Of a stretch of 64,000 nt of DNA, positions 1-64,000 are shown piece by piece. The position numbers and the translations under genes were made by a program. This stretch comes from Acorus gramineus (taxonomy: Eukaryota; Streptophyta; Magnoliopsida; Acorales; Acoraceae), in the NCBI GenBank assembly GCA_030737835.1, contig JAUJYN010000044.1, positions 372,001-436,000 of the forward strand. The letters run 5' to 3'. A model generated the notes under the pieces. The model ran no database searches. It saw only the letters and a list, made by a program, of their open reading frames with translations, and was not told the DNA's origin. Every line of letters starts with the position of its first letter. Within the stretch, counting starts at the first letter, position 1.

Positions 1-1229
1 GTTTTTTATTAAAAAAAAAATATTGTAAAGAACTCTTATTGGAATTGAAAATGAATCCATTGTTACAAAGTGTGTGTGCATGTGTGTGTGTGTCTATATA
101 TATATATATATATAACTGCATTTGAAGCTATATAATAAAATATAAAAGTGTCTTAATACATTTCACCTAACGCTAAAAATAATATGTAACCTCTCTTTTA
201 TTCTAATTTTTACAATTATAAATAAGAATAAAATTAATAAACATTTTATTTTTTAAAATTAAAATAATTTATCCTTAAAATTTTATTCTTTTGTTAGATT
301 ATGATTAAAGGCCGTTGGTTGGATTAATTCAAAACTGTAAAAAAGAATTTAAGCACTGTGTTTTTTTTTTTTAATATCAGGTAAACAGTTTAATCGGTTC
401 TCTATTTTGAAAAAAATTGCATGATACGAATCAAAATAGTGCACTAAGTGCACCCAGAAGAGAGGATTCCAAACATTTTTTTGGGAAAAAATCCAAAAAA
501 CCGTTACAACCAATGGCAGAACCCACTGACTTTTTCTAAAGCTATAATAGTGTTATTTGAATTTTTTTTAATATTTTTTTTTTTTTTAAAAAAAAAATGA
601 TACACCCAGCCACATTCAAAACTCAGACCTTAAATGTTTTTATTTTTTAAAAACAATAAAAATTATTTAATGAGGTATATGCTTTAATGAAAAATGCATG
701 TCTCTCAATTTCGAGTTAAATGAACCAATTTTTAATAAGTGTAAGAAAAAATTTAATGAGGTATATAAATAGTCTAATGAGATGTATGCTTCACTGAGTT
801 TGTAACGAGGTATATATATTTGTGTTTTGGATTGAGAAAAAAATTGAGTGAACAGCACTCTTTTAAAAAATACCCAAATGGTACAAAAAAACAAAACGCC
901 ACCTGACCGACATGCCCTAACCAAAATTAAGCCAAAACAAAAATAAATAAGAAAAAAAACTTTAAACACACTCTGACCGCCTCCATTCATTCAAACCATC
1001 CCCTCCTCCTCTCAAACCTAACCAAGAAGTCGTGAAAATCAATCAATAAATACCTCTCCCAACCATATGTATATACAATTCCATCCACCATCGACCCACA
1101 TCTCTCCTCCTCTCTTTCCGGCGCAACTTCTTCTTCATCCACTCACATATAAAAAACGATCGATGACTCAATAACCAAAAAAAAAAAAAAAACTAATTAT
1201 ACGATCAGGTATCGACTGCCGAGCCAAAG
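1..1229. other. AT-rich upstream region of the OPT gene
   Basis: I see no coding gene here. The stretch is AT-rich with long A and T runs. About 580-840 holds an AT-rich segment with phrases such as TTAATGAGGTATAT and AACGAGGTATATATA that recur, diverged, at 4503-4771 and around 23600-23800, so it is probably an old copy of a dispersed repeat. The last 200 bp before the ATG at 1230 become C/T-rich (ACATCTCTCCTCCTCTC), typical of a plant 5' leader. No TATA box could be assigned with confidence. Confidence 0.5.
70..114. repeat. compound microsatellite (TG)n(TA)n
   Basis: Alternating TG dinucleotides, with one CA interruption, run directly into an uninterrupted TA tract. Confidence 0.9.
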
Positions 1230-4200
1230 ATGGGTTCCACCGAACAAGAAGACGACGACCTCTCGGCCCCTCTCAGTAAGTCTTATATTACCCAAAATTC
1301 AAAAATTTCGTCCAGATCTGATCCCTCTGTATCTCCCCAGTCACAGCCCACCAAGAGAGCACGTCGTCTCCATCCATGGCAGATGAAGATGATGATGAGG
1401 AAGAGAACTCTCCAATAGAACAAGTAGCGCTAACAGTGCCCATAATCGACGACCCCACGATGCCAGTACTGACATTCCGCATGTGGGTCCTCGGCACGGT
1501 GTCGTGCGCGTTGTTGTCGTTCCTCAACCAGTTCTTCTGGTACCGAAAGGAGCCCCTCTCCATCACCTCCATCTCCGCCCAGATCGCAGTCGTTCCTCTC
1601 GGGCACCTAATGGCGAAGACCATCACCGACCGGGTCTTCTTCAAAGGGAGGTCGTATGAGTTCACGCTCAATCCCGGGCCCTTCAACGTCAAGGAGCATG
1701 TGTTGATAACGATCTTCGCTAATTCTGGCGCGGGAAGCGTTTATGCGATTCATATTGTGACTGCTGTGAAGATCTTTTATAGGAAGGAAATCTCCTTCTT
1801 CGTTTCTCTGATTGTGGTGTTGACTACCCAGGTTGGTGTTTTTTTGTTAATATAAGATTGGTTGGGTTTTATTTCTATGATGGGTTTGAATTGTTAGTGA
1901 TTTCTTTTTTCAGGTTTTGGGGTTTGGATGGGCAGGTATTTTCAGGAAGTATTTGGTAGAGCCGGCGGCGATGTGGTGGCCATACAATCTCGTTCAGGTC
2001 TCCCTGTTTAGGTATGTTAGGTTTCTCCTCGTGTTGCTTGTTTTGATTTTTTTTTTTTTAATTTGTTAATTTGAGGTTGCGTGAGAACGGTAGGTTTGGA
2101 CTGTTTGATGGTGAACCGACGGATGACCGAGATTTTTATTTTTATTTATTTATCTTTTTTTTTTATACCTGGGTTTGCATGAAAAAAATGCACGTGATGG
2201 GATGGGAATATCTGCACCGTTAATGTGCGTTGTCCTGTTGTCCCACATAAACGGTGAGCTGGATTGGCAGGGGACTGGATTATTTTTTGTGTTGGTGCCA
2301 GGCACCAATGGAGATGTGTGGGGTTGCCATGGGAGAGCTCAGGGAGGGAGAGATGAAGAAGAAAGTGAAAGTAGAAGAGGAGGATTTAGGTCATTTCGGA
2401 AGGACCTACTCTAGATACCATGCAGAAATAGATAGTTGGAAGAGGGATACCCTACTGGATCTCCTTCATCTGTTTATGTACACATGAAAGGTTAAAACGG
2501 TCCCATAATCTTAGCCAATGTTTAGTTTAAAAATATAATTATTCTGAGATTTATAACTATTCTAGTATAAATAAGGATAAAATGATTTTGTATTTGGTTG
2601 TGTTTTGAATTATTCATATTGGGAAACGTAATAATAAAGTTTTTGCTGTTTGGATAAAATATGAATAAAATGTGGATAAAGATTTATAAAAAATAAAAAA
2701 ATGATGACAGTTCATTTATGAGAGGTGATGACAGTTGATTTGATAGTAGGTCCACGTATTCTTTTAGTTTGAATGACCTGGAATAACTTAATTCTAATGG
2801 GTGGATGAAATCCATATACCACTTTATACTAGTTAATTTTGACATACAAATTCTTATTTATTCCAGTTATCCAAACAACCATAATGAAATTATTCTGCCT
2901 AATTCCAATTTATACCGAACTTATTCTCTAACCAAACATGGGCTTAGGGATAGATTACATGAAGAAAGGAAATCAGGCCCATGATCTTAGGATTAGTTAC
3001 ATAGACATAGGGAATCAAATCCCATAATGAAAGGATTAATTACAAGAAATGACAACTAATGGACAGCCAAACAATCGGTTTAACATAGTCCACCTCTAAT
3101 ATAAACTAACATTAAATTGATTTTGTGCTATTCATAATTGTCTCCTATCATTTAAAGGGAATATTGATTAGTACGGGTGGTCAAATTAATTATAATTGTT
3201 GTTGGGTGATTTTTCTTCCTAACCTATATTCTCACGTGACTAATATAATTATATAAGGTTTTTATATTTAGGAAAAAAATTAATTTAGTGCATTTAAAAA
3301 AACTTTTTTATAAATTATCTTTTTGTATCCATTAATAAAATAATCTATATATTGGATTTTTGGACATTTGTTTAGTTAGACCTTCATCATGCCGGTGGGT
3401 GAGAGATCTCGATCTGTGACTAAGGGTGCGTTTGGTTGTGCGATTGTAAAACTGATTCTACAGGAATTTGCGATTGCAAAACTGATTCTGCGGGAAGCTC
3501 ACTTTCTCGGCTTTTTAAAATCGCAGCTTTTGGACACTATTTGCTTGAAATCTCTGTCCAGGAAGCTGCTACAGTAAAATTGTTTGATTGTACGATTGTA
3601 AACGCAGCTTCTTGCAATCACAATCGCAGCGCAATCGCACAACCAAACGTACCCTAAATCAATGCATGGGTAGGTTGTCTCCTTGAATTCATAAACAGGA
3701 ATAAAAATAATTGTGTGTGATGTTGCTCATGGAAAAGATAAATAGAGAGCTATTTTAATATGTTTTGGGTGACCACCACGTAAAATGTGTTGCTTAGAAT
3801 TTATGTCAGTGTTATGAGGCCATGTGCAGTGCGCGTAGAAGAGGAAGTACGTGTGAAGACATTAGCCATAGCATTCATTTGGTATGCACATATGTGATGC
3901 CAAGCCTGAAATCTAGGTCTAACAATGGCATGAACGAGAAATTTTAAAAAATATCTATGAGATTCAAATCTTTAATTTGGATCAATCATAAATATAATAA
4001 CATGCATGATAAAAAGTGATAGAATGATATGTTTTATTATAATAAATTCAGATCAAATTTTTTCTTGTATCACAATATCATAACTTTTTTTAAATAGCAA
4101 ATAACAATATTTGTCTTTTAGAATGAGATTTAAGTAATTACTCTGACATTTCACAAAAAATACTAAGAAATTTGTTGGTGAAATAATTTATTCTGAATTT

Positions 4201-7200
4201 GACCTAGATTGTGCCCTAGATGATAGTTTCAGCCATCTAAGGTATGATCCAATCTTTTTTTTTTTTTTATTTCGGACGGACCCTCCGTGACTGACCTTAC
4301 GATCGAGCTAGGAAGGCTACCTTCGCCTGTTTGCCCCGGTTCCACGGAAAATTCTTTTGAATAATCGTCAACAAATAGGTGGGTAAGTCAGCGCCAAGAC
4401 TCGAACCCAGAACCTATCGGTAACACCGCTAACCCCAATCCGTTATGCTATGACCACTGGGGACAGTATGACCAATCCTGGGAATTAATGGTGTATTTTT
4501 AAGGATAATGTTATGTAGAATCACAAATACAGTTCACACGTATTTTTATTTATTTTTAAATAATAAACATTATCTAATAAAATACATGTTTTGATGAAAA
4601 ATATATATATTTCTATTTTGAATTGAATATACTCATTTTTAACGAGCGCAATTTTTTTTTAATAAGATATACCTCAAATAAAGAGGTATACACTTCATTG
4701 GATTCATAGTTAATGAGATATATATATGATTACATTGAAAGCTGAAAAAATGACTATGTGTAATATCATCCATTTTTCAATGGCTATTGTGACAATCACA
4801 CACTTAGGGGGGTATTTTTTCAAACCCCCGGAGCTTTGCATTTGGTATTTTTTCACCTAATTTTTGGGGGAAAAACAAACAACGACAATTGTAATATGAA
4901 GTGTGTGTATACACTAAAAAACTCTTGACTCACTTGGGTGGTATCTTCAACCAGTTTATGAATCTAGTTTTACAAAAGTGCGGATCTCTCTTGAATCTTG
5001 ACTGTGATTTAATTGCAGAGCACTGCATGAGAAGGAAGAGAGGCCAAAACGCGGAACCACCCGGAACCAATTCTTCCTCGTCGCCTTCATCTGCAGCTTC
5101 GCCTACTACGTCTTCCCCGGCTTCCTCTTCCAGATGCTAACCTCCCTCTCTTGGATCTGCTGGATCTTTCCCCACTCCGTCATCGCCCAGCAACTCGGCT
5201 CAGGCCTCTACGGCCTCGGCATCGGTGCCATCGGCCTCGACTGGTCCACCATTTCCTCCTACCTCGGCAGCCCCCTCGCCAGTCCATGGTTTGCCACCGC
5301 CAACATCGCTGTCGGCTTCGTCTTCATAATGTACGTCGTCACCCCCATCGCCTACTGGCTCAACGTCTACAAGGCCAAGAACTTCCCCATTTTCTCCGAC
5401 GGACTCTTCACTTCTTCCGGCCAATCATACAACATCTCCAGCATCATCAACTCCAATTTCCGCCTCGACATCCAGGCGTATGAGAAGGAGGGACCTCTAT
5501 ATCTCAGCACATTCTTTGCCGTCACTTATGGTATCGGTTTCGCCTCCCTCACCGCCACCATTGCTCATGTTGCCCTCTTCCATGGAAGGTCAGTGCTGAA
5601 ATATCCCATTAGTTTTCATTAATCCGATGTATTTATTGAGAACTGACAAGAATTAATAGGATCTCATTTCCTATTACAGAGAGATATTGGAGATGAGCAA
5701 GTCAGCTTTCCAAAAGAAGACGATGGACGTGCACACGAGGCTGATGAGCGTGTACAAGCAAGTGCCGGAGTGGTGGTTCGTGTGCATTCTCGCCGCAAAC
5801 ATTGCGCTCACCGTCTTCGCGTGCGAGTACTACAATGACCAGCTTCAGCTTCCATGGTGGGGTGTGTTGTTAGCGTGCGCGCTCGCGATCTTCTTCACTC
5901 TGCCTATTGGCATCATAACCGCCACCACGAATCAGACGCCGGGGTTGAATATCATAACGGAGTACATCATGGGTTACTTGTATCCTGGCCGGCCGGTGGC
6001 CAACATGTGCTTCAAGGTGTACGGGTATATAAGCATGACACAGGCCCTGACATTCCTGCAAGATTTCAAGCTCGGTCACTACATGAAGATCCCACCTAGG
6101 ACCATGTTCATGGCACAGGTCAGTAGAGCATGCACTTGCAACTTGCAAGCTAAAAATTGGGTTATGATTCAGGGCCATTTGGAAATCCATTTGGATGGAT
6201 ATTTACTTTTATATTTTTAAACGATTCTAAAAAAAACATACTTAATTATTAATATGTCAATTTATAGGACAAAAATATGCTTTTTAAAAAATAAAGAAAT
6301 TGAATTTCTTAGTAATCGATTTTTATTAAACTATTTTATATAGAATTATAATGTTTAATTAGTTTCTGATTAGCGTTGATTCTGATTAGTCTTTTGTTAC
6401 GATAAACATGTGGACACCTTATTTGCTAGTCACGCTAGACATTTATTTAAGAGGAAAATACTTATAAATTATTTACTTTATTTTATAAGCTAGTTGTTCA
6501 GTTCAATTCATGTGTTATTCAATTCGATTCATATTCAATTCAGAATTGTTCAGTTTTTATGCAAATTTTTTTCTTCTTCTTTGCACATGAGATGTTCACA
6601 CATCAATTCTGAACATCTCAACATCCCAATCCTATTTGAATCCAGTCTCTTAAAGATCCCTTTTTTGTATGACCATACCAGATTTTTTCTATCAACTGAA
6701 ACAATTGTTGAACAACTCATTCAGGTTGTGGGGACGCTCATCGCGGCGGTGGTATACCTGGGAACCGCATGGTGGCTGATGGAAACTATCCCGGACATCT
6801 GCAACACCGCATCTCTCCCTTCAAACAGCCCGTGGACCTGCCCAAGCGACCACGTCTTCTACGACGCCTCTGTCATATGGGGCCTCATCAGCCCGCGCAG
6901 GATCTTCGGCGATCTGGGCACCTACTCGGCCGTGAACTGGTTCTTCCTCTTTGGAGCCGTCCCGCCCCTCCTCGTCTGGCTCACGCACCGCGCATTCCCG
7001 AGCCAGCACTGGATATCGCTCATCAACATGCCCATACTGATTGGGGCCACCGGGAACATGCCCCCGGCCACGGCCGTCAACTACACGACCTGGATCATCT
7101 GTGGCTTCCTCTCCGGCTTCGTCGTCTACAGATATCGTCGTGAGTGGTGGCAGCGGCACAATTACGTGCTGTCGGGGGCGCCGGACGCGGGTCTGGCCTT

Positions 7201-7339
7201 CATGGGGGTGGTGTTGTATCTGTTTTTGGAGCTGGAGAATGTCAGCCTCAACTGGTGGGGGAATGACTTGGATGGGTGCCCCCTCGCTACTTGTCCGACG
7301 GCGAAAGGTGTTGTTGTTGATGGGTGTCCTGTTTATTGA
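1230..7339 (+). CDS. oligopeptide transporter (OPT family), six exons
   Basis: Proton-coupled plasma-membrane transporter of the OPT family, whose members move small peptides or metal chelates. Predicted exons are 1230-1275, 1341-1831, 1914-2011, 5019-5588, 5680-6118 and 6725-7339. Every junction is GT-AG, the phases agree, and joining them gives 2259 nt (752 aa), the usual family length. Both family signature motifs are present: NPG at residues 126-128 and KIPPR at 538-542. Many hydrophobic segments fit about 16 membrane passes, and an acidic cytosolic N-terminus (DEDDDEEE) precedes the first. The protein ends DGCPVY, as in the OPT1/OPT5-like group (recalled, not searched). The start at 1230 lies in good context (AAGATGG) and exon 1 encodes only 15 residues, so an internal start at 1376 remains possible. 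Intron 3 is 3.0 kb and full of small transposons. The reading frame looks intact and functional. Confidence 0.93.
2517..2940. repeat. possible degenerate MITE in OPT intron 3
   Basis: An AT-rich block starts ATGTTTAGTT and ends AACCAAACAT, which are near inverse complements, and has weak matching of the inner ends. No clean target duplication was seen, so the call is tentative. Confidence 0.3.
3424..3654. mobile_element. Tourist-like (PIF/Harbinger) MITE in OPT intron 3
   Basis: A 231 bp element has 23 bp terminal inverted repeats differing at one base (GGGTGCGTTTGGTTGTGCG at the left against GGGTACGTTTGGTTGTGCG read inward from the right). It is flanked by TAA at 3421-3423 and 3655-3657. 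A TAA target duplication and a GGGTRCGTTTGGTT end are diagnostic of Tourist/Harbinger MITEs. Internal motifs such as GATTGTAAAACTGATTCT and GATTGCAAAACTGATTCT repeat, so the whole can fold back. It has no coding capacity. Confidence 0.88.
4255..4465 (-). mobile_element. tRNA-derived SINE in OPT intron 3
   Basis: Read on the minus strand, a tRNA-like head carries an RNA polymerase III box A (TAGCATAACGG, 4440-4450) and box B (GGTTCGAGTCT, 4397-4407), followed by an unrelated body and an A-rich tail (the T run at 4255-4269 on +). Near-identical flanks, GTATGATCCAATC at 4242-4254 and GTATGACCAATC at 4466-4477, are the expected 12-13 bp target duplication of LINE-driven integration. Layout and size resemble plant tRNA-related SINEs. 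Family membership is not assigned. Confidence 0.82.
4503..4771. mobile_element. AT-rich MITE-like repeat in OPT intron 3
   Basis: The segment begins GGATAATGTTA and ends TAATATCATCC, giving imperfect terminal inverted repeats. Related sequence occurs around 580-840 and at about 23600-23806, where the end reads GTAACATTATC, so this is a dispersed family. The target duplication is not clear and the superfamily is unassigned. Confidence 0.5.
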
Positions 7340-7724
7340 AATGGTTGTGTGGGTTATGATCTTTCATCTTTGTTGGAAGGTGGTGAAAATTTGTATTCTT
7401 AAAGTATATTTTTGTATATAGTTCCATGTGTTTATTGGATTTTATTTGTCTTCTGGGCGTAGAAATTTATTGAATGCCTGGAACACTATTTTCAAGAATT
7501 CCTTAAGATTTGTATTGTTTCATGGTGATTGTGCGGAAAATCATATTTTAGTGCGTATCATTTTTTCTTTTTTCTTTCTCTTTTTCTTGGGCGTAACATA
7601 TTTCAGTCAGGACCGATTTTGATTAGTTTCAGTAATATCGAATCACATAACTTATAAATTCAACTACAAAAATAATTTTTTTAGTACATGTTCCAATCAA
7701 CTGAAGCTGTCTAACAAAACCTAT
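7340..7724. other. OPT 3' UTR and spacer before the copia element
   Basis: T-rich sequence downstream of the OPT stop codon, presumably its 3' UTR. I see no gene. It ends with CCTAT at 7720-7724, the target duplication of the copia insertion. Confidence 0.6.
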
Positions 7725-7859
7725 TGATAGAAACAGAGAATAAAATAATGGGAATCCTTGTATTCCACTTAGGGGTTAATCCCTTTATATATACAAATAT
7801 CTAGGAGTTACACGTGTAATACACTACACACATTATAAGATAACACATATAATCTAACA
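7725..7859 (-). repeat. copia 3' LTR
   Basis: 135 bp terminal repeat beginning TGATAGAAAC on the + strand and ending TCTAACA. It is adjacent to a purine-rich tract on the minus strand (GAGGAGAGC, 7860-7868), the likely polypurine tract. Confidence 0.93.
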
Positions 7860-7872
7860 GCTCTCCTCAAAC

Positions 7873-10800
7873 TCACGGTGGATCATACAAAGTGAGTTTG
7901 CGAAGAAGAAACTGAAATCGAGGAATTGGATGTGACTTCGTAAAGAAATCAGCAAGCTGCTCAGCAGAGGAGATATGCGGAAGCGATAATGTCTCTGCAA
8001 GAAAGTGCTGACGAACGAAGTGACAATCGATCTCAATGTGTTTGGTCCTCTCATGAAAGACCGGATTGCTAGCAATCTGAATAGCAGACCGTATCACAGT
8101 GAAGAGGAGTAGGACCAGTCATAGTAACTCCTAGATCCACCAAGAGACGTCTGAGATGAACAATCTCCTTGGTGGTGATAGCCATGGCTCGATATTCAGC
8201 CTCAGTGCTGGAAAGAGAAACAACCTCCTGTTTCTTGCTGCGCCAAGAGATGATAGAATCTCCGAGAAATATGCAGAAACCAGTGGTGGAGCGTCTAGTC
8301 GTCGGGTCTCCAGCCCAATCAGCATCAGTGTAAGCCCTGAGAACCAGAGTCGAAGAGGATGACAGATAGATCGATCTAGTGATAGTACCACGCAAATATC
8401 TAAGAATTCGCATAAGAGCACCATAATGCACTGATCGAGGAGCCGAGACAAACTGACTAACAATACTGACGGCATGAGCAATGTCAGGTCTAGTGATGCA
8501 GAGATACACAAGCTGACCCACGATCTGTCTGTATCGAGTGGGATCTGAGAGGAGCTCACCATCCGTAGGACGAAGCTTCACATTAAGCTCCAGAGGAGTA
8601 TCCGCACTGCGGGTATCGGAGAGGGCAGCACGCTCTAAAATGTCAGCTGTATACTTCTGTTGAGAAAGCAGAATCCCACGATCACTCTGTGCAATTTCGA
8701 GACCAAGGAAGTAGCGAAGAGTACCAAGATCTTTCATCTGAAACTGTCGACTGAGGTGATTCTTGACCCGAGTAATACCAGCGGAGTCATCGCCAGTTAT
8801 AATCATGTCGTCAACATACAGAAGAAGGATTACCCGCCCCTGCGATGAGGATCGCACAAACATAGAGTGGTCCTGGTGGCTCTCAACAAAACCAGCTGTC
8901 AGAATAACACTGCGAAAACGCTCAAACCAGGCACGAGGAGCTTGTTTCAGTCCGTATATAGCCCGCCGAAGACGACAAACATGCTGAGGAGGAGTGCTGA
9001 GACCTGGAGGTGGTTGCATATAAACAACCTCAGATAAATCACCATGAAGAAAAGCATTCTTCACGTCCATCTGAAAGAGAGGCCAGCGACGAACAGCAGC
9101 AACGGCGAGAAGGGTGCGAACAGTAGTCATCTGAGCAACAGGAGCAAAGGTCTCCTCATAGTCAATGCCATACTCCTGAGTGAAACCTCTAGCAACAAGA
9201 CGAGCCTTATGGCGTTCAATGGAACCATCAGGGCGATGCTTGATCTTGAAAATCCACTTGCAGCTGATAGGGGTAACACCATCCGGAAGGGGAACAACAT
9301 CCCAGGTCTGTGTCTGCTCAAACGCCTCAAACTCCTCAGCCATGGCCTGCTGCCACTCAGGGTACTCGACTGCCTCGTGATAAGATCGGGGCTCACGGTG
9401 GACATGTATAGCTGTGAGATAGGCCTGAAATTGTGGAGAGTAGGTACTGACAGATGCAAAACCAAACTGGTCTGGTGGCCCCGAGTCGTAACTGAAGCGG
9501 GAAGGGGGTGACGCGCACGGTGAGGATAACGAGGCAAAAGATGAGGATCCACGGCAGGAGGAGGCGCGTCAGGCGTGGGAGTCGGAGGACCAGTGGAAGT
9601 ATCTTCAGTAGGGACAATAGGTGACACACTGGGAGGAGAGGGTGGGTTATCTGCAGGATTGTCAGGTTGAGACGCAGGGGTAGGAACAGACTCTAGTGCA
9701 ACAGGTAGGCCAGGAAAAGGAAGAGACGTAATAGGAGAGACCTGAATAGGAGGAGGAGAGACGGAGTGGGTGAAGAAGAAAAATAGGGAACATCCTCGAC
9801 AAAGGACACATGACGAGCGATCCAAAATCGATCTCCAACAGGATCATAGCAGCGATAACCCTTGTGTTCGAAGCTAATCCCCAAGAATACACACTTTACT
9901 GACCGAGCGGCCAACTTGGTGCGTTGATGAGGAGGGAGAAGCACAAAACACGTACATCCAAATGTGCGAAGTCTGCTATAATCAGGGTGAGAAGAATAAA
10001 GACGCTCATGAGGAGTCATACCGGAGAGGACAGAGGAGGGGGTGATATTGATAAGATGGACACAGAGAAGAGCAGCTTCAGCCCAGAACATACTGGGGAC
10101 TGAAGAGGAAAGTAAGAGAGCACGAGTCGTCTCAAGAATATGACGATGTTTACGTTCAGCAACCCCATTTTGCTCATGAGTGTAGGGGCATGATTGCTGA
10201 AAAAGGGTGCCATGAGAATGAAGAAGAGAACGCATCGTAGAAGAGATGTATTCTCGAGCACAATCAGACCTAAAAGTTTTGATACGAGCTTGAAATTGGG
10301 TATAAATCATATTGGTAAAAATCTCATAAATTTTGGGAACCTCAGAACGTTGACGCAATAAATAAATCCAAGTAAAACGAGAGTAATCATCAATAAAACT
10401 AATATAATAAGAAAAACCACTCTTTGAGGTTACATGAGATGGGCCCCAAATGTCAGAATGAACAAGCTCAAATGGACTAGAGGACTGATTATTACTAGGA
10501 CTAAAAGGAGTAGCCACAGGTTTGGCTAATTTACAGCCCTCGCAAACAGAAAGTGGAGAAAAAGAAATACGACCTAAGACACCAGATTGAAATAGTTCTT
10601 TGAGACGAGACTCAGACACATGACCTAACCTTCGATGCCACAAATCGACATCAGAAGTGACGCTACCACAGAAGACAGATGGATCAGGAACGGGAAGACG
10701 AAGATACTCCACGTAATAAAGTCCGCCAATCCTACGTCCAACGCCAATCCTCTGCCCTGATCGTGGATCCTGCACAAGACAACCAGAGGTGGTAAAGGTA

Positions 10801-12119
10801 ACAGTGAGACCAGAATCACACAATCGGCTAATAGATATAAGATTCATGCAAAGGTCAGGGGCATGCAAAACAAATGGTAATGAAATGCGTCCTGTAGGGT
10901 CAGAGGTGGTAGTGATCGATCCACACTGCGTGATGACTAAAGGGGAGCCATCTGCAGTATGAATCGTGGGCAGGTGTGAAGGTGCCGGTGAGCATGCAGT
11001 GAGGACAGAACTGTCCGGTGTCATGTGATGTGAAGCACCTGAATCAAAAATCCAATGAACAGGAGTACCCAACTCAGTAGAGAAAGCAGAGGGAGTAGAA
11101 GAACCAGGAGGAGGTTGCTGTATGATCAGTTGATCGAGGCTCTCTCGGATACGCCCAAGCTGATCTGTGTATGAAGACGGAGCGTCAGTGGCAACAGCAA
11201 CAGAAGTATAGGGAGCAGTGGGGCGACGCTGTCCTCTTCCTTTTGGTGCAAAGCGCTTTTCAGGATGAAGCTTCCAACAGTCGGCGACGGATGTCCAGTC
11301 CTCTTGCAGTGAGCACAATGTATTCTTTCGAGAGGAGCCGGTGAGTGTCGTAGGAGGAGTAGCTGCCAAGACACCCTCATAAGTGGAAGATGGAGTGGAC
11401 TGGCGCAATGCAATGGTGCGAAGACGAGTCTCCTCAGCAACAACCTCAGTGACGGCGGATTCCAGTCGAGGAAGTGGATCCCGATGTATGAGTTGACCGG
11501 CCAATGCGGAGAACTCTGGACGAAGAGCCATCAGATACTGATACAACTCACGACGATCACGAAAAGCTTCTCGCTCAGCGGGAGTGGCCATCGGTCCAGG
11601 CTCAAGCGCACGAAGCTCCCTGAAGTTCGCCCTCATGCGGCCATATAGAGTCTGGGCAGATAGATCACCTTGAGTAGCAGTCTGAGTGTCGATCAGAAGT
11701 TGATATTCACGAGCACCGCTTTTCTCTACAAAGCGGTCACAAAGATGAGTCCATAGTGCGGCAGACGACGGAAAACCAGTGAGATCTGCACGGATCGAAC
11801 GATCAACAGAGTTGATCAAATAGGAGAATACGCGTCTGTCCCGTGTGCGCCAGGTGATATATGTCGGGTCTTGATCAGACGGTTGCACAATAGAACCATC
11901 AATATAACCGACAAGATGACAACGATCGAGAGCGCTCCGTACCGTAATGTGCCAGGGTGACCAATCTTCGGCAGAACTAAGAGGAAAATCGGTCGAGTTC
12001 GGAAGATTGTCCCGAAAATTCTCAAAACATGCCATTTGAGAGAGAGTAGCAGCCTGAGAGAGATCAGAAACCTTCGAAGTTGGTAACGGAAGAGTAGGGT
12101 CGTCGTTGATTTCTGACAT
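7873..12119 (-). pseudogene. copia gag-pol polyprotein, frameshifted
   Basis: The ORF from 12119 down to 9693 (808 aa) holds gag, the aspartic protease motif DSGASHHMT, integrase zinc-binding residues (H..H..CEGC) and the integrase catalytic core (DIWGP, DDYSRF). The next frame (about 9470 to 8069) carries the reverse transcriptase with YVDDM and RNase H with YTDADWAGD. The last RNase H part lies in a third frame (8097 to 7873). Frame breaks occur near 9770, 9470 and 8090. In gag, the CCHC zinc knuckle near 11300 is out of frame while both flanks are in frame, so two compensating indels have removed it. The copy should be unable to make a working polyprotein. Confidence 0.9.
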
Positions 12120-12249
12120 TGTGCAGAACCACTCGGATGAGGATCAGAAGCAGACGAGGACGTAGAGCACGAAAAATCGAGCAAAATGGACTCCTGGATC
12201 ACCTTAATCGGACTTCCGGAGAGGAAGTTATGACCGATTTAGTGATTTT

Positions 12250-12800
12250 GAAGTCTCAAGGAGGTGCCGGAGGCGGCGGAGGGCGGCCGGAGGCGGCGGC
12301 AGGGCGGCCGGAGGCGGCGGCAGGCGGCCGGAGGCGGAGGGCGGCGGCCGGAGGCGGCAGACGGCCGCTGGAGGTATTACTCGGGTCGAATGCTGGGAGT
12401 GCCCGGGTCGGATGCTGGGAGGACTCGGGTTGGGTGCCGGGTCGGGCGCACGAGATGATCCGGAACGCTCGATACAGGCTGGCAGGAGCTGTCCCAGCAG
12501 ATCCCGGGAAATCCGGGCAGGATCAGCGGTGCCCGGGCAGATCTGTCGGGCGCGACAGATCCCGAGTAATCCGGGCAGATTTTGCACGGCAGGGCACACG
12601 GCGCGGCAGGGCGCAGCAGGGCGCGCGGCAGGGCACCGGGCAGGGCAGGGCTGGGCGCGGCAGGGCAGGGCTGCGCGAGCAGCGGCAGGGCGGTGCGCGT
12701 CAGCGGCAGCGACACGACGGCGACGGCGACGGCAGGGGCACAACGACGACGGCGACGGCAAGGGCACGACGGCGACGGCGACGGCGAAGGATTCCAAAAA
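12250..12800 (-). repeat. GC-rich tandem-repeat leader of the copia element
   Basis: The untranslated leader between the primer-binding site and gag is extremely GC-rich. From 12255 to 12370 it is a degenerate tandem array built on GGCGGCCGGAGGCGGCGGC. From about 12590 to 12690 it is dominated by GGCAGGGC repeats, and near 12715-12785 by GACGGCGACGGC repeats. The ORFs read through it are compositional artefacts. Confidence 0.8.
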
Positions 12801-12826
12801 AAAAAACTAGGGTTTTTTAATTTCTA

Positions 12827-12838
12827 GCTCTGATACCA
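12827..12838 (-). promoter_or_regulatory. copia primer-binding site (initiator tRNA-Met)
   Basis: The minus strand reads TGGTATCAGAGC immediately after the 5' LTR. This is the standard complement of the 3' end of plant initiator tRNA-Met used by most plant LTR retrotransposons. Confidence 0.93.
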
Positions 12839-12973
12839 TGATAGAAACAGAGAATAAAATAATGGGAATCCTTGTATTCCACTTAGGGGTTAATCCCTTT
12901 ATATATACAAATATCTAGGAGTTACACGTCTAATACACTACACACATTATAAAATAACACATATAATTTAACA
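12839..12973 (-). repeat. copia 5' LTR
   Basis: Second copy of the 135 bp terminal repeat, with three substitutions relative to 7725-7859. It ends 68 bp before the PPR start codon, so it may contribute to that gene's promoter or leader region. Confidence 0.93.
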
Positions 12974-13041
12974 CCTATAAATAAACTGCGCCTCTAACAA
13001 CAACTCCCTTCAAAACTTCTAAAACCAAAGGGGCAAAAAAA

Positions 13042-15211
13042 ATGCAGACGAGCCTGGGTTCCTCCCAATCCCCACAATCACCACCACCACCCCCCACAAA
13101 AAAGCCTCCCAACCTCCCCACTTTCTCCAACCCCTCCCAACTCAAGCAACTCCACGCGCACCTCCTCCGCTCCAACCAACCCCTCACCCTCCTCTCCCCC
13201 TCCCAAATCACCTCCGTCTGCTCCTCCTCCTCCTCCTCCTTCAACTACGCCAACCTCCTCCTCACCCACTCCTTCAAGAACCCACTCATCGTCCTCTGGA
13301 ACTCCCCCCTCAAGTCCCTCTCCGACTCCCCCTCCCCCTCCTCCGCCCTCTCTCTCTTCTCCCTCCTCCGCCGCGCCGACCTCCTCCCCGACACCTTCAC
13401 CTGCTCCTTCGTCCTCAAAGCCTGCTCCGCCCTCACCGACCTCATCACAGGCAAAACCGTTCACGCCCTCGTCGAGAAGCTCGGCTTCCGCTCCGACCTC
13501 TTTCTCTCCAACACCGTCCTGCACATGTACGCCTCCTGCGGCTCCCTCGGCAACGCGCGCCTCCTGTTCGACAAAATGCCAAACAGGGACGTCGTCACGT
13601 GGAACCTCCTCATGACTAATCTTGCGAAAGCAGGGGACTTGGCCTCTGCGAGGTCTCTGTTCGACGACATGCCTGAGAGGAGCGTCCGGTCTTGGACGGC
13701 GATGATTTCGGCGTACGTCCACTTCGGAGACCCCGACGAGGCTTTGTGTGTTTTTGCGATGATGGAGGACGAGGGGGTCATCGCGCCGAACGAGGCGACC
13801 GTCGTCACGGTCCTGTCGGCGTGCGCGGACTCCGGCGCGCTTTGCGTGGGGAAGAGGCTGCACGCGTACTCCGACCGGAAGGGGTTCCTCCGTCGCGGGA
13901 ACGTGCGCCTCCAAAACGCGCTGATCGACATGTACGTCAAGTGCGGATGTGTGGACGAGGCGAGGAGGGTGTTCACTTCGATGGGGGAGCGGACGGTCGT
14001 GACGTGGTCAACGATGATTGGGGGGTTGGCGATGCATGGCCAGGGGGAGGAGGCGCTCGAGCTCTTCTCAGGGATGACCCGGCTCGGGTTTCAGCCGAAT
14101 GGGGTGACCTTCCTCGGCGTCCTCCACGCGTACAGCCACATGGGGCTGCTCGACGAGGGGCGGAGGTTCTTCAAGAGCATGGGAGAGGACCATGGAGTGG
14201 TGGCCGAGATCGAGCACTACGGTTGTGATGCAAATTTAGAAAGATTGTTTTGATTATTTTTATTAAGGTCTAGATCTAGTCAGGTCTGGTACCATCACTA
14301 TCAGTATTAAATTGTATAGCCTATGAATCGAACTACAGATTGAACTGCACATTCAATTGTGTAGTCCTAAGTGTCACTCTCTCTGTACAGTTCGATTCAC
14401 ATGTTCTGCCGTTCGATTCTGATGATACAGTATCTATACTCTTTTATTAATTTATTTAAATAATTAATTTAGACAACACCCTTTTTAATTTGCATCAGGT
14501 TGCATGGTCGACCTCCTGAGCCGTGCGGGGCGGCTACATGAGGCGCGCGAACTGATAGAGCAAATGCCTATCGAGCCGAACTCGGTCGTCTGGGGCACGC
14601 TCCTCGGGGGATGCCGGGTTCACAAGAACGCCGAGATGGCGGAGGAGGCGATCGGAAGGCTCGTGGAGCTGGACCCGATGAACGACGGTTACTACGTTGT
14701 GCTTTCCAACATCTACGCCGAGGCGGGACGGTGGGCGGATGTGGCGCACGTGAGGAGGGCGATGAGGGCGCGCGGGGTGAGGAAGACGCCCGGGTGGAGC
14801 TCGATAGAAATCGATGGGGGCAGCGGCGGCGGCGTACATGTTTTCGTGGCGGGGGACAGCACGCACGATCGGGCGAAGGAGATATATGAAACGTGGGATG
14901 AATTGCTGGGTGAGCTGAGACAGAGAGGGTACGTAGCGGACACGAGAGAGGTGCTGCTTGACATGGAGGTGGAGGAGGAGAAGGTGAAGGTGTTGTATAA
15001 GCATAGTGAGAAGTTGGCGGTGGTGTTCGGACTGTTGAGCACTCCCAAGGGGGCTACGATCAGGATTATGAAGAACTTGAGAGTGTGTAATGACTGCCAC
15101 AACGTGATGAAGCTGATTTCGAAGATTGAAAATCGGAAGATCGTCGTTCGCGACAGGAATCGGTTCCATTGCTTTGAAGGGGGGTTATGTTCTTGCGGGG
15201 ATTACTGGTAG
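13042..15211 (+). CDS. PLS-class pentatricopeptide repeat protein with E and DYW domains
   Basis: Organellar RNA-editing factor type: PPR repeats bind a specific RNA and the DYW domain is a cytidine deaminase acting in chloroplasts or mitochondria. The first coding part is 13042-14221 and the second 14499-15211. Splicing 14222-14498 (GT...AG) joins them in frame to give 630 aa with the normal sequence EHYGCMVDLLSRAG across the junction. PPR motifs fill residues about 100-420. An E domain follows (TPGWSSIEI), then the deaminase motif HSE (562-564), the zinc motif CNDCH (590-594) and the C-terminus CSCGDYW. The usual RFHHF is RFHCF here. The first 50 residues are Ser/Pro-rich with no clear acidic residue and could be a transit peptide. 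The gap between the two parts is a transposon insertion, so if it is not spliced the gene is a null. The copia element ends 68 bp upstream of the ATG. Confidence 0.88.
14226..14497. mobile_element. 272 bp insertion in the PPR gene acting as a candidate intron
   Basis: The ends are inverted repeats: TGATGCAAATT at the left and AATTTGCATCA at the right (11 bp perfect). The insertion is flanked by GGTTG at 14221-14225 and 14498-14502. TG...CA ends with a 5 bp duplication fit a small solo LTR or TRIM; the long inverted ends would also fit a MITE. The interior is AT-rich and has an inverted pair GAATCGAACT / AGTTCGATTC. The target duplication supplies GT at 14222-14223, and the element end plus the duplication's first G gives CAG at 14496-14498 after a T-rich tract, so 14222-14498 is a GT-AG intron whose removal restores the uninterrupted PPR sequence exactly. 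Confidence 0.88.
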
Positions 15212-16706
15212 CGTGAGGTCGTAAAAAAATTATGTAGAGATGACAATTATACAATATTTCGATGAACCATTTGAACGTCTCAAATTATTTTGGAAGGATT
15301 CATGTGATCATCTCCCGCCTTTACTCAGGCTAATATCTAAATTTTATTAAAATTTTTATTTGATATGATGTGTCTTCAACTATCATTTTTTGAGTGTGTA
15401 AGTCAAATGAAAAGTGAGGGAAAATAATGAAAAATAAAATTTTTTCATTTGACCATAAAAAAATTCAGTATACGTGCAAAACAATGGAAATAAATTTTTT
15501 TTTTATCACTTTTTCTCTCCTATTTTATTTTATTAGAAAAGGCGAGAAAATTTTTTTTTCATATGTGAAAATTTGAGAAAAAGCGATAGAATTTATTCAC
15601 CACATGCACAAACATCATGAAAGTTGGTTAAATGGATTTTTTTTAGAAAAATAGCATTTAGAATTTTGGGTGATTTTTACTCAAATTTATGTTTGAGTAC
15701 ACATTTGTTAAGTACGGGATTGGAAATGTTCTTATATACAAGGAAATCAGTATGTTTGATTAGTCGATGGTTTTTTTTATGTAGATTGGTTTTTTGTTTG
15801 AGTAGGATTAATTTAAATATCAATTAATATCTTTGCGGTTTTATATTTACATTTGTAAAATCTTTCTACGTGTATTATCATTATATAAAAGTGTGTAATA
15901 CCGAAAAAATAAATATTTAATAAACTATTAATAAGTGAGATAAATAAGACCACCACATATATATGCAAGCCAAAATGGAGAGTGATATTTAAATAAATAC
16001 ATGTTGTAAAAAGTACAAAACATTCGAAATAATTCAACTCAAGGATCTTCGTGCTGACATGAAAGGGAGCAATTGCTTATTGTATTCATTTTCCTTCATT
16101 CAAATTTTTTATTTTTTTATTTCATTGGGTATTTTTGACAAGGTTTTAATAAAGCAATAACCAAGTTAGTATATGAAAAAATATTATATTTTTTTTCCTT
16201 CGTTAAGTTTTTATCTCGCGAGGATTTTTTTTGCTAGGTTTTAAAGAGGCATTTCTTGTATGATTGCAGTCGCATGTACCATGTACGCACAACCACACTT
16301 TAAACTATGGCTCTGACAACTACATGACTCCAGGATACAACATTTCCAGCTTCTCTCATTTTCTGTACCAAGAAAACCAGTGAATCCAAAAGAAACAACC
16401 AACTGTATTGTACATTGTCATATATACAAAAACCCAATTTAATAAAAAAAGAATAAATAATAACGATTTTGATCCTCCATATTTTCAACATTCAAAGGGT
16501 GAGCAAGCCGGCAGACTTGGTATGTCCCATAAAGTACAAATTTCTTGTAGAGCAACCGGTCCTCCTCCCCACTAGACCTTCTGTACGTATATCCAAGTTG
16601 GTTTTGGAAGTTCATCTGCTGCTTCAAAAGAATGTAATGTGTATATGACACACTGATACTTCAGCTGTACAATTCCCTCTCAGACTCTTATGAGCCGAAC
16701 TCTGCA
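15212..16706. other. convergent intergenic region between PPR and U-box genes
   Basis: AT-rich sequence with no recognisable gene. The short ORFs have no family features. The right-hand few hundred bases (about 16450-16706) are presumably the 3' UTR of the minus-strand U-box gene. Confidence 0.55.
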
Positions 16707-19700
16707 TCAAAAATACGAAGACTGCTCATGAAGCACATTCAAGTGAGCAAGTATTCGAGCCGCTAAAGCTCTTACGTTACCACTTCCCCTCTGTGTCATC
16801 TCAACTAATGGCGTCTGAGCCAAAGCCCCGTAATTCCTCTTCATCTCCTCCAAACGGAAGACCCTTTCCAAGACGAGCAGGCACTTTTCCTGCAACTCCA
16901 CGGAGCTTGAACTCAGCAACCTTATCATCGGTATGATTCCATTCGCTTCGGCGATGACCTTAACTCCACTCTGTAGCTTAACACCATCAATGAGAGTCAT
17001 CAGTGCCAATAGAGAAGCCTCACTAGTCCCAGATTCTCTGTCTCCGAGGAGTCTCACCAATGGTTCCACTGCATCCGCCTCCACAAGGCAAAACGATGAC
17101 TGTATGGAACACATACCATTATGCACCGGGCAGCCAGTTTCGGGTTGTGGTGCAAAGCACATGAAACCCCTTCGCCTCTCTATGGGCCTGGTGAGCTCAG
17201 TCGAACTCTCAGAAAATTGGGCAAGAGAAATCGCAGCGTGTTTTTTGGTCAAAGAACTGCCTGATCCCAAGAGCAGGACAAGGGTGGGAATCATGCCAAG
17301 ATCAGCAACCTTTTTCTGCCAGTCAGGTCTTGCAGATATAGTGAAACGACATAATGCCGCAACTGCGTTCTCTGTTAGATGATTCTCTGATGACATGTTT
17401 TGGTTTCCATTGGTGAAAAAACTTGTAATGATTGGAAGTGCTCCGGTGTCCAGGAGCCACTGGGTGAAGTGGGCGTAGGCAGTGGGTAGCAAGGAGATGA
17501 TACCCAGTGCTGCTGCAATCTCTTCTTCATCATTAGAGGTTTTGATGACAGTGAGAACATTTTCTAAGCATGTTTGATTTACACACTCCACAGATGTGTC
17601 ATCATCACGATCTTCCAACAAGCAGGACATCAACTTAATGGCATTTGCACGTACCATGGGATTATTGGCTCCACAATGTGGAATCAGTACTTGAATAGCA
17701 GAACACTGCATATGAATTAAGATGTAGAAAATTAAACCATTATACAGTAGCTGGGATTTGTATGGAAAATCAGCAGGGCTGCATATTACATTAGGACAAA
17801 AAGATGGGTAAATAAATGCATGTGAATTTTATTGCATAAAAAGTATGGAACACATTTTTTATAAATCTTGGGTTATTTGATCCTCAATTTAGTTTATGTA
17901 AGCAAATTGCCACTAGTAAAACGATTTCTAGTGGCATCTCTTAGCACACTACTGGCATGTATTATGAGCTAATTTATTTGTTTTGTACAGCAGCAATTAA
18001 CAATGCGTTTTTTATATTTTTCACAGAAAAAGGAACATGCGTCATTAGATGTATATGCAAGACATGTTGGGAGAGTACATAAGATAGTCTGTGATTGAAC
18101 AGCATCTACAGAAATATGTTCAAATATAAGTAACTACTTGACAAAACTGATATATTTAGTATAATAATTAATGTGCTAATGGTATCATGTTCATGCTTTG
18201 AGAGAGAGAATAATATCAACCGTATTTGCCATCAATTAAGCATTTGCACATTTTGAAATGTTATCATTTTTAAGCATCTGATGAAGCAAAATACTACTCT
18301 ATATGGACAAATACCTGTCTTAGCTTGGCTTTCATATCTACTGCTGAGGAAAGCTGGCACATTGCAAGAAAAGCTCGAAGAATACTGCATTGTACAGTGG
18401 ACCGTGTCAAGTTAACCAGGGAAAAGAGATGGAAGATGTCCTTATCAGAATCCAGCAGTATCAGAGTGCTATCAGCCTCCGATTTTGTGGCTGATATAGC
18501 AAGGTTCATGATTATGGCAGCCATCTGTTCTTGCAAGCTTGAAGATGTTATGCTGTTATGATAAACAAGATGAAGAAGTGGACGCACTGCTCCATCTCTA
18601 ATCATCTGCAGACCATTTTTGGGCAAACTTGAAAGATTTTGAAGGGATTTACCAGCCACTATCTTTGTCTCAGTATTTCCATTTTCAATCATATGAAGAA
18701 GTAGCGGGAGCACTCCATTTTCAAAAAGATCTGCTTTGCTGTGATCAGTCAACTCCATTTTAGACAAGGCAGTGACCATGCTCAACTTCACATCCTCTGA
18801 TCCTGCAACTAATTGCCTGAGTATTTGGAATTAATGATTTCAACTAATAAGTTTGAAATCATGTAAAAAATCTACTAATTTTTTTTTCAAAACCATATAA
18901 TTTATTAACCTAGCAACCACATGTTCTAGCGAAGGAAGATGTGCAGAATAATGATAGGATTGGTTACATTTTCAGAAAGGTTTAAAAAATAAATAATAAT
19001 CAATTACTATGAGTATTACTAAAACGACAAGCTCATTAGCTTACTATGCTGATTTCAAGACCTCCAGCAATGGCTATTTGAGAAACAAAAATCTAAGCAA
19101 ATGCATTCATGAAATTCACGACGAGTGTTATGAGTTTCCATGAGTAACTCAACATTGACACAAAGAATGTCTTGGTATAAATGAATTATAGTAGTACAAT
19201 TAATTAGACTAATGCATTAACAATGGTAAGATGATAAAAGTGTGATATGGATGTCATGTAAGCCTCATCACAAAGGTCACATGATTGAAATTCCCAAGAA
19301 TAATAAATAAAAAAAAACTAATTCCAGGTGATGATCAACAAGATGACATGAAATGTGGCATTATAGAATATATTTTTTACTATAGGAGATATATCATTAT
19401 AATGAAATCCACATTTTCAATGTACACGTATAACAGTTCAAGTATCTCTCAGGATCTATCTGATACATCCCTCTAAGATTTAGAGTGACATTATCACCAT
19501 GTTAAGAAGCAAAGCAGAACTGTTAGGATTAGGACTATGTTTTCAATATGAAAGTGGAGGAGTTCTTTTGAAATATGAATCAGTGGCATAGAGTTCATTA
19601 GACAGCTCAGTCTGGCTGGCTATTACTCTTGAATTACAATAAGAAATTCTAGAAATATCACTAATGAATTTTTCCTTTTTTTTCAAAACATAACCTAATA

Positions 19701-22441
19701 GGTATAGCTTTGGTGATTCATTTCCTCACTATGGTACATTGGCTCGGAAAAGGTGGTTATTTTATGTTTACCTTGATTATAGAAAATTACACCAGACACT
19801 ACCTAAGCCAACTTTATCAATTACATATGAGGTGTATGTTTGTTCATTTATGTTTTTCTTTACAAAGGGGAACACAGAAAGAGGTTCATTGCAATGAACT
19901 AGCAGGTCAATCACCTTCAGAAAATTCAGTATATATTATATATGAGGTGTATGTTTGTTCATTTGTTTTTCTTTACAAAGGGGAACAAAAGAAAGAGGTT
20001 CATTGCAATGAACTAGCAGGTCAATCACCTTCAGAAAATTCAGTATATATTATATAGAAAATACACAAAACCATTCGCACCACAAATGCACCGTGTGCAC
20101 CATCAGATATTGGAGGGACTAATTTATTCCAAAAGTAGATTGAAGAACCCACAACAGTTTGATTTTGTAAGTATAAAAAATTTCATGATCAGGGCTTTGA
20201 ACTAATCATTCAACCTATTGTGTGAATGAAGTCAAAAACTTATCACAGGAGTCTGTAGCATAGAATTTCTATGTCATGCCAAGAGAGAAGCAACAGTAAA
20301 TGAAAAAAATTGGATTTGACAATACAAGTAGGGCTACAACAATCTCAATGAAAAATTTTATTGGAAATCCATGTCACAAAATTAGTATTCTAAAAAGCGG
20401 GATTGAGTGGGGATTAAGCAAGTGCCTAGGTGGGCCTAGCCTGCTCTAGGGGATTAAGCAGGAATTAAGTGGAGTTTAATCTCATTAATTTGATTTATTT
20501 CATTGAATTTTTTTTTTTTTTTTTTTAAATGCAACTATAATATATACATATATATCATACATATTTATATATTTGTATGTGGTGTGTGTGTGTGCGCATA
20601 TACATATACACTTATATATGTTTATGTATATATTAAAATTTCTTATTATTAAAAAATTGCTGATTAATTTCCACTTAATCCCTGTGTAGTCCGATTAATC
20701 ATTAGGCAGCAACTTCCCACCCGATTGACTAGCGCCTAGAGATTTTTAGGATCTAGACAAAATCTAATTCACTGCTCAAGTTTAAAAAAGGCACCTGAGG
20801 TAATGTGTTGCAATAGAGGGGTGAAATAATTCGCTTTTGCCATCTGCACAACATTTTGATCCGAAAAGGAGAGGTTCTCCAATAGCTCCCTTGCATCATT
20901 AGCCGCTTGAGCATTGTCACTATTCAACATAGTCACCAAGAGGAGTATGCAGCCTTGCACCCTCCCAATACGACCACAAACTTCTTCAATCTTTGACAGT
21001 TCCAATAACAATGCTACTGCCAATTTACCTTCCACAATACTTTTCGCAAGCAATCGTACTGTTAATTCGATGGTATTATCCACTTTTGCAATTATTTCCT
21101 ACAACACTGAATACAACTTGTTCAAGAATTCGAAACAATCATTCAATCCTTATTTCATGTTCTCTATAACACATCAAAGAAAAAAAAAGAAGTCAAGAAA
21201 CCAAAAGTTACCTTGTTTTCATTGCTGTCCTTTGCCAACATGATAAGTAGCTCCAGAGCGCGAGTCCTCACCAGCCCCTTCCTCTTAAGAAACCCAACAA
21301 AAACGGGCACATAATTCTCCAAAACCACAAACTCCCTCTTCGACAAGTCCTCTTTGCAGAGCCCAAGTAACTGCCCCAGACCCTGCACCACCACCTGCTT
21401 ATCCTCTGAACCCAATTGCAACCTCATCGAAGCAATCAATATCATCGTATTCCTCTCCTTCCACTCCTCAATCGACTTCCGGAGCGTGATATTGGGCCTG
21501 AGCAATCCGATCTCCAATGGAGCCATCGTGAGCGGACAATTCACATTCCCATCGGAGAGCCACTTCTCGATCGCACTCCTCTCAAAGGTCTGCCCCATGG
21601 GGGTCTCCACGGGGTCCACCATAACATCGCGCGTGATCGGGCAGTAGAACGACTGCAGCGGCTCCAGAGGCTGGTTCCCCAACGAACCCCTCTTGCTGTG
21701 GTACTTGCTCTCCTTCTCCTTGAACGACAGAGCGGCGTCCGATCGGCTGAGGAGGGCTATGATCTGGTCCATCTGGATCGCCTCAGCCTGGTCCTTCTTC
21801 AGCTGCGCCTCCGCGACCTCCCTCTTGAACTCCTCGAACTCCCTCTTCAGAGCCGCTCGTTCCGGGGGGATCCCCAGCACGTCCGCGATCAGGGACATCA
21901 GACGGTTCGCGTACGCCCTATCGGCGTTCCTCTGATGAACCCCCCTCTCGATGTTCTCCAGCACCTCCTCTTCGGCGACCGCCGCCTTGAATTCGGCGCG
22001 CTCCATCGCGTCGATGAGCGCGCCTATCTCGTCTTTCACGTCCGCGGAGATTTCGAGGGAGGCGAAGTCGAGGATGCCGAGGGCGCGCCCGATCTTCTTC
22101 GTGGAGGACTCCAGACGCCCGAGGATGCGGCGGCAGTTGACGAGGAGGTAGATGCGGTTCTTCTGGTTGCAGTCCGAGGCGAGCTTCCTCGCCTCCTTCG
22201 ATTCGCGACCGAGTTCGTCGGCGACGCGGCGCAGGGTGTTCGGGGAGGAGTTCTTACTGGAGATCTCTGTGAGGACGGGGACGACCCGGTCGAGGAAGGT
22301 CGAGAACTCAGAGAAGCTCTCCCTCTCGAAGAGGACGTCGCGAGCGGCGCGAGCGGTCACTTTGATCTCCTCCACGACTTTCGTGATCGCCTCCGTCGCT
22401 GGAATAAGCTGTAAGTTCGCGATAAGGTTCGCGGCCGCCAT
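16707..22441 (-). CDS. U-box E3 ubiquitin ligase with armadillo repeats (PUB42/43/44-like)
   Basis: Cytosolic or plasma-membrane-associated E3 ligase: the U-box recruits a ubiquitin-conjugating enzyme and the ARM repeats bind substrates. Exons on the minus strand are 22441-21212, 21098-20795, 18802-18315 and 17705-16707. All junctions are GT-AG, the phases agree and the total is 3021 nt (1006 aa). The N-terminal 250 residues are helical and coiled-coil rich. The U-box is at residues about 264-330, starting FYCPITRDVMVDPV. The remaining two thirds are ARM-like helical repeats, including EEEIAAALGIISLLP. The sequence resembles the SAUL1/PUB43 clade linked to senescence and immunity (recalled from the family, not searched). 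An in-frame ATG 60 bp upstream (22501) would add 20 basic residues; I chose 22441 because MAAANLI begins the conserved-looking part. Intron 2 (20794-18803) is 2 kb. Confidence 0.92.
19825..20056. repeat. 115 bp tandem duplication in U-box gene intron 2
   Basis: Two head-to-tail copies begin ATATGAGGTGTATG at 19825 and 19940. They differ by a few bases (for example TTTATGTTTTTC against TTTGTTTTTC), indicating a fairly recent local duplication with no visible function. Confidence 0.9.
20395..20760. repeat. possible degenerate dispersed repeat in U-box gene intron 2
   Basis: The left end has GATTGAGTGGGGATTAAG and AAGTGCCTAGG; the right end has CCACTTAATCCC and GCGCCTAGAG, roughly inverse complements. 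The middle is AT-rich with TA and TG microsatellite. No target duplication could be defined. Confidence 0.3.
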
Positions 22442-22720
22442 GTCTCTGTGTGCGTCTCTCTCTCTCCGTCGCTTACGCGGATCGCAGGAATCACGAGGCA
22501 ATGATTGGATGCTGTAGCTGGTTAATTATTTTAAAGGGTTTGTAGAAGTCGGAGAAGTGAGAGAAAGTGAGGGAGGAGACTGATAAGTGAGGATGACTTC
22601 GTCTTCGTCAATACATGACGGGACCGGGGCTGGGCCGTTGACCATTCTCAGGCGCCAGTCGATTTAAATTGTACACTTGTGTTGTCCGTCGTACACGTTT
22701 AAGATGAGAGACCGGAAATA

Positions 22721-22751
<31 letters not shown>

Positions 22752-22937
22752 GTTTTTAAATTTATATCTAAATTTAAATTTTAAATAAAAATGACTTAAA
22801 AATCTACCTGGTCATTTATTTATTTTTTATTTTATTTGATAAAAACAAGGCACTCTGCTAGTAGTGGCCGCAGAGAAACAGGTTAATAGAAGCTGTACCT
22901 TTGGGTCAAGGCAACGCTAACCAACTCCATTGGGCTT
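22442..22937. other. promoter and 5' region of the U-box gene
   Basis: No gene is seen. The first 120 bp (minus-strand 5' leader) are rich in C/T on the minus strand, and a (TTA)n microsatellite lies at 22720-22751. No promoter element could be assigned with confidence. Confidence 0.5.
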
Positions 22938-24065
22938 TAGGGATGACAATAGATCGGATTGAAGTTGGGTTTCCGTAATCCGAATCCAATTCGTCTCTTC
23001 AATGTTGAACTCTATATCAGTCCCACCCACCTCACTTTAAGTTTTACAATTTAAAATCCATATCTACTCCATTCCATTTTAGATTTTGCATCTTAAAATC
23101 CATACCCACCCCCATGTAAAATGAATTGAATTGCTTGGTTCCTATAGTTAATATAAGAAAAAAAATTATATAATATATTAAATTATTTTTAACATAAATA
23201 CGAATTACATTCATACAAAAAACTTTAATTCGTTCTTACATGAAAATAATAAAATCTCAAAATATATAAAACATAAAATAGTTCATGACATCCATTGCAT
23301 AAAAAAATTGAGAATTAGTTAAAACATTTTTAATACATAAAGTTCATTCAAAATTATATACAAGATCAAATAAATAAAAAAATTGACTTATATGTTGAAA
23401 GGAAAATGAAAAGATAAAAAGTTATAAAACATCAAACAACACATTTTGTTTTTAAGGTGGAAAACAATTGATTGAATGAATGGGCGTTTATTTTGAATTT
23501 TTTTTATGTGAGATAAATGTGAAAAATTGGATGGAGAGAAAATATGATGGTAGTTGAATTCTAACTTGTAACTATATTAAGAATTTTTTTTGTTTATAGT
23601 TTATAAATCCTAACAAGGTATATGTTTCGATATAATTTTTTATATTTTTTATAAATGCATCCATGCAATTTATTAGAATTGATATAGTATTTATTGCATC
23701 AATCCATGCAATACCTCATTAGATGAGGTATAATATTTTTAAAAAATTTAAAACACGTGTAAACTAAAATTAGAACTGAAAAATAGACTGTAGGTAACAT
23801 TATCTTTACAGAAAAGATCATAACTTATGGTTCATAGGCTATGTCCCTAAAAAAAAATGTTTTATAAAAAAAAACCACGACCCCTCATCCCAAGGTGGTT
23901 TTCGCCATTTCGGTTGAGTTTTAAACATAAAAGCCATACCTAACCCATGTATAACATGGGTCATGACAGTTTGAGGCGGATTTGAAAAAATATTGAATCC
24001 AAACCCACTGTAATAGTGGCGGATTGAATCAGATTACCAATAAAACCTATCAATTGTTATCCCCA
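22938..24065. mobile_element. non-autonomous hAT-like DNA transposon
   Basis: A 1128 bp AT-rich element starts TAGGGATGACAAT and ends ATTGTTATCCCCA, which are imperfect terminal inverted repeats typical of hAT ends. TTGGGCTT is duplicated exactly at 22930-22937 and 24066-24073, the 8 bp target duplication that defines hAT. It has no transposase ORF. The interior has further inverted stretches such as GATCGGATTGAA against GGATTGAATCAGATT. The segment near 23600-23806 looks like an older copy of the 4503-4771 repeat. Confidence 0.85.
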
Positions 24066-24123
24066 TTGGGCTTTGGAGAATCATTGTCCACCTTGCCGTC
24101 AACAACTTTTGAACCTTGGCAAA

Positions 24124-25717
24124 TGTCACGCCCCAGGGCGGCCGTCCCCGAGACGTGGCAATAGATATAGTATCAGCTATCAAGTACAAGAGGTCAACAA
24201 TGACTCCAATAAATAACACACAAGCTGGCAAAGCAATGATAACTGATAACTCAACTGAAAAGCGGAAGCATAAAAATATCAATAGGTCTGTAAACTAAAA
24301 ATATCATTACAAACTCGAATACACAGTCAATGTCCTGTGAGAGCAAAGTCTAGTCCAAATAAAATATACCCTATGCCACATGCACGATTTACAATACATA
24401 AAATGACTCTAGGACTGCTGACAGCCTCGCACTCGAATACACAATCAATGTCATAAAAATATCAATAGGTCTGTAAACTAAAAATATCATTACAAACTCG
24501 AATACACAGTCAATGTCCTGTGAGAGCAAAGTCTAGTCCAAATAAAATACACCTTGTGCCACATGCACAATTTACAATACATAAAATGACTCTAGGACTG
24601 CTGACAGCCTCGCACTCGCCACCCGTCAGACAGAATGTTCCACCCACATAAGACCACTCCACCGGGAAGCTCCAGCTCCACGCCCAACACTTCCCCTAAA
24701 AAGAAACAGTATGCAAGGGGTGAGCTACAAGCTCAATGAGTGGCTGAAAACCAATCACCATTACAACAGTTTAATGATAAGGCAATTTCCTTTCAAGGAA
24801 AAACATGGGTGAAAACCCAATGGATAACAAGGTCACGCGGCGGCACGACCAACCTCACCCTCACCCTCACTCCCGGAGGGAGACTCTTGGGACTCTTGGG
24901 GAGAGACCATACCGTTGGTCGAAGAGACGCGGAATTACTGGTCTACACCACACTATTGGATCATCTACATCGAGATAACTGTCCAACGATGTCTTTGAAC
25001 ATCGATACGTAACCGGACCCAACAACTATGGGAACAGACGAAAACGAATGGGTCACGCGGCGACATGACTTCACCTCATCCTCACCCTCACCCCTAAGGG
25101 TGACACAGGACTGTTGGAAGAAAACCTTTTGTTCTACACCCTTTGTCATCCGGTAGCCCTCTCCCGAGTAGCCTCTACCTATTATACTCCCACAATCAGT
25201 ACATCTGTCGAACGCATCGGTAGTACCTACAGGTGGGAGCCCTCTATCAAGATAGCTTTAACGTCGAGCAGCTTCAACACGGATTCGAAGAAGGGGAGAA
25301 TGATTCCACGCTCCCAATATCATCCGGTAGCCCTCTCCCGTGTAGCCTCTACCTGTCAGCCTTCCACGATCGGTACATCAGCCAGATGTGTACCGCGATA
25401 CGCATCGGTAGCACCTACAAGTGGTGGCACCCAAACAGGACAGCTTCGACGCTGGGGTGTTTCGACGCACGATGATGTCGGGAGGAAGCATCCCATGTTC
25501 AGAAAGCGAACCCTATGGAAAAGTCAACTACGCTCGATAATCACATATTGATGATATCGAATACTCTTGTACTCCCACACGGGTGCGTCGCTCGGACGTG
25601 AGGGGTTACCTCTGCTCTCACGCAGAAATAAGCCCAAGGCATATAACCCAACAGGCGGTTCATGTACGCACCTAGCACGGGTAGGCCTAACTTAATGCCA
25701 TAGCAATCGATTTAACA
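24124..25717 (-). repeat. truncated Ty3/gypsy LTR, minus orientation
   Basis: The segment begins TGTCACGCCCCAGGGCGG, the inverse complement of the LTR 3' end used by the gypsy elements of this window, and continues with the inverse complement of sequence found at 31000-33350. It stops near 25697 and abuts a plus-oriented LTR start at 25718, so only the 3' part of the LTR remains. The conserved stem-loop motif occurs near 24720-24745 in the reverse orientation. Confidence 0.85.
24269..24634. repeat. 183 bp tandem duplication inside the LTR fragment
   Basis: Two copies begin CATAAAAATATCAATAGG at 24269 and 24452, with few differences (for example ATATACCCTATG against ATACACCTTGTG). Confidence 0.85.
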
Positions 25718-27489
25718 TGTTATGCCTGTGTCATTTGGAGCCATTTCGGTTAAGCCTTGGTCACTTCTGGGTCATTCAGGGCCTTTTTGTTTTTTCGATC
25801 GGCGCCGCTAAAATTTTGGCTTTTAGTCACCTGCGGGAGTTAGAGTACTCTGATTGAAAATCTGACTGCATATTATGGGTCCTGGTACCGTTTAGTACTA
25901 CCCATAAAAATTTCATCGAATTCCGGTAACGTTTTGAAAAATATGCAGTTCTGAACCGTATCCGGGTTTTAAGAGTTCCTGGTTGGTCGAATAGTGTGAG
26001 ATATTTTGGGGATGTGGTGACCTTTGGTAACTTTACCCCCACCTTGCTTAGGGATGAAGAAACCTTTGGTTATTGGTTATGTGAGTGGGTGAGCCTAACC
26101 CTAACCTCACCCCCCCTTAAGGTCACCCCTAGGTACTATTTGGGCATGAAAATGACATTTTTGCCCTCTCTCTCATTTCGTGGAACTCTCTCAAGCTCCC
26201 TCTCTTGGTCTTTTTTTTTCCTCTCTTTGTGTGTGGAGAAGGAGAAGGAAGAATCCATTGAAGGTGAAGGTGAAGAAGGAAGCAAGAGGTGAGTTTTGTG
26301 TGTGTTCTTGTGGTTGTGGTTTCTCCTCTCTCAAGCTCCCTCTCATGTCTCCCCCCCTGTTTTTCAGCCAAAAAAGGCTGAGGAGATGCTGAAGAGATGG
26401 TGGTAGTGGTGGTGGTGGTTGAGGTGGTCGTGGGTGTGTCGATAACCCCGCATCTCCCCATTTCCCTCCCCCTGTTTCGGTAAGGCAGCTCACTGTCTTT
26501 TAAAGATCTCAGTGAATCTAGTATTTAGAGGCATATTTTTAGGATTATGTCTTATTATGATTTGATCATCTATGTGTCTAGATGTTATATGTAAAATTTG
26601 GGGTCATTATGATATCTGTGTGGTAAGTTAGAACCTGTTTTGTATGGTCTGTCCAGATTCGCGTAGGAATTGACCTGCTTCTGGAAATTATTTGTTTCGG
26701 GCTTGTAGAGGCAAAATTAGGTTCTAATGTCTTCATGAATTATGATCCCAGCATATCAGAGAATGTGCATGATTTATTGCATAATTTTTAGAAGTGTATT
26801 GGGTGCTGTGGAGACCAATTAGTAGGGCTGGTTGCAGCAGGTTTGGCAGTTTTGCTTTGTTGAGTGTCAAGGAGTTGTTTGCATGTGTCTTGGGTGATAA
26901 TATGGAAGTATCAGGGGTTAGGGCCTTCATGAAGTAGGCTTATATGTGTGGTAGGAGGTTCCATATTTTAATTGTGGATCATTGGTTGTGTTTTGCAGAT
27001 CTCATAGACCGGACGCGCGACGATCCGGGTATCTGTGAGTGGTTTGATCGCGCATCGATGGGGCATCTTAGCTATACTACTTGTGTAGATAAGTAGTATG
27101 GCCATGCTTAAGCTATAATATGTTAGATATATATGCATGTATTGTATCCATGTATGAATGATTGTATTGCATGCGCCCCTCTAGTATGGGCATGTATTTT
27201 GTAAATGTGTATGGATGTATAGAATATGGCATGTCTTAGGTAGTATTGTAATACTACTCCCACCATATTAATTGGAATATCTAGCATGATTAAGTCTGGG
27301 TTAATAACGGGCACCTGCCTAATATTCCCTTGCGATAAGACTCGAGGGCGCGGTGTAGTTGTTGCGCCCATGCTAATGGGGCAAAGCTATGACTAGCTTC
27401 ATGAGATGATGATCTCTCTCGCCCTATCCCTCTGAACGAACTGAGTAAGTAGATGCGATTTCCTACTTGACTCAGGTTCGTTTGGAATA
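25718..27489 (+). repeat. Ty3/gypsy LTR, subfamily A copy 1, 3'-truncated
   Basis: Starts TGTTATGCCTGTGTCATTTG, the LTR 5' end shared with 27839 and, inverted, 61083 and 45871. It runs through the leader intron (26480-26998) and stops near 27489, where the same LTR start begins again in the same orientation. The unit is therefore truncated by a second copy. Confidence 0.85.
26480..26998 (+). other. predicted LTR leader intron, copy A1
   Basis: Boundaries are TTTCG|GTAAGGCAGC and TGTTTTGCAG|ATCTCATAG (519 bp). The same donor, acceptor and following ATCT block recur at homologous positions in the other full LTRs of the window. Confidence 0.7.
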
Positions 27490-27838
27490 TATGCCTGTGT
27501 TATTTGGAGCCATTTCGGTTAAGCCTTGGTCACTTCTGGGTCATTCAGGGCCTTTTTGTTTTTTTCGATCGGAGCCGCTAAAATTTTAGCTTTTAGCCAC
27601 CTGCGGGAGTTAGAGTACTCTGATTGGAAATCTGACTGCATATTATGGGTCCTGGTATCGTTTAGTACTACCCATTAAAATTTCATCGAATTCTGGTAAC
27701 GTTTTGAAAAATATGCAGTTTCAAACCGTATCCGGGTTTTGAGAGTTCCTGGTTGGTCGAATAGTGTGAGATATTTTGGGGATGTGGTGACCTTTGGTAA
27801 CTTTACCCCCACCTTGCTTAGGGATGAAACCTTTGGTT
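27490..27838 (+). repeat. Ty3/gypsy LTR, subfamily A copy 2, left part
   Basis: A near copy of 25718-26066. It is interrupted after CCTTTGGTT by a complete LTR (27839-31473) and resumes at 31474. Confidence 0.85.
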
Positions 27839-30800
27839 TGTTATGCCTGTGTCATTTGGATTCTTATTTTTCGATCGGAGTCGCTAAAATTTTTTGTTTT
27901 AGCCACCTACTGGAGTTGGAGAGCTCTGATTGAAAATTAGGCTACAAAATTTTCTCCTAGAAGTTATGCATTTCCGAATTGGTATTTGGATTTAATTTTG
28001 TTAAAATCCAAGATGAAGAGGTTTAAATATGATTTTATTATGAGATGCTCAGTTTTGAGTTAGCTTTCATACAAAAGTGGAATTAGATCAACTGGATTCA
28101 TGTAGTAAAAGTTATGGGTATTTTACCAAGTATACCCCGGGGATGAAAAATTCTGGCAGCAGCCCTGTTCAATGTTTAGCTCACATTTCGGAATAGCTGG
28201 AGGGATTATTTGATCTTGGCATAAACATGAAAGTTGTAGATAATCTTCTTGGCTTTCCAGTGGACTTTGAATTGTGCAATTCGGAGCTATATTGAGGAAG
28301 TTATGGCTGTTCTAGTGAAGCATGTACAGAATTTCTAAGTCAGGGACGAATTGGTCATTGTACCCTTTTTTGGATATTTATGTGCCCAAAAAATATCTCT
28401 CTCTCTCTCTCTCTCACTCCCCACGTCTACTCTCTTGGGTCTCTCTTTCTCTCTTTCATCCCCTCCCCATGTGTTTGTGGAAATTCCTCAAAGAGAAGAG
28501 AAGGAGAAGGTGAAGGAGGAAGAGAAAGGTTTGTGTAGGTGTTGTTGTTGTTATTGATCCTCCTCTCTCTAGCACCTCTCATGACCATCCCTCCCCCTGA
28601 TTTGCAGCCAAAGAGGGCTGGTAAGAGGCTGAAGAGGAGGGGCGGTGGTGGTGGTGGTAGAGGTGGCCGTGGGCGCGTCGAGAGCCCCGCATCTCCCCCT
28701 TTCCCTTTCCCTCTTTTGGTAAGTCCTCTTCCCCTTCTTCTTGATTTTTAGGGCTGTTGGGATGGTTGGGGAGGTCATGCATGCTAGGTAGATGGGTAAG
28801 AGTGTGTGTGAGGGGTTGGGGAGGGTTAAAAAGGGGTTAAGATTGGCCGCGGGCGGGGGCTGTCTACGCGCGTGCGCGGGCTGGGGACTGTTTGCGCGCG
28901 TGCGCGCGCGGTGAAGGGCGCTGACAGGCGTAGGCGGGCGCGTGCGCGCGAGCGCGCGGGTGCGCGCAGAGTGGGCGCGCGGGTGCGCGCGGGCGCTGGC
29001 GCGAGCGAGGGTGCGCGCGGGGCGTGTGGGCGAGTGCGTGCGGGCGCGCGCGAGCGTGCGCGCGCGCAGGGCATGCGTCTGGGTGGGGGGCTGGGTGTCA
29101 GTGCGCGCACAAGCGTGCGCGTGCTGGGGCATGCGTGGGGCTGCCCAGGGTCTCAGGTAGGTGCTGGGGCACCCGGGCATGCGTGGGTACGCGCGTGCTC
29201 GCATGCGTGTGAGCCCGTATGCGTGCATGTCTAAGTCTTGGGTAAGTCTAGTGATTTCTAAGTGTCGAATTGTGATGTTACTCACCAAATTTGATGCCCT
29301 TACCTTGCAGATCTCGTCGGATGGGATGCGCGAGGTCCCGGGTTGTATGGTGAGTGGTTCGATCCAATCCCCCCCCCCCTCTCGGGATGCGCTCGACGCG
29401 CGTAGTCGCGCGTCGCGCATCGATGGGGTCCCCTAGCTATACTACTTGTGTAGATAAGTAGTATAGCCATGCTTAAGCTGTAATATGTAGATATCTTGCA
29501 TGCTAGGCTTATATACATGTATTGTATCTATGTATGAATGATTGTGTTGCATGCGCCCCTCTAGTATGGGCATGTATGTTGTAAATGTGTATGGATGTAT
29601 AGAATATGGCATGTCTTAGGTAGTATTGTAATAATACTGCCACCATATTAATGGGAATATACAGTATGATTAAGTCTGGGTTAATAACGGGCACCTGCCT
29701 AATATTCCCTTGCGATAAGACTCGAGGGCGTGGTGTAGCTGTTGCGCCCATGCCAATGGGGCAAAGCTATGACCAGCTGCATGAGATGATGATCTCTCTC
29801 GCCCTCTCCCTCTGAACGAACTGAGTAAGTTTGACCCTTTCTTTTAAGTTGGCGATATCCAACGCATGCTTAAGTTAGGCCTTGTGATTAATGACCATGT
29901 ATGCATGTTGTATGATTTATTATGATGTAAATCCATGTTAGGGAGTGTCTTTACAATTATTAGATGATTGTGCATATGGTTCATGCACATAGCTGGATAT
30001 ATTTATATGCGCATGTTAAAAACTGATAGGCCTATCTGAAATAGGCGTGGGTATGACCCGCTGTCGGGTTGTACCTTAGTAGTTAGAGCGCTAGCGATGT
30101 AATCGCCCCGTGCATCCGAGTGATGCACACGTTTGGAATTCAGGAGAATTCATTATCTTATCAGATTGTTAAGCCGGTAGTTGGGGCGTGACACCCCCCC
30201 TGTGTCCGAGCGACGCAACCGTGTGGGAGTACAATAGTGTTTGCTATCATCGATATGTGATTATCGAGTGTAGTGTTTTTCCATTGGGTTCGCTTTGCGA
30301 AAGTGGAATGTTTACTCCCAACGTCGTCTGTGTTGAAGAGGCCCGGGTTGTAGTTCTCCTGACAGAAGACTCCCATTCATAGGTACCACCGATGCTTTCG
30401 GGAGCATACTGATCGTGGTAGTGTACCAGGTAGAGGCTATCTAGGAGAGGGCTAACGAATGATATTGCGAGCGTGGAATCGTTCTCCCTTTCGTTGGATC
30501 CGATGTAGGAACTCCCCAGCGTTGGGAAAGCTGTCCTGACAGAGGGCTCCCATCCGTAGGTACCACCGATGCGTTCGGAAGGTACTGATCGTGGGAGTAT
30601 ACCAGGTAGAGGCTACGTGGGGAAAGGGCTACCGGTGGACCAAGGGTGTAGAGCAGTCTAAGTCTCTTCCAAAGTCCCAAGAGTCTCCCTCCGGGAGTGA
30701 GGGTGAGGATGAGGTGAAGACACGTCGCCTCGTGACCCATTCGTTGTTCGTCCGTTCCCATAGTTGTTGGGTCCGGTCTCGTATCGATGTTTAAAGACAT

Positions 30801-31473
30801 CGTTGGGCAATTATCTCGATGTAGATGATCCGATAGTGTTGCGTAGACCAGTAATCCCGGGTCTCCTCGACCAACGGTATGGTCTCTCCCTAAAAGTCCC
30901 AAGAGTCTCCCTCCGGGAGTGAGGGTGAGGGTGAGGTTGGTCGCGCCGCCGCGTGACCCTGTTATCCATGGGTTTCCACCCATGTTTACCTTGAAAGGGA
31001 ATTGTTTATGTATTGAACTGTTGTATGATGATTGGTTTCCAGCCACTCACTGAGCTTGTAGCTCACCCCTCACATACTATTTCTTTTCACGGGCAGTGTT
31101 GGGCGTGGAGCTGGAGCTTTCCTGTGGTGTGGTCTCATGGGCGTTGAGCATTCTTCCGGCGGGTGGCGAGTGCGAGGCTGTCAGCAGTTCTAGAGTCATT
31201 GTATGTATTGTAAATCGTGCATGTGGCAAAGGTTGTATTTTCTTTGGTCTAGACTTGGCTCTCACAGGACAGTGATTGTGTATTCGAGTCTGTAATAATG
31301 TTTTTGGATACAGACATTGTTTATATATATTATGCTTCCGCTTTTCAGTCAGTTATCATTATCCTTGCTTTGCCACTTTGTGTGTTGTTGTTGGAGTCTT
31401 TATTGACCTCAGGTATTGATAGCTGATATTTTATTATTGCCACGTCTCGGGGACGGCCGCCCTGGGGCTGACA
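27839..31473 (+). mobile_element. solo LTR of a Ty3/gypsy element nested in another LTR
   Basis: A 3635 bp LTR starts TGTTATGCCTG and ends GGGGCTGACA (a two-base change from the usual GGGGCGTGACA). It is flanked by TGGTT at 27834-27838 and 31474-31478. The interrupted host LTR reads continuously across the site once the insert is removed, as shown by comparison with 26050-26090. There are no internal sequences, so a full element was presumably lost by LTR-LTR recombination. A leader intron lies at 28719-29310, with a GC-rich alternating tract at 28840-29230. Confidence 0.9.
28719..29310 (+). other. predicted LTR leader intron, solo LTR copy
   Basis: Boundaries are CTTTTG|GTAAGTCC and TTACCTTGCAG|ATCTCGTCGG (592 bp). 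Most of it is an alternating GC/TG tract unlike the intron of copy A1, although both splice sites and the downstream mini-exon are conserved. Confidence 0.7.
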
Positions 31474-34412
31474 TGGTTATTGGTTATTTGAGTGGGTGAG
31501 CCTAACCCTAACCTCACCCCCCCTTAAGGTCACCCCTAGGCACTATTTGGGCATGAAAATGACATTTTTGCCCTCTCTCTCTCTCTCTCTCTCTCTCTCC
31601 CCCTCTCCCATTTCGCGGAACTCTCTCAAGCTCCCTCTCTTGGTCTTTTTTTTTCCTCTCTTTGTGTGTGGAGGAGGAGGAAGAATCCATTGAAGGTGAA
31701 GGTGAAGGTGAAGAAGGAAGCAAGAGGTGAGTTTTGTGTATGTGTTGTTGTGGTTGTGGTTTCTCCTCTCTCAAGCTCCCTCTCATGTCTCCCCCCCCCC
31801 TGTTTTTCAGCCAAAGAAGGTAGTGGTGGTGGTGGTTGAGGTGGTCGTGGGTGTGTCGATAACCCCGCATCTCCCCATTTCCCTCCCCCTGTTTCGGTAA
31901 GGCAGCTCACTGTCTTTTAAAGATTTCAGTGAATCTAGTATTTAGAGGCATATTTTTAGGATTATTTCTGATTATGATTTGATCATCTATGTGTCGAGAT
32001 GTTATATATGAAATTTGGGGTCATTATGATATCTGTGTTGTATGTTAGAACCTGTTTTGTATGGTCTGTCTAGATTCTCGTAGGAATTGACCTGTTTCTA
32101 GAAATTATTTGTTTCGGGCTTGTAGAGGCAAAATTAGGTTCTAATGTCTTCATGGATTATGATCCCAGCATATCAGAGAATGTGCATGATTTATTTCATA
32201 AATTTTGGAAGTGTATTGGGTGCTGTGGAGACCAATTAGTAGGGTTTGTTGCAGCAGGTTTGGCAAAGTTTGGCAGTTTTGCTTTGTTGAGTGTCAAGGA
32301 GTTGTTTGCATGTGTCTTGGGTGATAATATGGAAGTATCAGGGGTTAGGGCCTTCATGAAGTAGGCTTATATGTGTGATAGGAGGTTCCATATTTTAATT
32401 GTGGATCATTGGTTGTGTTTTGCAGATCTCATAGACCGGACGCGCGACGATCCGGGTATCTGTGAGTGGTTTGATCGCGCATTGATGGGGAATCTTAGCT
32501 ATACTACTTGTATAGATAAGTAGTATGGCCATGCTTAAGCTATAATATGTTAGATATCTTGCATGCTAGGCTTATATGCATGTATTGTATCCATGTATGA
32601 ATGATTGTATTGCATGCGCCCCTCTAGTATGGGCATGTATTTTGTAAATGTGTATGGATGTATAGAATATGGCATGTCTTAGGTAGTATTGTAATACTAC
32701 TCCCACCATATTAATTGGAATATCCAGCATGATTAAGTCTGGGTTAATAACGGGCACCTGCCTAATATTCCCTTGCGATAAGACTCGAGGGCGCGGTGTA
32801 GTTGTTGCGCCCATGCTAATGGGGCAAAGCTATGACTAGCTTCATGAGATGATGATCTCTCTCGCCCTCTCCCTCTGAACGAACTGAGTAAGTAGATGCG
32901 ATTTCCTACTCGACTAAGGTTCATTTGGAATATTGGCATGCACCTGTTAGTGCGCGAGATCGCGCTTGCCCCTTTCTTTTAAGTTGGCGATATCCAACGC
33001 ATGCTTAAGTTAGGCCTTGTGTGCTTATGTGATTAATGACCATGTATGCATGTTGTATGATTTATTATGATGTAAATCCATGTTAGGGAATGCCCCTATA
33101 ATTATTAGATGATTGTGCATATGGTTCATGCACATAGCTGGATATATTTATATGCGCATATTAAAAACTGATAGGCCTATCTGAAATAGGCGTGGGTATG
33201 ACCCGCTGTCGGGTTGTACCTTATTAGTTAGAGCGCTAGCGATGTAATCGCCCCGTGCATCCGAGCGATGCACTCGTTTGGAATTCAGGAGAATTCATTA
33301 TCTTATCGGTTTTGTTAAGCCGGTAGTGGGGCATTAAGGTAGGCCTACCCGTGCTAGGCGTGTATATGAACCGCTTGTTGGGTTATGTGCCTTGGGATTA
33401 TTTCTGCGTGAGAGCAGAGGCAACCCCCTTGTGTCCGAGCAACGCAACCGTGTGGGAGTACAATAGTGTTCGCTATCTCGATATGTGATTACCGAGAGTA
33501 GTTGTTTTCCATTGGGTTCGCTTTGCGAACATGGAATGTTTACTCCCAATGTCGTCCGTGTTGAAGAGGCCCGGGTTGTAGCTGTCCTGACAGAGGGCTC
33601 CCATCCGTAGGTACCACCGATGCGTTCGGGAGCGTACTGATCGTGGGAGTGTACCAGGTAGATGCTACCCGGGAGAGGGTTAACGAATGATATTGCGAGC
33701 GTGGAATCGTTCTCCCCTTCATTGGATCCGATGTAGGAACTTCCCGGCGTTGGAAAAGCTGTCCTGACAGAGGGCTCCCATCTGTAGGTACCACCGAGGC
33801 GTTTGGAAGCGTACTGATCGTGGGAATATACCAGGTAGTGACTACCCGGGGAAAGGGCTACCAGTGGACCAAGGGTGTAGAGCAGTCTAAGTCTCTTCCA
33901 AAAGTCCCAAGAGTCTCCCTCCGGGAGTGAGGGTGAGGATGAGGTGAAGACACATCGCCGCGTGACCCATTCGTGGTTCGTCCGTTCCCATAGTTGTTGG
34001 GTCCGGTTGCGTATCGATGTTCAAGGACATCGTTGGGCAGTTATCTCGATGTAGATGATCCAGTAGTGTTGTGTAGACCAGTAATTCTGGGTCTCGTTGA
34101 CCAACGGTATGGTCTCTCCCCAAGAGACCCAAGAGTCTCCCTCCGGGAGTGAGGGTGAGGGTGAGGTTGGTGATCTAATAATGTTGTGTGGACCAGTAAT
34201 CCTGGGTCTCCTCGACCAACGGTATGGTCTCTCCCCAAAAGTCCCAAGAGTCTTCCTCCGGGAGTGAGGGTGAGGATGGTCGCGCCGTCGCGTGGCTTTG
34301 TTATCCATTGGGTTTTTACCCATGTTTTTCTTGAAAGGAAATTGCTTTGGTATTGAACTGTTGTATGGTGATTGGTTTCCAGCCACTCACTGAGCTTGTA
34401 GCTCACCCCTCG
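31474..34412 (+). repeat. Ty3/gypsy LTR, subfamily A copy 2, right part
   Basis: Continuation of the host LTR after the nested solo LTR. It contains a leader intron at 31897-32425 and repeated blocks near 33560-34360 with CTCCCTCCGGGAGTGAGG. At 34412, after CACCCCTCGCA, it switches abruptly to subfamily B LTR sequence. Confidence 0.85.
31897..32425 (+). other. predicted LTR leader intron, copy A2
   Basis: Boundaries TTTCG|GTAAGGCAGC and GTTTTGCAG|ATCTCATAG (529 bp), nearly identical to 26480-26998. Confidence 0.7.
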
Positions 34413-36836
34413 CATCCGGCAGGCGCACCAGATTGCCGGGCGCGCGAGCGCGGGCGTGCGCTCGGGGGGTGCAGGGGGAGGTGTGCTGGGTAGGAGGTGC
34501 TCGGGCATCAGGCGGGCAGTGCCCGGGCGTGTAGGCGAGCGGTGCTCGGGCCACTCGGCGATGCGCGCAGGCAAGCAGCGCGGGCAGCAGCGCGGGTAGG
34601 CTGGCAGGCGCGCTAGGCGCGTGCTGCCAGGCGCGCTGGGCGCGTGTTGTGCGGGCGTGCGCGTGGGCGCTGGGTGAGGGTCCCGGGTGCTGGGCGCTGG
34701 GCGCTGGGTCGCGGATGCTGGGCGTGCTGGGCATGCTGGCTGTGTTGGGCGCTGGGCTCTGGGGCGCTGGGCGATGAGCATGGTGCAGGAGCATGCACGC
34801 GGGGCGCTGGGCGGAGGCGCAGGCGTGCGCGCGGTGGGGTGAGCAGTGGGTGCGAGCGGGCGGTGTGCGCGTGCGGGGCGCTACGCTGGGGCGCAGTGCG
34901 CACGGGTGCACCCGGGGCTAGGCGAGCTGCTGGTCGAGTGGGTGGTGCGCGCGGGGTGAGCGCGGAGCGAGGCAAGGGCAGCGGAGGTGCGCGCGGGGTG
35001 CGTGCGGGGCGAGGCGCTGGGCGCGCGGGGCATGCGGTGTGCGCGCGGGTTGCTGCGCTGGGGCGCAGTGGACGCGCGGTGCACCCGGGGAGCTTGGCGA
35101 CGTGTCCAGGCGGAGGGCGGGTTGAGGCGCGGCGGTGCATCTGGGGGCGGGTGACCGTGCGGGTGGTTGCCGAGGGTGCGGGAGTGAGTCGGAGTGCTCG
35201 GGCTAACGTGCGTACGGGCCGTATGTACGTTTGCCCGACTGTTGGGTACTTTTAGAATGTTTTGTGTATTTTGTAGTGTTTCTGGATTTTACTCACCGTA
35301 TTAAATACCTGTCTTGCAGATCTTGACGGACGGTCGCGCGACGACCTAGATACCGGTGAGTGGGACGATCCAACCCAGTAGGGAGGCGTTACATGCACTT
35401 GGGCGTGTACCGTCCTCCCCTGGGGCACCATAGTAAATATTAACCTGTTTAATATGAAAACTATGTAAGCATGATAATCTGTAGTATGCATGTCACCCTA
35501 GATTTGTATGCTAGGGACTTATACCCTTAGGACCTGTATAAGAACCATGCACCCTGTTATCATGTTTCCATGCTAGGAAAGCCCCGACCGATGCATGTTC
35601 CCATTTAGTTTAATTTGTTTAAATAAAATGCGAGCATGTGATTATTAGCCTGTCTTAGTGAATATTATAGGGGAGGGGCCTCGCGAGGACAGCGGTGAGA
35701 CCCGGGCTAGGGTACTCCGTGTTCCTTGTTTGGTTGTCGGGATGTCCTATATCGGGACCTCACGCTGCCCTCCCAAGGATTCTTTCCCCGTTAATATTCC
35801 AACCTCTTTATTATTATAATGCATGTTTCCCCGCATCCTGGTTATGCGCCTTGTTGGAATTCTGAAGAATTCAAGGCATTAGAGTTGTAGAGATGTGTGA
35901 TCAGGGGATCCGAGTGGATCATATGCGTATGGATAGGCTGTTCTGTTTCCCTTCGTTGGATCCGTGTAGAGACTGCCCCAGCGTTGGAAAGGCCGTCCCT
36001 TCCGAGGGCTCCCATCAGTAGGCGCCTCCGATATTTGTGACGGACTGTGCTGAAGTTGTGGGTGAAGGCTAAGCGGCCTACGGAGTGGAGGAGAGACTAT
36101 CGGTGGACCAAGGGTGACCAACAGCCTAGTCAGTCCCAATATCCTATGTCACCCATAGAAGGGTGAGGGTGAGGGTGCGGTGGGTCAGCAATGGGGTGAC
36201 CCACTGGTTGTGGAATTGTGGTCTAAGGATGATTATTAGATTAGTATGTCCCAATATCCTATGTCACCCATTGAGGGTGAGGGTGAGGGTGTGGTGGTTC
36301 GGCGATGTGATGAACCACTGGATTTATGATGTTATGCCACTTTGAGGTTGGTTGTTAATTAATTGTGGTTAATATAGCTGTGATGCATGGGTTGTGCTGT
36401 TCACTGAGCGTGTGGCTCACCCCTCGCACAATTGTTTTCTCCAGTTGCCACTGAGCCGGATCAGCAGGAGGAGCCTTCAGAGGGATTCCTTCAGTAGCGG
36501 AGCAGCGCTACGTCCCGCGAGTGTTAGAGGCTATCAGCATCCCTTTTTGGCAGTATGTATTTTATTTCCGTGCTTGAGCACGCGTTTGTATATATACTCA
36601 GTTGTATTTGTGTATATTGGCTCTCACAGGACAGATGATTGTGTATCGAGTCTGTAGTATGTTTTATTTACAGATTCAGTCTTTCGCTTCCACATTTGGT
36701 GTATATATCATGTCAGCCTCTTTGTTGTCTGTGTGTCATTCTAGTTGCTTGTTTATGGTATATTATTGACCTCCTGTGTAGATTCTGATATTATATATAG
36801 ACTTGCCGCGCCACGGGGACGCCCTGGGGCGTGACA
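34413..36836 (+). repeat. 5' LTR (5'-truncated, chimeric) of plus-strand gypsy element B
   Basis: Matches 40677-43075 of the 3' LTR and ends GGGGCGTGACA directly before a primer-binding site. Its first roughly 960 bp are missing and replaced by subfamily A sequence. A GC-rich alternating tract spans 34413-35200. The leader-intron acceptor CTTGCAG|ATCTTGACGG is at 35319/35320. Confidence 0.88.
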
Positions 36837-36841
36837 AAAGT

Positions 36842-36853
36842 TGGTATCAGAGC
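36842..36853 (+). promoter_or_regulatory. primer-binding site of gypsy element B
   Basis: TGGTATCAGAGC, complementary to the 3' end of initiator tRNA-Met, five bases after the LTR end. Confidence 0.92.
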
Positions 36854-36956
36854 CTGGTCCTGTCAGAGCCAATGGTCTTCTTTTTCGTAGAGATGAGTCC
36901 TAGGATTTCTATATGAGTATTCTGATCCTAGTGTCTGGTTTTCTTAGGTTGCTGAT

Positions 36957-38276
36957 ATGCCTCCTCGTGGAGGACGGCGCGGACGAGGTCCCTCTCGACC
37001 TTTGGAGGTTTCTGGACCTGCCAGAGGCGAGGATGCTACTGGAGAGTCCTTGGCAGAGGAGCCTCCTGCCTGGGAGCGCGCGTTTGCGCGGTTAGCAGAT
37101 TTGGTAGAGACGCAGACCAGGGCATTGGAGGCCCAGACGAGGATGTTGGCAGAGCAGGCACGGGATATTCAGGAGCTGCGGGCGGCCCGCGAGGCAGTTC
37201 CGCAGGTCCCTTTGGTGGCAGATCCACCAGTGGTGCCTGATGTACCCCCAGTCCCTGTGGAGATTCCGGCGGTCAGAGTTCAGGATCCCCAGGAGAGGGA
37301 GGTGGTGCTAGAGGCTGCAGCGCGAGTGCAGCAGAGTGGCCTCACAGCCTTTTTGAAGCTCCACCCTCCCGAGTTCCACGGTCAGACAGAGGACCCCCTT
37401 GCTCCCGAGAGATGGTTGAGGGAGGTGGATACGATCTTCTCGACTATGCTTTGCACCGATCGCCAGCGTGTCTCCCTGGCCACCTTTATGGTGAAGGGTG
37501 ACGCCGCCGACTGGTGGGCTACCCGAGTGGTGGACATCCCCGAGGGAGTGGAGCAGCTTTCTTGGGCGGGATTCCAGAGGTATTTCCTGGAGGAGTACTT
37601 CCCGTTCTCGACGCGCCAGATCGTGATGCGGGAGTTCGAGCAGCTGACGCAGGGCTCCATGTCTGTCGCCGACTACTCCACGCGCTTCACGAGGCTCTCC
37701 AGATTTGCTCCAGCCTTGGTGATGGATGAGGACACGCGGTGCCGCCGTTTCGAGTTGGGTCTCAGCAGCGCCATTCGGGTGCATGTCACCTCCCAGGCAT
37801 TCTCGAGGTTCTCGGACTTGGTGTCTCGAGCGAAGACAGTCGAGCGAGACCTCGGGATCATCGTGGGGGTTCCGACCCCTTCTGCAGATCAGAGTCCTTC
37901 CGGGAGTCAGGACCAGGGGCAGCGCAAGAAGAAGAGGCCCCGCTTCGATCAGTCAGCGGCTGCCTCTCCTCCAGTCGATGTGGTGCCAGTGCGAGGTCCA
38001 GCACCCATTGCAGCAGTGCCCATCCAGTCCTGGCAGCCGGAGAAGCGGCGCTGCTTCCATTGTCAGCGCATCGGGCATATCAGATACAATTGCCCTGATG
38101 CTGGCCGACCCCGCGTACTGCCTCAGCAGCCGCAGTTCTTGCAGCAGCAGCTTCCGCGCCAGCCGCCGCAGCAGCCTCAGCGTCAGCAGCAGCCACAGGG
38201 TGGTCGAGTTGACCAGTGGAGGCAGCCAGTGCAGCCGGTGAGGCGTGCCCCTGCTCCTCAGCCGCGGTTGGTCTAG
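36957..38276 (+). CDS. Ty3/gypsy gag protein (element B)
   Basis: 439 aa capsid/nucleocapsid precursor. The N-terminus is basic (MPPRGGRRGRG), then comes the retrotransposon gag core at residues about 125-240 (ERWLREVDTIFSTM, VADYSTRFTRLSRFAP) and a CCHC zinc knuckle (CFHCQRIGHIRYNC) near residue 363. The tail is Gln/Pro-rich. The other copies in the window read on past the equivalent of residue 439 into protease with a CAG codon; here that codon is TAG, a C-to-T change typical of methylated DNA decay. An acceptor-like TTTTCTTAG sits 10 bases before the ATG. The gag frame itself is open, so this copy could still make gag. Confidence 0.88.
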   Translation: MPPRGGRRGRGPSRPLEVSGPARGEDATGESLAEEPPAWERAFARLADLVETQTRALEAQTRMLAEQARDIQELRAAREAVPQVPLVADPPVVPDVPPVPVEIPAVRVQDPQEREVVLEAAARVQQSGLTAFLKLHPPEFHGQTEDPLAPERWLREVDTIFSTMLCTDRQRVSLATFMVKGDAADWWATRVVDIPEGVEQLSWAGFQRYFLEEYFPFSTRQIVMREFEQLTQGSMSVADYSTRFTRLSRFAPALVMDEDTRCRRFELGLSSAIRVHVTSQAFSRFSDLVSRAKTVERDLGIIVGVPTPSADQSPSGSQDQGQRKKKRPRFDQSAAASPPVDVVPVRGPAPIAAVPIQSWQPEKRRCFHCQRIGHIRYNCPDAGRPRVLPQQPQFLQQQLPRQPPQQPQRQQQPQGGRVDQWRQPVQPVRRAPAPQPRLV

Positions 38277-39717
38277 GGCAGAGTTGCAGCGCTTTCGGCA
38301 GAGGAGGCGCAGCCTTCGGGTATCATGGTTCGAGGTATTATCTTGTGTTCCCAGCTCTCTAATATAGGATAGGTGTGTGTGTGTGGTTGGTAGCTGTTAT
38401 GCAAGTGTGTGTGGTATTTCGATGAGTGAGTATCAAGAATGGTTGTTCGGGTTGGAGCCGGGTTGTAGCCGTCCTGGCAGAGAGTTCCCATCAGTAGGTA
38501 CCACCGATGCAGTCGGAGGGGTACTGATCGTGGGAGTATACCAGGTAGAGGCTACCCGGGAAGAGATTATTGAATGGTGCCGCGAGCGTGGAATCGCTCT
38601 CCCCTTCGTTGGATCCGCGTAGTACAGCCCCGGCGTTAGACAGGCTTCCGGTCAAAGGACCAGGTAAGCTACGGAGCGGGGAGAGGCTACCGGTGGACCA
38701 GGGGTGAAGAGCAGTCTAAGTCTCTCCCTAAGTCCCAAAATGTCTCCTTTCGGGAGTGAGGGTGTGGATGAGGCGAAGACGGGTCGCTCGTGACCAAATT
38801 GTTGTTCGACCGTTCCCAAGGTTGTTGGGTCCGGTCTTGTTTTGGATGTTGAAGGACATCCTGGGCGATCATCTGGATGTAGATGATCCAGAAGGGTTAG
38901 TAGTGTTCTTTAAAATGATGTCTTCTTCTAGTGTTCCTTTCTGGATTAAGGGGCCTTGTGAGGTCAGCGTTGAAACCCGGGCTAGGGTACTTCGTGTTCC
39001 TTGTTTGGTTGTCGGGGTATCCTATATCGGGATTTCATGGTGCCCTCCCGAGGTTTCTTTTCCCAGGCAAGGGATACCATGGAAGCATCAAATGGATGGA
39101 AGATCAAGTGCGAGTTTTGGTTGGAGTTTAAGGCCTTCTGGGCTGTGTGATTTTTGGTAAAGGCATATCTGTGGACCCGGGCAAGACGCTTGTCGCGTCA
39201 AATTGGCGTCGACCGTCGAACCCCGCAAGGATTCGGAGCTTCCCGAGTTTGGCGAGTTATTGTAGGAGGTTTGACGAGGGACTCTCGAAGATAGCTGTTC
39301 CTCTTAACCGCCTTACTCGAAAGGATGTCCGGTTCGAGTGGTCCCCGTCTTGCGAGGAGAGCTTCCTGGAGTTTACTCGGAGGCTCACCTCAGCGCCAAT
39401 TCTTACCTCTCCGTCTTGGAGTGGTGGGTTCGCAGTTGGGTAAGGGTGTGTCCACGATCCTGCTCACGTCCCCGTTCGAGCCGCTCGTCTTCGAGCCGGA
39501 CAGTCACTCGTGGAGCAGATAATTGTGATCATGGACCGCCGCGTGAAGAGGCTCCGCACCAAGACCGTCCAGTTGGTCGAGGTGCGATGGCAGCACCGTT
39601 CAGGTGCCGAGGACACTTGGGAGCTCAAGGGTGCCAGGCGTGACGCGTATCCGCATCTTTTCCCCTCCTAGATGTTTTTGCATATTTTGAGGACAAAATT
39701 TCCTAAGCGGGGAAGAA
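38277..39717 (+). pseudogene. deleted pol of gypsy element B with an LTR-like spacer
   Basis: After gag, about 70 bp of the gag-protease linker is recognisable (GRVAALSAEEAQ). From about 38350 to 39120 the sequence is non-coding and resembles LTR blocks. From 39147 to 39440 comes the end of the reverse transcriptase and start of RNase H ([28 protein letters not shown]), then a jump to the integrase C-terminus and chromodomain-like tail ([16 protein letters not shown]) ending at 39672. The protease core, most of RT and nearly all of integrase are deleted. A polypurine tract (AAGCGGGGAAGAA) precedes the 3' LTR. Confidence 0.88.
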
Positions 39718-42700
39718 TGTTATATGTGTCACTTTTAACCTTCTGGTAACCGTTGGGACATTCTGGCAGTTTTTTTGGTTTTTTTCGTTTTTCGATCGGA
39801 ACCGCTAAAATTTCGGGCTGTTAGCTATCGCCCTGAGATAGAGGGCTCCGATTGAAAATCTAACTGCATATTATGTGTCCTGGTGCCATTTTAGGCCTCT
39901 CACGAAAATTTCGTCGAATTCCGGTAACGTTCTGAATTTCGCAGTTTCGGGGCGTATCCGGGTTTTGACCGAGCGAGAAGTCATTGGGAGAGTTGACTTG
40001 GTCAAGTGGGCCCATGACTTGGTCAACCCTTTTTGTCTTTTAGTTTGGTTGGGTTGACCCAAGTCAAATCTCATCTAATCCTCACTTAAGCCTAATTAAT
40101 CTTGATTAGCCCTAATCCAAGTGAGGTTGACTTTATTTAAGTGAGATCTAAAAGGTTGCCCACTATTCATCATCTTCTCTTTTGATTTCTCTCTCCCCCT
40201 CTCTCTTTTTCAAGTTTTGAGCCACCTAGAGGGCTTAAACTTAAAACCTATAACATAGAAAGGCTAGATCGGGTCCCGATCTACGCCCCGGTGTTCTCGG
40301 ATTCGAATTCCGAGAAGTTTGGCCCCTTCATCCCCCCTCTTTTCTCCCCTGATTTGGGCCATTTCGAGGGCCAAGGGAGATCCCGGCGTTGGAGGCCTTT
40401 GGGGAGAGGTTTCGGTGCGCGGAGATCAACCGAGCATCCTTGCTTTCCCTTGGTAAGCCCTTTTTCCTCTCTTTCCTTGCATAGATGCTTGTTAGGATGA
40501 TGGTTTTGGGGTTGGGAGGCGGTCGGTGGCTGTGGGTGGCCGTCGGAGGGCTGTGGGTGGTGGTCGGAGGCCGTTGGTGGCCGGTGAGAGGAGTTTGGGT
40601 GGTCGGGCAGGGTGTTAGGTAGTCCCGGGCAGGGAGGTTGGCTGTCCCGGGTGGGCTGGCAGCGGGCGCAGCAGGCAGGCGCACCAGATTGCCGGGCGCG
40701 CGAGCGCGGGCGTGCGCTCGGGGGGTGCAGGGGGAGGCGTGCTGGGTAGGAGGTGCTCGGGCATCAGGCGGGCAGTGCCCGGGAGTGTAGGCGAGCGGTG
40801 CTCGGGCCACTCGACGATGCGCGCAGGCAAGCAGCGCGGGCAGGCTGGCAGGCGCGCTGGGCGCGTGCTACCAGGCGCGCTGGGTGCATGTTGCCGGGCG
40901 TGCGCGTGGGCGCTGGGTGAGGGTCCCGGGTGCTGGGCGCTGGGTCACGGATGCTGGGCGTGCTGGGCGTGCTGGGTGTGCTGGGCGCTGGGCGCTGGGG
41001 CACTGGGCGCTGAGCACCGTCCAGGAGCATGCGCGCAGGGCGCTGGGCGGAGGCACAGGCGTGCGCGCGGTGGGGTGAGCAATGAATGCGAGCGGGCGAG
41101 GTGCGCGTGCGGGGCGCTGCGCTGGGGCGCAGTGCGCACGGGTGCACCCGGGGCTAGGCGAGCTGCTGGTCGAGTGGGTGGTGCGCGCGGGGTGCGCGCG
41201 GAGCGAGGCAAGGGCAGCGGAGGTGCGCGCGGGGTGCGCGTGGGGCGAGGCGCTGGGCGCACAGGCATGCGGTGTGCGCGCGGGTTGCTGCGCTGGGGCG
41301 CAGTGGACGCGCGGTGCACCCGGGGAGCTCGGCGGCGTGTCCAGGCGGTGGGCAAGGGCCCGGCGGTGCGCCTGGGTGCTCGGGTTGAGGCGCGGCGGTG
41401 CATCCAGGGGCGGGTGACCGTGCGGGTGGTTGCCGAGGGTGCGGGAGTGAGTCGGGGTGCTCGGGCTAACGTGCGTACAGGCCGTATGTACGTTTGCCCG
41501 AGTGTTGGGTACTTTTAGAATGTTTTGTGTATTTTTGAGGTATTTGTGGATTTTACTCACCGTATTAAATACCTGTCTTGCAGATCTTGACGGACGGTCG
41601 CGCGATGACCCAGATACCGGTGAGTGGGACGATCCAACCCAGTAGGGAGGCGTTACATGCACTTGGGCATGTACCGTCCTCCCCTGGGGCACCATAGTAA
41701 ATATTAACCTGTTTAATATGAAAACTATGTAAGCATGATAATCTGTAGTATGCATGTCACCCTAGATTTGTATGCTAGGGACTTATACCCTTAGGACCCG
41801 TATAAGAACCATGCACCCTGTTATCATGTTTCCATGCTAGGAAAGCCCCGACCGATGCATGTTCCCATTTAGTTTAATTTGTGTAAATAAAATGCGAGCA
41901 TGTGATTATTATAGGGGAGGGGCCTCGCGAGGACAGCGGTGAGACCCGGGCTAGGGTGCTCCGTGTTCCTTGTTTGGTTGTCGGGATGTCCTATATCGGG
42001 ACCTCACGCTGCCCTCCCAAGGATTCTTTCCCCGTTAATATTCCAACCTCTTTATTATTATAATGCATGTTTCCCCGCATCCTGGTTATGGGCCCTGTTG
42101 GAATTCTGAAGAATTCAAGGCATTAGAGTTGTAGAGATGTGTGGTCGGCGAATCCGAGTGGATCATATGCGTATGGATAGGCTGTTCTGTTTCCCTTCGT
42201 TGGATCCGTGTAGAGACTGCCCCAGCGTTGGAAAGGCCGTCCCTTCCGAGGGCTCCCATCAGTAGGCGCCTCCTGATATTTGTGACGGACTGTGCTGAAG
42301 TTGTGGGTGAAGGCCAAGCGGCCTACGGAGTGGAGGAGAGACTATCGGTGGACCAAGGGTGACCAACAGCCTAGTCAGTCCCAACATCCTATGTCACCCA
42401 TGGAAGGGTGAGGGTGAGGGTGCGGTGGGTCAGCAATTGGGTGACCCACTGGTTGTGGAATTGTGGTCTAAGGATGATTATTAGACTAGTATGTCCCAAC
42501 ATCCTATGTCACCCATTGAGGGTGAGGGTGAGGGTGTGGTGGTTCGGCGATGTATGAACCACTGGATTTATGATGTTATGCCACTTTGAGGCTGGTTGTT
42601 AAATTAATTGTGGTTAATATAGCTGTGATGTGGTTGTGCTATTCACTGAGCGTGTGGCTCACCCCTCGCATATGTTTTCTCCAGTTGCCACTGAGCCGGA

Positions 42701-43075
42701 TCAGCAGGAGGAGCCTTCCGAGGGATTCCTTCAGTAGCGGAGTAGCGCTACGTCCCGCGAGTGTTAGAGGCTATCAGCATCCCTTTTTGGCTGTATGTAT
42801 TTTATTTCCGTGCTTGAGCACGCGTTTGTATATATATTCAGTTGTATTTGTGTACATTGGCTCTCACAGGACAGATGATTGTGTATCGAGTTTGTAGTAT
42901 GTTTTATTTACAGATTCAGTCTTTCGCTTCTGCATTTGGTGTATATATCATGTCAGCCTCTTTGTTGTCTGTGTGTCATTCTAGTTGCTTGTTTATGGTA
43001 TATTATTGACCTCCTGTGTAGATTCTGATATTATATATACACTTGCCGCGTCTCGGGGACGCCCGGGGCGTGACA
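39718..43075 (+). repeat. 3' LTR of gypsy element B
   Basis: 3358 bp, TGTTATATGTGTCAC to GGGGCGTGACA. The leader intron is at 40453-41583 with a GC-rich alternating tract (40660-41460), the mini-exon at 41584-41619 and the stem-loop TGAGC-GTGTG-GCTCA near 42647. It is the only complete subfamily B LTR here. The 3' flank ATGTT (43076-43080) would be the target duplication, but the 5' partner is lost. Confidence 0.9.
40453..41583 (+). other. predicted LTR leader intron, subfamily B
   Basis: Boundaries CCCTTG|GTAAGCCC and CTGTCTTGCAG|ATCTTGACGG (1131 bp). It contains the whole GC-rich alternating tract of this LTR. Confidence 0.7.
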
Positions 43076-45057
43076 ATGTTGACCCTTGACTTGGTCAATT
43101 GGGTTTGTTTTCTAGTGTTGTTGGGTTGATTAAGGTCAAAGCTCACTTAAACCTAACTAAACCTAGCTAAACCTAATTAGTTCTAAGTGTAAGTGGTGAG
43201 TGTGTGAGTGTGTGTGGTGTGTGTGTGTGCCTTAATGAAGTCCACGCCCAAGAATAGTGTCCCTATTCATCATCTTCTCTCTCAAACTCTCTCAAAAGCT
43301 CTCATCTCCTCTCTTTATTTCCCCTTTATGATCTAGCTAAGGTGGTTAAAACGAAAAACCCTAGAAGGAGAAAAGGAAGGTGAGGACCCGATCTATCCTT
43401 CCATGGTTTCATTTTCGATTTCCCCCTTGTGAAACCTCCTCTCTTACCTCATATTCTCCTCTGTTTTCATCCCCTCTTTGGCTGAGAAGAGGGCTTGGTA
43501 GAGGTGGTCTTGGTGGTGGCAAATCGGTGCGCGAAGGGCACCCATTTTCACCCCTTTGTCTTTCCTCCTTCGGGTAAGCTTTCTTCCTTCCTTTTTCTTG
43601 TGTACATGCTTGTTTAGGGTTGCTTATGGGTATGCATGGCATGCATGGTGGTTAGGGGGTTGGGGGGGGGGGGCTGTTGGGGGCTGTTGGGGGTGTGGGA
43701 GTGGCTCGGGCGCGCGTGCGGGGTCATCTGTGAGCGTGCGCGCGAGCCTGCGCGCGTAGGTAAGCGCAGGCAGGCGCAGGCACGCAGTCGGGCGCGCTGG
43801 CGGGCGTGCGCGCGGGCTGTACGCGCGGGCGTGCGAGCGGCTGCTGCGTAGGGGAGCAGCAGTGGGTGCGGGGGGTACTGCGCTGGGGCGCAGTGCGTGC
43901 GGGTGTGAGTGTGAGGTGCTGCGCTGGGGCGCAGTGCACGCGGGTGCACCCGGGGCTGGACGCGCGGTGCGCGCGGGCACGCGCTAGCGTGAGCGCGAGC
44001 GTGCGGCACGCCTGGGCGCGAGGGCAGGGGCGCGGCAGTGCGCCCGGGGTGCGGGGCTGCGTGCGTGCGTGCGCACCCGTGCGTGCGCGTGCGGGTGGCC
44101 GTGCGCATGGCTGCCCGGGGGTGCGGGAGTGTGTCGGGGCACTCGGACTCGCGTGCGTACGGGCCCGTATGCATGCTTGTCCGAGTGTTGGGTATTTTTA
44201 GCGTATTTCTTGCGTATTTGTGTATTTTACTCACCATTTTGGTTTCCCATGTCTTGCAGATCTCGACGGGCGATCACGCGACGACCCGGGTATTGGTGAG
44301 TGGGACAATCCAACCCAGTAGGGAGGTGTTCGATGCACGTAGGAGTGCATTGCCCTCCCCTGGGGCACCATAATTGCATATTAGATAATATTAGTTGTAA
44401 ACTATGCCTGCATGATTATTATGTAGTATCCATGCCACCCTAGGCCTTGCATGTTAGGGATATGCACCCTTATGATATGTGTAAAGGCCCAAGCATCCTG
44501 ATACCATGTTTTCATGCTAGGGAAGCCTCGACCTACGCATGCGTCCCATTTAGTTTAATTTATTTAAATCAAATGTGAGTTTTGTAATTAGCATGGCTTA
44601 GAGAATATTATAACCTTGTGGTTATAATATATGCTTCCCCGCATCTTAGTTATGTGCCCTGGAGGAATTCTGAAGAATTCATGACATTTGTAGAGTTGAG
44701 ATCGGTGTCGGCGGATCCAAGTGGATCGTATCCGTGTGGGTAGGTTGTTTCTCTTCCCTTCGTTGGATCCGTGTAGGGACTCCTCAGCGTTAGACAGGCC
44801 GTCCTGACAAAGGGCTCCCATCAGTAGGCACCTCCTAATTTGGTTTCGGACTGTGCTGAATTGTGGGAGTAGACCAGGCGAGCTACGGTGTGGAGGAGAG
44901 GCTATCAGTGGATCAAGGGTGATTAACAGCCTAGTCAGTCCCAAAAGACCATGTCACCAGTTTGAGGGTGAGGGTGAGGGTGTAGTGGGTTGGCGATGAG
45001 CGACCCACTGGATTGTGTAGTTATTGCCACTTAGAGGCTATAAATGATTTGAGGTTA
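43076..45057 (+). repeat. Ty3/gypsy LTR fragment, subfamily D
   Basis: Begins mid-LTR at TTGACCCTTGACTTGGTC, homologous (inverted) to 53085-53130, and continues to 45057, where an inverted insert breaks it. It resumes at 46109. Its first part is missing, probably because element B inserted at 43076 and the left flank was later lost. It is the closest relative of the inner element's LTRs but contains the intron they lack. Confidence 0.85.
43574..44259 (+). other. predicted LTR leader intron, subfamily D (precursor state)
   Basis: Boundaries CCTTCGG|GTAAGCTTTC and ATGTCTTGCAG|ATCTCGACGG (686 bp). In the related LTRs at 51469-53433 and 58360-60317 this exact segment is absent, with TTTGG joined to ATCT. 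Confidence 0.8.
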
Positions 45058-45871
45058 TTTTGCCTCTACAAGCCCGAAACAAGTCATTTCCAGAAGCAGG
45101 TCAATTCCTACGCGAATCTGGACAGGCCATGCAAAACTGGTTCTAACTTACACCACATATATCATAATGACTCCAAATTTCATATATAACAACTAGACAC
45201 ATAGATGATCATATCATATGAAGACATAATCCTAGAAATGTGCCTCTAAATACTAGATTCACTGAGTTCTTTAAAACCAGAGTGCTGCCTTACCAAAACA
45301 AGGGGAGGGAAATGGGGAGATGCGGGGTTTTCGACACACCCACGACCACCTCAACCACCACCACTACCACCACCTCATCAGCATCTCCTCAAGCCCTTCA
45401 TGGCAGAAAACAGGGGTGCAAAGGGGCATGAGAAGGGGAGAGAGAGAGGGCAAAAAGGTCATTTTCATGCCCAAATAGTGTCTAGGGGTGACCATAAGGG
45501 GGTGGTGAGGTTAGGGTTAGGTTCACCCTCACTCAACCACACATTTTTGCTTTATTGGGAAGCGTGCGGAGAAGCACCACACACTCGAAAATATCTCACC
45601 CACCGAAACCCAGTAACGGCCAAACCCGGATGCGATTCGGAACTGCATATTTTTCAAAACGTTACCGGAATTCGATGAAATTTTTATGGGTAGTACTAAA
45701 CAGTACCAGGACCCATAATATGCAGTTAGATTTCCAATCAGAGTACTCCAACTCCCGTAGGTAGCTAAAAGCCAAAATTTTAGCGACTCCGATCGAAAAA
45801 GAAAAAGGCCTTGAATGACCCAGATGTAACCAAGGCTTAACCGAAATGGCTCCAAATGACATAGGCATAAC
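45058..45871 (-). repeat. inverted fragment of subfamily A LTR
   Basis: Inverse complement of roughly 25718-26720. It ends (LTR start) at TAGGCATAACA, 45871, and is truncated inside the leader intron at GCCTCTACAAGCCCG. The intron donor context remains (CCTTACC on +, 45286-45292). Confidence 0.85.
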
Positions 45872-45884
45872 ACTACGACTGCTA

Positions 45885-46105
45885 CTTTGATTGGCTCCGT
45901 TCAGCCACACTCGGATCAGCTTGACCAGATTAGTTAGTGCCTCAATCACCTAATTCTACAGCAGTCTCTTTCTGGTTCTTCTACTCCCTTTGCCTTGTCT
46001 TCTACAACGGGTACTCTTGCTTATTGGATTTTTGATTCGGGTGCCTCACATCATATGACGCCAGATAGTTCTATCCTCACTTGTAACGCCCCCGTACCCA
46101 TTATC
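45885..46105 (+). pseudogene. copia gag-protease fragment
   Basis: Plus-strand translation gives GSSTPFALSSTTGT, then AYWIFDSGASHHMTPDSS, clearly homologous to the gag/protease junction of the copia element at 7.7-13.0 kb but diverged from it. It is sandwiched between an inverted LTR start (45871) and the 3' part of another LTR (46109 on). No flanking duplication or copia LTR is visible, so it arrived as a fragment. Confidence 0.82.
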
Positions 46106-46108
46106 CGA

Positions 46109-46571
46109 ATTGTGATGCATGGGTTGTGCTATTCACTGAGCGTGTGGCTCACCCCTCGCATATATTTTTCTCCAGTGATATCTGAGTCGGATCCGCAGGA
46201 GGAGCTCCCCGAGGCACGTCAGCAGTAGCGGAGCAGCGTCACGTTCTTCGTGTGAGAGGCCATTCAGCATCCCCCTTTGCTTGTATGTATTGTATTCCGT
46301 GCTTGAGCACGCGTTTGTATTATATTTGGATGTCGTGTATATATTGGCTCTCACAGGACAGTTGATTATGTACCGAGTCTGTAATATATCTTTGAATTAC
46401 AGATTCAGTCTTTTAGCTTCCGCTATTTGTGTATATATCATGTCAGCCTCATTGTTGTCTGTGTTGTCATTTTGATGTTGTTTAGGGTATATTATTGACC
46501 TCCTGTATAGACTACTGATATCATATATACCCTTTGCCGCGTCCCGGGGACGGCCGCCCTGGGGCGTGACA
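46109..46571 (+). repeat. 3' part of the subfamily D LTR
   Basis: Resumes where 45057 stopped (ATTGTGATGCATGGGTTG) and ends GGGGCGTGACA. It carries the conserved stem-loop and an acceptor-like TTTTTCTCCAG (to 46175). The primer-binding site is destroyed: after AAAGT the sequence switches to minus-strand pol. Confidence 0.85.
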
Positions 46572-47814
46572 AAAGTAGTCCACGGAGGCCCAATAAAACT
46601 TTTGAGATCCATGAAGGCATCCGGCGCATTCGTCAACCTCGACAGCAGTACTTAAAACTCTAGTGCCTGAACGGTCACGAAAGGCCATCTACGGGATGTC
46701 CAACTCCTGGATCTCTGACTTGTGGTACCCTTGTGCGAAGATCGATCTAATAGAAGACACTCGCTCCTAGAGCTGGTCAAATAGATCATCAATCCGTGAC
46801 AAAGGTAATTGATCTTCAACCTCCATAGGGAGATCAAAACAACACCACAAACAATTAAGTCCAGATTCTGCTCCTCGAGCATGGCTGGCGCTCATGATGA
46901 CACTTACACGCTTGGTAAGCCGCTCAACCGCACTTAATCCACAAGACACGCAATAAGGGGTCGTCGGACCTCGACAACGCCTATGCGACGTCATCTATCT
47001 GATAGGGCGGTTGAGTCCCATCACGAATGCTAGCATCGCGTCTCCTTATTTGCGACCAATGTGGGGCAAAACGCGACAGTATCGCGAACTGTGCTTCACA
47101 TGCCGCCACCGACAGGTCGCCCTACCATAACCATTGGAACTCCAGCATCCTGCACTCCATGGGCAGATTCATCACGGGGAGTCCACGCTCTCGACATCAT
47201 CCAGTAGCACTCTCCCGGTGTGGCCTCTACCTGGTAGCCTCCCAAGTCCACTATCTCTGCCATATGGGCGCACCAACAAGCATAGTATCTGGGAGCACCT
47301 CACAGGGCTTGGCCTCAACCGGGCAGCTACAACGCACAATGATATATCGAAGTGACTCCAGATGCCACTATGGAACCCAGTCCACAAGCAATCGCCCACC
47401 AAGCTGCAATAGGATGCACCCAATCCCGATCGTACGCATCACCACTCGCTACAGCACCTTCCAAGTGAGAGGAAAAATCCATCATCAATTTGATGCTTCA
47501 AAGGTATTCCTTGACTGGGAAAAGAACCTTGGCAGGGCACCATGAGGTCCCGATATAGGATATCCCGACAACCAAACAAGGAACACGGAGTACCCTAGCC
47601 CGGGTCTCAACGCTGACCTGCAAGGCCCCTTAATCCTGAGTAGGAAGGCTAGAAGAAGACATCACCCCTTAATGAGCAATACGCCACACCCTCAAAACTT
47701 GAAACTGGCGCTGCACGCGAACTCCATGGTTACCAGCAATACCGATGCACGGGAAAGAAGCTCCATTATCGAGACGCAATTCATACCTTAGAAATTGCAA
47801 CCAATTCATCACTA
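46572..47814 (-). pseudogene. degenerate pol and LTR-like spacer of the outer gypsy element
   Basis: 46580-46800 on the minus strand is decayed reverse transcriptase, homologous to 55855-56060. 47180-47700 resembles the non-coding LTR-like spacer of element B in inverse orientation: both contain the block around CTATATCGGGA with CCCGGGCTAGGGTACT, and the GAAGCATCAAATGGA segment. About 46810-47170 matches nothing I recognise. No ORF survives. Confidence 0.7.
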
Positions 47815-49417
47815 TCATACTACTAGGCTAGAAACTCCTACCAACTCTAATGGAAACACATGCTCCGCAATCGCCACAGTACACCCCCGGTAAACAGAAC
47901 GGAGGAGAATACGGTCTCCGACGGGCAATGATATCTCCAGCATAACATCAAGAGGGGCGGACACCACGCCCATCCGTCTCGCGAAAGCGGGAGACACGAA
48001 CGAGTGCGTGGCTCCGGAATCAAATAGCACATATGCAGGAAGCTGGGAGATCAGAACAATACCTCGGACAACGCTACCCGAAGCCTGCGCCTCCTCGGCT
48101 GTAAGTGCTGCAACACGACCCTGAACAAGCTGCGGCTGAGGAGCAGGGGCACGCCTCGCAGGCTGCACTGGCTGCCTCCTCTGGTCAACTCGGCCACCCT
48201 GTGGCTGCTGCTGCTGACGCTGTGGCTGCTGCTGCTGTCGAGGCACACGGGGTCGGCCAGCATCAGGGCAATCATATAAAATATGCCCGATCCGCTGGCA
48301 ATGGTAACAGCGCCGCGTCTCCGGTCGCCTAGCCTGGACTGGTACTGCAGCAATGGGTGCTGGACCTCGCACTGGCACCACATCGACTGGAGTAGCGGCG
48401 GCCGCTGACTGATCAAAGCGGGGCCGCTTGCCCTTGCGATGTCTCTGGTCCTGGCTCCTGGGGGGCCTCTGGTCTGCAGGAGGGGTTGGAACCCCCAAAG
48501 GGACCCCAAGGTCTCGCTCAACTGTCCTCGCACGAGACACCAAGTCTGAGTACCTCGTGAACGCCTGTGAGGTGACATGCACCCTGATGGTGCTAATGAG
48601 ACCCATCTCGAAACGACGGCATCGCGTCTCCTCATCCATCACCAAGGCGGGGGTGAACCGGAAAGCCTCGTGAATCGTGTAGAGTAATCAGCGACTGACA
48701 TGGAGCCCTGCGTCAGCTGCTCGAACTCTCGCATCACGATCTGGCGTGTCAAAAATGGAAAGTACTCCTCCAGAAAGTAACTCCGGAATCCGGCCCATAG
48801 AAGTCGCCCCACGCCCTCGGGGATGTCCACCGATCGGGTAGCCCACCAGTCGGCGGCGCTACCCTTCAACATGAAGGTGGCCAGTGAGACACGCTGGCGG
48901 TCGGTGCAGTGCATGGTCGAGAAGATCTTGTCTACCTCCATCAACCAACGCTCAGGGGCAAGGGGGTCCGCCGTCTGGCCATGGAACTCGGAGGGTGAAG
49001 CTTCAGAAAGGCAGTGAGGCCGCTCTGATGCACTCGTGCCGCAGCCTCTAGCTCCACCTCCCTCTCCAGGGGATCCTGAACTCCCACTACCGGAATCTCC
49101 ACTGGGACAGGGGGTACCTCGGGCACCACCGGTGGATCTGCCACCAAGGGGACCTGTGGAACTGCCTCGCGGGCCGCCCGCAGCTCCTGGATCTCTCGCG
49201 CCTGATCAGCCAACGTAGTCTGGGCCTCCAGTGCCCTAGTCTGAGTCTCCACTAGATCTGCGATACGAGCGTAAGCACGCTCCCATGCAGGAGGCTCCTG
49301 CGCTGGTCCTGGCCCAATAGCCGAGGACCCTCCAGTAGACTCCTCGCCTCTGGTAGGTTCGGAAACCTCCAAGGCCCGAGGGGGACCACGTCCACGCATC
49401 CCTCTGCGAGGAGGCAT
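47815..49417 (-). pseudogene. gag and protease start of the outer gypsy element
   Basis: Begins at an ATG at 49417 (MPPRRGMRGRG) and encodes gag with ADYSTRFTRLS and a zinc knuckle CYHCQRIGHILYDC, followed by the protease signature DSGATHSFVSPAF near 48000. Frame breaks near 48950 and 48640 divide it into at least three pieces. After the protease it runs into the spacer, the same order as in element B. Confidence 0.85.
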
Positions 49418-49513
49418 ATCAGCAACCTAAGAAACAGACACTAGGATCAGAATACTCATATAGAAATCCTAGGACTCATCTCTAAGAAAAACAATTGGCT
49501 CTGACAGGACCAG

Positions 49514-49525
49514 GCTCTGATACCA
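49514..49525 (-). promoter_or_regulatory. primer-binding site of the outer gypsy element
   Basis: TGGTATCAGAGC on the minus strand, five bases from the LTR end at 49531. Confidence 0.9.
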
Positions 49526-49530
49526 ACTTT

Positions 49531-51468
49531 TGTCACGCCCCAGGGCGGCCGTCCCCGATACGTGGCAAATATATATAATATCAGCAGTCCATACAGGAGA
49601 TCAATAAAAGACTCTAAACAACATCGAAAATGACAACACAATCAATAATGTAGCTGACATAATATATATACATATAGCGGAAGCTTAAACGACTGAGTCT
49701 GTAATTCAAAGACATATTACAGACCCGAATACATAATCAACTGTCCTGTGAGAGCCAATATAAACAAAGACATCCATATACAAGTGCTGTGCCCAAGCAC
49801 GGATAACAATACATACAAGCAAAGAAGGGGATGCTGATGGCCTCTCACTCGCAGAACCCAAAACGTGAACGCTGCTCCGCTACTGATGTGATGCCTCGGG
49901 GAGCTCCTCCTTCAGATCCGACTCAGTAACAACTGGAGGAAAAGAATATGCGAGGGGTGAGCCACACGCTCAGTGAATGGCACAATCTATGCAACACAAC
50001 TCATATTAACCTTATAATAATTAAAGTCCCTAAACGGGAGGAACTGTACAAGCTAGTGGGTCGTAACATCGCCGACCCACCCCACCCTCACCCTCACCCT
50101 TTAGGGGTGACATGGGCCTTTTGGGACAGACTAGACTGCTCTCCACCCTTGGTCCAGTAGCCTCTCCCTCGCGTAGCCTCTACCTGGTATACTCCCACGA
50201 TCAGTACCCTCCGAACGCATCGGTGGTACCTACAGATGGGAGCCCTCTGTCAGGACAGCTTTCCCAACGCCGGGGAGTCCCTACTCGGATCCAACGAAGG
50301 GGAGAAAACAGCCTACTCACACGGATACGATCCTCTTGGATCCGTCGACAACGATTTCTAACACTACTAATGTCATGAATTCTCAAGAATTCCTCCAGGG
50401 CGCATAACTGAGATGCGGGGAAACATATATTATAATAACAAGGTTATAATATTTTCTAAGGCATGCTCATACCAACATAATCTCATTTTGATTTAATTAA
50501 ATTAAACTAAATGGGAAACATGCATAGATCAAGGCTTCTAGACATGTATGGGCCTCTATACATGATACATGGATGTATATCCCTAGCATACAATGTCTAA
50601 TATGGCATGGTTACATCATAGTAAAACATGCATTAACATAGTTTTTCATTGACACAAGTTAATATGCAATTATGGTGCCCCAGGGGAGGGCAATGCACGT
50701 TTACGTGCATCGAACGCCTCCCTACTGGGTTGGATTGACCCACTCACCGCAACCCGGATCGTTGCGTGACCGTTCGCCAAGATCTGCAAGACATGGGCAT
50801 TCAATATGGTGAGTAAACTACACAAATATACATGAAATTTACTAGAAATACCAAATACTCGGACAAACATGCATACGGACTCGCACGCATGCGAGTACCA
50901 CGGACGCACGCAAGTCCGGGTGCCCTGACACCTACCCGGACCCTCGGACAGCCACATGCATGGCCCCCCGCACGCGCACGCACGCATACGCACACACGCA
51001 CGCGCCCCAGCACCTTTGGCGCACTGCCGTGCGCCTGCCCGCGCGCCCAGACGCGCTGCCGCGCGCGCGCGCACGCTCGCGCGTGCCTGCGCGCACCGCG
51101 CGTCCAGCCCGCGCGCCCTCGCGCGCACTTCGCGCACGTGCAGAACCCCACGCACACTCGTGCGCACTCCCCGGGTGCACCCCTGCTCGCGCCCGCGCGC
51201 GTCTGCGCGCCCTCCTGCGAGAGCGCCTGCGCGCGCTCGCGCGCAGACAGCCCCCCAGCGCGCGCCCACTCTTCCCTAACCCCTTTTTAACCCTCCCCAA
51301 CCCCTCACACACATTCTAACACATCTACCCAACGTGCATGACCTCCCCAACCATCCCTAAGCCATAAAAACCAAGAAAAGAAGGGGAAAAGCTATCCTTG
51401 GGAGGGGAAATGAAAGGGGGAGGTTCGGGGGCCCTCGACGCACCCGCGACCACCTCAACCACCACCAC
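49531..51468 (-). repeat. 5' LTR of the outer gypsy element, 3' part
   Basis: Starts TGTCACGCCCCAGGGCGG (LTR 3' end in inverse orientation). It carries the mini-exon and leader-intron acceptor near 50784 and a GC-rich alternating tract at 50940-51270, and is interrupted at 51468 by the inner element. The predicted donor near 51393 reads GATAGC where other copies read GTAAGT or GTAAGC, so splicing may be lost in this copy. Confidence 0.85.
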
Positions 51469-53433
51469 TGTCACGCCCCAGGGTGGTCGTCCCCGAGACG
51501 CGGCAATGGTATATATGATATCAGCAGTCTATACAAGAGGTCAATAACATACTCTAAACAACATAAAAAATGACAACACAGACAACAATGAGGCTGACAT
51601 AATATATACACAAATAACGGAAGCTAAAAGACTGAGTCTGTAATTCAAAAGACATATTACAGACCCGATACATAATCAACTGTCCTGTGAGAGCCAATAT
51701 ATACAACGACATCCAAATATAATACAAACGTGTGCCCAAGCACGGAATACAATACATACAATCAAAGGGGGATGCTGATGGCCTCTCACACGCAGAACGT
51801 GACGCTGCTCCGCTATAGCTGATGTGCCTCGGGGAGCTCCTCCTTCAGATCCGACTCAGATATAACTGGAGAAAAATATATGCGAGGGGTGAGCCACACG
51901 CTCAGTGAATAGCACAACCCATGCATCACAATTCATATTAACCTCAGTTAAATTATAGCCTCTAAGTGGCAGTAACTACACAAACCAGTGGGTCGCTACA
52001 TCTCCAACCCACCACACCCTCACCCTCACCCTCAAAGGGGTGACATGGTCTTTTGGGACTAACTAGGCTGTTAATCACCCTTGGTCCACCGATAGTCTCT
52101 CCTCCACTCCGTAGCTCGCCTGGTCTACTCCCACGATCAGCACAGTCCGACGCATCGGAGGTACCTACAGATGGGAGCCCTCTGTCAGGACAGCCTGTCT
52201 AAGGCTGAGGAGTGTCTACACGGATCCAACGAAGGGAAGAGAAACAGCCTACCCACACGGATACGATCCACTTGGATCCGCCGACACCGATTGCAACTCT
52301 ACTAATGTCATGAATTCTTCAGAATTCCTCCAGGGCGCATAACTAAGATGCGGGGAGACACATATTATAACAACGAGGTTATAATATTCTCTAAGGCATG
52401 CTAATAACCATATGCTCGCATTTGATTTAAATAAGTTAAACTAAATGGGAAACATGCGTAGGTCGAGGCTTTCCTAGAATGAAAACAAGGTATTAGGATG
52501 CGTAGGTCTCTATACATAATATAAGGGTGCATATCCCTAGCATACAAAGTCTAAGGGGGGGGGGCATCGATACAACATAATGATCATGCATTGCATAGTT
52601 TACATTTAATACTAGTTAATATGCAACTATGGTGCCCCAGGGGAGGGCAATGCACGCCTACGTGCATCGAACGCCTCCCAACTGGGTTGGATTGTCCCAC
52701 TCACCAATACCCGGGTCGTCGCGTGATCGCCCGTCGAGATCCAAAGAGAGGAAGGGAAGGGGAGGAATTCGGGTGCTCTTCGCGCACCAAATCGCCACCA
52801 CCAAGACCACCACCACCAAACCCTCTTCTCAGCCCAAGCATGGCAAGCTTTTCTCCTTCTAGGGTTTTTCTTTTCTTCCACTCCTACTAGATCAAAAAGT
52901 GGAAATAAAGAGAGGAGATGAGAGAGCTTGAGAGAGATGGAGAAGAAGATGAATAGGGAGGGGACACTATAGGGGGACGCCCACTTAAAGGGCCACACAC
53001 ACACCTCACACACACACACTCACTTACACTTAGAAAAAATAAATTAGGTTTAGGTGAACTTTGACCCTAGTCAACCCAACCACACTAACAAACAAAACCA
53101 ATTGACCAAGTCAAGGGTCAAACTTGACTTGGTCAAAGTCATCTTTGACTTGGTCAAGTCTCCCAATGACTTCTCGCTTGGTCAAAACCCGGATACGATT
53201 CAGAACTGTGAAATTCTGAACGTTACCGGAATTCGATGAAATTTTTGTGAGTGGCTTGAAATGGCACCAGGACACATAATATGCAGTTAGATTTTCAATC
53301 GGAGTTCTCAAACTCATGATGATGGCTAAAAGTCCAAAATTTTAGCGGTTCCGATCGAAAAAAGAAAAAGTTGAAAAACTGCCAGAATGCTCCAATGGTG
53401 ACCAGAAGGCTAAAAGTGACACATATATAACAT
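51469..53433 (-). repeat. 3' LTR of the inner gypsy element (intron-less)
   Basis: 1965 bp, starting TGTCACGCCCCAGGG and ending TATATAACA on +. The exon-exon type junction TTTGG/ATCTCGACGG falls at 52741/52740 on the minus strand. Confidence 0.92.
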
Positions 53434-53446
53434 TCTTCCCCCCTTA
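53434..53446 (-). promoter_or_regulatory. polypurine tract of the inner gypsy element
   Basis: The minus strand reads AAGGGGGGAAGAA immediately before the 3' LTR, the expected plus-strand primer for reverse transcription. Confidence 0.85.
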
Positions 53447-53480
53447 GGAAATTTTATCCTCAAAATAAATACAAAAACAT

Positions 53481-56362
53481 CTAGGAAGGGAAAAGATGCG
53501 GATATGCGTCACGCATGGCATCCTCGAGCTCCCAAGTGGCCTCGGCACCGGAACGGTGCTGCCATCGCACCTTGACCAACTGGACGGTCTTGGTGCGGAG
53601 CCTCTTCTCGCGTCGGTCCAAGATCTCGATCGGCTGCTCCACGAATGACAAGTCCGGCTCGAAGATGAGCGGCTCGAACGGAATGACGTGAGCAGGATCG
53701 TGGACGTAACGCCTCAGCTGCGAGACATGGAAGACGTCATGGGCCTGAGCCAGCTGTGGGGGCAGAGCTATGCGATAGGCCACCTCTCCAACTCGCTCGA
53801 GGATGAGGAACGGCCCAATGAAACGCGGACTCAGCTTGCCCCGCACGCCGAAACGGAAGATGCCCTTCATCGGGGACACCTTCAGGAAGACATGGTCACC
53901 AACCTCGAAGGCGAGCTCACGGCGACGACGATCGGCGTAGCTCTTCTGACGGCTCTGAGCGACTCGGATACGCTCGCGAATCGTCTTGACCATCTCTGAG
54001 GTCTGGTGGATGATCTCTGGTCCCTCCAACTGGCGTTCTCCGACCTCGTCCCAACACAAGGGGGACCTGCAGCTGCGGCCATAGAGCGCCTCGTATGGAG
54101 CCATCCGGATACTCAAGTGGTAGCTATTGTTGTAGGCAAACTCCACCAACGGGAGATGCCTCTCCCAACTGCCCCCAAAGTCAAGAACGCAAGCTCGTAG
54201 CATGTCCTCCAGGGTCTGAATCATCCTCTTCGACTGGCCGTCCGTCTGCGGATGAAACGCTGTACTGAAGTGGAGGTTCGTACCAAGGGCGTGCTGGAGG
54301 CTACGCCAGAACCTCGAAGTAAATCGTGCGTCTCGATCAGAAATGATGCTGACGGGAGTGCCATGGAGACGAACAATCTCAGACAAACAACTGCGCCAGG
54401 GTGTCCAGAGAATCGGTGAGTCGGATGGGGAGGAAATGAGCGGACTTCGTCAGTCGGTCGACGATTACCCAGATGGCATCGCGACCCGAACGTGACCTCG
54501 GCAAACCCGAAACGAAGTCCATGGTGATCTGCTCCCACTTCCACTGAGGAATCTCAATGGACTGCAGCTTCCCCGCAGGACGCTGATGCTCCGACTTCAC
54601 CTGCTGGCATACCAAGCAACGGGCAACGAAACGGGCAATATCCGTCTTCATCCCGCGCCACCAGTAGCCACGACGAAGGCCCCTGTACATCTTCGTGCCA
54701 CCAGGATGCACTGTGTACCTCGAACGATGGGCCTCGTCCAAGATCTTCTGCTTCAGCTCTGCGTCGTCAGGAATGCATACTCGACCTCTGAACCGCAGGA
54801 TCCCGTCCTCGCGAATCTGGTAGTCCGGACGCTCGCCCCGGGCGACGCCTTCAGAGGGACTAGAAAGTGAGGATCCTGCCCCTGAGCCGTGCGGATCTCG
54901 TCGAGAAGAACGGGCTGCACCACTAGCCTGGCCAAAAAGCCATCGCAGGAGTCTCTCGAACGCTGATCCAGCAAGCGGCCTCCTCCAGAAGCCTCCAACG
55001 ACGTACAGCCATGTGGGCGGCCATGCCCAAGGGCTGCCTGCTGAGAGCATCCGCCACGACATTCGCCTTACCCGGATGGTAAGCGATGTCACAATCATAG
55101 TCCTTCAGGAACTCGACCCAACGTCTCTGACGCATGTTGAGCTCCGGCTGGGACTGCAAATATGTCAAGCTCTTATGATCAGTAAAGAGCTCGAACTCCT
55201 CGCCATAGAGGTAGTGCCTCCACATCTTCAGCGCAAAGATGATCGCTGCTAACTCTAAGTCGTGGGTGGGGTAATTCTGCTCATGGGGCTTCAACTGACG
55301 CGACGCGTAAGCCACAACCTTACCGTGCTGCATCAGGACGCAACCCACACCCAACCGCGATGCATCGGAGTAAACTGCGAACCCACCACTCCCAGACGGA
55401 AGGGTAAGAACTGGCGCTGAGGTGAGCCTTCGCTTCAACTCCAGGAAGCTCTCCTCGCAAGCTGGGGACCACTCGAACCGGACATCCTTCCGAGTGAGGC
55501 GGGTAAGAGGAACAGCTATCTTCGAGAAACCCTCGACAAACCTCCTGTAATAACCCGCCAAGCCCAGGAAGCTCCGAATCTTGGTGGGGTTCGACGGTCG
55601 ACGCCAATTCGACACGGCGAGCGTCTTGTCCGGGTCCACAGATATGCCCTCGCCGGAAATCACGTGGCCCAAAAAGGCCATACGCTCCAACCAAAACTCG
55701 CACTTACTGAACTTGGTGAACAACTGATGTCGGGCCAAAGTCTCCAAGACAGTGCGGAGATGGTGAGCGTGCTCCTCAAGACTCCTAGAGTACACCAAGA
55801 TATCATCGATGAAGACTACTATGAAGGAGTCGAGGAAGGGCCGAAACACCCGGTTCATCAGATCCATGAAGGCTGCCGGCGCATTCGTCAACCCAAACGG
55901 CAGTACTCTGAACTCGTAGTGCCCATAACGGGTACGAAAGGCCGTCTTCGGAATGTCTGACTCCCGGATCTTCAGCTGATAGTAGCCCGAACGGAGATCG
56001 ATCTTAGAAAAGACACGCGCTCCCTGGAGCTGGTCAAACAGATCATCAATCCGTGGCAAGGGGTACTTGTTCTTCACGGTCCGCTTGTTCAGCTGCCTGT
56101 AATCAATACAAAGCCGCAGCGAACCGTCCTTCCGCACAAACAGAACAGGGGCTCCCCACGGAGAAACACTCGGACGTGCGAAGCCCTTCTCCAGCAACTC
56201 CTCCAACTGCTCCTTGAGCACCTTCAGCTCTGCTGGGGCCATCCGGTATGGAGCTCTCAAAATCGGCTCGGTCCCCGGAATCAGATTTATCTCAAACTCG
56301 ATCGCGCGATCCGGCGGTAACCCCGGAAGATCATCAGGGAAAACCTCAGGATACTCTGCCAC
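53481..56362 (-). pseudogene. RT, RNase H, integrase and chromodomain-like region of the inner gypsy element
   Basis: 56362-54923 is a long open frame with reverse transcriptase ([26 protein letters not shown]) and RNase H ([23 protein letters not shown]). 55098-54379 contains the integrase zinc-binding H/C residues (CLVCQQVKSEH) and the first catalytic Asp (ITMDFVSGLP). After a frame break near 54385, 54386-53481 has the second Asp and third catalytic residue region ([18 protein letters not shown]) and a C-terminal tail ([24 protein letters not shown]) like a chromodomain. Frame breaks near 54950-55090 and 54385 disable it. The domain order is diagnostic of Ty3/gypsy; the tail indicates a chromovirus. 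Confidence 0.9.
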
Positions 56363-56485
56363 GACCGAGTCTGACTGATATCTGCCCGCAGCGGTGCGTC
56401 CTCCTCAGCAATATACGCCAAAAGCCCTCGCATCCTCCCTGAAGGAGTCTCCACGCCTGTATGGACGACACGAACCCCAAAGGGG

Positions 56486-58240
56486 CTACGTCACGATCGC
56501 CCACGAACTGGAAGGACCTCCGACCCGAAGGTGGAAAGACACCGACTTGGCAAAACAGTCGATGCTGGCGTGACTAGCTGAAAGCCAATCCATTCCCAGG
56601 ATGGCATCGAAGTCCGTCATAGCGAGCTCTACCAACTCCACTGGAAACTCATGCTCCGCAATCACCACCGTACACCCTCGGTACACAGAACGGAGGAGAA
56701 TACGGTCTCCGACGGGCAATGATATCTCCAGGATAACATCAAGAGGGGCGGACGCCACACCCATTCGTCTCGCAAAAGCGGGAGACACGAATGAGTGCGT
56801 GGCTCCGGAATCAAATAACACATATGCAGGGAGCTGGGAGATCTGAACAATACCTCGGACCACGCTACCCAAAGCCTGCGCCTCCTCGGCCGAAAGTGCT
56901 GCAACTCGGCCCTGAACAAACTGCGGTTGAGGAGCAGGGGCACGCCTCGCAGGCTGCACTGGCTGCCTCCTCTGGTCAACACGGCCACCCTGTGGCTGCT
57001 GCTGCTGACGCTGAGGCTGCTGCTGCTGCTGGCGCTGAGGCTGCTGCTGCTGCTGCAGGAGGAAGCACGCGGGGTCGGCCAGAATCAGGACAATTATATA
57101 AAATATGCCCGATGCGCTGACAATGGTAACAGCGCTGCGTCTCCGGTCGCCTGGACTGGACTGGTACTGCTGCAATGGGTGCTGGACCTCGCACTGGCAC
57201 CACATCGACTGGAGTAGCGGCAGCCGCTGTCTGATCAAAGCGGGGCCGCTTCTTCTTGCGCTGTCCCTGGTCCTGGCTCCTGGGAGGTCTCTGGTCTGCG
57301 ACGAGGTTGGAACCCCCACGGAGGCCCCGAGGTCTCGCTCGACTGTCTTCGCCCGAGACACCAAGTCCGAGTACCTCGTGAACGCCTGAGAAGAGACATG
57401 CACCCGAATGGTGCTAATGAGACCCATCTCGAAGCGACGGCACCGCGTCTCCTCATCCATCACCAAGGCTGGGGCGAACCTGGAAAGCCTCGTGAAGCGT
57501 GTGGAGTAGTCCGCGACTGACATGGAGCCCTGCGTCAGCTGCTCAAACTCCCGCATCACGATCTGGCGCGTCGAAAATGGGAAGTACTCCTCCAGGAAAT
57601 ACCTCCGGAACCCCGCCCATAAAAGTCTCCACTCCCTCGGGAATGTCCACCGATCGGGTAGCCCACCAGTCGGCGGTGCTACCCTTCAGCATGAAGGTGG
57701 CCAGGGAGACACGCTGGCGATCGGTGCAGTGCATGGTCGAGAAGATCTTGTCCACCTCCATCAACCATCGCTCAGGGGCAAGGGGGTCCGCCGTCTGTCC
57801 ATGGAACTCGGGAGGGTGGAGCTTCAGAAAGGCAGTGAGGCCACTCTGATGCACTCGCGCTGCAGCCTCCAGCTCCACCTCCCTCTCCAGGGGATCCTGA
57901 ACTCCCACCACTGGAATCACCACGGGGACAGGGGGTACGTCGGGCACCACAGGTGGTTCTGCCACCAAGGGGACCTGTGGAACTGCCTCGCAGGCCGCCC
58001 TCAGCTCCTGAATCTCTCAAGCCTGCTCAGCTAATGCCCTCGTCTGGGCCTCTAGTGCTCTGGTCTGAGTCTCCACCAGATCTGCTATCCGAGCGTAAGC
58101 ACGCTCCCATGCAAAGGCTCCTGCGCCAGTCCTGGCCCCATAGCCGAGGACTCTCCAGTAGCATCCTCACCTCTGGTAGGTCTGGGAACCTCCAAAGGCC
58201 GAGAGGGACCACGTCCACGCATTCCTCTGCGAGGAGGCAT
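56486..58240 (-). pseudogene. gag-protease of the inner gypsy element, broken
   Basis: ATG at 58240 (MPPRRGMRG). The frame is lost near 58115 where a short deletion removes part of a conserved stretch, meets a TGA near 58018, shifts again near 57600 and once more near 57290, and the zinc knuckle (CYHCQRIGHILYNC) lies in a different frame from its neighbours. The protease part (DSGATHSFVSPAF, then DAILGMDWL) ends at 56486. The gag core is recognisable by FSTMHCTDRQRVSLATF and ADYSTRFTRLSRFAP. Confidence 0.88.
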
Positions 58241-58342
58241 ATCAGCAACCTAAGAAAACCAGACACTAGGATCAGAATACTCATATAGAAATCCTAGGAC
58301 TCATCTCTACGAAAAAAGAACAATTGGCTCTGACAGGACCAG

Positions 58343-58354
58343 GCTCTGATACCA
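58343..58354 (-). promoter_or_regulatory. primer-binding site of the inner gypsy element
   Basis: TGGTATCAGAGC on the minus strand, five bases from the 5' LTR. Confidence 0.92.
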
Positions 58355-58359
58355 ACTTT

Positions 58360-60317
58360 TGTCACGCCCCAGGGCGGCCGTCCCCGAGGCGCGGCAATGG
58401 TATATATGATATCAGCAGTCTATACAGGAGGCTAATAACATACTCTAAACAATATAAAAAACGACAACACAGACAACAATGAGGCTGACATAATATATAC
58501 ACAAATAGCGGAAGCTAAAAGACTGAGTCTATAATTCAAAAGACATATTACAGACCCGATACATAATCAACTGTCCTGTGAGAGCCAATATATACAACGA
58601 CATCCAAATATAATACAAACGTGTGCCCAAGCACGGAATACAATACATACAATCAAAGGGGGATGCTGATGGCCTCTCACACGCAGAACGTGACGCTGCT
58701 CCGCTACTGCTGATGTGCCTCGGGGAGCTCCTCCTTCAGATCCGACTCAGATATAACTGGAGAAAAATATATGCGAGGGGTGAGCCACACGCTCAGTGAA
58801 TAGCACAACCCATGCATCACAATTCATATTAACCTTAGTTAAATTATAGCCTCTAAGTGGCAGTACTACACAATCCAGGGGGTCGCTACATCGCCGACCC
58901 ACCACACCCTCACCCTCACCCTCAAAGGGGTCACATGGTCTTTTGGGACTGACTAGGCTGTTAATCACCCTTGGTCCACCGATAGCCTCTCCTCCACTCC
59001 GTAGCTCGCCTGGTCTACTCCCACGATCAGCACAGTCCGACGCATCGGAGGTACCTACAGATGGGAGCCCTCTGTCAGGACAGCCTGTCTAACGCTGAGG
59101 AGTGCCTACACGGATCCAACGAAGGGAAGAGAAACAGCCTACCCACACGGATACGATCCTCTTGGATCCGCCGACACCGATTGCAACTCTACTAATGTCA
59201 TGAATTCTTCAGAATTCCTCCAGGGCGCATAACTAAGATGCGGGGAGACACATATTATAACAACGAGGTTATAATATTCTCTAAGGCATGCTAATAACCA
59301 TATGCTCCCATTTGCTTTAAATAAATTAAACTAAATGGGAAACATGCGTAGGTCGAGGCTTTCCTAGCATGAAAACATGGTATTAGGATGCGTAGGCCTC
59401 TACACATAATATAAGGGTGCATATCCCTAGCATACAAAGTCTAAGGGGGGCATCGATACAACATAATGATCATGCATAGCACAGTTTACATTTAATACTA
59501 GTTAATATGCAATTATGGTGCCCCAGGGGAGGGCAATGCACGCCTACGTGCATCGAACGCCTCCCTACTGGGTTGGATTGTCCCACTCACCAATACCCGG
59601 GTCGTCGCGTGACCGCCCGTCAAGATCCAAAGAGAGGAAGGGAAGGGGAGGAACTCGGGTGCTCTTCGCGCACCGAATCGCCACCACCAAGACCACCACC
59701 ACCAAGCCCTCTTCTCAGCCGAAGAATGGCAAGCTTTTCTCCTTCTATGGTTTTTCTTTTCCACCACTTCTACTAGGTCAAAAGGGGGAAATAAAGAGAG
59801 GAGATGAGGCTTGAGAGAGATGGAGAAGAAGATGAATAGGGAGGGGACACTATAGGGGGACGCCCACTTAAAGGGCCACACACACACCTCACACACACCC
59901 ACACTCACTTACACTTAGAAAAAAAAAATTAGGTTTAGGTAAACTTTGACCCTAGTCAACCCAACCACACTAACAAACAAAACCAATTGACCAAGTCAAG
60001 GGTCAAACTTGACTTGGTCAAAGTCATCTTTGACTTGGTCAAGTCTCCCAATGACTTCTCGCTTGGTCAAAACCCGGATACGATTCGGAACTGTGAAATT
60101 CTGAACGTTATCAGAATTCGATGAAATTTTCATAAGTGGCTTGAAATGGCACCAGGACACATAATGTGCAGTTAGATTTTCAATTGGAGTTCTCACACTC
60201 ATGATGATGGCTAAAAGTCCAAAATTTTAGCTGTTTCGATCGAAAAAATAAAAAGTTGAAAAACTGCCAGAATGCTCCAATGGTGACCAGAAGGCTAAAA
60301 GTGACACATATATATCA
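58360..60317 (-). repeat. 5' LTR of the inner gypsy element (intron-less)
   Basis: 1958 bp. The same intron-less junction, TTTGG/ATCTTGACGG, is at 59627/59626 on the minus strand. The LTR ends ATATATATCA on +, one base different from the 3' LTR end. Confidence 0.92.
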
Positions 60318-60322
60318 ACCAC

Positions 60323-61083
60323 CACTACCACCACCTCCTCAGTCCTCGTCAGCCCTCCTTTGGCTGCAAATCAGGGGGGAAAGTTCATGAAAAGGTGCTT
60401 GAGAGAGAGGAGATCAACAACTACAACAACACTCACCAAAACTTTTCTCTTCCTCCTTCACCTTCTCCAACTTTTCTCTTTGAGGAAATAAAACAAACAC
60501 TTGGAGGGGGGGTTGAAAGAGAGGAAGAGAGAGCCAAGAATGTTGACGTGGGGAATGGGAGGGGAAGAGAGAGAGAGAGAGAGATATTTCTTTGGGCACA
60601 TAAATATCTAAAAGAGGATACAAATGACCAATTCATCCTTGACTAGAAATTCTGAGCATGCTTCACTATAACAGCCATAACTTCCTCAATATAGATCTGA
60701 ATTACACAATTCAAAATCCATTGGAAATCCAAGAAGATTATCTACAACTTTCATGTTTATGCCAAGATCAAATAATCCCTCTAGCTATTCCAAAATTAGA
60801 GCTAAACATTGAACAGGGCTGCTGCCAGAATTTTTCATCCCCAGGGTATACTTGGAAAAATACCCATAACTTTTACTACATGAATCCAGTTGATCTAATT
60901 CCACTTTTGTATGAAAGCTAACTCGAAACTGAGCATCTCATAATAAAATCATATTTAAACCTCTTCATCTTGGATTTTAACAAAATCAAATCCAAATACC
61001 AAATTGGAAATACATAACTTCGAGGAGAAAAATTATGTAGCCAAATTTTCAATCAGTGCGCTCCAAATGACACAGGCATAACA
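60323..61083 (-). repeat. 5' LTR of the outer gypsy element, 5' part
   Basis: Continues the LTR interrupted at 51468 and ends GGCATAACA, the inverse complement of the LTR start. It closely matches the inverse complement of 27839-28690, so the outer element belongs with the subfamily of the solo LTR. Confidence 0.87.
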
Positions 61084-61164
61084 AATATGTTACTTCTGCA
61101 TACATCACTGTCACGAATGTTTAGTGGGTCCTCGACTTTGTTCGACCACTAACGCTCACCCATA
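61084..61164. other. spacer between the outer LTR and the tandem array
   Basis: Unremarkable sequence. AATAT at 61084-61088 would be the outer element's target duplication, whose partner is lost. Degenerate array-like words (GTTCGACCACTAA) appear from about 61140. Confidence 0.5.
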
Positions 61165-62565
61165 ACCAATGATTACGACTCATTCTGGTCGAACTGGGTG
61201 AGACTAGTCTTTTACTCGACTTGTTCAACCGGTTCGACCTCCTTAACCAAAACATACGACTCATTCTGGTCGTATGTATTCGCCCACCTTCGGTCATCCA
61301 TATCCTAAACGTACGACGAATTCGGGTCGAACGATGTGAATTTCAAATGCCTGTGTTTTGAATGTGTTCAACCGGTTTCAGTCGCCCATATCATGCACCT
61401 ACGACTGCTTCAGGTCGAACGGTCAGAATTTCACATGCCTGTGTTTTGAAAGTGTTCGACCGGTTTCAGTCGCCCATATCATAAACATACGACTGATTCG
61501 GGTCGAACGGTCTGAATTTCACATGCCTGTGTTTTGAAAGTGTTCAACCAATTTTCAGTAGCCCATACCATAACCCTACGACTGATTCGGGTCGAACGGT
61601 CTGATTTTTACATGCCTGTGTTTTGAAAGTGTTCGACCGGTTTCAGTCGCCCATATCATAAACATACGACTGATTCGGGTCGAACGGTCTGAATTTCACA
61701 TGCCTGTGTTTTGAAGGTGTTCGACCGGTTTCAGTCGCCCATACCATAACCCTACGACTCATTCGGGTCGAACAGTCTGAATTTCACATGCCTGTGTTTT
61801 GAAAGTGTTCGACCGGTTTCAGTCGCCCATACCATAACCCTACGACTCATTCGGGTCGAACGGTCTGAATTTCACATGCCTGTGTTTTGAAAGTGTTCGA
61901 CCGGTTTCAGTCACCCATACCAAACCTACGACTCATTCGGGTCGAACGGTATGAATTTCACATGCCTGTGTTTTGAAAGTGTTCGACTGGTTTCAGTCAC
62001 CCACATCATAAACATACGACTTATACGGGTCGAACGGTCTGAATTTCACATGCCTGTGTTTTGAAGGTGTTCGACCGGTTTTAGTCGCCCATACCATAAA
62101 CATACGACTTATACAGGTCGAACGGTCTGAATTTCACATGCCTGTGTTTTGAAGTGTTCGACCGGTTTCAGTCGCCCATACCATAATCCTACGACTCATT
62201 CAGGTCGAACGGTCTGAATTTCACATGCCTGTGTTTTGAAGGTGTTCGACCAGTTTCAGTCGCCCATACCATAACCCTACGACTCATTCAGGTCGAACGG
62301 TCTGAATTTCACATGCCTGTGTTTTGAAGGTGTTCGACCGGTTTCAGTCGCCCATATCATAAACATACGACTGATTCGGGTCGAACGGTCTGAATTTCAC
62401 ATGCCTGTGTTTTGAAGGTGTTCGACCGGTTTCAGTCGCCCATACCATAACCCTACGACTCATTCGGGTCGAACGGTCTGAATTTCATATGCCTGTGTTT
62501 TGAATGTGTTCGACCGGTTTCAGTCGCCTGTAGACAAATGGTACGACTGATTCGGGTCGAACGTG
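61165..62565. repeat. tandem array of about 14 units of roughly 88 bp with internal inverted repeats
   Basis: The word ATGCCTGTGTTTTGAA recurs about every 88 bp from 61349 to 62490 (14 times). Each unit contains GATTCGGGTCGAACGG followed about 35 bp later by GTGTTCGACCGGTTTCAG, so GGTCGAAC and GTTCGACC, plus outer CGACT and AGTCG, form an imperfect hairpin. Units in the middle are 90% or more alike by eye; the first (61165-61340) and last are degenerate. No ORF runs through it. Confidence 0.93.
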
Positions 62566-62944
62566 GTTTTTTTTATATACTAAATGGATTGAGTATGTTT
62601 ATACTAAATCTTTGTATGATTTTTTATTTTTTGGGTTTGATTGAAATAGATCGCCCATAACTTACAGAGACGCCTACGTGTAGTCGATTTGGGAGTTGTG
62701 AATTTCATTTGTTGAGTCGAACGGGGTCTGCACCTTTCTGGACATATCTTTGTTTTTGTCGAACGGTGTCTAGGGGCTACAAAACAAATGAATCACTAAA
62801 GCATTCTCACAATAAGAAATGACTCGATCATTCATTCTCACTCATCAATCATTCATGAGTCATATATAAACAAATGAGAGCAGCATGAAAAATAATTATA
62901 CAATAACATCATCTAGATTGAACAAAATAAACTCGTGAAATTTA
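62566..62944. other. unassigned sequence between the two repeat arrays
   Basis: No gene seen. Diverged pieces of the array motif (GAGTCGAACGGGG at 62719 and GTCGAACGGTG at 62759) show that the 88 bp array once extended further right. Confidence 0.5.
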
Positions 62945-63182
62945 CAAGAGTACTACTGATCTTTGACTAAATACAAAATGAATCATATCATGCCCTTTAT
63001 ACCTTGACTATTTTGACTAACTATACTACATATACAAAATAAATCACTGTGTGACCTTTACACCATCAACGGATTTTGACTTACAGTACATAGACAAAAT
63101 GAATCACTTTCTGACTTTCACACCATCGCTCTGACTACCTACACCACCTATACATAATAACATTGCGACCTTTATACCTTGA
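62945..63182. repeat. degenerate tandem repeat of about 60 bp
   Basis: About four diverged units, each with ACAAAATGAATCA-type words followed by GACCTTTATACC-type words (near 62972, 63034, 63093 and 63150). The last unit abuts the stop codon of the OTU-like frame, so the array occupies its 3' untranslated region. Confidence 0.7.
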
Positions 63183-63797
63183 CTACTCCAGATCGATCAC
63201 ATCAGCCACTGCAACATCAGTCCCTGCTAGGGCTCTGAACCGATCAATCCTCTCAATGTAGGGCGTCACCCATGAGCTAGCCATATCAAGACGGAATCGA
63301 TCCCATGTTCTTGCTGCGGGAGGTAACGGCGAGTCCGTGGTGAACTCCAAACCGACAAAATGACACCCATTAACGTAACCAATCGATAGGATCCGGTGGG
63401 CACTGACTGGCGGTGGAGGATCCCTCAGTGGGAAGAATGTTAGACATTGGTGTTTTGATATATGTATCACCACGATCTTGTAACAAGAAGCAATCACAAA
63501 TCCCATATCTGGCATTGACATCCAATGCTCCTTGCCGACGGTGGAAGATTGACAATTCAGAATTCTTTTCACCTCTTGCACATGAGCCAACCCATAGAAC
63601 ACAAGGTTATACTCGTCCGGATGTTGCTCGATCTCGGCGAGTAGATCGGTCCTAACATCTCTCCATCCATTGTTTGACATACCCAAAAAGGATGCAACCA
63701 CCCGAAATCCACAATGACCGTCCCCTGGAACATCATATATGTTACTTATGAACGGAGTTAGGAAGGGGAGGAATTCAGCAATGTATTTGTCAACACC
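63183..63797 (-). CDS. OTU-domain cysteine protease, C-terminal part (Mutator-like-element associated type)
   Basis: OTU proteins are cysteine proteases that cleave ubiquitin-type conjugates; in plants a large group is carried with Mutator-like transposases. The frame reads VDKYIAEFLPFLTPF, then the catalytic Asp/Cys block DVPGDGHCGFRVVASFLG, the helical DVRTDLLAEIEQHPDEYN, the middle SMPDMGFVIASCYK and FFPLRDPPPP, and the C-terminal His block NGCHFVGLEF, ending at 63183. The frame is closed upstream by TGA near 63805-63807, with no ATG before the catalytic block, so this is either a last exon or a decayed copy. Beyond it, the minus strand at 63930-64000 encodes a basic KSGRKRAIALAEESTKR segment in another frame, which suggests the gene continues off the right edge with an intron or with indels. 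Confidence 0.75.
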   Translation of the reverse strand, partial: GVDKYIAEFLPFLTPFISNIYDVPGDGHCGFRVVASFLGMSNNGWRDVRTDLLAEIEQHPDEYNLVFYGLAHVQEVKRILNCQSSTVGKEHWMSMPDMGFVIASCYKIVVIHISKHQCLTFFPLRDPPPPVSAHRILSIGYVNGCHFVGLEFTTDSPLPPAARTWDRFRLDMASSWVTPYIERIDRFRALAGTDVAVADVIDLE

Positions 63798-64000
63798 GAC
63801 AGATCAACTCCGACTAACTCTTCCTCTTTGTACGCTCATCTTCGATTGTTTTGAACGCTTGGCTCCCTGGGAATGTGAGGCTTGTGGTGGAATAGCAGAC
63901 CCCACTTCAACTGATTCCTCCACTTGAATTATTCAAAACCACTTGGACATCTTTTGGTTGATTCCTCTGCAAGGGCTATTGCTCTTTTCCGTCCACTTTT

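Follow-up and report, generated by a model that had tools for sequence, protein, structure and literature searches.

A family element that lacks a segment present in its relatives

The window, meaning the whole 64,000-nt stretch of DNA analyzed, contains element A (51469-60317, minus strand), which is bounded by a 5′ long terminal repeat (LTR; 58360-60317) and a 3′ LTR (51469-53432) that are 96.3% identical. A primer-binding site, TGGTATCAGAGC, whose primer we take to be tRNA-iMet, follows the 5′ LTR, and the polypurine tract aaggggggaagaa lies just before the 3′ LTR. Flank comparison identified a 5-bp target site duplication, GTGGT, itself part of a GTGGTGGT repeat; the corresponding duplications are TTATG in element L075 and ACCAT in element L078. 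Separate open reading frames of A matched Gag, protease, reverse transcriptase, RNase H, and integrase (PF03732, PF08284, PF00078, PF17917, and PF17921) above the cutoff, and a chromodomain match (PF00385; E value, 4e-4; 20.7 bits) fell below the 25.1 cutoff. The LTR family is probably a large Ty3/gypsy family of the chromovirus type.

A segment running from GT to AG is absent from both LTRs of element A and present in its relatives in the window. The first-pass annotation had described this segment in five LTRs as beginning with GTAAG, ending with TTGCAG, and being followed by ATCT, a description that held throughout, with all seven coordinates exact. On the plus strand, the segment (here called intron 2) occupies 26480-26998 (519 nt, AT-rich, with an unrelated interior) and 31897-32425 (529 nt) in two copies of LTR F, 28719-29310 in LTR E (592 nt; GC, 0.66), 40453-41583 in the 3′ LTR of element D (1131 nt), and 43574-44259 in LTR C (686 nt). 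Part or all of it was also found in three further relatives. Element D has a truncated 5′ LTR that retains the 3′ part and is missing the 5′ part (34411-35319, plus strand), an F-like 5′ part stands alone at 45057-45293 (minus strand), and LTR B, which is split by the insertion of element A into its exon 1, carries the segment at 50784-51396 (minus strand) with a donor that now reads GATAG.

In element A, TTTGG is joined directly to ATCTTGACGG in the 5′ LTR (59626/59627, minus strand) and to ATCTCGACGG in the 3′ LTR (52740/52741, minus strand). In four relatives, BLAST matches to the A LTR end on the acceptor base (35319, 41583, 44259, and 50784). The window LTR nearest to A is LTR C, whose exon 2 is 90 to 94% alike. 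LTRs E and F are alike in parts of their exons and have unrelated intron interiors, which indicates that what lies between the splice sites has been exchanged in its entirety.

Splice-site features and genome-wide exact absence of intron 2

We examined intron 2 across the 398.6-Mb genome from which the window derives. One sample was selected by exon 2 (30 of 40 places; L025, which matched no site pattern, was left unclassified). Across the family, intron 2 ranges from 519 to 1240 nt. The donor reads GTAAG in 30 of 31 located donors and GTAAA in the remaining one, in a table that excludes L010 and L067 (false donor) and intron-bearing rows lacking a located donor. Among the exon-2-selected copies, the intron ends in AG in 27 of 28 (L022 reads CAA), and a branch-point-like CTMAC lies 18 to 40 nt before the acceptor in all 28; in the AT-rich F introns, TTAAT at −28 takes its place. 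The median GC content of the introns is 0.68, which is unusual and a point against the splicing reading, given that plant introns are characterized as U-rich in the available passages of PMC3735527. At the DNA level, the segment combines consensus GT-AG sites and a branch-point-like motif with 27 exact joins in DNA copies.

These joins came from an acceptor-side search. Genome-wide, AG, the state of intron-bearing copies, stands before the start of exon 2 at 4404 places, and CG, GG, or TG stands there at 49, all of which were examined: 27 are exact exon-exon joins, 21 are intron ends in which the acceptor A is mutated, and 1 is another deletion. Thus, of the 28 deletions whose 3′ end falls precisely at the exon-2 start, 27 have their 5′ end at the donor, and these joins occur in several subfamilies that differ in how exon 1 ends; the exception, L046, begins inside the intron. 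The probability of such shared 5′ ends is ∼1e-75 if 5′ ends are uniform over 686 nt. The join position is ambiguous by one base because exon 1 and the intron both end in G, and the 27 LTRs do not represent 27 events, since four elements or arrays (A, L075, L078, and L079+L080) account for nine of them. The genome-wide check of indel ends proposed in the first-pass annotation, run here from the acceptor side, thus returned ends that coincide with the donor in 27 of 28 cases rather than scatter around it, and did not refute the splicing reading.

In a donor-side scan, the query was the exon-1 end TTCCTCCCCTTG closed by the letter H; this choice shuts out the usual spliced form, so that the scan cannot count exact joins. 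It matched 2270 places (reversed control, 33); among the matches listed, all but three run on as GTAA, the exceptions including the exact join of L032. The next base was not G at 71 places (control, 26), comprising nine donor point mutants (ATAAG, CTAAG, and CTAAA), more than 20 family copies with the 12-mer further upstream, and other unplaced sequences. None of these 71 places shows a recognizable deletion that starts at the donor and extends into the intron. A viral-contig scan found 0.

A second leader intron upstream

The first-pass annotation had placed one leader intron in each LTR. An intron does lie at that site, and a second, of ∼100 nt, lies upstream (intron 1) and is also exactly absent from A, where AAAAGCTTG is joined to CCATTC in the 5′ LTR (59729/59730, minus strand) and to CCATGC in the 3′ LTR (52843/52844, minus strand). 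Alignment within the window alone left this junction unclear, and genome copies resolved it: L007 and L008 read AAAAGCTTG/GTAAGG on the donor side, and L070 and L026 read CAG/CCAT.CTTGGGCTGAG on the acceptor side.

Intron 1 is exactly absent from four copies that also lack intron 2 (A, L059, L060, and L064) and is retained in four others that lack intron 2 (L051, L081, L068, and L032), while all 21 readable intron-2-bearing copies keep it with its GT and AG. Its absence is thus associated with absence of intron 2 (4/8 versus 0/21; Fisher P = 0.003), and the association persists (4/11; P = 0.009) when three keepers with ambiguous sites (L041, L061, and L065) are counted; L050, whose partial loss of intron 1 does not correspond to splicing, was also excluded from the eight. 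The 21 were drawn from 30 printed rows by excluding L002 (other sequence upstream), C (damaged acceptor), L069 (another exon 1), and L034, L038, L054, L062, L066, and D3 (altered sites); all excluded rows other than L002 keep the intron-1 stretch. Among D-type LTRs lacking intron 2, the stretch is kept in 14 of 14 with an altered donor, and the acceptor position lacks AG in 12 of 14. The other two, L033 and L078c, have AG at this position and still keep the stretch, which counts against the splicing reading.

Agreement between the two LTRs of an element

Both LTRs lack intron 2 in all seven elements in which both were resolved (A, L075, L078, L079, L065+L085, L071+L086, and L064+L092), as the first-pass annotation had anticipated for single elements. 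The mate search covered 7 of 18 single intron-less LTRs and yielded no resolved mate for four of them: L045 (a nested inverted LTR), L059, L060, and L063. The LTR next after L060, L093, contains the intron; we took it to belong to a separate element because the match is only 82%, and as the mate of L060 it would make that pair discordant.

Two explanations that dispense with splicing can be weighed against these data. Ordinary DNA deletions might look exact through selection or chance, and deletions do occur in these LTRs, affecting exon 2 in L047 and L048, part of intron 2 in L046, and part of intron 1 in L050. As the source of the exact joins they are nonetheless extremely improbable: among the 28 deletions that have their 3′ end in common, 27 also have a common 5′ end, with a single base of microhomology; the two LTRs agree in all seven resolved pairs; and four elements have lost introns 1 and 2 jointly, whereas none of the 21 readable intron-2-bearing copies is missing intron 1. 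Skipping of the segment by reverse transcriptase at short repeats, without splicing, would presumably strike both LTRs together just as splicing would. Such template switching is very improbable as well, given that the ends share one base only and are GTAAG and CAG in 27 of 28 cases and that two separate introns are affected.

Intron absence recurs across the exon-2 tree

To place the intron-less copies, we used a tree of exon 2 from which five of 82 rows with a deleted or truncated exon 2 were dropped (L047, L048, L076, L078a, and L081); it supersedes an earlier tree on 900 nt of exon 2 that was distorted by truncated rows. The tree requires at least 16 changes between the intron-bearing and intron-less states, and well-supported branches alone force 11 of these; grouping all intron-less copies in one clade is rejected (p-AU, 1.6e-61). 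Could the intron-less form be ancestral and the segment a later insertion? The unrelated interiors of the E and F introns show that content here can be replaced wholesale. However, AG-preceded copies dominate over joins (4404 versus 27), and the intron-less copies are scattered among intron-bearing ones, which would demand repeated insertion at the same base; we regard intron gain as exceedingly improbable.

The states are nevertheless more clustered than shuffled labels (16 changes versus 21.8 on average; 2 of 500 shuffles gave as few). The nearest relative of an intron-less row is intron-less in 11 of 26 cases, and L063, L071, L079, and L080 are mutually nearest (0.95 to 0.98), with sampled intron-bearing copies reaching 0.92 in a sample in which those of the D-type subfamilies are thin. 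Some intron-less elements may therefore have transposed again. That most intron-less copies stem in this way from a few well-transposing spliced lineages is rather unlikely, since supported branches force at least 11 changes and the nearest relative is intron-bearing in the other 15 of 26 cases.

Probable retrotransposition of spliced leader RNA

Taken together, the data strongly support retrotransposition of spliced RNA as the source of the intron-less copies. Very probably, judging from the genomic copies, the leader is spliced, unspliced RNA is the usual template, and reverse transcriptase now and again copies a spliced RNA instead. We infer that splicing is spliceosomal and that transcription starts upstream of intron 1. 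The LTRs of the family would contain two GT-AG leader introns, of ∼100 nt and 519 to 1240 nt, which the host spliceosome would remove from part of the transcripts. The RNA usually packaged and copied would be unspliced, and the introns would persist for that reason. From time to time, a spliced full-length RNA with an intact primer-binding site would be reverse transcribed, and as the leader portion of each LTR is derived from cDNA of the spliced 5′ leader, both would lack the intron or introns exactly; element A would be a copy of such an RNA from which both introns had gone. The proposal in the first-pass annotation that the leader intron is functional and that genomic RNA can be spliced gains from the recurrent exact joins, the concordant LTR pairs, and the similar behavior of the second intron, and needs the qualifier "rarely," given 27 exact joins against 4404 AG-preceded sites.

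In complex retroviruses, a splice donor lies in the R/U5 leader, the acceptor lies far downstream, the spliced RNA is subgenomic, and the unspliced RNA is the genome. In the present family, by contrast, both splice sites fall within the LTR, ahead of the primer-binding site.

In the literature searched, as far as the available passages extend, we found no report of LTR-intron presence and absence; splicing within an LTR was described once, for a cDNA derived from maize CRM4. Transcripts from the LTR and untranslated region of CRM4TR, a maize centromeric chromovirus derivative, are likewise spliced (PMC3648361), but these are tandem-repeat transcripts, and the passages available describe neither exact intron-absent genomic copies nor LTR pairs. 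The intron of Ogre (Ty3/gypsy), treated in passages of PMC12786077 and PMC6317226, is also among the closest known systems. According to the portions available of PMC3735527 and PMC12786077, splicing of BARE1 and EVADE Gag RNAs makes one of separate RNAs for translation and replication; these are copia elements, however, and the intron is internal, within the coding sequence. Yeast Ty reporter assays also score intron loss through an RNA intermediate but use engineered introns (PMC12786077, in part), whereas the loss described here arises naturally, has recurred, and affects the LTR.

According to the passages available of PMC12786077, introns are generally missing from plant LTR retrotransposons; the LTR of the present abundant family contains two, and the copies in the genome preserve a natural record of the RNAs that served as templates for reverse transcription. 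Software that finds or compares LTRs could misread such elements, whose copies vary in length by an intron. Tentatively, leader splicing might sort the RNA, with intron-retaining RNA serving as the packaged genome and spliced RNA as mRNA; the intron might carry a signal for packaging or export, or its retention might license one of these, and the unrelated introns of E and F, whose exons are alike in parts, would then mean that such a signal can be swapped as a cassette between the splice sites. If this possible sorting is real, the introns would last in thousands of copies because losing them is nearly a replicative dead end. With 27 joins to 4404 sites as the ratio of spliced to unspliced copies, the question of how translated RNA is separated from packaged RNA becomes countable from DNA, and the same DNA-only count could be applied in any plant with such a family.

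Element A lacks a segment carried by its closest relatives

Element A is a Ty3/gypsy retrotransposon on the minus strand (51469-60317), with LTRs at 58360-60317 and 51469-53432 that are 96.3% identical to each other, a 5-bp target duplication (GTGGT), a polypurine tract, and a primer-binding site. A Pfam search placed gag, protease, RT, RNase H, and integrase domains in separate, scattered reading frames; the label of chromovirus is only likely, because the chromodomain match scores under Pfam's cut-off. The first-pass annotation described in five LTR copies a segment running from GTAAG to TTGCAG and followed by ATCT (here intron 2, flanked by exons 1 and 2), and direct joining of its flanks in both LTRs of element A. 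Both observations held on recheck of the sequence, all seven coordinates being exact to the base, and three further relatives within the window hold the segment whole or in part. In a BLAST search against the window, the acceptor base is the point at which the alignment of the element A LTR breaks in four relatives. The absence in element A looks like loss, since the closest of the window's other LTRs, LTR C (exon 2 90-94% alike), carries the segment. One of the three further relatives, LTR B, bears the insertion of element A in its exon 1, and its donor now reads GATAG. Elsewhere, a piece of an F-like LTR interrupts LTR C at 45057-46107, and a unit of ∼88 bp is repeated in tandem at 61276-62563, with 14 in-register copies.

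Intron 2 keeps its boundaries while its content changes

The donor is GTAAG in 30 of 31 located donors. Thirty loci were chosen by exon-2 similarity; 28 have the intron 2 end, one is element A itself, and one (L025) is off the site pattern. A terminal AG is present in 27 of the 28, and a CTMAC branch-point-like motif lies 18 to 40 nt upstream of the acceptor in all 28. Intron lengths range from 519 to 1240 nt. Most intron bodies are rich in GC (median, 0.68), and the ends are less so. Two family LTRs in the window, E and F, match at 82% over the final 60 nt of exon 1 and, within exon 2, at 91% over ∼420 nt (27048-27450 in one, 29413-29830 in the other), though the alignment of the initial 300 nt of that exon has large gaps. 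Their intron interiors (E, 28719-29310, GC 0.66; F, first copy, 26480-26998, GC 0.38) are no more similar than shuffled sequence. Boundaries thus last while intron content changes, since similar exon parts here flank unrelated introns at the same splice sites. The two introns look as if swapped as a cassette between those sites.

Exact absence of intron 2 recurs across the genome

We searched the window's own assembly (398.6 Mb in 137 contigs) for the first 22 bases of exon 2. They were preceded by AG, the state of intron-bearing copies, at 4404 places (sites counted, sequences not read) and by CG, GG, or TG at 49; the reversed controls gave 0 in both cases. Upstream sequence was read for all 49, both element A sites included. 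The genome-wide check proposed in the first-pass annotation, for absence exactly at the splice sites, did not refute its claim when run from the acceptor side: 27 of the 49 are exact exon 1-exon 2 joins. Another 21 retain the 3' end of intron 2 but carry C, G, or T in place of the acceptor A, and one (L046) has a deletion beginning within the intron. Exon 1 ends variously at the exact joins (CCCTTG, CCTTGG, TTTGG, TTCGG, or TTTTGG), and it is identical over the 30 bases compared in four pairs of intron-less and intron-bearing copies (L051/L023, L081/L002, L043/L062, and A5, the 5' LTR of element A, with L070). Copies lacking intron 2 are thus rare, although 27:4404 is a rough ratio, because it takes any spliced copy with exon 1 ending in AG for an intron-bearing one and misses copies in which the start of exon 2 has mutated.

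On an exon-2 tree of 77 sequences (5 of 82 rows were left out as truncated), presence and absence of intron 2 require at least 16 changes, 11 of them forced by well-supported branches, and a single clade of intron-less copies is rejected (p-AU 1.6e-61). The states are more clustered than shuffled labels (16 changes versus a mean of 21.8, with only 2 of 500 shuffles reaching so low a value). The number of loss events is therefore uncertain, as the parents of some copies may already have been intron-less. The nearest relative is intron-bearing for 15 of 26 intron-less rows and intron-less for 11; L063, L071, L079, and L080 are each other's nearest relatives in a subfamily whose intron-bearing copies are thinly sampled. 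Given this clustering, we allow a minority chance that a few spliced lineages, rather than repeated events, gave rise to most intron-less copies.

Both LTRs agree in all seven resolved elements

If a spliced RNA is reverse transcribed, both LTRs of the resulting copy must agree in intron state. The first-pass annotation had called for this comparison within single elements, and both LTRs are intron-less in all seven elements with two LTRs resolved: A, L075, L078, L079, L065+L085, L071+L086, and L064+L092 (L085 judged from unbroken alignment over the junction). Target duplications were found for A, L075, and L078, the last inserted within exon 2 of an intron-bearing LTR. Mates were sought for 7 of 18 single intron-less LTRs, and those of L045, L059, L060, and L063 did not resolve. 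The next LTR past L060 (L093) has the intron and is only 82% alike, and we take it to belong to another element. At L079 and L080 (C54, about 729.6-744.0 kb) three intron-less LTRs follow one another. A polypurine tract stands before the second and before the third, and unequal recombination may have produced the arrangement as an LTR-internal-LTR-internal-LTR array.

A second leader intron is lost jointly in some copies

A second GT..AG segment, intron 1, is ∼100 nt long and ends ∼100 nt upstream of the intron-2 donor (e.g., GTGAGGACC...TTTTCAG). Both of its splice sites are present in 21 of 30 intron-2-bearing copies compared, and none of the other nine has an exact join. Element A lacks it exactly: AAAAGCTTG, the stretch that L007 and L008 have before GTAAGG, runs directly into CCATGCTTGGGCTGAG, the like of which follows CAG in L070 and L026. 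Both introns are missing from L059, L060, and L064 as well, and intron 2 alone from L051, L081, L068, and L032. In L050 (C8:17537036) intron 2 is exactly absent and an internal deletion has cut intron 1 to GTAAGATTTCAG; as an ordinary partial deletion it was left out of the intron-1 counts. Intron 1 is absent from 4 of 8 intron-2-less versus 0 of 21 intron-2-bearing copies (Fisher P = 0.003), or from 4 of 11 versus 0 of 21 when three ambiguous keepers (L041, L061, and L065) are added (P = 0.009), both comparisons having been picked after the data were seen.

All 14 D-type LTRs that lack intron 2 keep the intron-1 stretch, with an altered donor and, in 12 of 14, no AG at the acceptor position. 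Loss of intron 1 therefore largely tracks splice-site competence, as the stretches with defective sites are all retained; ordinary DNA deletion, as an account of intron absence, makes no such prediction. The two D-type exceptions (L033 and L078c, with AG at the acceptor position), together with the clustering on the tree, slightly lower our confidence in splicing itself and slightly raise the odds that we give to the few-lineage alternative and to template switching, the latter still very improbable.

LTR introns and the genomic RNA

Exact, repeated absence at splice sites is directly established, as are two-LTR agreement and, for some copies, the loss of both introns together. We consider it highly probable that spliced leader RNA is at times reverse transcribed, giving exact loss in both LTRs. 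The transcript would begin upstream of intron 1, the host spliceosome would remove the LTR introns, and the spliced RNA, its primer-binding site retained, would undergo reverse transcription. According to PMC12786077, introns are generally absent from plant LTR retrotransposons, Ogre and EVADE being exceptions. Their introns are internal, as is that of BARE1 (PMC3735527, PMC12786077, and PMC6317226), in contrast to those of the Acorus gramineus family, which lie inside the LTR. Splicing of chromovirus LTR- and UTR-derived transcripts is described for a maize tandem repeat, CRM4TR (PMC3648361). The open-access literature searched (most subscription papers lay outside the search) showed no description of LTR introns that some genomic copies have and others lack, so we regard their novelty as provisional. 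The genomic RNA would normally be unspliced, because a spliced template as a rule would soon erase the introns, yet nearly all counted copies carry them. The simplest answer to this persistence is that spliced RNA serves chiefly as messenger, and the intron, or its retention, may be required for packaging or export.
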